From: Argopecten irradians
Taxonomy: Eukaryota; Mollusca; Bivalvia; Pectinida; Pectinidae
NCBI RefSeq assembly: GCF_041381155.1
Contig: NC_091138.1
Location: 17,609,255 to 17,673,254, forward strand
Reading direction: 5' to 3'
Length of the DNA stretch: 64,000 nt
Positions 1-64,000 of this stretch are shown here, one piece after another. How positions within the stretch are numbered: position 1 is the stretch's first letter; each line of letters opens with the position of its first letter. Below the pieces are notes generated by a model. The model was not told the origin of the DNA. It saw only the letters and a list, made by a program, of their open reading frames with translations, and did no database searches. Position numbers and translations under genes: made by a program.

Positions 1-1215
1 AGCATTTTTGTATTCGATGTAGTTCTTTTTACATTGATCTGAAAACCAGGGTTTGTCTTCTTTATCATTTCAGTATTTCCTTTGCCCATCATTTGGCAAA
101 AACTTTTTACAGATTTTACGTCACAATTTGGCAAGACGACTTCACTAATCATACCAGAAAAGATGTCAATACAGTTATCAACATCCTCTTTAGAGTTAAA
201 AGACATATTACAAACTTCATGTAAATTTGCTACTATATCTAACAAACCATCTGCTATAACGTGATTATTTTCAATGTTCCATTTGATATTTCTGAAAACT
301 TTCCCAGAATAGGGTTTAACATTATCTTTTGCAACAGTATCTTTACCAACTGAAAGACTGCAATCAATCTTAAAAGAGATTGGAGAATGATCTGACAAAG
401 TATTAAATTCACCTGAGGTAAACGATCGTATGGACGACATACATCCACAATCTACTAGTAGGTAATCAATTAGACTTGCTCCATTAGTGGTAAAAAATGT
501 AAAATTTCCTTGTTTATCATCCTGATGGCGGCCATTTACAATGCGCATGCCCGCAGACTTACATAAGGCGATCAGTTTTCTACCAAATGAGTTTATAGTT
601 TTGTCCATATTGTTACGCTCTTCTATATCATTATCATTATCGTAGTTCAAATTGTTTGTATTTTCTAACCTACCTAATCCGTCGTTAACAATATAATCTG
701 TTCGCAAACCCGTTCGGGCGTTAAGATCACCCATGACAAAAACGTTACCATTTGTTTTGTAACTCGCTATAGACTCTTCAAGTTGATGGAATAGATCTAT
801 TTCCCGATTCTGATAAAAAAAACACTGTTTTCTGGAGGGAAGTAGCAAAAACATAGGTAAAATGGCTCAGGTAAGGCTTTGAATTTTAACCAAAAAATAC
901 AATCATTCAATTTTTCGACAATCTGTATGTTTGGACAATATTTGATTTTATAGAAAATAACCACACCGCCTCCTTTACCCGTGGTTCTTGGAAAAATATG
1001 AGAAAAATAACCAGGTAATGATATGACATCATTGCTGGAAATCCAGCATTCAGATAAACAAATAATATCATGCTTATACACAATTTTAAGAAAATCATTA
1101 TCTTTCAATTTGTAACCGAGTCCTTTACCAATGTTCCATGAAAGGATTGATAACTCATCACTCTCCTCTGGATCCTATCTGTTGTCTTGTTGTCCGTGTG
1201 TGTGACGCCGTTGGT
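1..1215 (-). pseudogene. LINE endonuclease domain fragment (AP-endonuclease type), frameshifted and cut by window edge
   Basis: Reading the minus strand from about 1215 downward gives an apurinic-endonuclease-like domain of a non-LTR retrotransposon. In order I see LSILSWNIGKGLG (start of the fold), DIICLSECWISSND, GKGGGVVIFY, then after a frame change near 820 (a run of A/T) VMGDLNARTGLRTD, SLIDYLLVD and SDHSPISFKID, and finally KPWFSDQC at the window edge, the linker that precedes reverse transcriptase in CR1/L2-like elements. The D-N and SDH motifs are the expected catalytic residues of this fold. At least one frameshift and one in-frame stop (around base 70) make it non-functional. The RT part, if present, lies left of base 1. 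The family-level call is secure; the clade (CR1/L2/Jockey) is not. Confidence 0.85.
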
Positions 1216-1735
1216 GCCATGGCCTTTGGTTTCCTCTGTCAATGTTTTGCTCCGGGTATGTTGCATGGTTAAGATTCTGGTGACTATGCAATACTTTCCT
1301 AGGCGAAACATGGCCATTCTGTCTGTCCGATGCCACATGTCGATTGGTGGAGGGAGGGGGTTGGTTACTTCCATTTCCGGTGGAAGTAGTGGGCCTGTCG
1401 TTTCCAGATCTGTTTGTTGTTGTGTATGTCTTGTTATGTTGTGAGTAATTGGTGCTGAGTCCTTCGTGGCCATTTTTGGGCGGATGATGTTCAATGTACT
1501 GTCTACCATTGATGTATAGTCTGTATAGTAATTAGAGACTATGCCAGAATATAGAAGTTATAAATGGTAGCGAGTACAAATGTACAATTATCTAAATTGA
1601 TAGTAAACTCTCTGTTATAATATATGACTTGTCTTTTTATAAAGAAACAACAAAGTGATTACTAAGATGCAATAGCAACAATCGCGACAACAGAATAAAG
1701 ATAATAGTAACTCTGTATATTTAGTTAGTAGTTTA

Positions 1736-2360
1736 TAGAAATTGATCAATATGCATCAATTTCCCTTTTACAAGATTTCAACCCAAATATCTTGTAATAG
1801 ATATACATGTACAAGAGAACCCTAGTCTCTTGTATTAACACATGTAATTATCTACAATTATTTATTGAAATTGAGCAATGCATCAATTTCCCTATTACAA
1901 GTTTCACAATTCCAAATATCTTGTAATAGAAATACTCAAGGCTTTTAAACCACTGTGTTTGTAATGAACAAAAGTAATTATAGAAATTGATCAAGTAATC
2001 AAGTGCCTAGTGTACTCTATATATCCTATACAAATATTATAGAATTTAAGAATAATTTATAGAAATTGATCAAGTAATAATCAATTTCACTATTACAAGA
2101 TTAACTATATCTTGTAATAGAAATACAAGAGTACACTAGACTCTTGTATTATCCTAAGTACAATTTATAGAATTTAAGAATAATTTATAGAAATTGATCA
2201 AGTAATAATCAATCTCACTATTACAAGATTAACTATATCTTGTAATATAGAGATACAAGAGTACACTAGACTCTTGTACCTCAGTACAAATTATTTATGG
2301 AAATTGATCAAGTTATCAATCCTCTATTACAAGATTCGTCTCTAAATATCTTGTAATTAT
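1736..2360. repeat. Degenerate ~100-130 bp tandem repeat with internal palindromes
   Basis: About five diverged units each contain TTTATAGAAATTGATCAAGT, then CTATTACAAGATT followed closely by ATATCTTGTAATAG (an inverted pair), then a second inverted pair around TACAAGAG...CTCTTGTA. Each unit could therefore fold into two small hairpins. The array lies just upstream of the minus-strand LINE endonuclease fragment, so it could be leftover 5' region of that element, but I cannot show this. No coding potential is seen. Confidence 0.7.
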
Positions 2361-3294
2361 CCCTATTGAACAATAGACGATATGTATATAAGTTATGCCA
2401 ACTTTCCTATAATCTATATAAGGGAGATAACTCCTGTAGGCCTATCTACTAATGTGTCATGATGAGAACCAAAATGGCGCAAGAATACTTATCCGATGCC
2501 GGGAGGAGACGTTAAAAATCACAATAATCGCTCCGCCTTATATACCCCTCGGGCGTCCACATTTCCTTATGTGGAAAAAGTGGAGGCAATGTGGAGGCAA
2601 AGTGGAGGCCCTCCAGACTGTTTACAACAATAACAGTCGTACATTGCCGACGTCACAATATAGTGCCAAAAATGAAAGCACAAAGAAAATGTTATACATA
2701 GCGTAAACCAACTGTTTATCGACTGAAAAATGTTCTGTAAATACAAAAAATATAGTTACAAGTATCTGATTCCGTTTCCGAGCCGTATTTAAAAATGTAC
2801 ACAAAAACCAGCCGGAACGTCAGCGTCAACAGTTTCACCGTGAAAGCAGTAGGCCTACAACTGCTTGGACACATTTTGATGAATAGTATTGTTATTGTCT
2901 TAACGATCACTGAATTAAATCATAAGATTGATCATGGAGCTTACATAGACAAAATACCTAATTCAAATTCTGACCGCCTGCTTAGTCACGATCCAATATG
3001 GCGGCTATCGTAGCCAGTGACACACTACTTGCCAACAGACTATTTCACATACAATCTATTATCACATACATTTACCATCTGGTAGCATGGTCAGTTAGAT
3101 AAAAACATTGCCATTTGCCATGTACTGCTAATAATATACAATTCAACCGTTATTACACGTTTACTCCATGTAAACACACCAGGGGCACAGTTCAGTTGCA
3201 TAAACACACAACAGCTGATCGTCAGTCAGCTGATCTCAAATGAACATTCGTTACATTATTAAACAATGATACACTGCTTATTGGAAACGTGTAC
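2361..3294. other. No gene recognised
   Basis: Unique-looking AT-rich sequence. Short open frames exist but none has recognisable motifs, splice signals in a consistent arrangement, or unusual composition. Confidence 0.5.
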
Positions 3295-3440
3295 AGAATT
3301 AATTATTTTTAATATTTTTATCTTAAAGTACGATTAAAAGCTCAAACTTTTCAATGGTGGTAATAATGTAAGTGGGTAACTTTTATAATTGAAGAAAAAT
3401 ACTAATTCGTCTGCTCCTGTTTTTATTGATACAAATGCTA
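3295..3440 (-). repeat. Dispersed repeat family A, copy 1
   Basis: The block containing AAGCTCAAACTTTTCAATGG and TGAAGAAAAATACTAATTCG is the reverse complement of the block at about 28915-29075, which carries the same landmarks with scattered substitutions. The two copies are in opposite orientation about 25 kb apart. No coding capacity is seen. Confidence 0.75.
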
Positions 3441-4009
3441 TTTGTGAGCATCTTTAAATTTAATTTAATGTATTTATTTAAAAGGAAAAGCACAATTTAT
3501 ACTTGTCACACTAAAATGTATATATGAAATATGACTACAGTCATTATTATCAGTATAGGCATCATCATTAGTTAAGAGATCTTGTGTCCAACATACAGTG
3601 ATTATATCAAGCAATAATTAATGAAATTTTTCATCCTCTTCGGTGTTACACAGAAAAATCTCTTCCCAGGTGGTAAAATTTGTGAGGCTGTACACCGAGT
3701 GTTTGGCAGGACTGAGATTTCTTGTCGTACAGCACAGGGCGTGAAAGATTTTTTTCTCTTGCCCTGTGCGCCACGTCGTTATCACTGATAATATCGTGTC
3801 AACAACCATGCAACATCTCGCCATTATCACAATAGCGTTTCCATGCATCAAAAGTTATGACGTCTTCTACAACGCACGTCACGGTTACGTCGCAAGTATT
3901 GTTGACGTCACGTAATTGTCTAGTGCGAGTTATTATACACACCCCTATGTAAGATAGAGTTATCTTTCCTTTAGCAACCATGGCATATCATTGAATTATT
4001 TTATTTCAT
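3441..4009. other. No gene recognised; several ACGTCA-type motifs
   Basis: Non-coding as far as I can see. Around 3855-3915 there are several TGACGT/ACGTCA half or full sites, also seen in the adjacent family B repeat. No supported ORF. Confidence 0.4.
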
Positions 4010-4150
4010 ATGTTACACTCATTTCTATTGCTTAGCTCTTTGAGGTTATTTTTCCATAGACTGTCAAGTATTATGACGTCATGTATACAAAACGGTTTCG
4101 CGGGGAATTTTACAGTTACTAAATTATTGGATGAGATATCACCGCGCCAC
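4010..4150 (+). repeat. Dispersed repeat family B, copy 1, carrying a TGACGTCA site
   Basis: Shares long near-identical stretches with 17037-17175: ACACTCATTTCTATTG, TCTTTGAGGTTATTTTTCCA, TATTATGACGTCAT and TTTCGCGGGGAATTTTA occur in the same order and orientation. The TGACGTCA inside is a consensus cAMP-response element (CREB-type) core, but its use here is unknown. Confidence 0.75.
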
Positions 4151-4439
4151 AGCTCTATTAAGTTACTGTAACAGTACGTCAAATTATGCATAGTTGAGAT
4201 ATCCTTCATTGTTGAGATATGCACAGATATTGCTGTCCGGCGACAACTTACAAAAAGTTGCAGTATGACTGATTTTGCGTTTGTTGATTTAGTGTCGTGC
4301 CCGTGTAAATGTGCGTGTATGTTTTTATAGCACACATATACAATGAATGTATCAAACTTTATATCATGCGATTAACTTTTGAGACGACCCCTGTCAGAGT
4401 TCACATTCACAGCTCATTTTCACATTCGCTCAGTTGGTG

Positions 4440-6128
4440 GAAATGTCTAATTGCGATTCCAACAATAATAATAAATTATTAGTGCTATTATCAGAAACAG
4501 AACAAACAAAGATTCAGTCATATACTCCTCACTGGTGATTTTAACTTTAAAGAAACAGACTAGAGCAATTTATCAACTACACCATCCGACTTCATATTTT
4601 GTAGAGAAAACGTACTTTCCCCAACAAGATACAGAGTAAAAGACAGACAAACTGCTAATTGCTTGGATTTAGTTTTTACCAATGAGGAAGGTATGGTAGA
4701 CAATATTACACATATGCCCGGCCTACGCCGAAGTGACCACTTGTTATTGGTTTTTAATCTGAACTTGTACAGTGATTGTAATCCGCATATTATTGGGAAA
4801 AAAAGACTTCTTCAAAGGAAACTACAATAACATACACAATACTAGCGTTACTATACGGAAAAGGTACCGAGGAATCATGGGAGATTTTCGCTGAAATAAT
4901 ATATTATAATATTAACATTAGTAGAAAATAACATACCAGTGAGCAAAATCACCATGGATCGTCCAAAGAACCGCATTCCTCTAAACGAACAAGCACGCAA
5001 AAACATCAAGAAAAAACAAAGGAAATTGTATAAATATCAACATTGCCATACAACAGAAAATTGGGGACATTATAAAAGAACAAGAAATCATGCAACAACC
5101 TCGATTAGGGCATCTAAATACAAAATCGAACAAAAATATCGCCAGTCAAATAAAGGAGAACCCGAAGCAGGTCTGGAAATATGTAAGGTCTAATACCAAA
5201 ACAAAACAGACTGTAGGGGATTTGGAGATCTTAAATGGCTTAATATATAGTGACAGCAGAGAAAAGGCTGAACTGTTCAACGAATACTTCTGTAGTGTAT
5301 TTACTGTTGAATCTGATACAGATCTACCCCATTTTAATGATAGAAACGTAGACACTCCACTGCTAAACATTAACATCACAAAAGGAAAAAATGAAATCGG
5401 CGATTTCTAAGTTAAAACCAAATTCTTCTACAGGCCCTGAAGTATTCCATCTAAAACTGATAATTGAAACATCCTATAAAATGCTCGAACCTCTTGAAAA
5501 CATTTTTAACAAATCCATCATTGAAGAGAAATTACCATACGGCTGGAAAAATGCCTTGGTAACACCAATTCATAAAAACGGTTCAAAAACAAGAAAAGAA
5601 AACTATCGTCCGATAAGTCTGAATTATGTTCCTTGCAAGATATTACAACGAATTATTAAAGACGAAGTAAGAAACGCATATGGAACAGAATGGCCTTTTT
5701 TCAACCTGCCAACATGGATTCACAAAAGGGAAGTCATGTGTAACTCAACTTATTGAAGTTGTTGACTATGTCACGTCAGAAATGGAAAAAAGGAACAACG
5801 TTGACGTCATTTACCTCGACTTAAGCAAAGCCTTTGACCGAGTACCACATGGTCGATTACTACTTAAGATGGAAAAATATGGTATAAAACGAAAATTTCT
5901 AGGATTGACAAAAGATTTTTTGAAGGGTATGAAGCAACGGGTTTGTATGAACGGCGCACTGTCTGTTCTACGTGACGTCACAAGCGGCGTCCCACAGGGA
6001 GCGTCCTTGGGCCAATTTAATCAAATGTAGTTCGGAAAAAGATCTTGGCGTTAGAACCTCATCTCTTTAGTCATGTGAATAATTCAGTCTCTAAAGCCAA
6101 CCGAATTACAGGATTGATATTCAAAACG
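4440..6128 (+). pseudogene. CR1/L2-like LINE copy 1, 5' segment (endonuclease tail and partial reverse transcriptase), decayed
   Basis: From about 4530 the plus strand reads TGDFNFKETD (endonuclease), then LDLVFTNEEGMVDNITHM and RRSDHLLLVFNL (the SDH motif), then in shifting frames a reverse transcriptase: NYRPISLNYVPCKILQR, HGFTKGKSCVTQL, VIYLDLSKAFDRVPHG and TSGVPQGASLG. Directly after SLG (about 6010) the sequence jumps to SSEKDLGV, a motif that in the intact copy at 6378-8609 lies more than 100 residues further on. The catalytic FADD block has thus been lost by internal deletion. Several frameshifts and stops are present. The element is interrupted at about 6128 and resumes at 9236, so both pieces belong to one older insertion. 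Confidence 0.85.
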
Positions 6129-6334
6129 TTAGCTACACTGTAAACTTTTGAGTGTTAAGTTACACCAAAAAAGGTGGCACCATAGCTGCCTCCTTTTAAT
6201 TTAGGTGTAACGTTACACCAAATTTTTAGGTTACACAACTGGTGTAAAACCACTTCAAGTTAGGAGTTGGTGTAAAGTAACATCACTATGGTGTAAGGTT
6301 ACACTTTCAAGCTATGATTTGGTGTAAAGTAACA
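6129..6334. repeat. GGTGTAA/TTACACC palindromic array, left part
   Basis: Dense with GGTGTAA and its complement TTACACC, including the near-palindrome GGTGTAACGTTACACC. The same motif array continues at 8940-9235 on the far side of the younger LINE, so the two blocks look like one foldback-type element split by that LINE. No ORF. Confidence 0.75.
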
Positions 6335-8935
6335 GACTCCATCTACTTTAGACCTCATTTTTACCAACGAAGAAGAAATGATACGAGACATATCCTATGA
6401 ATCAGGACTGGGGAAAAGTGACCATCTAAGTCTCCAGTTTAGACTTTATTGTTACAAGGAAACACCTCTAGAGTACCAAACTTCAACTCATCGAAATTTC
6501 TTCAAGGGTCAGTACACAGAGATAAAAAGTAACCTAGCCAAGATAGACTGTCATCGCTTAGACTCAATCCAAGATGTTGATGTAGCTTGGAATTTTCTTA
6601 CTGTTCATTTTAACAACATTATAGAGAAATTTATACCAGTGAGTAAGGGGAGAAACACCAACAAACCTCAAAACCGTGAATTGAGTCACGAGGCCAAGTC
6701 AGCCATCCGAGCTAAAAACCGTCGCTGGATTAAATACTTACATTGTAAGACAGAAGATAACTTCATACTTTACAAATCTGCCAGAAACATTGCTACAAAA
6801 CAAATTCGATCCTCTAAATACAACTACGAAAAGGACCTTGCCGGGAAGATCAAAACAAACCCAAAACTATTCTGGTCTCATGTCAAATCCAAATCCAGAG
6901 TTAAATCAACCATAGGAGAAATAAAAAAACCAAATGGCGAACTATCAACCAACAACAAGGAAACAGCTGATACATTAAACAACTACTTTGCAAGTGTATT
7001 TGTCAAAGACCAAGATGTCGAATTACCTCCCTTTCCCCGAAGACATCAACAAGACGACATAGTCAACATAGATATTACAGAAGAAAAGGTACTAAAAGCC
7101 ATTAAGAATATTAACCCTAACAAGTCTCCTGGCCCTGACAACATTCACCCAAAGTTTATAACCGAAGCAGCAGAAGAACTAAAAGGACCTTTGAAAATTA
7201 TTTTTAAGAAGTCCCTACAAAACTGTAAATTACCATCAGCATGGAAAGAAGCCATAGTCACTCCATTATTCAAAAAGGGAGCAAAAAACGATCCTAGCAA
7301 TTACAGACCAATTAGCCTAACATCAGTCCCATCAAAAATCATGCAACGGATAGTGAGGGATGAAATTGTAGCTTATATGGATATCAACAACCTATTTACT
7401 CCTCATCAACATGGCTTCAGATCTGGAAAATCGTGTGTCACTCAGTTACTAGAATCCATGGAAAACTGGACCAGAAGCATAGATTCAGGAAAAAGTGTTG
7501 ATGTCATTTATCTGGACTTTAGCAAGGCTTTCGACAAAGTCTCGCACAAATTCCTCCTCCATAAATTAAAACAGTACGGAATCAACGGTAAACTGTTGGG
7601 ATGGATCAAAGCCTTTCTCGACAACATGACACAACGAGTAACGGTAAATGGAGCAACATCAGAACCCCATCCAGTTACAAGTGGAGTACCGCAGGGGAGT
7701 GTACTAGGACCAATCCTCTTCTTGATCTATGTCAATGACATGCCAGACATGCTAAACTGTACAATTAAACTTTTTGCTGACGACACAAAGTTATACTCCA
7801 AGATCAACAATATGGATGATAGACAAAACCTGCAGCACAACATAGACCAAATGTGTAGATGGACACAGATCTGGCTAATGAAACTTAATACATCCAAATG
7901 TAAATACCTGGAGATAGGCAGATCTCAAGGAAACCATGTTTATACTATTAGTCAAGATGGCATCGCAACACCAGTACAAAAAGTAGAGTCGGAAAAGGAC
8001 TTAGGAGTGAACATTCACCAAAACCTGCAGTTCTCAATTCATGCCAACTCGTCAAGCTCAAAGGCCAACAAAATCATCGGTTTAATGTTTAGATCATTCT
8101 CATATATGAGCCCTCAAATGTTCCTGGCACTGTATAAATCACTTATTCGTCCAATTGTGGAATACGCAACACCAGTATCCTCACCACACCTGTTCAGAGA
8201 CATGACCGTCATTGAAAATGTACAAAGACGAGCAACAAAAAGGATACCGTGTTTAAAACATCTATCCTACCAAGATCGCTTAAAGAGTCTAAGTCTACCA
8301 ACACTTCAATATCGTAGAGAGCGTGCAGATATCATCCAAACCTACAAAATTCTAAATCATTTGGACATACTGAACGTTGAGTCACAATTCGATGAAATTG
8401 GACGAACTTCAACAAAGGGGCACTCCAGAAAACTATATAAAAGGCAATTCAGACTGGGAAAATCAGGCCACTTCTTCAGCAACAGAGTTATCAACATCTG
8501 GAATTCTCTACCAGAGGAAGTGGTGTGTTCACCATCTCTAAACACCTTCAAGTCAAGACTCAATAAGTACTGGAAAAACCACCCAGCAAAATTTCAACCA
8601 TCTTTCTGACAAAATTGTATAAATCGGGGTGAAAAAATTACTCACAGGAATGGACAGCAAACCCTGTGATATTCTAAACCCATGGAAACTTTTTAATCAG
8701 TGTCTGGCACTTACATATATGTGTCGGTATCTCATTACTATGATATTAAGTAACATTGTGTATATATATATCTCCTGTTCCCCTAACAACGGAAAAGGAT
8801 TTCAACATTAATGAAATGACTGTATATACATTATTTTAAGCAACCGGAAGTGCATAGTACGCGTTAGGAGTACACAATGTCATTGTTTGAAGAAACTTTA
8901 ATACAACTCCACAAGCTAGTCTTAGCTTACCAATG
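6335..8935 (+). mobile_element. 5'-truncated CR1/L2-like LINE copy 2, inserted in the palindromic array
   Basis: Begins abruptly in the endonuclease domain (STLDLIFTNEEE frame opens at about 6335), contains a long intact RT ORF and a 3' non-coding tail after 8609. The palindromic array sits on both sides. A 5' truncation followed by an intact 3' end is what target-primed reverse transcription leaves. The exact 3' end is not resolved; no long poly-A or clear target-site duplication is seen, consistent with CR1/L2-type elements that end in short repeats. Confidence 0.75.
6378..8609 (+). CDS. LINE ORF2 C-terminal part: endonuclease tail plus complete reverse transcriptase
   Basis: Open for 743 codons. 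Residues 1-30 are the end of the endonuclease (GLGKSDHLSLQF with the SDH motif). Reverse transcriptase follows: NYRPISLTSVPSKIMQR near 310, HGFRSGKSCVTQL near 345, VIYLDFSKAFDKV near 377, TSGVPQGSVLGPILFLIYV near 433, and the catalytic FADDTKLY near 465. The thumb and C-terminal region carries EKDLGVNI, a ...ENVQRRATKRI motif and NIWNSLPEEVV, typical of CR1/Jockey-like proteins. No in-frame stop, so the copy is young, although it lacks most of the endonuclease and could not move on its own. The first Met is only the first ATG in an open frame that extends upstream to about 6335, not a natural start. Confidence 0.9.
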   Translation: MIRDISYESGLGKSDHLSLQFRLYCYKETPLEYQTSTHRNFFKGQYTEIKSNLAKIDCHRLDSIQDVDVAWNFLTVHFNNIIEKFIPVSKGRNTNKPQNRELSHEAKSAIRAKNRRWIKYLHCKTEDNFILYKSARNIATKQIRSSKYNYEKDLAGKIKTNPKLFWSHVKSKSRVKSTIGEIKKPNGELSTNNKETADTLNNYFASVFVKDQDVELPPFPRRHQQDDIVNIDITEEKVLKAIKNINPNKSPGPDNIHPKFITEAAEELKGPLKIIFKKSLQNCKLPSAWKEAIVTPLFKKGAKNDPSNYRPISLTSVPSKIMQRIVRDEIVAYMDINNLFTPHQHGFRSGKSCVTQLLESMENWTRSIDSGKSVDVIYLDFSKAFDKVSHKFLLHKLKQYGINGKLLGWIKAFLDNMTQRVTVNGATSEPHPVTSGVPQGSVLGPILFLIYVNDMPDMLNCTIKLFADDTKLYSKINNMDDRQNLQHNIDQMCRWTQIWLMKLNTSKCKYLEIGRSQGNHVYTISQDGIATPVQKVESEKDLGVNIHQNLQFSIHANSSSSKANKIIGLMFRSFSYMSPQMFLALYKSLIRPIVEYATPVSSPHLFRDMTVIENVQRRATKRIPCLKHLSYQDRLKSLSLPTLQYRRERADIIQTYKILNHLDILNVESQFDEIGRTSTKGHSRKLYKRQFRLGKSGHFFSNRVINIWNSLPEEVVCSPSLNTFKSRLNKYWKNHPAKFQPSF

Positions 8936-8939
8936 ATGT

Positions 8940-9235
8940 CAACTGAGCGAATACTGAGCGAACACTACTGTGGTGTAAGGTTACCCTTTCAAACGAAGAC
9001 ACCATTCCCAGCGTAAAGTTAATCCAAACACTGCTCCTTTGGTGTAACTTCAATCCAAAGTTGGTGTAAGTGTGCAATGTTACACCAAAATGGTGTAACT
9101 TTACACAAAATTCTCACTTGAAAGTGTAACGTTACACCCCGGTGGTGTTACTTTACTCCAACTTTTCACTTGAAAGGGTAACCCTACACAACAGCGGCGG
9201 TACTTTACACCGGATCTCCGTTTGAAGTGTTACCT
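8940..9235. repeat. GGTGTAA/TTACACC palindromic array, right part
   Basis: Continuation of the 6129-6334 array: repeated GGTGTAA...TTACACC in both orientations (for example GTGTAACGTTACACC near 9125). Its right end, reverse-complemented, resembles the left end of the 6129 block, as expected of a foldback element with inverted ends. Confidence 0.7.
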
Positions 9236-9569
9236 TACCAAGAGACGAGCTACAAAAAGAGTGAAAGGTATAAATAACCTGACGTATGGACAACATCTCA
9301 GATCACTAGGAATACACAGTCTTCAGTACAGACGGAAACGAGCAGATATTGTCTACAAAATAATCAATGATATCGATATTATGGATAAGGGCAAGCTCTT
9401 TACAATGTCTCCCGTTACTGTCACCAGATGGCACTCAAAAAACATTCTGAAGCGCAGTGCTAGATTGAATGTCACTAAAAACAAATTCAACAGTAGAATT
9501 GTGGATACATGGAACAGTCTACCTGAAAATGTGGTATCAGTCACGCCTAAACAAGCACTGGCACAATGA
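9236..9569 (+). pseudogene. LINE copy 1, 3' segment
   Basis: Reads KRRATKRVKGINNLTYGQ, LGIHSLQYRRKRADIVYKII and VDTWNSLPENVVSVTP, matching the C-terminus of the 743-residue ORF of copy 2 (RRATKRI..., LQYRRERADIIQTYKIL, NIWNSLPEEVV). It picks up where the decayed copy 1 breaks off at about 6128, apart from a gap of about 45 residues. This supports one old LINE split by the palindromic array. Confidence 0.8.
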
Positions 9570-9948
9570 GCCATCTATATTTACTCCCACATGTTTTTAA
9601 TGTTACTTGATTGGTCATCGACTGTATACAAGGATACGCCTCCAGACACCATAAGAGCTTAAAACGGTGTTAATTTACATAATTACATAATTACATTGTG
9701 GTATTCTGCTGACCATTTGTAATGCCGATCAAAGTTCTTAAACAGTTCAGATCGTAGTCCGGATTGTACGACTTACGAACATGCCCTTAAAATCGATATA
9801 TTGCTGTCGTACCCAGTACCGTAGTTAATTGTTGTTTAGATCTATTTATAAGCACATGTGTATAGTACAAACGGAGCTACTCGACTGTAACGGCTGTGGT
9901 TATGTAAATCTGTTAGTAATGGTGATTGTACTGGACAGTGTTGTAAAC
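9570..9948 (+). promoter_or_regulatory. Presumed P450 upstream region with a TATA-like box at 9843-9850
   Basis: No ORF with known motifs upstream of the P450 start. TATTTATA at 9843-9850 is a plausible TATA box about 100 bp before the chosen ATG, allowing a short 5' UTR. An in-frame upstream ATG at 9829 exists, but that extension has no P450-like character. Position only; no direct evidence of transcription. Confidence 0.3.
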
Positions 9949-12900
9949 ATGGACGTCACCACTGGACTTGTCTTTACCTTGGTGTTCCTGGTGGTCTATA
10001 AACTCTCCAGACGAGGACCCAAACGTAACCTGCCCCCATGTCCTCCATTCTGTCTGCCAGTAGTCGGTCATTTACCATTACTGGCCCAGCGAGACTTGCT
10101 GGAAACGTTTACCTTACAAAGACGGAAGCTGGGAGATATATACCGCCTAGAGATCGGAAGTACAACTGTTGTGGTTATCAGTAGCTACCGTCTCCTTCAC
10201 ACAGCCTTCGTCAAAAATGCAGACATCTTCTCTGATCGTCCTCATTCGATCTTCATGGAGTTATGTAAAGACAACGGTAGGTGACATGGAATTATGTAAA
10301 GACAACGGTAGATGACATGGAGTTATGTAAAGACAACGGTAGGTGACATGGAGCTATGTAAAGACAACGGTAGGTGACATGGAGTTATGTAAACACAACG
10401 GTAGGTGACATGGAGTTATGTAAAGACAACGGTAGGTGGTATGGAGTTATGGAAAGACAACGGTAGGTGACATGGAGTTATGTAAAGACAACGGTAGGTG
10501 GTATGGAATTATGTAAAGACAACGGTAGGTGACATGGATCTATGTAAAGACAACGGTAGGTGACATGGAGTTATGTAAACACAACGGTAGGTGACATGGA
10601 GCTATGTAAAGACAACGGTAGGTGACATGGAGTTATGTAAACACAACGGTAGGTGACATGGAGTTATGTAAACACAACGGTAGGTGGTATGGAGCTATGT
10701 AAAGACAACGGTAGGTGACATGGAGTTATGTAAAGACAACGGTAGGTGACATGGAGCTATGTAAAGACAACGGTAGGTGGTATGGAGTTATGTAAACACA
10801 ACGGTAGGTGACATGGAGTTATGTAAAAACAACGGTAGATGACATGGAGCTATGTAAAGACAACGGTAGGTGACATGGAGCTATGTAAAGACAACGGTAG
10901 GTGGTATGGAGTTATGTAAACACAACGGTAGGTGACATGGAGTTATGTAAAAACAACGGTAGATGACATGGAGCTATGTAAAGACAACGGTAGGTGACGT
11001 GGAGTTATGTCAAGACAACGGTAGGTGGTATGGAGCTATGTAAAGACAACGGTAGGTGACATGGAGTTATGTAAAGACAACGGTAGGTGACATGGAGCTA
11101 TGTAAAGACAACGGTAGGTGGTATGGAGTTATGTAAACACAACGGTAGGTGACATGGAGTTATGTAAAAACAACGGTAGATGACATGGAGCTATGTAAAG
11201 ACAACGGTAGGTGACATGGAGCTATGTAAAGACAACGGTAGGTGACATGGAGTTATGTAAAGACAACGGTAGGTGACATGGAGCTATGTAAAGACAACGG
11301 TAGGTGGTATGGAATTATGTAAAGACAACGGTAGGTGACATGGAGTTATGTAAAGACAACGGTAGGTGACATGGAGTTATGTAAAGACAACGGTAGGTGG
11401 TATGGAGTTATGTAAACACAACGGTAGGTGACATGGAGCTATGTATATGTAAAGACAACGTAAGGTGACATGGAGTTATGTAAAGACAACGGTAGGTGGT
11501 ATGGAGTTATGTAAAGACAACGGTAGGTGACATGGAGTTATGTAAAGACAACGGTAGGTGACATGAAGTTTATTTTATTTTTAGATACGTACAAATGACA
11601 TTTTCATTTCGAAGTTTACCTAGTGGTTAACTTTTACACTACCCAAACGTACCATTCATACATAACATGCCTTGTTCCGTTGCGATTGTGGTCAGTACCA
11701 TACATATATGATGTAAGTATTGATCTATGCTGTTGACAAGAGAACGGACCATGTACAGGGTGTTTACGACCAAATATCGATTCTAGTGAACATGGTTATT
11801 CAACTACTGACCTCCGGTCTCATCGTTTGTCGCTTGATTAAGACATCTCTAAATTGTTTAGGCCAGTCTAGTTGACACTTAGACGGATGTGGTAATGAGT
11901 CCATGTCCTCTGCATGACACTGTCACTAATCTAAACCATTGAGATCAACAGTTACAGTAACGGGAGTTTTACATCTAAATTTCATATTCGACAACCTTAA
12001 GGAGCGTATACTGTTTGAATTAAGAAAATACCTCATTTTTCTTCCTTGATATTACTTACGATGATAGTAGGGGCCCTGACTTAGAACCTCTAACATTGTT
12101 GAAGTGTTAGTACCTTGATATATGTATATTTCCGAAGGTTATTTTTTCTTTAGGAAATCATGGAATTGGAAAAATACAGCAAATGCCCTCTTGGGGAAGG
12201 GGACCAAACAGTCCCAGATGTACATTACAAAGTCACTGCCTTCAGTGATCCTCGTACAGTTCAATTGTATTGTCCCAAACGAGAACTTATATACACTAAT
12301 TTATTGCTGTTTTTGTAAATGAAACCAATAAACAATGTACGACGACAGCATTAATGTAAAACGGTTTGTTCATGTTGATTTAGTTCTGTGTGTACGCTAC
12401 AATTATATGGCAAAACAAAGCGCAGAACTCTAGGAGAAAAGGTAGAAACTGTCGATGTCAAAACAATGGTATCATCATAATCGCCACTGGGGCTAATTTC
12501 TTTATTTTTAATTTATTGCTTTCAGTCATAGCTTCTTGGTCATTATTTTCAGGTATAATTCTACTAAATGGTCCCAAATGGAAAGCACAACGACAGACAA
12601 TTTTGAAAAACTTCAGATACTTTTGTTCAAGAACAACAATATTGGAGGCGATTATTCATAAACAGATACATCGTTTACGTGACGGCATTGATGCAGTAGA
12701 TGGCCAGGCGATAGACCCTACACAACTTCTGAACGAAGCTATTTCCAGCGTGGTGGGAGAGGTCACCATTGGCCAGGTAGCAGATACGAATTCAGACGAA
12801 TTCAAAACTTTTGTCAATGACAACAATAATATAGTTCATGCTACAGCAAAAGCAGTCATTATGGACTTTCTACCATTCCTTCGACACTTGCCCATAGATC

Positions 12901-14857
12901 TGTTCCGTCATGCCAAATGTGAACAGTTATACTTCAAAACTACGTCATTTGTAAGGAGAATGATTGGCATGAGGCGGCAATTGGGTTTAGAGAAAGGAGA
13001 ACCACGTGACCTAATGCAGGCGTATCTTAAAGGCCACGACGAGCCGGACGGTAGGTATTTAGGCATAAGGTAAAATAAAAATGTTATTCATAGACGTATG
13101 TGTAGTGATGCAATTTCAGAAAATAGAAACATTACTTGGACAACAGACCGGCAGAGTAATTGTTCGACAGGGAATTCTAAATTTCGATTTTAATCTAGAC
13201 GTACCAACTAAAACGCCCAAGAGTGGTTCAACTGTAACTTATATTTGCTACTTGTTTATCTATATAATTGATAGACTGGTTCGTTCTTGAAGGACATTTG
13301 AATGACATCATTAAAAAGCCCTACAATTAATAATGAACCAGATCTGTATAGTAAAGTTAAATTCAATATGTCTCGCTTTACTTCGGCATTAGAATTTTCG
13401 TATTTACAGAAGAACAAGTGATCCAGACCGTTGCCGACATGTTTGCTGCGGGTCTGGAGACCACAGTTAGTACACTACGATGGGGTCTGGCATACCTTAC
13501 ACAGTACCCGGAAGTCCAAACCCGCCTCCAACAGGAAGTGGACCACGCCCTCCCACCAGGCACGCTGCCCTCCATGGCTGACAAACAGGCGATGCCGTAC
13601 GTGGAGGCGTTCGTGATGGAGCTCCTCCGGCATGCTGATGTAGCACCGGTTGGTCTGCTCCACACAGCAACCTGTGATACAACTCTCGACGGGTACTTTA
13701 TACCTAAGGGATCGACTATCATACCAAATATTGACTCTGTACTCAAAGACCCAAACAATTACAAAAATCCGTACGAATTTAATCCTGATCGCTTCATTGA
13801 CGGAGAAGGAAAGGTTTTCAAACCAGAAACCTTTATTCCATTTTTCTTTGGTAAGTGTGCATCCACAGAAACGTCATTCCTATAAATCGTTAGCATATTA
13901 TTTTGGTATATAATTTTTCGAGTTTATGTTAATTACATACCTAAACTAAATGATATAGTTTAATCTCTTTCAAGTTTTGGTATTTGCCTTCTTAATTTTA
14001 CAATAGAAGAACTGCATGGCGCCGCTGAATCCAAAAATACCTACAGGGACAAATTCAGTCTAAGAGTACATTAAAATTTGCACATATTTCGGAAACAACC
14101 CATTTCTAGTAGAAATTAGATTAGTTGGTTTTACTGTGATATGCCAAAAAAGCCCACCATAGTGAAATGTATGTGAAATGTTTAAACTCGCTTATTGTCC
14201 ATTATACATACAGTAGTCGTCAGATGTTTTGTATGCCGAACCCTGGCCCTTGTCAGTGTAGTAAAGAATTTTTTGCTTTGAACTTCTCAAATCGCTGTTA
14301 CAGCAGTGTTTTTTCGTCATTAGATGCATGTTCTTGTCTTAAAATAATTTCATCAACTCCTCAGTGGTTATGTATACTGTATTGCATTTGTTTAACGTGC
14401 GTGACTTTGACTCGGGGTATGGGTAGAGCGTACATGTTGTACCTGCTTAATCATATTGAATTTCAATGCTATCAATCAAAACACATATGTACTAATGTCG
14501 TGAAATTTGTCAGTATTATTTGTTATATGTTTCATAAGGAATGTAGAACAATACATTTTCCTTCGTGGTGATATGTAACAGAATTAGCTTAACTGAATTG
14601 TCCCTTTAATATCCTGAGTTCATTGTAAAAATCTTACCATCACAAAAATAACTGTTACCTTATTGAATTCTACAGGAAAACGTTTATGTATTGGTGAACA
14701 GATAGCTCGGACGAACCTGACGCTGTTCTTGACGTCACTGGTTCAACGTTACACGATAACACGAGACAGCTCAGACCCGATCCAAGGAACATTAAACATC
14801 ACCTATTGTCCTGCTGACTTCAAAGTCCACTTCCACAAGCGCGAGACAACTCGCTAG
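9949..14857 (+). CDS. Cytochrome P450, CYP2 clan (four exons, 482 aa)
   Basis: Exons 9949-10276, 12553-13050, 13410-13850 and 14676-14857 join in phase (1449 nt with stop); every junction is GT-AG. Microsomal haem monooxygenase. The N-terminus (MDVTTGLVFTLVFLVVYKL) is a membrane anchor, followed by the proline hinge PPCPPFCLPVVGHLP. GPKWKAQRQ in exon 2 is the C-helix WxxxR. Exon 3 has the I-helix AAGLETT (oxygen activation), the K-helix ExxR (ELLR) and the PERF-region equivalent NPDRF. The haem loop FFFGKRLCIG spans the exon 3/4 junction and matches FxxGxRxCxG with the cysteine ligand present. Length is normal for the family and nothing essential is missing, so this looks functional. The Met at 9949 is chosen because it starts the anchor. 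Exon 1 ends inside a 31-bp minisatellite that repeats its donor. Substrate and subfamily cannot be read from the sequence. Confidence 0.92.
10255..11565 (+). repeat. 31-bp minisatellite (~42 copies) spanning the P450 exon 1/intron 1 junction
   Basis: Each unit is the last ~22 nt of exon 1 (ATGGAGTTATGTAAAGACAACG) split here as ATGGAGTTATGTAAAG + ACAACG, followed by ~9 nt of intron beginning GTAGGTGAC. The first unit contains the genuine 3' end of exon 1 with its donor at 10277; the rest lie in intron 1. Most copies keep GTAGGT, some have GTAGAT or GTAGGTGGT. Reading past the first donor reaches TGA at 10282-10284, so only the first donor gives an open message. Confidence 0.93.
11566..12552 (+). 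other. P450 intron 1, remainder
   Basis: Non-coding. Short open frames without P450 character. The acceptor is at 12551-12552 after a T-rich stretch (ATTATTTTCAG). Confidence 0.6.
14045..14605 (-). mobile_element. TIR element in P450 intron 3 (AGGGACAATTCA family, copy 1)
   Basis: Ends are inverted: AGGGACAAATTCAGTCTAAG at the left and CTGAATTGTCCCT at the right, the latter followed by TTAA. Internally it matches the reverse complement of the 16034-16384 element over long stretches (for example TTGGTTTTACTGTGATATGC and ATGCCGAACCCT). No transposase ORF; a MITE-like non-autonomous element. Confidence 0.7.
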
Positions 14858-15480
14858 GGGAGGAAATGTCACGTGATTAAGACTTCTTGGTACGACACAT
14901 ATTTCAATGTCACCTCTAAGTGGCCTTACAAAAGACAGAATTCTGTTAATCCAGTAATGCTAGACGTCGGTATTGAGAAACTTTTGATGGGCATTACCGA
15001 CACGACGATCACGACTAATGATCAAATGTGTCGTGCTATACCTCTAATATTGTTGGAGTAGGACAATGTGTTATTTATTTATATTTCAATCTATCTAGTG
15101 ACATTAATCATTCAACGTTTGCCAAAATACTTCGTGCATATACATGTATTTTGTATCTCTACAAATCGTCTTGTATCACTGTCAGGATGCAGTATTGGAG
15201 CAAATAAGAGGAAGTCGATCCTTATCTCTATCTTATCATTTTATTGCCTGTATATTTTGTAATCCATTTTGTTTTGTTAAACTATTAAAGTGTAATAGTC
15301 TTTTGTATACAGTATCTCAGAAAACAGAAAGTTATATCAAAGCACAATCGACAAAGTGCTGAAATCAAGTAGATAACTATTAACGGACTCCTTCAGGCGG
15401 GGGTAGGGCAAACCCCCTCGCCACCTTCTCCAAGCAAATGCTTGGGTCACAATGATCGGCCGATATCCGGCATAGGAGGT
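14858..15480 (+). other. Presumed P450 3' UTR and flank
   Basis: Follows the P450 stop. ATTAAA near 15282 is a plausible poly-A signal variant. No other gene is recognised. Confidence 0.3.
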
Positions 15481-15492
15481 AATCTGGAGTAC

Positions 15493-15612
15493 ACACAGGG
15501 ACCTGACAAGATTTTTTTAACTAACAGTAAACACACATATATTTTAGTATAATAATGCTATAATATATATGTATACTGCTAGTTAAATAAAAATTCGTGC
15601 TAGGTCTCTGTG
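15493..15612. mobile_element. Palindromic MITE with a 7-bp direct flank
   Basis: The ~120-bp block is an imperfect palindrome: the left arm starts CACAGGGACCTGACAAGATT, and the right arm, reverse-complemented, starts CACAGAGACCTAGCACGAAT; both continue through an AT-rich centre. GGAGTAC occurs directly before (15486-15492) and directly after (15613-15619), a likely target-site duplication. Confidence 0.75.
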
Positions 15613-16033
15613 GGAGTACTAGTACACCGCTGGTTTTGGCCATTTTCCCGACATCGGACAATATCGGTGAACAAATTAAATGTTTCGCACATCATTTACA
15701 TAAGAAAGTGGCAGTGCGGTAATCGGCGTCTGTTTCAAACGAGAATTATTTGGGGGACAACGAAGCAGAGTATGTACACCAAGCATCCAATACTAATCGG
15801 CCGATTATCATAAGATGTCTTGGCGATAACCGGCCCATTCTCCGGACACCGTACGAATGTCTTACGGATAATGAACGATAGATGTACCAGGCCCGCCGAA
15901 TGTCGGGCGGCGTGATTGCCACTCGATTCCCGACTGTATCTTGAACGATACTTATTAAATAAACGACGCGTGAAGGACACGTGGCCGGTTATGAAATCTA
16001 CGGGACACAGGAATGATTTTAACTTTGAGTTAA

Positions 16034-16384
16034 AGGGACAATTCACTCAAACAAATAAGCTACATAACCACTGAGAAGGTGATAAAATGATTTTTAGGCA
16101 AGACAATTCACCTAATAAGGTAAACACACTACTATCAGAGCGATTTGAGCAGTTCTAGACAAAAGTTGCATTACTCTAAGAGCAAGGGATAGGGTTCGGC
16201 ATACAAGAAGTTCGACCACAATGTGTAATGGCGGAATCGAGCTAGTTTGAACATCTACACACATGTCACAACCATGGGCTTTTCAGGCATATCACAGTAA
16301 AACCGACTGATCTAATTTCCATTAGAACTTGTTTTTTCCGATATATGTACAAATTTTAATGTTCTCTTAGACTGAATTGCCCCT
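16034..16384 (+). mobile_element. TIR element, TTAA-flanked (AGGGACAATTCA family, copy 2)
   Basis: Left end AGGGACAATTCACTCA, right end (reverse complement) AGGGGCAATTCAGTCT, with TTAA immediately on both sides (16030-16033 and 16385-16388), the target preference of piggyBac-type transposition. 351 bp, no ORF. Opposite orientation to the copy in P450 intron 3. Confidence 0.75.
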
Positions 16385-16388
16385 TTAA

Positions 16389-17036
16389 ATCTCTTATGGT
16401 AAATCCCCGTTGCTGCTTGAGAGCCCCGGCCACCTGCCGGCCATGTCTGATGTCCTGCCGGGAACCGCGCTAAAATAAGGCTAATCGGAAGGGGTTGCGT
16501 CATCGGTTATGACCGAAGTATAACTGACATCCTAATCCTCGATATATTTCTGAACCGCTCCCCTGTGTATGACTACTAAAACTTATTCGTATATAATTGG
16601 AAAAGTGATATTTTAACTCATCAAAAGGGACAGATACAGAATTTATGAACACAACCTAATATTAGAAAAACATCTACTGTGTACATCTCCCTGCACGACT
16701 AGCTAACCTGTTCTGTAATGAACATGTACTAGCAAATTAGCAGTGGAATAAATTGAACATGTAACTTCTGTAATCAAAACGACATTGGAGACGAATTTCA
16801 TTATTTATTTAATTGTAATGACCGTCAAATGCTAAGTAGCAGAAAGAAATTGCTATCTTTAAATTCAATACTCTTTTTAATTTTGTTGTAGATGACGAAT
16901 TAGTTTCACTTGTAAGATTAATAAAAAAGAGAGATAATGAAGTATTTCCATTGTTTATCAAATGTCTATGTATATATATGTGTGTCCTGTCTGCATGTAA
17001 TTTTCTACACTTATGAGAATGTAATTTAATTTCATG
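16389..17036. other. No gene recognised
   Basis: AT-rich intergenic sequence; no motif-bearing ORF. Confidence 0.4.
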
Positions 17037-17175
17037 TGTAACACTCATTTCTATTGGTTAGATCTTTGAGGTTATTTTTCCATAGACCGAAAGAATTGTT
17101 CGTCACGTATTATGACGTCATAAATACAAAACATTTTCGCGGGGAATTTTAAAAGCGGCAGAGACCTTGGCCAAC
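17037..17175 (+). repeat. Dispersed repeat family B, copy 2, carrying TGACGTCA
   Basis: Same ordered landmarks as 4010-4150, including TATTATGACGTCAT and TTTCGCGGGGAATTTTA. Confidence 0.75.
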
Positions 17176-17294
17176 CTGAATTATTGAATAAGATATCAAA
17201 GAGCCATAACTCAATTTAATTGTAAGTAAGTAAAATTACGGAAATTTATGCCTAATTAGTACCTGATTGAGTTATCTGATTATATTATAAACAT

Positions 17295-17413
17295 TATTCT
17301 CAATATCTTTTGGGGTAATGAAGTTATAGACAAAAGACGGATGGACAGGTGAAGAATGGCCTTCCGTTTTTTGTCTATGACTTCATAACCCCAAAAGGTA
17401 TTGAGAATATTGC
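17295..17413. repeat. Long inverted repeat (hairpin, arms ~45-50 bp)
   Basis: Left arm TTCTCAATATCTTTTGGGGT...AGACAAAAGACGGA; the right arm is its near-perfect complement, ending AACCCCAAAAGGTATTGAGA. The loop is ~20 bp. It could be a MITE or a cruciform-forming site. Confidence 0.8.
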
Positions 17414-17444
17414 TTAAAATTTAGTTGTCATAGTTACTGTCATG

Positions 17445-20400
17445 GGTCCTTGCCAACGCACATTCCATTGTCTCTCACTACTGTCCTTGCCAACGCACAT
17501 TCAATTGTATCACTACTTTTCTTGCCAACACACATTCAATTTTCTCACTGCTGTCCTTGCCAACGCACCTTTATTGTCTCACAGCTGTCCTTGACAACGC
17601 ACATTCCATTGTCTTTCACTACTGTCCTTGTCAACACACATTCCGTTGTCTCCTACTACTATCCTTGCCAACGCACATTCCATTGTCTCTCACTACTGTC
17701 CTTGTCAACACACATTCCGTTGTCTCCTACTACTATCCTTGCCAACGCACATTCCATTGTCTCTCACTACTGTCCTTGCCAGCGCACATTCAATTGTATC
17801 ACTACTTTCCTTGCCAACACACATTCAATTTTCTCACTGCTGTCCTTGCCAACGCACCTTTATTGTCTCACAGCTGTCCTTGACAACGCACATTCCATTG
17901 TCTTTCACTACTGTCCTTGTCAACACACATTCCATTGTCTCACTGCTGTCCTTGCAAACGCATATTCCATTGTCTCACTGCTGACCTTGACAACGCACAT
18001 TGCATTGTCTCTCACTACTGTCCTTGCCAACACACATTGCATTGTCTCTCACTACTGTCCTTGCCAACACACATTCCATTGTCTCACTGCTGTCCTTGCC
18101 AACGCACATTCCATTTTCTCACTGCTGTCCTTACCAACGCACATTCCAGTCTCACTGCTGTTCTTGCCAACGCACATTCCCTTGTCTCTTACTACTGCCC
18201 TTACCAACGCACATTCCATTGTCTCTCACTATTGTCCTTGCCAACGCACATTCCATTGTCTCTCACTACTGTCCTTGCCAACGCACATTCCACTGTCTCT
18301 CACTGCTAACCTTGCCGACTCACATTCCATTGTCTCTCACTGCTGTCCTTGCCAACGCACATTCCATTGTCTCTCACTGCTGCCCTTGCCAACGCACATT
18401 CCATTATCTCACTTCTGTCCTTGCAAACGCACATTCCATTGTCTCACTGATGTCCTTGCCAACGCACATTCCATCGTCTCTCACTGCTGTCCTTGCCAAC
18501 GCACATACCATTGTCTCACTGCTGACCTTGACAACGCACATTGCATTGCATTCACTGCTGTCCTTGTCAACGCACATTCCATTCTCTCACAGCTGTCATT
18601 GCCAACGCACATTGCATTGTCTCTCACTACTGTCCTTGCCAACGCACATTCCATTTTCTCACTGCTATCCTTGCCAACGCACATTCCATTGTCTCATTGC
18701 TGTCCTTGCCAACGCACATTCCATTGTCTCACTGCTGTTCTTGCCAACGCACATTCCACTGTCTCTCACTGCTGTCCTTGCCGACGCACATTCCATTTTC
18801 TCTCACTACTGTCCTTGCCAACGCACATTCAATTGTCTCACTACTTTCCTTGCCAACACACATTCAATTTTCTCAATGCTGTCCTTGCCAACGCACCTTT
18901 ATTGTCTCACTGCTGTCCTTGCCAACGCACATTCCATTTTCTCACTGCTATCCTTGCCAACGCACATTCCATTGTCTCACTGCTGTCCTTGCCAACGCAC
19001 ATTCCATTGTCTCACTGCTGTTCTTGCCAACGCACATTCCCTTGTCTCTTACTACTGCCATTGCCAACGCACATTCCATTGTCTCTCACTACTGTCCTTG
19101 CCAGCGCACATTCAATTGTATCACTACTTTCCTTGCCAACACACATTCAATTTTCTCACTGCTGTCCTTGCCAACGCACCTTTATTGTCTCACAGCTGTC
19201 CTTGACAACGCACATTCCATTGTCTTTCACTACTGTCCTTGTCAACACACATTCCATTGTCTCACTGCTGTCCTTGCAAACGCATATTCCATTGTCTCAC
19301 TGCTGACCTTGACAACGCACATTGCATTGTCTCTCACTACTGTCCTTGCCAACACACATTGCATTGTCTCTCACTACTGTCCTTGCCAACACACATTCCA
19401 TTGTCTCACTGCTGTCCTTGCCAACGCACATTCCATTTTCTCACTGCTGTCCTTACCAACGCACATTCCAGTCTCACTGCTGTTCTTGCCAACGCACATT
19501 CCCTTGTCTCTTACTACTGCCCTTACCAACGCACATTCCATTGTCTCTCACTACTGTCCTTGCCAACACACATTCCACTGTCTCTCACTGCTAACATTGC
19601 CGACTCACATTCCATTGTCTCTCACTGCTGTCCTTGCCAACGCACATTCCATTGTCTCACACTGCTGCCCTTGCCAACGCACATTCCATTATCTCACTTC
19701 TGTCCTTGCCAACGCACATTCCATTGTCTCACTGATGTCCTTGCCAACGCACATTCCATCGTCTCTTACTGCTGTCCTTGCCAACGCACATACCATTGTC
19801 TCACTGCTGACCTTGACAACGCACATTGCATTGCATTCACTGCTGTCCTTGTCAACGCACATTCCATTCTCTCACAGCTGTCATTGCCAACGCATGTTGC
19901 ATTGTCTCTCACTACTGTCCTTGCCAACGCACATTCCATTTTCTCACTGCTATCCTTGCCAACGCACATTCCATTGTCTCATTGCTGTCCTTGCCAACGC
20001 ACATTCCATTGTCTCACTGCTGTTCTGCCAACGCACATTCCATTGTCTCTCACTACTGTCCTTGCCAACGCACATTCCATTATCTCTCACTACTGTCCTT
20101 GCCAACGCACATTCCATTGTCTCACTACTTTCCTTGCCAACACACATTCAATTTTCTCAATGCTGTCCTTGCCAACGCACCTTTATTGTCTCACTGCTGT
20201 CCTTGCCAACGCACATTCCATTTTCTCACTGCTATCCTTGCCAACGCACATTCCATTGTCTCACTGCTGTCCTTGCCAACGCACATTCCATTGTCTCACT
20301 GCTGTTCTTGCCAACGCACATTCCCTTGTCTCTTACTACTGCCATTGCCAACGCACATTCCATTGTCTCTCACTACTGTCCTTGCCAACGCACATTCCAT

Positions 20401-21290
20401 TGTCTCACACTACTGTCCTTGCCAACGCACATTCCACTGTCTCTCACTGCTGTCCTTGCCGACGCACATTCCATTTTCTCACTGCTGTCCTTGCCAACGC
20501 ACATTCCATTGTCTCACTGCTGTTCTTGCCAACGCACATTCCATTGTCTCTCACTACTGCCCTTGCCAACGCACATTCTATTGTCTCACTACTGTCCTTG
20601 CAAACGCACATTCCATTGTCTCTCACTACTGTCCTTGCTAACGCACATTCCACTGTCTCTCACTGCAGTCCTTGCCAACGCACATTCCACTGTCTCTCAC
20701 TGCTGTCCTTGCCAACGCACATTCCTTTGTCTCTCACTACTGTCCTTCCCAACGCACATTCACTTGTCTCTCACTACTGCCCTTGCCAACGCACATTCCA
20801 TTGTCTCTCACTACTGTCCTTGCCAACGCACATTCCATTGTCTCTCACTGCTGTCCTTGCCAACGCACATTCCATTGTCTCTCACTGCTGTCCTTGCCAA
20901 CGCACATTCCATTGTCTCTCACTGCTGTCCTTGCCAACGCATATACCATTTTCTCACTGCTGACCTTGACAACGCACATTGCATTGCATTCACTGCTGTC
21001 CTTGTCAACGCACATTACATTGTCTCACAGCTGTCATTGCCAACGCACGTTGCATTGTCTCTCACTACTGTCCTTGCCAACGCACATTGCATTGTCTCTC
21101 ACTACTGTCCTTGCCAACACACATTCCATTGTTTCACTGCTGTCCTTGCCAACGCACATTCCATTGTCTCACTGCTGTCCTTACCAATGCATATTGCCCT
21201 ATCTCTGACTGCTGCTTTTATCAATGTATATTCTCCCGTGTCTGACTGCTATCCTTGCCAATACAACTACTCCCCGTCACAGCAATGAAC
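17445..21290 (+). repeat. 3.8-kb minisatellite, 35-37 bp unit, ~108 copies, with higher-order duplication
   Basis: Core unit CCTTGCCAACGCACATTCCA followed by TTGTCTC(TC)ACT(A/G)CTGT; the 35- and 37-nt forms alternate. A block at about 17880-19200 recurs about 1.32 kb later (the same rare variants such as GCAAACGCATATTCC appear at both places), and a shorter repeat of it appears near 20950. The unit has no stop codon in any plus-strand frame, so open frames of several hundred codons (up to 915) arise without implying a protein; because the unit is not a multiple of three, the translation cycles through LPTHIPLSL, ANAHSIVS and CPCQRTFHC. The plus strand is strongly G-poor. Confidence 0.95.
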
Positions 21291-21650
21291 GTCTCCACTC
21301 GACTGTCACCATCCATGTTTTTTTCGACCGATCCAATTTCCTCCAGTGTTTTTTCTTAGCGGTGTACATATCCTACTGATACCAATTAATATTGTATAAC
21401 CAATCCACTTGATATGTGATTTTGCTGACCTGTGATGCCCCAGTTCTCATATGAACCTCTTGTTATATCCTCTGTTGATATAATAATATTTCCTGAAAAG
21501 CGTTTCGATCTTACCTGTGTCCATTAATTCCGGGGTTTACCTTGTCTTCTAGTCTGGGGTATTATTATAGTATTCACTTTGGATCTCCTATTGTTCTGTA
21601 CATAATTGGATCTTTACTGTAAGAACGGGAAATCCAATCACCGTGGAATC
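21291..21650. other. No gene recognised
   Basis: Unique sequence between the minisatellite and a MITE; no supported ORF. Confidence 0.4.
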
Positions 21651-21763
21651 TAGCCCGAGAGACCCTGGTCCTGACACCAGACTTAGACATTATAACAGAT
21701 AGGCCAGACATCTATCTGTCATAATGTCCAAGTCTGGTGTCAGGGCCAGAATCTCTCGGGCTA
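21651..21763. mobile_element. Foldback MITE with TAGCCCGAGAG ends
   Basis: Arms of ~55 bp: left TAGCCCGAGAGACCCTGG..., right (reverse complement) TAGCCCGAGAGATTCTGG..., both continuing CTGACACCAGACTT and GACATTAT, with a very short loop. The TA at each tip could be a Tc1/mariner-type target duplication. Confidence 0.85.
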
Positions 21764-22064
21764 CGTGGGATCCTGTTTCACTACTGTGTTTCCCAATGCT
21801 AGTCAGATTATTTACTATTTTTAAGCAGTGTTCGTTCAAGACGTTATGTACACCATTTTCAATCTGATTAAAATAATGATCTTCACTAAATGTATTTCAA
21901 TCAGAATGCGACATTCTGTTAATATATTAGGGTTGTTTTGGCACTGTTGGATAAAAGACTTGAAATTGAAGGCCTTCTCAAAGTCGGCAAAGACCTCAAA
22001 TTTAGCGTTCGGCTCGGTGCACTTTTCACTCTGATGTTTCGTAGTGTAGCTGTTGTTTTACTGT

Positions 22065-22695
22065 ACTTCTACAGGGGCGTAGGGCAACAGCCCCCCCTCC
22101 CCGTTCCCCAGGACGGGGGGGGGGGGGGCAAACATGTCTTTTTGCCCTCCTCCCCCCCATTTTCGCTAACTGAAATTTTCTAAAAATGCTTATTTGAAAG
22201 AAAAAAGGGTCCTCCTGCACATTTTCACGGTACTTCATTATAGAAATTTTTCCGCTGCGCGGCGCATTTCCTAAAACGTTCAAGCACATAATGTCAATCC
22301 TTAAATAGTAAAAATTCAATACACACGAACTAGACTTAAAATGTCCATCAAGGGATTCTATGTACTATTTAAAAAATTTCTCTTAAAAGATCAATTTGTT
22401 TATATGTCTTAGCGAGACAATTAATTCAGTTTTTTTTATGTTACACAACAATGTGCCGATGGTGTGAAGCCGGCATATTCAGATCGAGTAGGGTTGCATA
22501 ATGTTCTTATACTTATCATTTCTAAATGCAGGTAGCTTTAAATCGAAAAATTACCATGTTAAGAACGCTTTATAATCATTAAAATACATCGTAAAACTCA
22601 TCTCAGCAATTCTAAATCGTATTTTTTTCCCGGGGGGAGACCCTGTAGGTGCGGGGCGGGGGGTTGTTACAAATTACGTTTCATCTTCCTATGCC
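22065..22695. repeat. Possible inverted-end repeat with GC-rich tips
   Basis: Left tip GGGGCGTAGGGCAACAGCCC near 22074, right tip near 22690 reading (reverse complement) CAGTGGCATAGGAAGATG; both adjoin G/C runs. A CAGTGGCATAGGAAGG tip with a G run recurs at 63893. Boundaries are approximate. Confidence 0.35.
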
Positions 22696-22943
22696 ACTGT
22701 CCTACCTTCTGAAACTAAAATGTTCCTTGGGTAGTGGTTTTCCATGGTTTTCTTGATGTTGGATTTTCTGTACCACCCTCTGGAAAATTTTTCAATGATG
22801 TCAGTGTTCTTCGGCTCTCCCACTGTTTCCAGTTTCCTTAGAGCCATGATGAATTCTTTCATCTGTATTTGTCCAGCATCTATCGCATCCTTTAGTCTCG
22901 TTGGTGTACATTTTTCATTTCTCATTATTGACCAGTAAACCAT
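22689..22943 (-). other. Unrecognised 84-codon open frame in a possible decayed coding remnant
   Basis: Encodes a charged, lysine-rich stretch (TPTRLKDAIDAGQ, KFSRGWYRKSN). Upstream on the same strand (to about 23165) similar charged sequence continues with stops (for example IIWENWKQREN), suggesting a decayed longer reading frame, perhaps of retroelement origin. I do not recognise a family. Confidence 0.25.
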
Positions 22944-23337
22944 TTTTTTACGACCTCTAACTTTTGCTGCCGTAATAAGCTATTGTTCGCTTTCTCCTGT
23001 TTTGTTCTTTGATATTTCTTGCTCCTAGGGAGGCTTCAGCAGTATATTTTCTCTTTGTTTCCAGTTTTCCCATATAATATCGATGTCTTCATTTACAAAT
23101 GGTTCTTCAGTTCCTTTGTGAATCCTCTTTTTGAAGTTTTCTTACTTTGTATTCTTGCTTCTCTGATCTATCAGGGCGGGAGTACCTGATTACCATATAC
23201 TAGATTCGACACCTCGTATCACTCTTGTGTCAAAGACAACAATCGAGAAAATGATAACAATACGCAGTCCAATGTCTAATAAGGAAGAAGAAAATTAATG
23301 GTGATGCCAAATATCTACAAGACAGGAAAATTAATAA

Positions 23338-25189
23338 AACAAGAGGCCCAGACGGCCTGTATCGCTCACCTGGTTTTTTGTTAGTAATTATCACAATACT
23401 CTGACAAAATAAGCAAAATTGACTCCCAAAGTTTAATTTTGAATCACAACCATACAATGATGCTATTGATACCATACAAATATGCTATCCAATACATAGG
23501 TTCAGAGACAAAGTAATTTATATGAAAATAGTAGCCTAATTGACCTTTTTGACCTCGCATCTATTGCCGTTTAAGGCCCCGGGGGTCAGCCCTATCATTT
23601 GTACAATTTCAAATCCCAACCCTATTAGGATGCTACCATTGCATTATAAGTGCTCTTCCATTCTTAGTTGCAGAGAAGAAGTCGTTTATATAAAAATAGC
23701 CAAATTGACCCCTTTTGACCCCACCCTTCAGGCCCCCGGGGGGTCAGCCCCATCATTTGCAAAATTTTGAATCCAAACCCTATAAGGATGTAACCATTGC
23801 ATTATGAGCGCAATCCCATGTTATGTTGCAGAGAAAAAGTCATTTATATGGAAATTGACCACTTTTGACCCCGCCCCTCAGGGCCCCCGGGGGGTCAGCC
23901 CCATCATTTGTACAATTTGGAATCCCCACCCTATAAGGATGCTACCATTGCATAATGGGTGCTATACCATGCTTAGTTGCAGAGAAGAAGTCATTTATAT
24001 GAAAATAGCCAAATTAACCCCTTTTGACCCCGCCCCTCAGGCCCCCGGGGGGTCAGCCCTATCATTTGCACAATTTTGAATCCCCAGCCTACAAGGATGC
24101 TACCATTGCATTATGGGTGCTATACCATGCTTAGTTTCAGAGAAGAAGTTGTTTATATGGAAATAGCCAAATTGACCCCTTTTGACCCCGCCCCTCAGGC
24201 CCCCCGGGGGGTCAGCCCCATCATTTGCACAATTTGGAATCCCCACCCTATAAGGATGCTACCATTGCATAATGGGTGCTATACCATGCTTAGTTGCAGA
24301 GAAGAAGTCATTTATATGAAAATAGCCAAATTAACCCCTTTTGACCCCGCCCCTCAGGCCCCTGGGGGGTCAGCCCTATCATTTGCATAATTTTGAATCC
24401 CCATCCTATAAGCATGCTACCATTGCATTATGGGTGCTATACCATGCTTAGTTTCAGAGAAGTCGTTTATACGGAAATAGCCAAATTGGCCCCTTTTGAC
24501 CCCGCCCCCCAGGCCCCCGGGGGGTCAGCCCCATTATTTGTACAATTTTGAATCCCCACCCTATATGGATGCTACCATTGCATTATGGGTGCTATCCCAT
24601 GCTTGGTTTCAGAGAAGAAGTCATTTATACGGAAATAGCCAAATTGACCCCGCCCCTCAGGCCCCCCGGGGGTCAGCCCCATCATTTGTACAATTTTGAA
24701 TCCCCACCCTATAACGATACTACAATTGCATTATGAATGCTATCTCATGCTTAGTTTCAGAGAAGAAGTCGTTTATATGGAAATAGCCAAATTGACCCCA
24801 TTTAACCCCGCCCCTCAGGCCCCCGGGGGGTCAGCCCCATCATTTGTACAATTTTGAATCCCCACCCTATAAGGATGCTACCATTGCATTATGGGTGCTA
24901 TCCCATGCTTGGTTTCAGAGAAGAAGTCGTTTATATGGAAATAGCCAAATTGACCTCTTTTGGACCCGCCCCTCAGGCCCCCTGGGGGTCAGCCCCATCA
25001 TTTGTACAATTTTCAGTTAGTAGCCCATAAGGATGCTACCAGTCAAATTTTGTTGAAATCCGACCAGCGGTTATGGAGAAGAAGTCGATTGTTGACGGAC
25101 GCCGGACGCCGGACGACAGACGACGGACGCCAGATGCTGCGGTATCCCATAAGCTCACCTCGGTCCTTTGGACCAGGTGAGCTAAAAAA
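23338..25189 (+). mobile_element. CAAGAGGCCC element E1 with ~150-170 bp tandem core
   Basis: The left end has the palindrome AGGCCCAGACGGCCT followed by CGCTCACCTGGT; the right end has AGCTCACC...GGACCAGGTGAGCTAAAAA, a terminal hairpin whose 3' arm is also complementary to the left CGCTCACCTGGT. Between them are ~10 tandem units, each containing TTGACCCC, CAGGCCCCCGGGGGGTCAGC and ATTGCATTATGGGTGCTAT. The element ends with a GACGGACGCC-rich stretch. No transposase; non-autonomous. The structure recalls bivalve pearl/Helentron-derived elements, which is inference. Very similar to E4 at 48552. Confidence 0.8.
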
Positions 25190-27804
25190 CCCATGGTACT
25201 TTCAATATTGAACGTATTTGTTGTAATTACTCCAGGGGAACCACATGTACTGTGTATACATATGAAGGACCATGTCTTGTTTTGTGCTTCATAAAACGGG
25301 TCCCAGGTCAGTTTAGCCTATGTTAGGCTAACATTGATCTGATGAAATGTAGACTTGACCTACTTCAAATTAAGAATAATTTTATTCTTTTATTTTAAGA
25401 TCATCTTAGTTTTTTCCCAAATTCAGTAACTTTGAGCAAAATGATTATGAATTCAAGGGTCAAGGTCATTTATCTGGACAAACTTTATATTGAAGCCAGC
25501 CTTTAACACACAGCATCTCTGAACTTCTCTGTCCATTGCAAGATTTTATCCTATTTAATTAATTGAATGGAGGTCTCTGGGTCAGAATTAGTAGCTCTTC
25601 ATTCCAGCATGTTTTTTGCCAAGTCACGAGTATTGGGCCTTTTTGTTACCACCAAAAAGCCGCAAATATGCTCCATCTGCACCACAGATGCTCAAGGATT
25701 AGCTTATAACTAACTAAACTATAACAACAACTTTGCTTTCATTGATTAATTAAGTTTATTGCACATATTTAAAACTCATAAAAGGAGCATTGGTGAGGCT
25801 ACGTGTGGACTACAAGAGTTCTGAGATTTAACATATTTGGTTTATTCAAAATAATCTTGACAAATTCACTAAACCTGATTAATCCTATCACAGATCGCTT
25901 TCCACACAATCATTATAGTCAGTATCACATTCTCATAGATAAATCTCATGTGAACATTTATTAACAGACAGCTTCCATATACAAGTATGTAGCAAATTTG
26001 TGAAAAATTCAAGACATTATATAGGATACATCCAACATGTTATACGATACATAAAATGGTATTCCGTCCGCATTTTGTTGTAGAGTTACCTCCCTTGCAG
26101 TTAGGTATGCATTGTGTCTTTAGCGAGTGAAAATTGCATCATTTTCTCTGAAATGTTTGACATTACACTCGCAAACACATGACATCACAATCAATACCTA
26201 TCCATAAAGGCAGATAACTCTTTAATGTGAAAATACAGAACTGAAGGTACTTGCAATACTATAATCAGTTATTTTTGTGAAGATGATATTTTTGCAATTT
26301 CATGGAACATTGGTATGATAACAAAAAATTGATTCCTGAAATATTGAGATGTCACAAATTATTGGTTTAGATGAATGTACATTTCTAGATTCAGATAGCA
26401 GCAGAAAAAATGTATTATCAGATTAACATACATGATGAAAATATGAAAGCAAAAACAAAAATTGTATACCATTTTATATACCAATGTATGCTGGAATTAT
26501 GAACACAACTAGATATTATATCTATAAAAAGCAATGTTCACAAGCTCAAGATTACATATTAAGAAATTAATCAAGTATACCAGTAAACAAAAATACTGGT
26601 TCAGAGACCTCCTAAAAAGAGAACACTGAATGGCAAGAAATGAGGACACTAAATGGCAAATAAATAAAAAACATGTATTGGTAAAGAAAAGAGAACAATG
26701 AATTGCAAAGACAGTGAATGTAAAATACATAATAATGATGCTTTACTGATTTATCCACATTCTTTATGCATCAAGTTATGGGTAGGTAAATTTTGATTGC
26801 ATGAAAAACACCAGAAGTACAAGTCTTGCAATTCTTTCTAACACTGATAAGATATCATTACAAATGTAACATATTAATTTACATTAGTAATATAAAAGGT
26901 GACTTTTACATATAGAGTATGCAAACAAAACCCACACAGAGAGTCAAAATCTAATAGGAGGTTATAAATATCTAGAAAGAATATACAGTTTTCTATTGTC
27001 ATACTTTTGTATATGATGAATCACAGCAGTATATATATACATAACTCAAAATATGTTTAAAGAAATAGCCCTACCAATATACAGTTAGTTAGTGTTAATT
27101 TCAAATGAGATATGAAACAAGTCTTAGATGTTCCTATCATAATACAGGGAGTGTGTTATTGGACAGTTAAATAGTACTTCTTGACTAGTGAAGTAAGGAC
27201 GTAAAATCTAACTTCAGAGTTTAAAAACTACAAAAAACACAAATAAAAGTACCTTTTTCAACAACCATCAAATAAAAGTGTTTTGTTGTGCCGTCATAGA
27301 TTCCTACAGTCATGCTATTGTTCATTCTGTACATGAGTAATATACATACCGTCGTCCAATGTATTAGACTGTTAGGAGACTAGTTTTTTTGCTTATAATA
27401 ATAATAGGGTTAGGGTATTTATTCATATTTCAATGTAAAGCTGAAATTTTTCTACAAAGATGTCACAATCAGTTTCTTCAGCTCCAGCCCATGAAAACTG
27501 TTTGAAGTTGGCTGTGAGGCATATACAAGCTTAACACATCCGAGCAAATTCACTGAATAAAAGTCAAAGATCTGTGACAACAAAAGGAATGCAAAAATAT
27601 GTAAAATATTTCTCATCTCCTCCACTGATATGCTTTTTAATGGAGCTATATCAAGTTAGTGTCAGTACATCTGACTTTACCATCAACTAATAAAATTACA
27701 GATTTCTAGTTCACTGTAACATCAAACATTCAATCTCTTGACCAGCAATGAAAGAAAGAGCGTTGCAGTAAAATATCTGGTTGCCATCTGTTCACCCAAG
27801 CTTG
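25190..27804 (-). other. Presumed 3' UTR/downstream flank of the TMEM130-like gene
   Basis: No motif-bearing ORF on either strand. On the minus strand a possible AATAAA lies at 27418-27423, about 385 bp after the stop codon; how far the transcript extends is unknown. The two adjacent TTAGGG-like hexamers near 27405 are not an array. Confidence 0.35.
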
Positions 27805-30800
27805 TTACAAAGAATTGTCATTCTCACTCACAGATCCATAAGTTCTTGCTGTAGTCCTTGGTTTATGTAAGGCACTATACGAATGTTTGGGCTCAAATAG
27901 TTGACTCATTGAGCGCTTGATCCCAGATACTATTGGATGTGGCTGATCCCTGTTCAAAGCTGGGTGGAAATCAAAGTCTGCTGTCTCCACATGAGGTTTT
28001 CTCTTGATTCGCACGACATATACCCCGGCCACAATCACAATCAATATACCAAGACATGTGAAGAATATTGGGATACCGTATCCATGGGAACTGTAGGAAT
28101 CTGAAAAATTCAAATAACATTTTTTACAGTTCTTCAATAATTCTGATATATCTACCTTACCTAATTAATTTTGATGCGTAAATTATACCAGTAAAGTATT
28201 TTTTTCAGCATTTTCAGCCCCAAAGTACCTACCAAAATTACACTAGTGCAAACTTTATATGAGTTTTTACGGTAATCATCTGTAATTTTTGTTGAAAGAA
28301 AACCTATATGACTTAACTTAACAGTACATTTACCTCATAAATCATTATTTGCTTGACATATAATTCATATATCCATTGACTTAATTCGAGATATCCCCTG
28401 CTGTAATTGGTGTGTCCTATACCTGGTTATAACTAGAATAATGATCCAAAAACCATTCCGTTATAATTGGATTCATACGATTATAAACCCAATTTGTTCT
28501 TTAGTTCTGACCAAATAATTGCTGGAGGCAGGATTGAACCTGTACAGCTGTATTGATTATGAGGTCACATATTACCATTGATGTAACAAAAGTTTTATAA
28601 CAAAGTGGCAGGCGACTAGTTCTCCCCAAGTACCAATTCTTGACAAACCATTTGTAGCTGTACGATTACTGTTCAAATTACGTCAATAAAGTCATCTACT
28701 GATAGAAGACACTAACATGTTGATTTCCAAAATAAATGACTGAAAATTTGTGTGTGATCATACAAGCACACATGCGATGGCCAGAATTGGTACTCAGCGA
28801 GAACTGATCGCCTGCCACTATCCCATTCCCATGTATCTATGAAATAGCCAGATACATGTATATGACATGACAGTTAACAGGCTACTTAAAGATGCTCCAC
28901 CGCTGACAAACGGTATTTTTTCACTATCAAAAACATTAGCAGACGATTTAGTATTTTTCTTCAGTTAAAAAAATTACTAACTTTACACCATTACCACCAT
29001 TGGAAAGTTTGAGCTTCTAATTTTACTTTAAGTTAAAAATATGAAAAATAATTAATTGCATCCCGAAAAAATTCCATGACACTATATCCTATATAGAATG
29101 AAATACTGATTGCGCATGCACCAAAGGCAAAATAAATTATTTTACTAAAAATTTTTGTGCTAATTAGACATATGTATACACGATTTAACACCAATTACTG
29201 TTAAAATGATGAATATCATTTATGCTCTGTAATGTACCTGAATCATACACGTGTACAATTTCTGTCCTGTAGTATTCTAGGCTAACATCATTCTCCATCT
29301 GGAAGCAAATGCGGTAGAGACCGACACTGGGGAAGCTCACCCGAACATCAAACTGCTTCCTGTTTCCTGTCATTGGATGCTCACATGTTTTGTTGCCGCA
29401 GTTACTTAAATTGGAGTGAGCCTTACATACTTCCCAGCAAATCACTGTAGGGTTACTGTGAATACAAAACAAAGTCAGCAAATCACTGGAGGGTTACTAT
29501 GGATAAAAAATTAAGTCAGGAAATCACTGGAGAGTTACTGTAGATACAAAATAAAGTCAGCAAATCACTGGAGGGTTACTGTGGATACAAAATTAAGTCA
29601 GCAAATCACTGGAGGGTTACTTTATATACAAAATAAAGTTAGCAGAACACTGTAGGGTTACTATGGATAAAAAATAAAGTCAGCAAATTACTGGAGGGTT
29701 ACTGTGGATACAAAATAAAGTCAGGAAAACACTGGAGGGTTACTTTATATACAAAATAAAGTTAGCAAATCACTGTAGGGTTACTATGGATACAAAAAAA
29801 TAAAGTCAGCATATCACTAGAGGGTTACTTTGTATACAAAATAAAGTCAGGAAATCACTGGAGGATTACTGTGGATAAAAAATAAAATAAGCATATCACT
29901 GGAGGGTTACTATGGATACAAAATAAAGTCAGGAAATCACTGGAGGGCTAATATGGATACAAAAATAAAATCAGCAAATTACTGGAGGGTTACTATGGAT
30001 ACAAAATAAAATCAGCAATTCACTGTTGGGTTACCATGTGTGCAAAATAAAATCAGCAAATTACTGAAGGGTTACTACGGATACAAAATAAAGTCAGCAA
30101 ATCACTGTATGGTTACTGTGGATACAAAATAAAGTCACCAAATCACTGGAGGGTTACTATGGATACAAAGTAAAGTCATGAAATCACTGGAGGGTTACTT
30201 TGGATACAAAATAAAGACAGCAAATTACTGGAGGGTTACTGTGGATACAAAATAAAATCAGCAAATCACTGGAGGGTTACTATATGAATACAAAATAAAA
30301 TCACCAAATCACTGGAGGGTTACTATGGATAAACAAGAGATCCCAGAGGGATCTTGGCGCCCACCAAAGAATGATCAATGTCTGACAATGGAAAGAGGGA
30401 TCTTTTCTCTGCTTTTCAAACTTTTGCAAACATACTACATATAAAATTTGAGACAGATCGCTTCAGTACTCTCTGAGAAACAGCAGTAACAAACTTTAAC
30501 TATCAAAATCCAAGATGGCTCCTTGGCAGCCATCTTGTCAATCGATCGGTCCCAAATCGAATTATGCACAACTAGGGCCCTAGGGGAACCTACATATGAA
30601 ATTTGAGACAGATTCATTCAATACTTTCTGAGAAATAGCGATAACAATCTTTAACTATTAAAATCCAAGATGGCAGCCTGGCGGCATTTTGTTGACCGAT
30701 CGATCCAAAAACGCATTATGCACAACTAGAGCCCTAGGGGAACCTACATATGAAATTTGAGAAAGATCCCTTTAGTACTTTGTGAGATATAGCGATAACA

Positions 30801-33800
30801 ATCTTTAACTATCAAAATCCAAGATGGCTGCCTGGCGGCCATCTTGTTGACCGATCGGTCCCAAAACGCAATATGCACAACTAGGGCCCTAGGGGAACCT
30901 ACATATGAAATTTGAGACAGATCCCTTAAGTACTTTCTGAGAAATAGCGATAACAAACTTTAAGTATCAAAACCCAAGATGGCTACCTGGCAACCATCTT
31001 GTTGACCGATTGGTCCCAAAATGCAATATGCACAACTAGGGCCCTAGGGGAACCTACATATGAAATGTGAGACAGATCCCTTCAGTACTTTCTGAGAAAT
31101 AGCGATAACAAGAATTGTAAACAGACGGACGGAGGGACGGACGAAAGGACGGACGACGGACCACAGACAAAAAGCGATTTGAATAGCCCACCATCTGATG
31201 ATGGTGGCATGGGCTAAAAATAAAGTCAGGAAATCACTGTAGGGTTACTGTGGATACAAAATAAAATCAGTAAATCACTGTAGGGTTACTATGAATACAA
31301 ATAAAGTCAGCAAATCACTTGATGCAATTTTGTAATATGTATTCAAAGATGGAATAAGACGTACAATAAAAACATTCCACTGACCTTGCCTGGTAATGAA
31401 CAGTGAAGTTCAAGAGTTTGTTGACATCCACAGAAGCATTTCCAGACATGTTCCATTTCACCCATCGTATTGCATCTGCAATGTATCACATTCAGAAACC
31501 TATGTATTTAATATTCATGTACTTTTTTAAGCTTTTTATAAACTCAAAATGCATGCAGGGCATATATGACAAATGAAGAAGCTGTTTTGAACAAGGGAAC
31601 ACATATTTAAAATAGTATTGTACCATTTGAGTATGCCACAAAATCAAACAATTTTGTATAGAAATGAAATAAAACAAAAGTATATGCTATGCAAACTACA
31701 AATGTATTCATATTTTCAGTCTCGGTATTTAATAAAAATTGTATTCAAGGTAAATGAACTTTGAGACTTCAAAATGGGGAGGGGGACTTATTGGGTTGAA
31801 TATATAAAATTAGGTTCCATCAACCTTTGAAGGATAACGCATGCTTTTATTTGTATTTAAAATGTATATTTTTGAGTGTAACTGGATGGACAAGTATTAC
31901 TACCTGTAATTGAATTATCAATACTGAACACAAGTTTTTGAAAATGACATTACATTTGCATAACAATAGTTTTACAAAAATATATTTGAAAATAAACTTA
32001 ACCTTGATGTTGGTACACAACATGAACCATGAACTTACTACTAAGGTAACTTGGGGAAAATGGGTCAGTGGTAATACATATATAGAAAATGTACACTGAT
32101 CCACTATACAGACAATAGCATAAAGTAAATATTACTGCAGGTTTATATACATGTGTATTCTCTCAATATAGAGTCATATCAAGGATATGATAACTATGTA
32201 CAGGATGGGCACAATACGGTTGTCCAGCACACATGTATATGATTGAATGTCTGACCCAGTGAATGATATAAAATCTCGGTCAGGGATACATGTAAAGGTA
32301 TTGACAGAGTTTTATCTGTGTGTTATCATTTATAACATTGTATTGACAGAGTTTTATCTGTGTGTTATCATTTATAACATTGTATTGACAGAGTTTTATC
32401 TGTGTGTTATCATTTATAACATTGTATTGACAGAGTTTTATCTGTGTGTTATCATTTATAACATTGTATTGACAGAGTTTTATCTGTGTGTGTTATCATT
32501 TATAACATTGTATTGACAGAGTTTTATCTGTGTGTTATCATTTATAACATTGTATTGACAGAGTTTTATCTGTGTGTTATCATTTATAACATTGTATTGA
32601 CAGAGTTTTATCTGTGTGTTATCATTTATAACATTGTATTGACAGAGTTTTATCTGTGTGTTATCATTTATAACATTGTATTGACAGAGTTTTATCTGTG
32701 TGTTATCATTTATAACATTGTTGGGAGATATTAGAGTGTTCAGTAATTTATCACGTTCACAAACAGCTGTGATATGGAGATATTAGAGTGTTCAGTAATA
32801 TATCATGTACATGCTGCTCTCCAACCTTTTGTCATGTTGTGAAAATACACACTGTTGTCCTTTAAGTCAAGTCATGATTGGACATAAATGTATTGATGAT
32901 TCAACCAAAAAAGATTGCTTATACACAAAAGTGTGAAATACGTCTGTATGATGTTATGTAATTTAAAATAAACAATGATTGTGCAGAAAATGTGATCTTT
33001 ACTCAGTCATGAGAGGGGTTATAAAACTCCAAAACAATACATCACCCATTGAGTGAATTACTGACAGTAAGAGGTACACAAAGTCCATCTCACATAATAA
33101 AAACTTGGAAATTACAAAAACACGTTTTACATGAATAAGATTTAAAATCGCTTTCCAAATTTAAATTCTGGTCTCTTAAAATAACATACAATTATCCATT
33201 GAGCTCTCATTAATTTTGAAGACTGCATAAACTTTCAAGCTAATAATACAAAACAGGCTGGAGATTCTGCATGAATTGTGAGCATTTGTCTGTATGTTCT
33301 CAGTGGTTAAGATGTACCGACATAATACCACATGCCCTCCACCTCTGGGTCGCGAGTTCGAATCCCATGTGGGGCAGTTACCAGGTACTGACCGCTGATC
33401 GGTGGTTTTTCTCCGGGTACTCCGGCTTTCCTCCACCAACAAACCTGGCACGTCCTTAAATGACCCTGGCTGATAATAGGACGTTAAACTAATCAAACCA
33501 AAACTGTATGTTCTATTAATGGACCTTGTTACCAAAAATTTTACAGAGTTCTGTGAATCACCTTTGAACTGCACCATTACCATCCTAGTAGTGTATCCTT
33601 CAATATTAACTTACCTTTCACTTGTAAATCTTCCGACCAATCTCCTTTCTTCACCAGGAAATCATCATCCAAGGATGTGATGACTGAGACAGACAATTTT
33701 TCCACTGTTTCTGGTTTCTTTAAAGTGAACATAAATTTCGGTTTTTTAGTTTCTCCCAACAACTTTTCCCCACTAAACCACTGGAAAGAGGATGTTGGTC

Positions 33801-35960
33801 TACTCTCAGACTGGAACTTGTCCATTAGATTCACAGAGAAAATTATTGGAGTGTTAGTTGCCAAAATTTTTGGATTCTTCTGATGAGTTAAGTTCTGCTT
33901 CACAGCTATGTTTCCGTTTAATGTGGCTGCAAAAACAAGATAAACATACATCTATATACAGTCAAACTTACTATAAAAGACACCTCTATAGAAAGGACAC
34001 CTGTCTGTAAAGGAAGACTCATTGATACCATCTTGTGTAATTTACTAAATTATCCTCTGTATAAAGGACACCTGTCTATAAAGGACATTGCTTCTATGTG
34101 TCTTTGGTGTCCTTTATAGATAGGTTTGACATAAATGATATAAATGTAGTATCAGATGATTGTAACAATCTGCTTTCAATAATTTGTTTTGATACAGCTT
34201 GTTTGATTTGCAGTCAATGTCATTCTAGGAAATACCCAACATCTTATGGTATGGATGAAAAATCTCCAGATTAAAATCCATGACCCATATAAACTTCATA
34301 AACTAGAACTGTCATCCAGGAGACCAACTAACATTGATACTCTTCACTCAGTTTGGGAGCAAAGAAGATCATAACTTTGAAAATGTCAGAGGTATCTTGT
34401 TCCGATACAGATTAAGTACATTTATACTGTATTACTGTATAAGGATTTTATTGCCACCGAATTTTGGGGTATAATTATGAACTTTATTTATTTTCCGTCT
34501 ATCATCAAATAAGTTTTGAAACTTATATAAATCACTTTTGTTTGCCAGGATGCAGGAACCAGAGGTCAAATACTAACCACTACATCACCTGGTCATCTTA
34601 TGACCATGATCAGTATACCTGGCAAACTGCCTCTCATGGGCTTCAAACTTGCAACCTGATTACTATGAATGATAAGATACTGAGTTAATCATTGAACATG
34701 TTGAAAACTATGGTATGATAAACGCTTACTCATAATCTATACTTACATGTTATTGTGAAGTATGTTTCTCCCTTGGCAACCAGCTGATACTTGGTATGTG
34801 ATAATTTCTCTTCCTTTGAATACACACACACCTGCATTGTGTATTGGCTAGGCAAAACGTAAATGTAAGTTTCAGTCATGTTGGCTTCAAAATTGTCCTC
34901 TTTTCTCAACTCACGGAAATCAGCATTATTGTTCCAAATGTACAGAAAGGAAGTGGAATCTGCAAGATGACCGGTCTTGTTGAACAACTTTGCCATGAAA
35001 TTTATTTTTGAATCCAGTACAGCTGGACCTGTATTGTTGACTTCTAACCGATATCCATCTGTAAATCAAAATAATGCCATAATGTATTAAAGATTATATC
35101 TAAAGATACTTCAGTCAATAATACATCAATTGCAATACCATTTCTATATTGTTAAATTTCCAATACTAAAACAATACATGTGCTTGAAACAGATATTGAT
35201 TCAGTTAACGTTGCAAACATGGAATTGGAGCTCTAGTCTATGGCAAGCCAAGTTTCTTTTTATTCAGAATTTCCAATATCATATGGGAAAATTCTAATTT
35301 CCGAAATTAAAAATCTATTTCTATTCTTACTTAATTTCCAATATCTTCAATAGTTGTTAATTTCTGATATCAGAAATTGTAATTCATTATATTGAAAATT
35401 TTAATTCAGGTAGCAGAATTAGAATTTCTCTACATTAATGGAAATTGAAAACCAAATTCTGATATATCTGAAATTCTATTTGCGATATCAGGAATTCTAT
35501 ATAAATACATGTTATTAATTATTTACATGAACATGGACAGAAACATATAGATCTACATATATAATGAAACTGTACTAATGCATATGCAGTAATTTGATAA
35601 ACTAAATATTCCACGAGATACATGTACATGTAAGTTTAAAAAGTTTGATGGAAATGAAACAATCACAAAATGAAATTGTATTAATGTCAATTTGCTTCTG
35701 ATCATTTATATAACCAGTACATCATGATCAGGTTGATTGTTAAATTTTTATTTATTAGTAAGCTTACTTGGTGGAATTTCGTCTGTCTCTGGACCCTTCT
35801 GTAACACAATGTTGTTTTTTATCCTCCTTTCCCGTGTATATGTCTGGACATAGTTCTTACTACATCTGGGAACTCTAGATCTGGCGTCGTCGCCCCCGGA
35901 TAAAGAGATTCCAACCAGGAAATACACGACGAGGGCGCCCAATTTCCGAACCCTGATCAT
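27805..35960 (-). CDS. TMEM130-like single-pass membrane glycoprotein (six exons, 473 aa)
   Basis: Exons (minus strand, 5' to 3') 35960-35768, 35058-34747, 33926-33615, 31475-31385, 29455-29238, 28100-27805 join in phase to 1422 nt with stop; all introns GT-AG. The start is the only Met preceding a signal peptide ([20 protein letters not shown]). The ectodomain is rich in N-glycosylation sites (NKT, NMT, NLT, NMS, NFT) and holds [16 protein letters not shown], then a PKD-like region, a cysteine cluster around VICWEVC, and [34 protein letters not shown] (about residues 384-403) is the membrane span; a ~68-residue tail with several Tyr follows, ending SENDNSL. Segment order and motifs match vertebrate TMEM130 (PMEL/GPNMB-related PKD proteins) from memory; the function of that protein is poorly known. 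Exon 5 starts inside a 41-bp minisatellite. Exon model strong, orthology probable. Confidence 0.85.
28880..29130 (+). repeat. Dispersed repeat family A, copy 2 (TMEM130-like intron 5)
   Basis: Contains TACTTAAAGATGCTCCACCG at its left and the segment whose reverse complement matches 3295-3440. Non-coding. Confidence 0.7.
29437..30331 (-). repeat. 41-bp minisatellite (~22 copies) spanning the TMEM130-like exon 5 acceptor
   Basis: On the gene's strand each unit reads TTTTGTATCCACAG then TAACCCTCCAGTGATTTGCT: the intron end with its AG plus the first ~19-21 nt of exon 5. The copy nearest the gene is the real exon edge (acceptor AG at 29456-29457). The array continues after an inserted element, at 31221-31335. 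Confidence 0.92.
30332..31220 (+). mobile_element. CAAGAGATCCC element E2 inserted inside the 41-bp minisatellite
   Basis: The left palindrome AGATCCCAGAGGGATCT is followed by GGCGCCCACC; the right end has AGCCCACCATC...GATGGTGGCATGGGCTAAAAA. The core has ~5 units of ~145-150 bp (GGGCCCTAGGGGAACCTACA, CCAAGATGGC, CCATCTTGTTGACCGATCGG). Flanking minisatellite units show the empty site: insertion fell in the A-rich stretch between GGATA and TAAAGTCAGG. Confidence 0.85.
31221..31335 (-). repeat. Remainder of the 41-bp exon-edge minisatellite (~3 copies)
   Basis: Same unit as 29437-30331, displaced by the E2 insertion; ends about 50 bp before the exon 4 donor at 31384. Confidence 0.85.
32297..32722 (+). 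repeat. 42-bp minisatellite, ~10 nearly identical copies, in TMEM130-like intron 3
   Basis: Unit TTGACAGAGTTTTATCTGTG followed by TGTTATCATTTATAACATTGTA. One copy has an extra TG near 32488, shifting the frame. Because 42 is a multiple of three it yields a periodic open frame ([14 protein letters not shown]), which is incidental. Copies are almost identical, so the expansion is recent. Confidence 0.95.
33297..33500 (+). mobile_element. tRNA-derived SINE (RUDI/V-SINE-like), copy 1
   Basis: The tRNA-like head has an A-box region (CAGTGGTTAAGATG) and B box (GAGTTCGAATCCC), followed by a conserved body: CAGGTACTGACCGC, TCCGGCTTTCCTCCACC, TGACCCTGGCT and GACGTTAAACTAATCAAACC. Five copies of this family lie in the window; the RUDI name is from memory. 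Confidence 0.8.
33961..34130. mobile_element. 170-bp MITE with GTCAAAC ends, TMEM130-like intron 2
   Basis: Left end GTCAAACTTACTATAAAAGA, right end (reverse complement) GTCAAACCTATCTATAAAGG; the interior repeats the motif TATAAAGGACACCTGTCTAT. No ORF. Confidence 0.75.
35270..35500. repeat. AT-rich palindrome-dense stretch in intron 1 of the TMEM130-like gene
   Basis: Multiple variants of GAAATTCTGATATCAGAAATT in both orientations. Possibly a decayed simple palindromic repeat. Confidence 0.5.
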
Positions 35961-37332
35961 TTCACCACCTTGTTACGTCGTGTTTACATGTTTTCAGAAG
36001 TATCACAAATCTCTACTTCAACGCTCAACTGTCTGTGGTGACGCGGAATATGTCTACTTCACATTTTCAGGTCTATTCCCCACTTATACCAAAACATATA
36101 CCACTTTCATTCCAAGCTGAGATCTCCCGCTATATCGCACATCAACAATGGATGACAGCCCGAGTCACATGCTGACACATGTGTGTAAGCTTGTGTGCGC
36201 AAAGGTCAAAGGTTAGTAAACAAAGCCACGTGACGATGACATTACAAACATGCGGACGTGTTCTTAACGTATGCGGAATTTGGCTTTAGGTTTTATAATA
36301 AAATTGTATGCCTAATTTAAATCAAATTGTCACAAATACACATTGTGTACCAGCAAAGGGGGTCTGATACAAGGTAGAGTGCGAAGGTCAAAGGTCAATC
36401 ACAACACAACGTGAAAGCTACTTTTATATAATCGTGTAATTCAGTTTGACTTCCCTCTGGTAAGAACAATAGAATTAGACCACCCTCTGGCATAGAAGCA
36501 TTCGTTCAAATTACTTGCTTCGTACAATAATTTATGTACAAGAATGTAGCTAATTATAAACGGAAAATCTTCAAACAAAATATCTTCTAATTAAAATTAA
36601 GTCATGAGAGGTTATAACAAAATTAAATATGATGTCAGGTAACAGAAATAATCAGACCTAAATTTAAAGAGTCCTCTTAAATAAAGATTGTCATACATAA
36701 ATATGTAATATTGAAAAAACATTTGTACAACTTTTTTTTCTTGTAAAATAAAATAAAGAAATGAAATTCTAACATGCAAAGAAGTGCATGAATGTTTTTT
36801 AACAAAAAGTTTTATTGTAGGAAACTTGAACCATGATTTCACTAGAATAATATTCAAACTGCAATATAGTGCACTGCAATGTTTAATTATGATAAATGTC
36901 TCTATCATAGCCTACAGAATATAGGATTTTCCAATAAGAGTTTTTGTCTTTAAATTCAATGGCCAAGGGTTTTGTTTGTATTTGGATAGTCATAAATAAT
37001 AGCTGTATTGGAAACATATATAAGTTTCATTAAAACCAGTAAATATTTACTGAAGTAAAATACAAGTATTGAGTTACCCATGGTCCAATGATCCGATCAT
37101 TCAAAAGGGCAATTACTCCATAATATTGTGTTCACCAACAAGGATATTTTTGAAATGGACAATTACTCCATATGTCAAAAAGTCATCCAAGAACTTACTG
37201 ATGTTAGACTGCAAACAAAGTTTTATTGAGCTCAGTCAGTATTTACTCAAGTTATTGTATTCACGAGACTAAATAGCAATATCATTGTTAAGGACAATAA
37301 CTCTGTAAGTTAATATAAAAAAGTCTGATTTT
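35961..37332. other. Intergenic region upstream of the TMEM130-like gene
   Basis: Should contain that gene's promoter and 5' UTR (minus strand). No clear TATA box near the start codon. Short ORFs only. Confidence 0.35.
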
Positions 37333-37551
37333 GGGTTTGGTTTTTTTTAGTTTAATGTCCTAGTTTAATGTCCTATTAACAGTCAGGGTCATGTAAGGCG
37401 TGCTAGGTTTGTTGGAGAAAAGCTGCAGTACTGAGTGAAAAACCACCGACCAGCGGTCAGTACCTGGCAACTGCCCCACATGGGATATGACCTCGCGACC
37501 CAGAGGCTTGTGGTAGTATGTGGAGACATACCATTTGGCAACTGTGGCCAT
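37333..37551 (-). mobile_element. tRNA-derived SINE, copy 2
   Basis: Reverse complement of the same SINE: on the minus strand GGCCACAGTTGCCAAATGGT (head), GCGAGGTCATATCCCATGTG, CAGTTGCCAGGTACTGACCG, then TAATAGGACATTAAAC at the tail, with a short local duplication of the tail at the left edge. Confidence 0.8.
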
Positions 37552-38342
37552 TTTGGCACTTGTCTGAGATTTTAGTGTTGTTTAACTGCATACAAAATTC
37601 ACAAGGTCAAATAGCAGAGTGGATATTTCATCAAGCTATTGCGCTCACATGGAAATGTTAACACACACCAAATAACAAGACAAAAGACTTTCCCCATATA
37701 AAGGTCACCATGACCTAAAAAATCTGAATTATGGACTGAACTTATTCTAAATTACAACAAAAGTGACAGATATTATGCATCAATTTATTTTTAACTCACA
37801 ACCAGTGTTAAAAAGCATTCTTACACTTTAAGAGAAAAAATCTGCTCCCAATTCGCTTATCAGAAGCATGTACATGTACTGTTAGTCATAAGCCAAGGGC
37901 TGCGGGCTGCAGCGGTTAAAAGTCAGAGTATTGTATAATCTGGTTTAGTAAAGATGATACGTTTTGCACATGTGATAATGAATGATACATTATCTTCTGT
38001 CCAAAATAAGCAAAAGCTTCAAACAACACTACAAAAATATGAATGTTTTATTGACCAAGTTTGTAGCTGATGTATGTAGCATTACTGGGAAACAGATTGT
38101 CAGAGTCTGTATGTCAGAAACACTGGTTGATTACAATGTGTAAAACAAATCATCAGAACTATGTAGCATACTTAACAAAATTATAATAATAATATATCAA
38201 ATACATAACAAAAACTTAAGGTAACACAATAGATTAACAATATCAATAATCATGAAACAGTCGAGAACACAATATAAGCACAATAATCATTTACTTTAAT
38301 TGCTACAAACAAATGAACATTGATGTTTAAAGGAAGACGATT
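37552..38342. other. No gene recognised
   Basis: AT-rich intergenic DNA without supported ORFs. Confidence 0.4.
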
Positions 38343-40105
38343 ACAAGAGATCCTAAAGGGATCTTGACACTCCGTGTCATTTGATCCACAACATTTAAAT
38401 TAAAGTCATTTTTTCTCTGCTTTTCCCTTCTATCAATCTTCCTTCAAAGTATTTTATAACATGATGGAAACCTACATGTGAATGTAATTATATATATTGC
38501 TGTACCGGATAATTTCAATCAATATCAAAATTCAAACAGGAGCGATATGGGAAGCTCACTTTCTATGAAAGTCGACCTCCCCCTGCCCTCCCCATCCCTC
38601 CTGTTACACTGTCGAAAGAAGCACAACTATACCTTCATATGAAATTAGATTTTTTTTCTTAAATAAATAAAGAATGGTAATACAATGTACTAGTTCATTT
38701 TCTGAATTGGTTCAATGGAATTGCACAACAGAGGAGGAAAGAAGGAGAACTACTAGTATTTTCAAAAAATAATTTGAATAAAGCAGTACATTCAGTTAGA
38801 AATCTGTCATTGCATGTTACAGAGTTATCTACCCTTGTGAGTAGATTATTTGTTCCATCAAGCTTTTTGGAGCTTAACATCACATTTTTCAGGAAAATTT
38901 TAACTCATAAAATAATCTAGTCGCAAGGGGAGATAACTATCATGTCATGCCACAAGGACAGATAACTATAATGTAAAGCCACAAGGACAGATAATTATCA
39001 TGTAATGTCACAAGGACAGATAACTATAATGTAAAGCCACGAGGGCAGATAATTATCATGTAAAGCCACAAGGGCTGATAACTATCATATAAAGCCACAA
39101 GGGCAGATAATTATCATGTAAAGCCACAATGGCAGATAACTATCATGTTAAGCCACAAGGGCAGATAATTATCATGTAAAGCCACAAGGGCTGATAACTA
39201 TCATATAAAGCCACAAGGGCAGATAATTATCATGTAAAGCCACAATGGCAGATAACTATCATGTTAAGCCACAAGGGCAGATAATTATCATGTAAAGCCA
39301 TAAGGGCAGATAACTATCATGTTAAGCCACAAGGGCAGATAATTATCATGTAAAGCCACAAGGGCTGATAACTATCATATAAAGCCACAAGGGCAGATAA
39401 TTATCATGTAAAGCCACAATGGCAGATAACTATCATGTAAAGCCACAAGGGCAGATAATTATCATATAATGCCGCAAGCACAGATAACTATAATGTAAAG
39501 CCACAAAGGCAGATAATTATCATGTAAAGCCACAAGGACAGATAACTATCATGTAAAGCCACAAGGGCAGATAATTATCATGTAAAGCCATAAGGGCAGA
39601 TAACTATCATGTTAAGCCACAAGGGCAGATGATTATCACGTAAAGCCACAAGGGAAGATAACTATCATGTAAAGCCACAAGGGCAGATAATTATCATATA
39701 ATGCCGCAAGGACAGATAACTATAATGTAAAGCCACATGGGCAGATAATTATCATGTAAAGCCACAAGGGCAGATAACTATAATGTAAAGCCACAAGGGC
39801 AGATAATTATTATGTAAAGCCACAAGGGCAGATAACTATCATGTAAAGCCACAAGGGCAGATAATCATCATGTAAAGCCACAAGGGCAGATATTGATCAT
39901 GTGAAGCCACAAGGGCAGATAATTATCATGTAAAGCCACAAGGGCAGATAATTATCATGTAAAGCCACAAGGGCAGATAACTATCATGTAAAAAGCCACA
40001 AAGGCAGATAACTATCATGTAATATATAAAGATGGAACTGGTGTCTAATACAGCAGAAGAAAGGTGATTTGAATAGCCAAACACAAGCTGATGAGGGTGG
40101 GCTTA
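38343..40105 (+). mobile_element. CAAGAGATCC element E3 with a 29-bp tandem core
   Basis: The left palindrome is AGATCCTAAAGGGATCT (arms kept, loop changed); the right end is GATTTGAATAGCC...GATGAGGGTGGGCTTA, matching the right ends of E2 and E6. Its core is not the ~150-bp unit of E1/E2 but ~37 copies of a 29-bp unit (AAGCCACAAGGGCAGATAATTATCATGTA split as AAGCCACAAGGGC + AGATAATTATCATGTA) at 38925-40020, alternating GATAATTATC and GATAACTATC. Confidence 0.75.
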
Positions 40106-41901
40106 TTAATCAACAAAAATAGCTAAAAAATAAATAAAACTCCCATCAACAAGGAGCGAACCCCAATATTCTGTATATAAGCTAATTTTGGCCAAAAAAA
40201 GTGTAAGTAAAGTAAAAAATATGAAAGCCAATTTGCACTTAATCTATACATTAGGTTTGAAACTGTATACAGAAACTGTCAATGACACTATTAAATCTTA
40301 GCCAAACTCTGTGGGTACAAAAGCCACTAAATAGAGAATTCTAAAAATATGTACATTGAACACTTAATATATTAACATACTCTCATTGAGTTTGCAATTA
40401 TTATGTGAACATTTATGCTATCAATGACTGAAAAGTTGTTAAGAAATTGCTTAAAGGTATGCTTTTGTAAAGTTGAACCCGGTTGAACAAGCGCTCCTTG
40501 TACCTGCTATAGCTATATAAACACTAGTAAACATAATGGCATGGTTATTTGGTGACAGAAACATGTACCGAACCCTGTGGACTTGTTTTATTGAAATATA
40601 CAATTTTCCTGCATATTTTGCCAAAATAGACAAGAAACGCAACAATCTGCGAGTTAACAGTAACACCTTAGGTTAGGCCTAATGCATACACACTTTTTAT
40701 TAAATTAGTTTATATATGTTCAAGTACACCTCAGACATACAACATATTACTAGTTTATACTGGGGCTAATACTTTAATTTTTAAGCTATAATATTGCTAA
40801 ACATTATTTTTATGACGTGACTTTATCATTTTGTTATTATGTTTATTGTCAATTGACATAATTGTAAATAAAAAAACATGCTCCAAATGCATATAACCTT
40901 GTCAGATCCATGTATACACCAATGTTGTTTTAATACACCAATAGCAGGATATCTTGTCAAACTAGAATACTGGCGAGTCAGGAAGGCCCCGCAAAGTGAC
41001 TGACCCACCTGGGTGTCAGACTCTACTGCAAGAAAATCCCATCATCTATGGGATCCGAATATAGGTACAGAATTTTGATTTTTTTTTTGTCTTTGCTTAA
41101 ATCAAAGAGGGCTGCTCATCCTGACAACGGACTATGTATGGTTTGGGCCCTTTTTGACTTCCAAATCCATAAATTTTTCAAACCTTAATAAGTGATTATA
41201 TTGTTGAATTTCAAATATTGAGTGCATCCCTGATGTACATGTATAGCCATTCTCAGGTTCATGTTTTGAGAGTACTTCAGAAATAATTGTTATTTTTTGT
41301 TGTTTACTGGTGTATGAACATCATTTTTTGCCAGATAATTCAAATAAGAACACATATATGAATTGTAAATAAATGCACATGTGTAGTAATTCTAAGGTAA
41401 ATGTCTGAATGGCATACCTGACTTTGAGTTATTTGGGTTATGTTTGAAGGGATATTCCCTACCTATCTTCATTTTGAGTGACTCATACAATGTTGTGTGT
41501 TTTATCAGATTTACATGTAAACATATATTTGGTTACAGTTGATTTCTTATTGTGTCTTAAGCAGCTTTAAATGCCACAGGATTGTTAATTAGCTGGAACA
41601 TACCATCTAAGGCTGAATTCCATGGAGAAATTCACACTGTTTCTTGACTAAAAGATTATTTTCATTGCACTTATGCTCAATTCACTTATGCTCTTTAAAC
41701 ATGATATAAATGGTGATATCAGATACATAGAAAGCACTTATACTTAAGAATTTTCAAAACACTATTCAAAGTTCCATTTTCAAACAAATGTGTATACTGT
41801 ATAGCACAAAGATCATCACATGTCATCCCACAGTCTGCTCAGGATTTTAGCTAATACATCACATCAGATTTTTAGCCAGCATTAACACAGCTACACATGA
41901 G
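40106..41901 (-). other. Downstream flank / possible 3' UTR of the HERC4-like gene
   Basis: No coding motifs. The poly-A site is not determined; TTTATT (AATAAA on the gene strand) occurs near 40842. Confidence 0.35.
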
Positions 41902-44900
41902 CTACACAAGACCAAAGCCCTCTGTTTGTTCTATTGCTAGCTGAAGTTTTTGTAACATCACAGTTTTTGTACGATAGGTTGGAAGGTCAAGCACATTGAA
42001 GCACGTGTGTGCCACAGGAAGGTGATCCTCCACACCTAACATGGGCTGGATCACCATTTTGATGGACTTCATTCCCAGAATAGGAATCCTGTCACTGCCG
42101 GTCAGATACACTGTAAAGTAAACATCGTAATACTGTAACAAAGGTAGCAGAGGTCTGGAAATTATTTATTTAGATCTATTCTCTTTTTACCTTCAATTAA
42201 CACACAAAACAAAAGTAGTAAAGGTGTTGAAATTCATAATTTAGGTCAATCATCTTAGATCTAGTCTACCCCCAATAGTAGGCCTAACAAACCAACAAAA
42301 CAACAGAATCAGAGTCCATTCATTTCACCATTTTGGTCAGTTATCTTAACAGTCTCTACTGACTCTTTAATAGTGTATGATGTGTATACACCGGACATAT
42401 ACTAGTGGGGAAAAATGTTAAAATACCTACACAAAAACTTCTTCTTCAGTTCCAATGAAAGGTCGTGAAATACCTCCCAGAACAGTTTGATTGTTGGGTG
42501 ATACCGATGGTAGTCACCTTTGTAGTCTGTATTCTGTTACAGAAAGAAAAAAAATCAAAATAATTTTAAAAGATTCATGTGCATTTCTTGTCATATAGCA
42601 ATTTCCCTATAAAAAAGATGGGACTTCACAGGAGGCAATTTTTTATGGACAAATCTGTATAACATTTGACAATATTAATGGATCATGGTTGGATACATTG
42701 TAGAGGGTTTTTTTCAAATAATATACATTAAATTTAGCATTTATTAATAGATATTTAAGTCAGACGATACTGATTAAAATTTCCATTATATTTATTTTTC
42801 AACGACTCCATATTGCTTGAATAACACTACCACCTTTAACCTTCCGCGTATACAACAATGAAACATAGCATGTCCTAACCTTCTCTAGTTCGTGGAAGTC
42901 ATAGTCTTCATTGCCTACTACCATAGCCTGCAGTTCTTGGGGATGAAACAATTCCTGTTGGTAAAGACAAATGATTAGACATTAGTAAACAGAGAAATTA
43001 TAGCGTGTTGAAGAAACGATTACTATAAAGTTTAAGAATGTGGAAGATACATTATACTTACCAGAACTTTACCCCCGCACACCTTATGGAAGCCAGTAGA
43101 AAAAGCCTGAAACTGCTGCTCTACAGATTTGTTGAAAATAAAATCTATATAGGCGTCCACATACTCCTTCCTGCAAATTAAAGTAAATTCTGGACATCAC
43201 AAAATTAAATGAATTGATTTTGATAAACATTAACTAGAAGAATCTACAATCATCCAAACATTGGTACCTACAACCAGTTGAAATAGATATGATATAATAG
43301 ATACAATTATCATAGATAACCTTTGTATCAATTGGTATGGGGCTGCGGTGGCCAAGTGGTTTAAATGTCTCAACATATGACCACAAGCCCTCCACCTGTT
43401 GGTCGCGAGTTTGAATCCCAGGTGGGGGCAGTTGCCAGGTACTGACCGCGGGTCGGTGGTTTCTCTTGGTACTCCGGCTTTCCTCCACAACAAACCTGGC
43501 ACGTCCATACATGATCCTGGCTATTAATAGGATGTTAAACTAAGTAACTCCTAGTGGTTCATCCTGCTACCTCAGGATACTTTTACTTCAGGATACTTTA
43601 TGGTATTTACATATAATGGTACTTAAAATACCATTTTGTTACCCATGGGTACCCCATAATTTTTTATATGTCAGGGTAATATCTATATCCTGTTGTCCCT
43701 AGCTACCATTCTTTTCTTTCCAATCTCAGCATAGTATTTACCAGGGACTGAAGCCTTACCTGTTCTCCTTATTGACAACTTTGTGTGAACCTCCAGGTAC
43801 CAGATTCATGCTCTGTATTTCTCCAAAGTTTTCCATTGATACCTGATATATAGAGGAGGGGGGGTAAATTGTAGACTGTGATTGAAATAAATAATTAACA
43901 ATGTAGAGTCACAAGCATTTGCACTGTATATAATGTTTGCCATCAGAATTTAGAGAAAATAATTGTGCTTTATTCCTTAGTTAGTGGTAGTTTATGTTAT
44001 TATAAGGCAGGTGAAAAGAAAACAGCTTTAAATCTTCATCATCCACTGTATCATTTATTCAGAAAAACATCATACTTACCTCAAATGTCAAACAGAATGT
44101 GTTCTCTATATCATCATCTTCTGAATCCAGCAAGTCCTCCATGCCCCTGTGTTACCAAAAACATGTGTCTAAATTAGGACTGAGGATAGACACTTTTATA
44201 TACAATCACGTACCTGTAGATGTTTTGTATAAATCTTCTTCACTACTATCTATAAGTACACTACTTTGTTATTTTGTTTGATGTATCACTGGTTATTCCA
44301 ACAGTACTGATGATGACTTTCACACAGTAATATGGCCCATCCAGCCATTTATATGGCTATGTCATCAATTGTAAGACACATGTATAATAACACTGTTAAG
44401 ACGTCACATGCAGTTTTAACATCATAATCTATATTTGATATTGCATTATTGTCATAATAATCTGAGCCTGATTTCTACTATTTTACATAGAGATGACATT
44501 TAAAGTTTTATTTCTATTTCTATTAATAATAAGTTATATGATAAATGGAATCTTACACTTGTAACTGTGTAATATGAAATTTATCAAATTTTAATATTAA
44601 AAGGCTTGTGGCATATAAAATTCATGAACACATCACATAGTCACGAGTGTAAGATCCTCTATACAATATATAATAAAAGAGTCAAGCATCTTTTGACTCA
44701 TAAACTCAAATACAGTGTACTCGGTTTACTTTACCGTATATGTTTGTAGTTTTTAGTCAAACATCAAATCAAACAATCCTAAGTGGCCATTTGTTTTACT
44801 TAATACAGAAGATTTTTACAATTTAGTTGATTTTAGTTAACAAGGTTTGCCGGTATGCAATACTTGTATAATGTAACAAACTAATACAATACCTGCTAAC

Positions 44901-47900
44901 GGTGGGCATCAGGTCTCGTAGGTCTTCAATGTTCACAGGCCTGTAAAGTAAAGTTAAGAAGTATTATGATTCAAACTACAGTAAAGCATGGCTATAACAA
45001 ACCTCTGGGGACCAACAAAACCAGTTTGTTATAAGCATAGTTTGTTATACATACAAATATTGCAAACATCATATAGTAATCTTGACGGGGAATGAAAAGT
45101 ACTGCAGTATAACCATGATTTTGTTGTAAGCATGGTAATTACATTTCACTGTAACTGTATGTAACTTTGTTAAGAATTTATAGTAACTAGAACCTATATA
45201 ATATGGAACCTGATTATACGGGTCACATATGTTAGTTCCAGTGATATCTGGTATAGTTCTGGGGATTCTAACTCGCAACCCCTCCACCTCTGGGTCACTA
45301 GTTTAAATCCTAAGTGAGGCAGTTGCCAGGTACTGATCACTGGTCAGTGGTTTTTCTCCAGGTACTCCTGCTTTTCTGGTATGCCTATAAATGACCACGG
45401 CTGTTAATAGGACGTTAAATTAATAAAACCCCAACACCTGTACCTTTTGAGGAGTTTTTTGTAGAGAGCTAGTGGGAAGTCCAACTGTATGATGGTAGAG
45501 TTGTAGATGGCGAGGCCGCACAGACATCCAATCATGTGGAACATATCAATGCCTTCAAAAGTCTTTCAACAACAAGAAAAAGCATTAATAGTCACGTAAG
45601 TTATGAAATACATAAAGATAATTGATTGATTCACGTCAGTCGAAATTTGAGTTTACTTGAAATTGATTTGTATATGAAAACATATACAATCAGTTCATGT
45701 TAGCATGTGCTAACCCAAACCTTCTTTCAATTTTTTATTTATCTACCAGGTATATTATTTTTAATTATTTGACTCTTGTAAATTTTAGATTAATTCATAT
45801 AGTCATTCAGCAAAGATTGATGCAGAAGTTTTCAAAAGTTTTTGACACGTTTTCATATACAATGTAATACATTTGACCTCTGTGATCCTAGTATGGTATT
45901 CATTTTAACAATTTTTGTAACCTTACATCCTACTTTATATTAGCTGACCCTATAATAAATGAGAAAATGTTGAAAATACAAATTGTTTTACGCAGCAAAA
46001 AGACACAGAGACATATGCAATTCCTTTTAACTTTGTACATACAACTCACCATAGGATTGAACCAGTACACACGAGATTCCTCGTAATATTTAAACATGCC
46101 ATACTTTGGGTCTAGTACTTCTCGGAGCAATAACATAAAGAATTCCTGCAACAAAGATATTTGTTATACATACAGAATAAAATCAAATGCATTTTCTCAA
46201 TGAAATTTGTAATCTGACATATCCCTAAAATGAATGCTTTAAATAAACTGCACGTTTGGAAATAAATTGAAATTTCGATAAATTCAAAATCATAAATGGT
46301 GTGTACTTTTATAAGTGTATATTATCTGTTTCTGTCATTCCTTATGAAAGATTGTGCGAAACAATGTGCAATATTTGGAAAGCTTTTGGTACATGGTATG
46401 AAGCAGTTTAAACGTGCCCCTTACATTTATGTCAGTAATTTCCATGCACACCATTTTGAAAATGAAGAACCAAAATATTCTAATTACAGTTGTGACATAT
46501 CTGACAAAGATTCATTAAAAAGGCAGTGTAAATATGTTATGTAATTTTATTTGGTGGTGAATGCAGAAATCTCAAAATGAGGATAAGCCAGCCTAATAGA
46601 AAAGCACATTTTGAATTACATGATAAAACTCATCAAATATATATCATGTCAACAACTTAATTCATAATGTATTGATTCTTTGATTTTTGAAAAAAAAATA
46701 TTGATGAACTCCAAAACTGATTTTCATAGATAACAATTAACAACCCTTGAAATGAATACATGATAGCAATATGTTGTGCACTTAGTCTTCTTTTTAGGTA
46801 ATACTTGTTTAAACTGAATTCATTACAAGCAGAAGTTATTGTAGATGCATTTCTACATAGAGAGTGCAGGTAAAACCAAACATCAATAACTCCATAAAAT
46901 GTATATGGTCCTTACTTGATAAAGTTATGGTCTTGAGGAGGAATGACAGTAAGACAATAGAAAACAGACTGGCCAAACTTAATTACCATAAAATAAAAAC
47001 TTTCAGTAAAGCTAGTCTATAAGCAATCAAACTGTAGTGTGATAGACATGATGGTGAACTATACAAAATTAGTTCCATAGAAAATGGGCAACAAGGATGG
47101 TGGTTATAGGATCAACTGTGTAATGGCTAAATAGAAAATAATGGAATAGTCATATTCAAATATATGTAACTTGTCAAGAAATTAATCCCAATTGTTACTT
47201 AATACAATTAATTATTATTATTTTTTTCAATATTTGTGCAGTTTCATTCATCTTCATTTGTTTAAGCATTGCTGTCACTATTTTTTAATTTCACAGTGGT
47301 ATGAAAAAATGTGTTTGCTGCTTGTGTGAATGTGCATAGCTGATTCTCACAGAGATCAATGTATTGTGGCATCACAATATTAAATGTCAGGTTTCATCAC
47401 CATTCTCGGATTTGGGGTACGAGGGAAAATTCAGCCAATCAAACAGTCAGATTTAGCATGAAAATAAATTATTATAAAATAAAGTTAGTAAAAGGATTTG
47501 TTGATAAGTTTGGAAGATCAGTTGTGTTAATTCATATGATATGTAAAACTTCTTGTAAATCAGAATGTAATAGTGTAAAAGTTAAACTAACAAGATCAGG
47601 ATTAGATTATAAGAGAATTATAAAATATGTAAAACAACCAACTTGACAGGATATAAACTTGTAAAAGTTTAATTAATAATTGAACTATTTTACTAAATTG
47701 GAGAAGTACAGATAAAATACATGAACTAACAGATCTGAGATGGCTACAGAACAATAGAGGCCCTAACACAGTTGTAGATATCATTGCTTTTCAACAAAGA
47801 ATCTATAGAGTGATCCTGATATCTACAGCTGTTGTTAGGACATCTGTAACACAGTAAACGCCCACCTTCTTGACACCACCCTCATCTATCGCCTCCTCCC

Positions 47901-50900
47901 CTACAAATATCACCTGTAAACAGAGCAAGCAAACGGTGTGTTAATCACACAGTACAGGGTTACCTTTCTGAGACCACCAGCATCAATGGCTTCTTCGCCC
48001 GCAAACATCACCTGTCGGCATACAACATCTGATACACTGATATACATATACTAAGTAATTGACAGTCAATTTTTTTTATAAATTTGTATGGCAAAGAATA
48101 AACATTTTCTTATTACATTAGAAATACATGTACAATGAACAGTCCCACTTGGCAATGTGTAACATGTGAAGGATCGCCATCTATCACAGTTTTTTAAAGA
48201 ACCTGGGCTCCCGCTACCCATTTGCATTTTCGTTAATAACGAATCAATCTGGCTAATTGATAAATTAATTAATCTCATTTTTCTTCAAACACCTGATATA
48301 TAATCACGTGGACACAAGTTTCAAACATAGTTTTTTCATAGCAAGTCTAAAACAGTTGATAAATTAATCAGTAACTATACCATATATATGTTTAATGTTA
48401 AAGGGATGTAAAGTAACAATACGCATGACAGAGTATGGTTTAATGAATGATCAGGATCTTTTGTATGTGTGTACTTTTCACTTGATGCATAAAAACATTA
48501 TTTGATGCTCCTTAGTAATTTAATGTTTTCAATTATGGATAATATTTGCTAAACAAGAGGCCCAGAGGGCCTGTATCGCTCACCTGGTTTTTTGTTAGTA
48601 ATTATCACAAGAATCTGACAATTAGAAAAATAAGCAAAATTGACTCCCAAAGTTTAATTTTGAATCACAACCATACAATGATGCTATTGATACCATACAA
48701 ATATGCTATCCAATACATAGGTTCAGAGACAAATAATTTATATGAAAATAGTAGCCTAATTGACCTTTTTGACCTCGCATCTATTGCCGTTTAAGGCCCC
48801 GGGGGTCAGCCCTATCATTTGTACAATTTCAAATCCCAACCCTATAAGGATGCTACCATTGCATTATAAGTGCTCTTCCATTCTTAGTTGCAGAGAAGAA
48901 GTCGTTTATATGGAAATAGCTAAATTGACCCCTTTTGACCCCACCCTTCAGGCTCCCAGGGGGGTCAGCCCAATCATTTGCAAAATTTTGAATCCAAACC
49001 CTATAAGGATATAACCATTGCATTATGAGCGCAATCCCATGTTAAGTTGCAGAGAAAAAGTCATTTATATGGAAATTGACCACTTTTGACCCCGCCCCTC
49101 AGGCCCCCGGGGGTCAGCCCTATCATTTGCTCAATTTGGAATCCCCACCCTACAAGGATGCTACCATTGCAAAATGGGTGCTATACCATGCTTAGTTGCA
49201 GAGAAGAAGTCATTTTTATGGAAATAGCCAAATTGACCCCTTTTGACCCCGCCCCTCAGGCCCCCGGGGGGTCAGCCCTATCATTTGCACAATTTTGAAT
49301 CCCCACCCTATAAGGATGCTACCATTGCATTATGGGTGCTATACCATACTTAGTTTCAGAGAAAAAGTCGTTTATATGGAAATAGCCAAATTGGCCCCTT
49401 TTGACCCCGCCCCTCAGGCCCCCGGGGGGTCAGCCCCATTATTTGTACAATTTTGAATCCCCACCCTATAAGGATGATATCATTGCATTATTGGTGCTAT
49501 CCCATGCTTGGTTTCAGAGAAGAAGTTGTTTATATGGAAATAGCCAAATTGACCCCTTTTGACCCTGCCCCTCAGCCCCCCCCCCGGGAGTCAGCCCCAT
49601 CATTTGTACAATTTTGAATCCCCACCCTATAACGATACTACAATTGCATTATGAGTGCTATCTCATGCTTAATTTCAAAGAAGAAGTTGTTTATATGGAA
49701 ATAGCCAAATTGACCCCATTTGACCCCGCCCTCAGGCCCCCGGGGGGTCAGCCCCTTCATTTGTATAATTTTGAATCCCCACCCTATAAGGATGCTACCA
49801 TTGCATTATGGGTGCTATCCCATGCTTGGTTTCAGAGAAGTCGTTTATATGGAAATAGCCAAATTGACCCCTTTTGACCCCGCCCCTCAGGTCCCCGGGG
49901 AGGTCAGCCCTATCATTTGCACAATTTAGAATCCCCACCCTATAAGGATGCTACCATTGCATTATGGGTGCTATACCATACTCAGTTTCAGAGAAGAAGT
50001 CGTTTATATGGAAATAGCCAAATTGGCCCCTTTTGATCCTGCCCCTCAGGCCCCCGGGGGGTCAGCCCCATTATTTGTACAATTTTGAATCCCCACCCTA
50101 TAAGGATGATATCATTGCATTATGGGTGCTATCTCATGCTTGGTTTCAGAGAAGAAGTCGTTTATATGGAAATAGCCAAATTGACCCCTTTTGACCCCGC
50201 CCCTCAGGCCCCCCCCCCCCCCCCCCCCCCCCCCGGGAGTCAGCCCCATCATTTGTACAATTTTGAATCCTCACCCTATAACGATACTATACTTGCATTA
50301 TGAAAGCTATCTCATGCTTAGTTTCAGAGAAGAAGTCGTTTATATGGAAATAGCCAAATTGACCCCGCCCCTCAGGCCCCCGGGGGGTCAGCCCCATCAT
50401 TTGTACAATTTTGAATCCCCACCCTAAAAGGATGCTACCATTGCATTATGGGTGCTATCCCATGCTTGGTTTCAGAGAAGAAGTCGTTTATATGGAAATA
50501 GCCAAATTGACCCCTTTTGGCCCCGCCCCTCAGGCCCCCGGGGGGTCAGCCCCATCATTTGTACAATTTTCAGTTAGTAGCCCATCAGGATGCTACCAGT
50601 CAAATTTTATTGAAAATACGACCAGCGGTTATGGAGAAGAAGTCGATTGTTGACGGACGCCGGACGTCGGACGTTGGACCAGGTGAGCTAATAAAATTCT
50701 TATTTGCTAAAGAGAAAAAAATTACTTTCGCCACTTTTGCCAAGCAATCTGGAAAATTAGTGTGAGCCCAGAGAACTTTCACATAGTAATGCAAAACGAG
50801 TTTTCCAAAAAGAATGATATACATGTGAACTACTAAAAGATAATGCAAAGGTCCTGAAACTTGAAAATCATATGGAATATAAATCTGTATCATTTTGATG

Positions 50901-53900
50901 TGAATCCTTGTAAAGACTTCATGACACATATAATTTACTGTTAATCGTTTTCATGATAAAGTCAAACAAATACCAGTAATTGTTGCCTTTTTAGATTCCT
51001 ATTTTCCTAGATATTGTAACTTCTTACCTTCAGAGGTTTCTTGAAGTCAGCAGCACCTTGCATCATGATTTGTGCGATGGTATCACCAACAATGTTTGTA
51101 CGTGAGACATGGAGCACTAAGCAGGGACTAACAGGATCTATCGCCATGGGCAACAGGAAACTCTGGATGTTACGGCGGTGGACTTCTTCAAAGGCATTCT
51201 GAAATAGACATATTATCTCATTTCAGTCTGCCTATATTTATACACCAAAGTCATTTATTTTCTGAAATTAATTTTATTTCAGCAATGTAAATCTTTTAGT
51301 TGGCATTAATTCATATTGGCTATGAATGCCAACTGAAAGACGTTCAATGCTTATTTTTACATTTTGTTACAATTTTATGAAGAAATCCCAAGGAATTTTG
51401 CATCTATAATGATTTAACCATTCGTTATTGTCAAGGATGAAACAGCTACTTGAACAGCAGTTTCCCGTGATCATGGTGGAAAGTTTCAAGCACAAAGGGA
51501 TAATGTACCTAAAATTATCCAATCAGGTTTGATGGAATATAACAAGAGGCCCAGAGGGCCTGTATCGCTCACCTGGTTTGTAATGCCAAGTAATGTTCTG
51601 AATACAGGTTCACTGTTTCTTTTCTGAAGGAATTTGAATATTCACCTCTAATTCCCCTATTGGGCCCCGCCCCTCCTGCCCCAGCGGGTCAGAGGCAAAA
51701 TTTATACAAGTTCTGTTCCCCTTCTCCCCAGGATATATGTGACCAAATTTGGTTACAATCCATGCAAAACTCAAGGACAAGTAGCGATTTATAGGATTTA
51801 CCTCTATTTTCCCTATTGGGCCCCGCCCCTCTTGTCCCCGGGGGGTCAGAGCCAAAATTTATACCGATTCTGTTCCCCTTCCCCCAATATGTTTTTGACC
51901 AAATTTGGTTACAATCCATGCAGAACTCTAGGACAAGTAGCGATTTATAGAATTACCTCTATTTCCCCAATTGGGCCCGCCCCTCCTGCCCCCGGGGGGT
52001 CAGAGCCAAAATTTATACAAGTTCTGTTCCCCTTCTCCCCAGGATATTTGTGACCAAATTTGGTTACAATCCATGCAAAACTCAAGGACAAGTAGCGATT
52101 TATAGGATTTACCTCTATTTTCCCTATTGGGCCCCGCCCCTCTTGTCCCCAGGGGGGTCAGAGCCAAAATTTATACCGATTCTGTTCCCCTTCCCCCAAT
52201 GTGTTTTTGACCAAATTTGGTTACAATCCATGCAGAACTCTAGGACAAGTAGCGATTTATAGAATTACCTCTATTTCCCCAATTGGGCCCGCCCCTCCTG
52301 CCCCCGGGGGGTCAGAGCTAAAATTTATACAAGTTCTGTTCCCCTTCCCCCAAGGATGTTATTGGCCAAATTTGGTTACAATCCATGCAGAACTCTACGA
52401 CAAGTAGCAATTTATAGGATTTACCTCTATTTCCCCTATTGGGCCCCACCCCTCCTGCCCCCCGGGTGTCAGAGCCAAAATTTATACAAGTTCTGTTCCC
52501 CCTTCCCCAAAGATGTTTGTGGCCGAATTTGGTAACAATCCATTCAGAACTCTATGACTAGTAGCGATTTAAAGGAAATCTTGACGGACGAACGGACGAT
52601 GGACGCCGCGCCATGACATAAGCTCACCGTCCCTTCGGGCCAGGTGGGCTAAAAAGCAAGTTAATCACTTACATGACAGTCTGACAGATAGAAGTTGATG
52701 TTGTCAATACGAGGGTTTCGAGATCCCAAAACAACGTGAGTCAAGTAAGATTTACCGTTGATTAGTCCCACCTACAGTGATTATGATGTCATCATTTGAT
52801 TTTCTTGATGTTATAATCACCGGATAGTGGAAATAATCGACAGTAAATTGTACTAGGCTCACTTCATTATGGGATCTCCAAGGTTAACTTATGTCCAATA
52901 AATAATAAACTAGAAATATCATGCCAAATGCAAAAACCTCTATATGAAATATGGATGGTAGGGAATGAGACAACAATCAATACTGGTACAACATACAGTG
53001 TTTATCACTGAATCAGACATTATCAAACCAGGCCAAACTCTCTATTTACATTTAAATGCTTGTTACTTACCCTCATTTGCATATTGGCATCGGTTTGCAG
53101 CAATAAACTTTTAGCAGCACCATCAAACACAAAGGGATAATTACAGAAGGACAGCATTGGCTGTAACAAAGGTAAGAAAGACTTAAAAAGACATTTAACT
53201 ATTTTTTCGTATTTAGAACAGAAGTGAGTATTCACAATCACTGGATGCTTGCATCCAATGTGGTGACCTTACATTTCTTTAATCATTCAAATCCATTGAC
53301 CTAAAAAGATGAGAATGAGGAGGACTAATGATGTGGGTGGTTTTTTTTATAGTTTTGTATTTAATCAGCCATTTTGGTGGATGGACTAAGTAATGGATAA
53401 ATTGTAATTGAACAATACTGTTTGGGAAAGCGCTCACAATTGTTAAATGTGTTTTAACTTCAAAAGTTCAGCTAATTCAATCAATGATGTTAGCCATTAG
53501 CATATGTTCTTATAGTCTACTAACCCTACCAACTGTACAGAAGTCTACCACTTTTATACAGAATGCAGCGAAAATATTTTATGCAATACCACTGCTTTTG
53601 TGGTATGACTACTGGGTTTTGATCGTTTTTTTTTTATCATTGGAGATTATCTATATATGTTAACCTCAACGAGTCTGTCATAATTCTATTGTAAAATAAG
53701 ATGAGCTGTACCAACCGTGGGGAAGAGTCTTGGTTGATATAACCAGCTCAGGTAGTCCCTCTCAATGTTCACTCGGTCGCGTAGCTCAGACACATAAAAC
53801 TGATGGTAGGGAATGATCTGGCCGTGCTGTTCATTTACAGCATTCAGCTTCTTTAGGACATCCAGGGACACCTTCAAGGCCTCAAGGCTCATCTGCTAGG

Positions 53901-56900
53901 TAGACAAACAGGTATCATATCAATATAGATTCCATGTTTCTACAGAGTAAATGTATTGAAATACATGTATATATACAATCAAATTATTGCTCTCATCACC
54001 TGACTTGATAACTTCAAAACTATCAAAACTTCTCAATAATAGCGTGATTGCATTTTCAGATATTATTTTGTATAAAAACCACATGTTTTGCAATTGGGGT
54101 ACCATTTTTTCCGGACAATAAGCCGCACCTGTGTATAAGCCGCAGAGGCCTTTTTTACGATTTTTTCAAGTTTTGTACACGTATAAGACGCACCGTTATA
54201 TAAGCCACACCCAAAAGTTAGGCCCATGCACCTATGCAACCATCTGTGTATACGATCAATCTCTTATGAAGTACGGTAATGCTTATCGATCGATTAGAAT
54301 CACGAAAATTGTCTGTAAACTTGTACTGTAAATATATAACAAATAAAACTCACTATGATGTAAACATCTTTAGAACAATGAATTTGGTCATGTCTCTGTT
54401 CATTGTTTACTCACGTTAGCCTACTTATGTGTAAACAAACATGGTGACCCTACGAATTCATGCTTACTCTCTCTCATAATTCAGCATGCCTGTTAAAATA
54501 CTTTCTTCAGTATGGATATGGGTTTATTTTATCTCTATTTTGATAGGATTCCGAGAAATACACATGTTGACCATGTGTAACATGTGTGCAAGTTAGCAGT
54601 AATTTAGAATATCCTTTACTTGCTGCCTGCGGACATTTCTAGCACACACATAACATTTGACTTTCTAGTTATTATTTTCTTGTAACATCCTGCAGCAAAT
54701 CGATTTTTTGATGTGACTGTAAACAACCACGCTTCAGTCGGCCAATTTACCATGAATTAAACAATTTTACGATTGAACATGTATCTGGTACGTTATTATT
54801 TTCACCTTTATTATATTTTCATCACATATTATATCGTTTCAACACTTCTACAGTGATTTATACGGAAAATACGGTAAGTTGTTTTTTACTATCAGGTAGG
54901 TTCTTTTTGGCTACTAACAGAACTCTTCTAAATGGTAACAATTGAAGTTTATTTTGCAAAGATACTCTTCCAAATAAAGATATCATTTTGATAGAGAACA
55001 CAGAAGTTAAATTGCTCAACATAAAATTAAAATATGTTCAGCCAAGTCGAGTAGTCATATACCATATGCTTACCTCATTTTCTGAAGTGGTGGTTTGTAG
55101 TTGTAGAATGTAAATAACAACTTGCTTGTAAATCTACAATGTAATGGAGGAACAAAGACAAGCATTAGTCTTACAACCATTGACAAGTGCAATTGAGTTA
55201 AATATGAGAGATGAATAAAATTATCAACAACATGGATTTTGATATGCCATTACATCACCATTGGCCATTGTTATTAGGCATTTTAAAAGCAAATAATCTG
55301 TCTTAAGTCCAAGTACAGAATACATACATGTGTACTCGGCATACTTACGTTCACACATGTACTATGTACTTTTTAGAAAAAGTGCCACTGAGGCAGAGTG
55401 GTTAGAAAATGTTCAGACATATTACCACAAACTTTCCACCTCAGGTTCGAATCCTGTATGGGGCACTTGTCAGGTACTGGCCATAAGATGGTGTTTTTTC
55501 TGCAAGTACTCTGTTTTTCCTCCACACCCTAAAGCTGACACACTCTTAAATGACCCTTGTTTCTAATTGAATGTTTACCAAACCAAACACAAATATTTAT
55601 GATAAGAGGCCAAAGAGTGCTATGATTATAGCCTTGGTCCTGTAGTATATTAGGAACTAAATTGGGAAAAGAAGATGATACTCACATACACAACTTTACT
55701 GAAAAAGGAATTCTTTAATCTTGACCACCATATATCTGTAAAATGAACATGTCTGGTGTAAAATAGCTTTATACCATGATGTCATTTAGCATCATGTACA
55801 ATATCAACTCATCATGTACTTACAAAAAATACTTTATACATGTACTTAAATTGAATTTATAACCCTTGAATAATTAATCTTCATCCCATTATAAATGATG
55901 CATTTATTCTTTTAAAACAGTAACACAACCCAGATTGATATATACCTGCATAATTTAAAATAACTTACCTCAATCTGAACTTGAAAACACAATAAATTAA
56001 TTTGTTCTCCTACTATGAAAAATGATATCAACAAGATGAAGAAGATATGGAAATCAACTTAATCATCTCAAGCCTCAAATGGCCTTTCTATGAAAAACAA
56101 TATTCCATCTATCTTTGCCTTAATAACATTTACATTTCACTTACCTAAAACCTTTGATGCTGCCTTATCTAGACTAATTATACACTTTCCAAAAGGTACA
56201 ATAAGTGTCAAATAGTGTTTTGGCTGATCAAACAGGTGGAATTCTGCCAGAATTAGGTAGAGCCGTAGAGCTTCCACATCTGGTGGGGACGGAGGTAATG
56301 ATGTCAGCAATCTGGTTATAGCTAGGGTTATCTAAAATGTAAGGGGAGATAATCTGGTTAAAGCTAGGATTATCTACAACATAAGGGGACATAACCTGGT
56401 TATAGCTAAGGTTATCTACAACAAAACGGTGACAATCTAGTTACAGCTAGGGTTATCCAAAGGGTGACAATCTGGTTAAAGCTAGGATTATCTACAATGT
56501 AAAGGGAGATAATTTGGTTAAAGCTCGGGTTATCTATAAAGTAAGAGGAGATAATCTGGTTAAAGCTAGGGTGTCCTAGAATGTAAGGGGAGATAATCTG
56601 GTTATAGCTAGGGTGACCTACAATGTAAGGGGAGAATATTTGGTTATAGCTAGGGTTATCTACAACGTAAAGGGAGACAATCTAGTTATAGCTAGGGTTA
56701 TCGACAATGTAAAGGGAGACAATCTAGTTATAGCTAGGGTTATCTACAACATCATGAGAAGTAGATAGACATGAGATCACAGAGGGATCTTTGCGCCCAC
56801 CAAAGCATGATCTATGTTTGACAATAAAGAGGGATCTTTTCTCTGCTTTTCAAACTTTTACTACATAGGAAATTTGAGAAAGATCCTTTCAGTACTTTCT

Positions 56901-59900
56901 GAGGTATATAACAGTAACAAACTTCAATTATCAAAATCCAAGATGGCTATCCAAAATGGCTATCTGTCAGCCATCTTGTTCACCAATTGGTCCAAAAATA
57001 AAATATTCACATCTACGGCCCTAAAGGAACCCACATTTGAAATTTGAGGAGGATCCCTTTATTACTTTCTGAGAAATAGCGGTAACAAACTTCAATTGTG
57101 ATAATCCAAGATGGCCTCCTGTCTGCCATCTTATTCAACGACTGGTACCAAAATGCAATATGAACAACTAGGGACCGAGAGGGACCTGCACATGAAATTT
57201 GAGACAGATCCCTTCATTTCTTTCTGAGAAATAGCTGTAACAAACTTCAATTGACAAAATCCAAGATGGCGGCCTCTCAGCCATCTTGCTGACTGATCTG
57301 TCCCAAAATGCGATATGCACAACTAGGGACCGAGGGGGGACCTGCACATGAAATTTGAGACAGATCCATTCATTTCTTTCTCAAAAATAGCGGTAACAAA
57401 CTTCAATTGACAAAATCCAAGATGGCAGTCTCTCAGCCATCTTGTTGACTGATCGGTCTCAAAATGTGATATGCACGACTAGGGACCTAGGGGTACATAC
57501 ATGTTAAATTTGAGAAGGATCCCTTCTGCACTTTCTGAGAAAAAGTGGTAACAAACTTCTCAATTGTCAAAATCCAAGATGGCTACCTGTCGGCCATCTT
57601 GTTGACCGATCTGTCCAAAAATGCAATATGCACAACTAGGGCCCCAGGAAAACCTACATATGAAATTTAAGAAAGATCCGTTCTGCCCTTTCTGGGAAAT
57701 AGAGATAACAAGAAATGTTAATGGACGGACGGATGACGAACGAAAGGCAATTTGAATATCTGCTGATGGTGGGCTAAAAATACTGTAATATGTACATGGA
57801 GAAAAGAAATATGTACCAATTCCTGTAGCGACACTGTACCGTACATTTATACAGAGCACATCAATATGAAGTTAAGAAAACTCTCTGATCTTATAAATTT
57901 GTAACAGATAACCATAACAATTTTGTTATGTATTTTGTTACCTCTATTGTAACAGATAACCATAGTAATTTTGTTATGTATTTTGTCACCTCTATTGTAA
58001 CAGATAACCATAGTAATTTTGTTATGTATTTTTGTTACCTCTATTGTAACAGATAACCATAGTAATTTTGTTATGTATTTTGTCACCTCTATTGTAACAG
58101 ATAACCATAGTAATTTTGTTTTGTATTTTGTTACCTCTATTGTAACAGATAACCATAGTAATTTTGTTTTGTATTTTTGTTACCTCTATTGTAACAGATA
58201 ACCATAGTAATTTTGTTATGTATTTTGTTACCTCTATTGTAACAGATAACCATAGTAATTTTGTTATGTATTTTGTCACCTCTATTGTAACAGATAACCA
58301 TAGTAATTTTGTTATGTATTTTTGTTACCTCTATTGTAACAGATAACCATAGCAATTTTGTTATGTATTTTGTCACCTCTATTGTAACAGATAACCATAG
58401 TAATTTTGTTATGTATTTTGTTACCTCTATTGTAACAGATAACCATAGTAATTTTGTTATGTATTTTTGTTACTCTATTGTAACAGATAACCATAGTAAT
58501 TTTGTTTTGTATTTTGTCACCTCTATTGTAACAGATAACCATAGTAATTTTGTTATGTATTTTGTTACCTCTATTGTAACAGATAACCATAGTAATTTTG
58601 TTATGTATTTTTGTTACCTCTATTGTAACAGATAACCATAGTAATTTTGTTATGTATTTTGTCACCTCTATTGTAACAGATAACCATAGTAATTTTGTTA
58701 TGTATTTTGTCACCTCTATTGTAACAGATAACCATAGTAATTTTGTTATGTTTTTTGTCACCTCTATTGTAACAGATAACCATAGTAATTTTGTTATGTA
58801 TTTTTGTTACCTCTATTGTAACAGATAACCATAGTAATTTTGTTATGTATTTTGTCACCTCTATTGTAACAGATAACCATAGTAATTTTGTTATGTATTT
58901 TGTACCTCTATTGTAACAGATTATTGTTATGTATTATTGTATTTTGTCACCTCTATTGTAACAGATAACCATAGTAATTTTGTTTGTATTTTGCACTCTA
59001 TTGTAACAGATAACCATACAATTTTGTTATGTATTTTTGTTACCTCTATTGTTAACAGATAACCATAGTAATTTTGTTTTGTATTTTTGTTTCCTCTATT
59101 GTAACAGATAACCATAGTAATTTTGTTATGTATTTTTGTTACCTCTATTGTAACAGATAACCATAGTAATTTTGTTTTGTATTTTTGTTTCCTCTATTGT
59201 AACAGATAACCATAGCAATTTTGTTATGTATTTTTGTTACCTCTATTGTAACAGATAACCATAGTAATTTTGTTTTGTATTTTTGTTACCTCTATTGTAA
59301 CAGATAACCATAGTAATTTTGTTTTGTATTTTTGTTTCCTCTATTGTAACAGATAACCATAGTAATTTTGTTATGTATTTTGTCACCTCTATTGTAACAG
59401 ATAACCATAGTAATTTTGTTATGTATTTTGTTACCTCTATTGTAACAGATAACCATAGTAATTTTGTTATGTATTTTGTCACCTCTATTGTAACAGATAA
59501 CCATAGTAATTTTGTTATGTATTTTGTCACCTCTATTGTAACAGATAACCATAGTAATTTTGTTATGTATTTTGTCACCTCTATTGTAACAGATAACCAT
59601 AGTAATTTTGTTTTGTATTTTTGTTTCCTCTATTGTAACAGATAACCATAGCAATTTTGTTATGTATTTTTGTTACCTCTATTGTAACAGATAACCATAG
59701 TAATTTTGTTTTGTATTTTTGTTTCCTCTATTGTAACAGATAACCATAGTAATTTTGTTTTGTATTTTTGTTTCCTCTATTGTAACAGATAACCATAGCA
59801 ATTTTGTTATGTATTTTTGTTACCTCTATTGTAACAGATAACCATAGCAATTTTGTTATGTATTTTTGTTACCTCTATTGTAACAGATAACCATAGTAAT

Positions 59901-62900
59901 TTTGTTATGTATTTTGTCACCTCTATTGTAACAGATAACCATAGTAATTTTGTTATGTATTTTGTCACCTCTATTGTAACAGATAACCATAGCAATTTTG
60001 TTATGTATTTTTGTTACCTCTATTGTAACAGATAACCATAGCAATTTTGTTATGTATTTTTGTTACCTCTATTGTAACAGATAACCATAGTAATTTTGTT
60101 ATGTATTTTGTCACCTCTATTGTAACAGATAACCATAGTAATTTTGTTATGTATTTTGTTACCTCTATTGTAACAGATAACCATAGTAATTTTGTTATGT
60201 ATTTTGTCACCTCTATTGTAACAGATAACCATAGTAATTTTGTTATGTATTTTGTCACCTCTATTGTAACAGATAACCATAGTAATTTTGTTATGTATTT
60301 TGTCACCTCTATTGTAACAGATAACCATAGTAATTTTGTTTTGTATTTTTGTTTCCTCTATTGTAACAGATAACCATAGCAATTTTGTTATGTATTTTTG
60401 TTACCTCTATTGTAACAGATAACCATAGTAATTTTGTTTTGTATTTTTGTTTCCTCTATTGTAACAGATAACCATAGTAATTTTGTTTTGTATTTTTGTT
60501 TCCTCTATTGTAACAGATAACCATAGCAATTTTGTTATGTATTTTTGTTACCTCTATTGTAACAGATAACCATAGCAATTTTGTTATGTATTTTTGTTAC
60601 CTCTATTGTAACAGATAACCATAGTAATTTTGTTATGTATTTTGTCACCTCTATTGTAACAGATAACCATAGTAATTTTGTTATGTATTTTGTCACCTCT
60701 ATTGTAACAGATAACCATAGCAATTTTGTTATGTATTTTTGTTACCTCTATTGTAACAGATAACCATAGCAATTTTGTTATGAATTTTTGTTACCTCTAT
60801 TGTAACAGATAACCATAGCAATTTTGTTATATATGGTTTGTTATCTATGGGAAAAGTTAAAAGAGGATTCTTTACCTTGTAAAAGGTATCCATCTTGTTC
60901 TAATAGTAAATTGTAACCACAGGGGGTTATCTTTACAACAGGAAACCACAAACAAATCACATCTTTGTATAAGGTTACCACATGATCATATGATTTATAT
61001 TCATGTTAACAGGCAACCATAGCCAGAACAATACTATAGTTACAGTAGAATGAATATACGTACCCGGCCTACTTATACTTATCAGCCGGGTACGAATTGG
61101 TCCCTAGTGTCGTAGTGGAGCACTGCCTCCGAAATCACTCGAGCACAGTTTTCTATACTTTTTTGTAGGTTTCCAATTATTTTATGCGTATACATGCATT
61201 TACATATTATTTTCGTCCAAAACAAACATAACTACCATTCTTAATACCTACAGTACCGCTCACACGGCTTTGTGGACTTGCCGTATAAATTCCTTTCTTA
61301 AAGACCTTCATATGTATTATGTAAAAAAAATAATGCCTCGATGAGAATCTGATATTTCATGTGGTTCAGTTTTATTGTCTAGTAGGTAAGCAATATCAAA
61401 CAAGTACGATGAAATGCAAAGAAACGTTTAATAATGGTTTGCATAGTCATTACTTTGCTCCATTAGCAGTAATAGGCACCAATTGTAGCTCTAAAGACAA
61501 CACCATTTTCTGTTTAAAAGTCTTTTGAGCTACAATATTGCAGCTATAGTTACAGATGTTACCTTCTGTATCACAGTTGTATTTTTGGACATTCCAAGTT
61601 TATGCATACACTCCCTGACCAGTGTCATGTCCAGTCCAGGATTCTTACTGCTACAGCCGTAGTGGTGAGGTCTGAAAAACATCACAATGTAAAACAGACA
61701 CATACTGATACAGCAGTGACAAACACTGAACACACAGCCATAATATTGGGCTCTAAAGAATATAGACCAATGCAAAGATACCGGGTAGGTCTACAGACAT
61801 TTCTCAAGTATAAACAGTTATTAGTATGTCTCAAGATGTTCTGATTCATAGCCAAACGTCATATTGAGGTGGCTGAACAAAGAGTTGTTACATCTTGTAT
61901 CTGAGTGTATCGTAAAGCATGTGGAGTGGAATTACAAGTGTAATTTTAATTGAATTGAGACATTTCAGTACAAGATACTCATATAAAGTTAATAGGCATG
62001 TAAAAGAGTATAGCTACATCTACATTTCCTTTCTGTTGAAGTAATTTTCAACATATACCCAAACTTAACTGAACTGGTATTTGCACCCACACTTAACTGA
62101 ACTAGTATTTGCACCCAAACTTAACTGAACTAGTATTTGCACCCAAACTTAACTGAACTAGTATTTGCACCCAAACTTAACCAAACTAGTATTTGCGATG
62201 ATGAAAATAAAGAAAGTCATACTCACTCTAATAGGAATGATGCATTTAAACAAGATGCTGTAGAAAACACTTTCTCCACTTCACTGAATTTAAGATAATG
62301 GGAAATAGAATTACAAATCATTCTACTTTAATGATCTTCACAATTATGGTCTGAGAGCGATTATTATATAATAATGAAGATTATGCAGTATAATGTGTCT
62401 AACCGGCTCTTGTCTAATCTGGATACCTGCGTATTGCATCATAATTATTTGGCATTTTCCTTCTCAATCTATAGTAGTCTTAATTAAAATTTGTATAATC
62501 CTGCAACATATGCTGGTCCCTGTAATATTTGGTCAAGACAAGTTACATTGTATAACAAAATTAATTCAAGATGGGTTAAATGTTTAAGATTTTGCCTGAT
62601 ATTCAACCAATCTTCAAAACTACATCTATACATTCTGGAGCATAACACACATTACCTACATGTATTTTCACTGAAGGTTTATATCATTGTTAAAACTCCA
62701 ATCTTCCAGAAAGGAACATAAATCTGAAGTGTAATGTATAGTGTTGGGAATCGGTTGAAATTTCATGGTCAATCATCAGTTTTATTTAATCAATAAATGA
62801 TTAATTAAAATTGATTATTTTTCCTTGATGTATACCGGTAAACAAGTCTCATATAAAAATTTCCTTCAAAGGCTTACGATCGCGAGGCCTCTCTGTACTG

Positions 62901-63717
62901 TCATGTTTTCATGTCGCTTATTTTCTTCACAAATCATGCTCATCTGAACGTTTACATTACTACGCAGTGCTTAAGCGTCAATTCGTCTAGACGCTAAAAA
63001 TTTGACGTGATGTGAGTGACAACCACACACAAGGAAACATTTTTAACAAGTTGGCTATGATTTTTTTGCATGTTTTAGTGATCAGCTAACTTTATACTTT
63101 CTTTTATCATGGTGTTGGAAAATTCTGACAAACTCGATTACAGATTTCTTAGTCGATTAATTGATCAAACACCTCAAACTAACGATACTCAACACACTTG
63201 ATTAATCAGAACACCACAAGTAATGTATAGTGACAGTTCAAGACAAACTTGGCACATGTTTTTGCAAGTTTAGGGTAAAAATAGTTTCTAATAGTTTCCT
63301 TTAATATTTTTGAATTTTTTGTCAAATTTAATTAACTAAGGAATGCATACCTACTCTTAATTAATGTTTAAACTATTAACATAATGTATGAATCATAAAT
63401 GAGTGTGTCCAACACGACCGTTTTTATCAAAAAGCTGATAATTTGATAGGATAGTTGGATTCTCATGGATTCTTAGTGAGGCCTCTGTATTCGCCCTGAA
63501 CCACAACTGTTCTATCGAGAATGTCTACAATTTCCACGTCCTAGTGCCTCCACTCCCACGAGTTATTTTAACATAATGCTAATGAAGCTTACTCAAAGAA
63601 CTCCAAGGAATTGTCATCCTCTGGTAGCTCAGCTATCTTCTTAATGATCTCTGGTGTAAGACAAGCTATCTGTGTGTGTGGGTCATGTTGTCTGTAGTCA
63701 GAGGGTTCAACACCGGT
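41902..63717 (-). CDS. HERC4-like: HERC4/HERC3-like HECT E3 ubiquitin ligase, C-terminal 674 residues (5' part off the window)
   Basis: Exons (minus strand): 63717-63593, 61671-61563, 56331-56145, 55735-55686, 55133-55074, 53892-53716, 53160-53071, 52771-52673, 51198-51028, one of 48011-47964 or 47913-47866, 46145-46050, 45562-45444, 44940-44893, 44146-44080, 43842-43760, 43170-43062, 42954-42880, 42533-42431, 42110-41902. With one of the pair they total 2025 nt in one frame, no stops, all GT-AG. The spacer ([50 protein letters not shown]) and HECT domain ([63 protein letters not shown]) follow HERC3/HERC4. The catalytic cysteine in HTCFN is encoded at 42003-42001. Role: thioester transfer of ubiquitin to substrates, cytosolic. 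The RCC1 repeats expected N-terminally should lie right of base 64000. HERC4 versus HERC3 is not settled. Confidence 0.93.
43341..43545 (+). mobile_element. tRNA-derived SINE, copy 3 (HERC4-like intron)
   Basis: Best-preserved head: GGCTGCGGTGGCCAAGTGGT (A box) and GCGAGTTTGAATCCCA (B box), then the shared body and tail. Confidence 0.85.
44977..45150. repeat. Possible decayed GTTATAA-rich inverted repeat
   Basis: CATGGCTATAACAAACC, TTTGTTATAAGCATAG and GTTGTAAGCATGG recur in opposing orientations, like widespread TIR elements with GCTATAACGAACC-type ends. Weak. Confidence 0.3.
45261..45433 (+). mobile_element. tRNA-derived SINE, copy 4 (head truncated)
   Basis: Begins in the tRNA-like part (CTCCACCTCTGGGTCACTAG, degenerate B box) and continues through CAGTTGCCAGGTACTGATC and TTAATAGGACGTTAAATTAA. 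Ends about 10 bp before the exon 45562-45444 donor. Confidence 0.75.
47866..47913 (-). CDS. Alternative exon b of the HERC4-like gene (16 codons)
   Basis: Encodes [16 protein letters not shown] between CAG and GTGGGC splice sites, phase 0 on both sides. It is a paralogue of the exon at 48011-47964: 35 of 48 nt and 11 of 16 residues are identical, and about half of the changed codons are synonymous, so both appear to have been kept as coding. It carries Glu where the HECT consensus I recall is DAGG (here DEGG). Confidence 0.85.
47964..48011 (-). CDS. Alternative exon a of the HERC4-like gene (16 codons)
   Basis: Encodes [16 protein letters not shown] between ACAG and GTAACC, phase 0 on both sides. 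It keeps the canonical DAGG motif of the HECT N-lobe. Only 50 bp (47914-47963) separate it from exon b, which is probably too short for efficient splicing of one to the other and favours mutually exclusive use. Confidence 0.85.
48552..50697 (+). mobile_element. CAAGAGGCCC element E4, antisense in a HERC4-like intron
   Basis: Near-identical to E1 over the first ~200 bp (AGGCCCAGAGGGCCTGTATC onward), with ~11 core units of the same ~150-170 bp type, one containing a 24-bp poly-C run near 50211-50234. The right end is GACGTTGGACCAGGTGAGCT; the outer left arm of the right hairpin seen in E1 is missing here. Confidence 0.8.
51541..52655 (+). mobile_element. CAAGAGGCCC element E5 with a distinct ~150-bp core, ending 17 bp from an exon
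   Basis: The left end is AGGCCCAGAGGGCCTGTATC plus CGCTCACCTGGT; the right end is AGCTCACCGTCCCTTCGGGC then CAGGTGGGCTAAAAA. The core has ~6 units (TTGGGCCCCGCCCCTC, GTCAGAGCCAAAATTTATAC, CCAAATTTGGTTACAATCCA). Its right end stops 17 bp from the splice donor of exon 52771-52673. Confidence 0.8.
52673..52771 (-). CDS. 33-codon exon inserted before the HECT domain of the HERC4-like gene
   Basis: Encodes [18 protein letters not shown] and onward to FYLSDCH, phase 0 at both ends, with CTGTAG acceptor and GTAAGT donor. In vertebrate HERC4 as I remember it, the residues equivalent to [12 protein letters not shown] run straight into the equivalent of the next exon ([10 protein letters not shown]). 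This cassette would then be extra. Being symmetrical it could be skipped without changing the frame. Confidence 0.7.
54100..54876. mobile_element. TIR DNA-transposon remnant with ATAAGCCGC repeats
   Basis: Left end TACCATTTTTTCCGGACAAT, right end (reverse complement) TACCGTATTTTCCGTATAAA; the left subterminal region repeats ATAAGCCGCA/TATAAGCCGC three or more times. ~777 bp, no intact transposase. TA at both tips suggests a TA target. Confidence 0.7.
55384..55590 (+). mobile_element. tRNA-derived SINE, copy 5
   Basis: Head AGGCAGAGTGGTTAGAAAAT and B box GGTTCGAATCCTG, body GTCAGGTACTGGCC, tail TTTACCAAACCAAACAC. Ends about 95 bp from the exon 55735-55686 donor. Confidence 0.8.
56309..56757 (-). 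repeat. ~42-bp minisatellite (~10-11 copies) spanning a HERC4-like acceptor
   Basis: On the gene strand each unit reads CCCCTTACATTGTAG then ATAACCCTAGCTATAACCAG: intron end plus the first ~20-23 nt of exon 56331-56145. The first copy is the real exon edge (AG at 56332-56333). Copies vary more than in the other two exon-edge arrays, so this one is older. Confidence 0.9.
56769..57780 (+). mobile_element. CAAGAGATCC-type element E6
   Basis: The left palindrome AGATCACAGAGGGATCT (one mismatch) is followed by TGCGCCCACC; the right end is GCTGATGGTGGGCTAAAAA. The core has ~5 units of ~145 bp related to those of E2 (CCAAGATGGC, GCCATCTTGT, CTAGGGACCGAG). Abuts the exon-edge minisatellite. Confidence 0.8.
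57890..60835. repeat. 48-49 bp minisatellite, ~61 copies, HERC4-like intron
   Basis: Unit TGTAACAGATAACCATAGTA then ATTTTGTTATGTATTTTGTC and ACCTCTAT; a 49-nt variant has TATTTTTGTT. A ~720-bp block (about 59640-60060) recurs at about 60370-60790 with the same order of variants. 48 is a multiple of three, giving periodic open frames on both strands ([16 protein letters not shown] one way) that I do not regard as genes. On the gene strand each unit offers an AG|GTGAC or AG|GTAAC sequence resembling a 5' splice site. Confidence 0.95.
60836..61562 (-). other. HERC4-like intron, no further feature seen
   Basis: Unique sequence between the minisatellite and exon 61671-61563. Confidence 0.4.
62057..62196. 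repeat. 28-bp tandem repeat, 5 copies
   Basis: Unit CACCCAAACTTAACTGAACT followed by AGTATTTG, nearly perfect, in the intron between exons 63717-63593 and 61671-61563. Confidence 0.9.
62197..63592 (-). other. HERC4-like intron, no gene seen
   Basis: AT-rich, no motif-bearing ORF on either strand. Confidence 0.4.
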
Positions 63718-64000
63718 CTGAAATTTATACCATCATAGTATAGGAAGTACAAAAAGATTAAAGGTAAAATATTGACACCAAGCAAACAGAAGGAAATCAT
63801 AGAAAATTGATTGACCCTTTATGCCTCTATTAGTTTTCAGATTTAGTCTAGTGAATAAGACATTGTATTATACAAGTCAGGTATGTAGCATGCAGTGGCA
63901 TAGGAAGGGGGGTGGGGGGGTGGGGCAAAGGTCCTCATTATTTTGTAACATCCCCCTTCCCCGCTTCCTGTGCCCCTGGCATGGTGAAAAAGAAGACTTG
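63718..64000 (-). other. HERC4-like intron continuing past the window, with a G-run repeat tip
   Basis: At 63893 CAGTGGCATAGGAAGG leads into a G-rich run, the same tip as at about 22690 (other orientation). The next upstream exon of the gene is outside the window. Confidence 0.4.

Follow-up and report, generated by a model that had tools for sequence, protein, structure and literature searches.

Tandem repeats lying across exon–intron boundaries are known from amphioxus, where they are called mirages and, in the portions of the reports consulted, leave regular splicing undisturbed (PMC3087553, PMC3902484). The genes named there are Adh3, the globins BflGb6 and BflGb9, troponin C, and PGBD5, with units that range from 10–72 bp (Adh3) up to 150–160 bp (PMC3087553, PMC3902484). 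One of these accounts, as excerpted, suggests mirages as a route to new introns (PMC3087553), and they have been described as possibly a more general lancelet phenomenon.

Related structures occur in human genes. In IFI6 (6-16, G1P3), a minisatellite with a donor site in its units lies at the end of an exon, and downstream units serve as donors according to the relevant excerpt (PMC4526556). Excerpts on human segmental duplications describe internal tandem repeats at exon–intron boundaries and 27 intron modifications (PMC2812944). The AGGT model, as summarized in its sources, derives intron gain from tandem genomic duplication with splice-site sequence (PMC3443670, PMC2891723).

Here we describe such arrays in the bay scallop Argopecten irradians, in a 64-kb stretch of DNA (the window; C5:17609255-17673254 of an 845.8-Mb assembly). 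As the initial annotation stated, every gene in the window has one array that carries a splice junction: the HERC4 array an acceptor, the P450 array a donor, and the TMEM130-like array an acceptor. We consider it probable that the arrays are mirages: ordinary minisatellites that began with a duplication which chanced to cover a junction. Like the amphioxus repeats as excerpted, they are minisatellite-like, occur at donors and acceptors, and repeat AG/GT signals in many copies. They also show the mirage features of a boundary-spanning unit (23, 23, and 21 exonic nt plus intron) and of AG/GT in many but not all copies. Mirages are further marked by length instability, among alleles or in somatic tissue. 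The differences are the bivalve host, the 11 to 42 copies per array, and the estimate of a rate per exon edge given below.

The other systems compare less closely. IFI6 and the scallop P450 share a minisatellite at an exon end with donor-bearing units; IFI6, as excerpted, uses inner units as donors, whereas scallop databank proteins show no use of inner copies. A 1995 paper by Turri et al. reportedly, by its title, concerns an IFI6 minisatellite with multiple splice donors. The segmental-duplication repeats resemble the scallop arrays in being of minisatellite size, lying at boundaries, and changing gene structure (PMC2812944), but their excerpted description presents them as differences between recent paralogues that can form novel introns, whereas in the scallop the one gene examined has an old intron. 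The AGGT model, as excerpted, starts from an exon-only segment and yields a new intron; the scallop unit, by contrast, includes intron, and paralogues of the P450 have its intron too. Among the matches listed from the open-licence literature, none was a mollusc case of boundary-spanning minisatellites. What is new here is the mollusc host, from another phylum, together with a frequency estimate; the kind itself was already known.

Results

Gene models and array structure

Three genes were modelled in the window, giving 55 splice junctions:

Plus strand: P450, CYP2-like; 4 coding exons
Minus strand: TMEM130-like membrane protein; 6 exons (name taken from P0224)
Minus strand: HERC4, C-terminal part; 20 exons, including two alternatives

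Databank proteins match the models. All 661 of 661 HERC4 residues, translated with one of the two alternative 48-nt exons omitted, are found identical inside P0001, a 1051-aa protein from a 5338-nt contig; the P450 model is identical over 482/482 aa within P0121, an Argopecten irradians protein; and the TMEM130-like model agrees with P0222, from a 2188-nt contig, at 469/473 aa. HERC4 spans about 22 kb in the window. Since the contigs of P0001 and P0222 are far shorter than the gene spans here, both are spliced transcripts.

Two alternative HERC4 exons of 48 nt each lie in tandem, 50 nt apart:

47866-47913, minus strand: alternative HERC4 exon
47964-48011, minus strand: alternative HERC4 exon

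Both code for alternative forms of one HECT segment. Transcript P0001 carries the first form and Mizuhopecten P0003 the second, and the two exons are probably mutually exclusive.

At the HERC4 acceptor, the array with a unit of about 42 bp that had been annotated over the splice site and the exon start is recovered by TRF, with 11 copies and 23 exonic nt:

56309-56749, minus strand: HERC4 junction-spanning array (TRF: period 42, 10.7 copies)
56145..56331, minus strand: HERC4 coding exon, acceptor in use (model and P0001 identical over 661 aa)
61563..61671, minus strand: preceding HERC4 exon, ending ...VIQK, phase 0

Read on the coding strand, the unit consists of a polypyrimidine tract, the TAG acceptor, and ATAACCCTAGCTATAACCAGATT, with which the exon begins (23 nt). 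This exon-edge 23-mer recurs in 11 in-register copies on the minus strand with 0–4 mismatches each; their first exonic bases run from 56743 to 56331 in plus coordinates, and the last copy, which is the first 23 nt of the exon (56309-56331), runs on into it. Because the preceding donor is in phase 0 and the reading frame is given, the acceptor is CATTTTAG followed by exonic ATAACC, with exon base 1 at 56331. The intron, 56332-61562, holds 155-bp and 48-bp arrays as well.

A 40-bp array on C11 (L002:1461-1861, G000 C11) shares part of the HERC4 unit, including the acceptor region (GTTATCTAMAATGTAA.GGGGAGATAAT), in two matches of 73% and 77% identity. The dispersed motif GGGAGATAA was considered as a common seed and set aside: apart from arrays, the window has 1 copy of it, and the scattered loci (200 kb) have 4.

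The P450 array lies on the donor side of its intron:

9949..10276, plus strand: P450 exon 1 (model and P0121 identical over 482 aa)
10254..11570, plus strand: P450 junction-spanning array (31-bp unit, 42 copies)

Its unit is the last 23 nt of exon 1 followed by GTAGGTGA. The donor is at 10276/10277, with 23 exonic nt in the array, and the exon after the array starts at 12553 in phase 1.

The TMEM130-like array is again at an acceptor and is split in two:

29238..29455, minus strand: TMEM130-like exon 5, which opens with the last array copy (21 nt; P0222, 469/473 aa)
29435..30331, minus strand: TMEM130-like junction-spanning array (41-bp unit, 22 copies)
31217..31319, minus strand: outer part of the same 41-bp array

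The unit comprises the acceptor and the first 21 nt of exon 5; exon base 1 is 29455, and the exonic part of the array is 21 nt. The outer part is severed by sequence with a 155-bp repeat (30435-31111). The remaining window arrays lie elsewhere, as annotated: 5 of the 8 minisatellites (period 20–100, at least 5 copies) contain no exonic base.

Decoy sites and regular splicing

The arrays place many candidate splice sites beside the one in use. AG is kept in 8/10 upstream HERC4 copies. An acceptor matrix built from 26 other junctions of the window gives the used HERC4 site a score of 3.9 and the eight upstream copies above the listing threshold scores of 2.1–7.7; the used acceptor is thus not singled out by sequence strength. 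The P450 array contains 41 donors by pattern, 37 of them with the 9-mer of the used site (the used donor being counted in both figures), and the TMEM130-like array contains 21 decoy acceptors by pattern.

Use of these decoys would end the reading frame early in all three window genes. By translation, the upstream HERC4 acceptors would lead to a stop at codon 13–28 past the junction (10/10), and the TMEM130-like decoys to one at codon 8 (19 sites) or codon 19 (2 sites). Each downstream P450 donor meets a stop at codon 112 because a TGA lies directly past the used donor, as displayed by the seven printed decoys (copies 2–5 and 39–41).

Databank proteins matching the three models—proteins, not RNA reads—all use the exon-contiguous splice site, so that regular splicing is kept, though minor isoforms may exist besides. 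No array-derived residues occur in the databank proteins examined for the three genes, a set selected for full length that degraded transcripts would escape.

These stops and the 37 identical P450 donor 9-mers would suit a regulatory device in which dozens of decoys divert part of the transcripts to premature stops or to variants, expression being tuned by the length of the array, and the excerpted IFI6 account, in which repeat units act as alternative donors, offers a precedent (PMC4526556). The lack of array-derived residues in the databank proteins of the three genes argues against such a device, as do two arrays from the exon-edge sample below, L089 and L101, whose decoys would yield no stops; we regard it as very improbable. 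As read here, the L089 unit (60 bp) and the L101 unit (54 bp) both keep the frame and lack a stop, and premature stops are therefore not a general safeguard. L101 itself (G000 C16:3233421-3233970) is a myosin donor array whose 54-bp unit is open in frame; its inner donors, if used, would insert 18-residue repeats instead of a stop.

Exon copies and the age of the introns

The splice site in use has itself become an array copy. Judged from sequence comparison, the exon is likely the source and the array the derivative. The exon-edge peptide of the TMEM130-like gene, (S) + 10 residues, is conserved in 3/3 other scallop orthologues (Pecten, Mizuhopecten, and Ylistrum), and the P450 edge peptide CKDNG in 2/2 other scallops (Ylistrum and Mizuhopecten). 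The HERC4 edge ITLAITRLL is found in Ylistrum too, with one residue just beyond it different, whereas Mizuhopecten P0003 has VNKEIFISLLL at this place and other molluscs have ITxSIExx or similar. By these peptides, exon-edge conservation is weaker for HERC4 than for the P450 and TMEM130-like genes. These comparisons support the suggestion that an intact exon copy is kept, with HERC4 agreeing in Ylistrum and differing in Mizuhopecten. P0003 departs after VIQK, exactly at the array-covered exon edge, through true divergence or a mispredicted acceptor.

Paralogues bear on the age of the P450 intron. In the paralogous exons L044-L057, the acceptor is at the same place and in phase 1 in 14/14 sampled, and in the 10 that are printed far enough to show a conserved tryptophan it precedes this residue by 8–9 codons. 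No arrays of period at least 20 were found in L044-L057 within the ~220 nt before the exon, which covers the acceptor side of the intron only. Because acceptor and phase are common to all 14 on this sampled side, the P450 intron is very probably older than the array. In human CYP2D6, too, an intron lies at the homologous glycine. L028, a paralogue of L031 (the fourth case, described below), has the same acceptor without an array.

The initial annotation had allowed for intron gain: an exon segment duplicated in tandem would have provided the splice sites, leaving the arrays as traces. Such a route was put forward for amphioxus mirages in the text excerpted (PMC3087553), and exon-segment duplications do occur here: L100 (G000 C1:42670854-42671424) carries, within coding sequence, a tandem duplication of 118 bp of a myosin exon. 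Since 118 bp is not a multiple of three, either one L100 copy has to be left out or the gene is defective. Against intron gain, the array units hold intron as well as exon sequence, L028 has its acceptor without the array of L031, and the P450 acceptor is shared in place and phase by all the paralogues sampled, unless all share a hidden donor-side array. For P450, the one gene where the claim was assessed, intron position and phase common to 14/14 sampled paralogues make this origin unlikely; as an account of the arrays in general, we hold it to be extremely unlikely.

Frequency at exon edges

To compare the window with the genome, minisatellites (period 20–100, at least 5 copies) were recorded in 20 scattered loci of 10 kb, taken at round coordinates on 12 contigs and not as a random draw. 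They make up 23% of these 200 kb (18 arrays) vs. 17% of the window.

Exon edges were sampled from two families: 57 P450 exons, used out of 100 matches, in 40 loci (44.2 kb), and 75 exons of the myosin head, used out of 82 matches, in 60 loci (44.8 kb). Together they give 264 edges, a denominator that is an upper bound because the sampled edges are ends of profile matches and not always true junctions. Some matches contain stop codons and were kept. An array was counted at an edge where it covered at least 15 intronic nt and 5–60 exonic nt. Excluded were arrays ending in the intron near an exon (e.g., L081, L113, L065, and L063), the exon-only duplication of L100, and the 36-bp array of L020, which lies beside a possible coding stretch. 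The latter (L020:1802-5408) has 100 copies and runs on in frame from that possible acidic coding stretch.

Edge arrays were present at 5, 4, and 3 of the 264 edges at thresholds of at least 2.0, 2.5, and 3.0 copies. At 2.0 copies they comprise 1/114 P450 edges and 4/150 myosin edges, a rate with a 95% interval of 0.6–4.4%. The five cases, L031, L073, L089, L101, and L102, contain about 24, 10, 19, 39, and 13 exonic nt. At 2.5 copies, array ends fall in the intron flank at 7/264 edges (175-nt zone) vs. 4 in the 56-nt exonic zone. The initial annotation had described the pattern as locus-wide; because the same structure is present on other chromosomes, that is the wrong frame.

Two controls give different expectations. 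From merged array ends, a control that may underestimate, 2.51, 1.85, and 1.55 events are expected among 264 edges at 2.0, 2.5, and 3.0 copies. From 6000 matched points, 5.41, 4.36, and 3.83 are expected, probably an overestimate since the matched control works in 400-nt cuts that break long arrays; at 2.5 copies, 62/99 of its events come from 3/20 loci (locus bootstrap 0.7–2.9%). The sample yields P values of 0.11 (5 events, 2.0 copies) and 0.12 (4 events, 2.5 copies) with the merged-end control and 0.63, 0.64, and 0.74 at the three thresholds with the matched control.

In the window, 3 of the 55 junctions carry an array against 0.32–1.13 expected. The corresponding P values at 2.0, 2.5, and 3.0 copies are 0.016, 0.007, and 0.004 (merged-end) and 0.10, 0.063, and 0.046 (matched), an excess that is borderline and post hoc. 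Window and sample compare with Fisher P values of 0.14, 0.10, and 0.066, and together they give 8/319 at 2.0 copies (P 0.013 merged-end or 0.33 matched). That three of three genes would be hard to dismiss as chance, as first proposed, is not borne out by the small independent sample, with 5 events vs. 2.5 or 5.4 expected at the same threshold. A placement model confined to the window's own arrays, with 15–30 exonic nt counted, had given P values of 2.5e-5 to 3.8e-4 and was replaced by the genome controls; free array placement ignoring exons gives P 0.65 for the window.

If junctions were preferred birthplaces of minisatellites, through duplication linked to transcription, R-loops, or repair, overlap should exceed chance. 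The merged-end control points this way in the window (P 0.004–0.016), in the sample (5/264 vs. 2.51), and jointly; the matched control, which expects 1.13 and 5.41, does not, and the sample alone is significant with neither control at 2.0 copies (0.11 or 0.63) or 2.5 copies (0.12 or 0.64). Nor do the exonic parts—23, 21, 23, 24, about 10, 19, 39, and 13 nt—indicate any fixed position, being variable. We judge a preferred birthplace unlikely. A constant exonic part of 21–24 nt, seen in the first four cases (23, 21, 23, and 24), had been entertained as a clue to mechanism and was dropped when the next cases gave about 10, 19, 39, and 13. Enrichment over chance is possible, with any excess about twofold and not significant in the independent sample.

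Discussion

We therefore favor, as the probable account, ordinary minisatellites founded across a junction by chance. Array ends fall on roughly 1–2% of exon edges because A. irradians is rich in minisatellites. A founding duplication across the junction could arise by slippage or repair. Where the unit includes the splice site, extra copies would fall on the intron side and be removed with the intron, and as they leave with it, the array can expand like any intronic one, presumably by the usual minisatellite turnover. Coding selection would hold the exon-attached copy only. Databank proteins and two assembled transcripts suggest that the exon-contiguous site is chosen though most decoys are its equal by sequence; likely reasons are exon definition and the degradation of mis-spliced transcripts. 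A moderate preference for junctions is possible on top of this account, given the 3 window cases vs. 0.32–1.13 expected and the joint P of 0.013 or 0.33.

The bivalve cases (5/264 and 3/55) suggest that mirages may be a general by-product of a high minisatellite load. These cases show that dozens of almost identical sites next to the genuine splice site can be tolerated, which bears on splice-site choice, intron growth, and the annotation of repeat-rich genomes. A farther-reaching version, which we consider doubtful, would make junction-spanning arrays a pervasive trait of a mollusc genome rich in minisatellites, almost neutral and perhaps enriched twofold, with working splice sites continually replaced by array copies and decoys feeding the growth of introns, novel isoforms, and a tuning of expression by array length. 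If it were true, 1–2% of exon edges would amount to very many genes.

Possible mobile elements

Sequences at 30340-31210 and about 56760-57711 have 155-bp internal repeats and a similar end, AAGATCCCTCTGxGATCTC, which is found also upstream of the P450 exon in L056. This sequence interrupts the TMEM130-like array and directly adjoins the HERC4 array; it is possibly a mobile element landing in or beside such arrays. The segments 23449-25041 and 48670-50570 have in common a 22-bp direct repeat and, after it, a tandem array of 158 bp (CCCCGGGGGGTCAGCC...); they are probably copies of one dispersed element. Long open frames at about 800-1174, 4985-6027, and 6333-8606, the last of 758 aa with a YLDLSKAFDRVPHG motif, presumably resemble parts of LINE-type reverse transcriptases.
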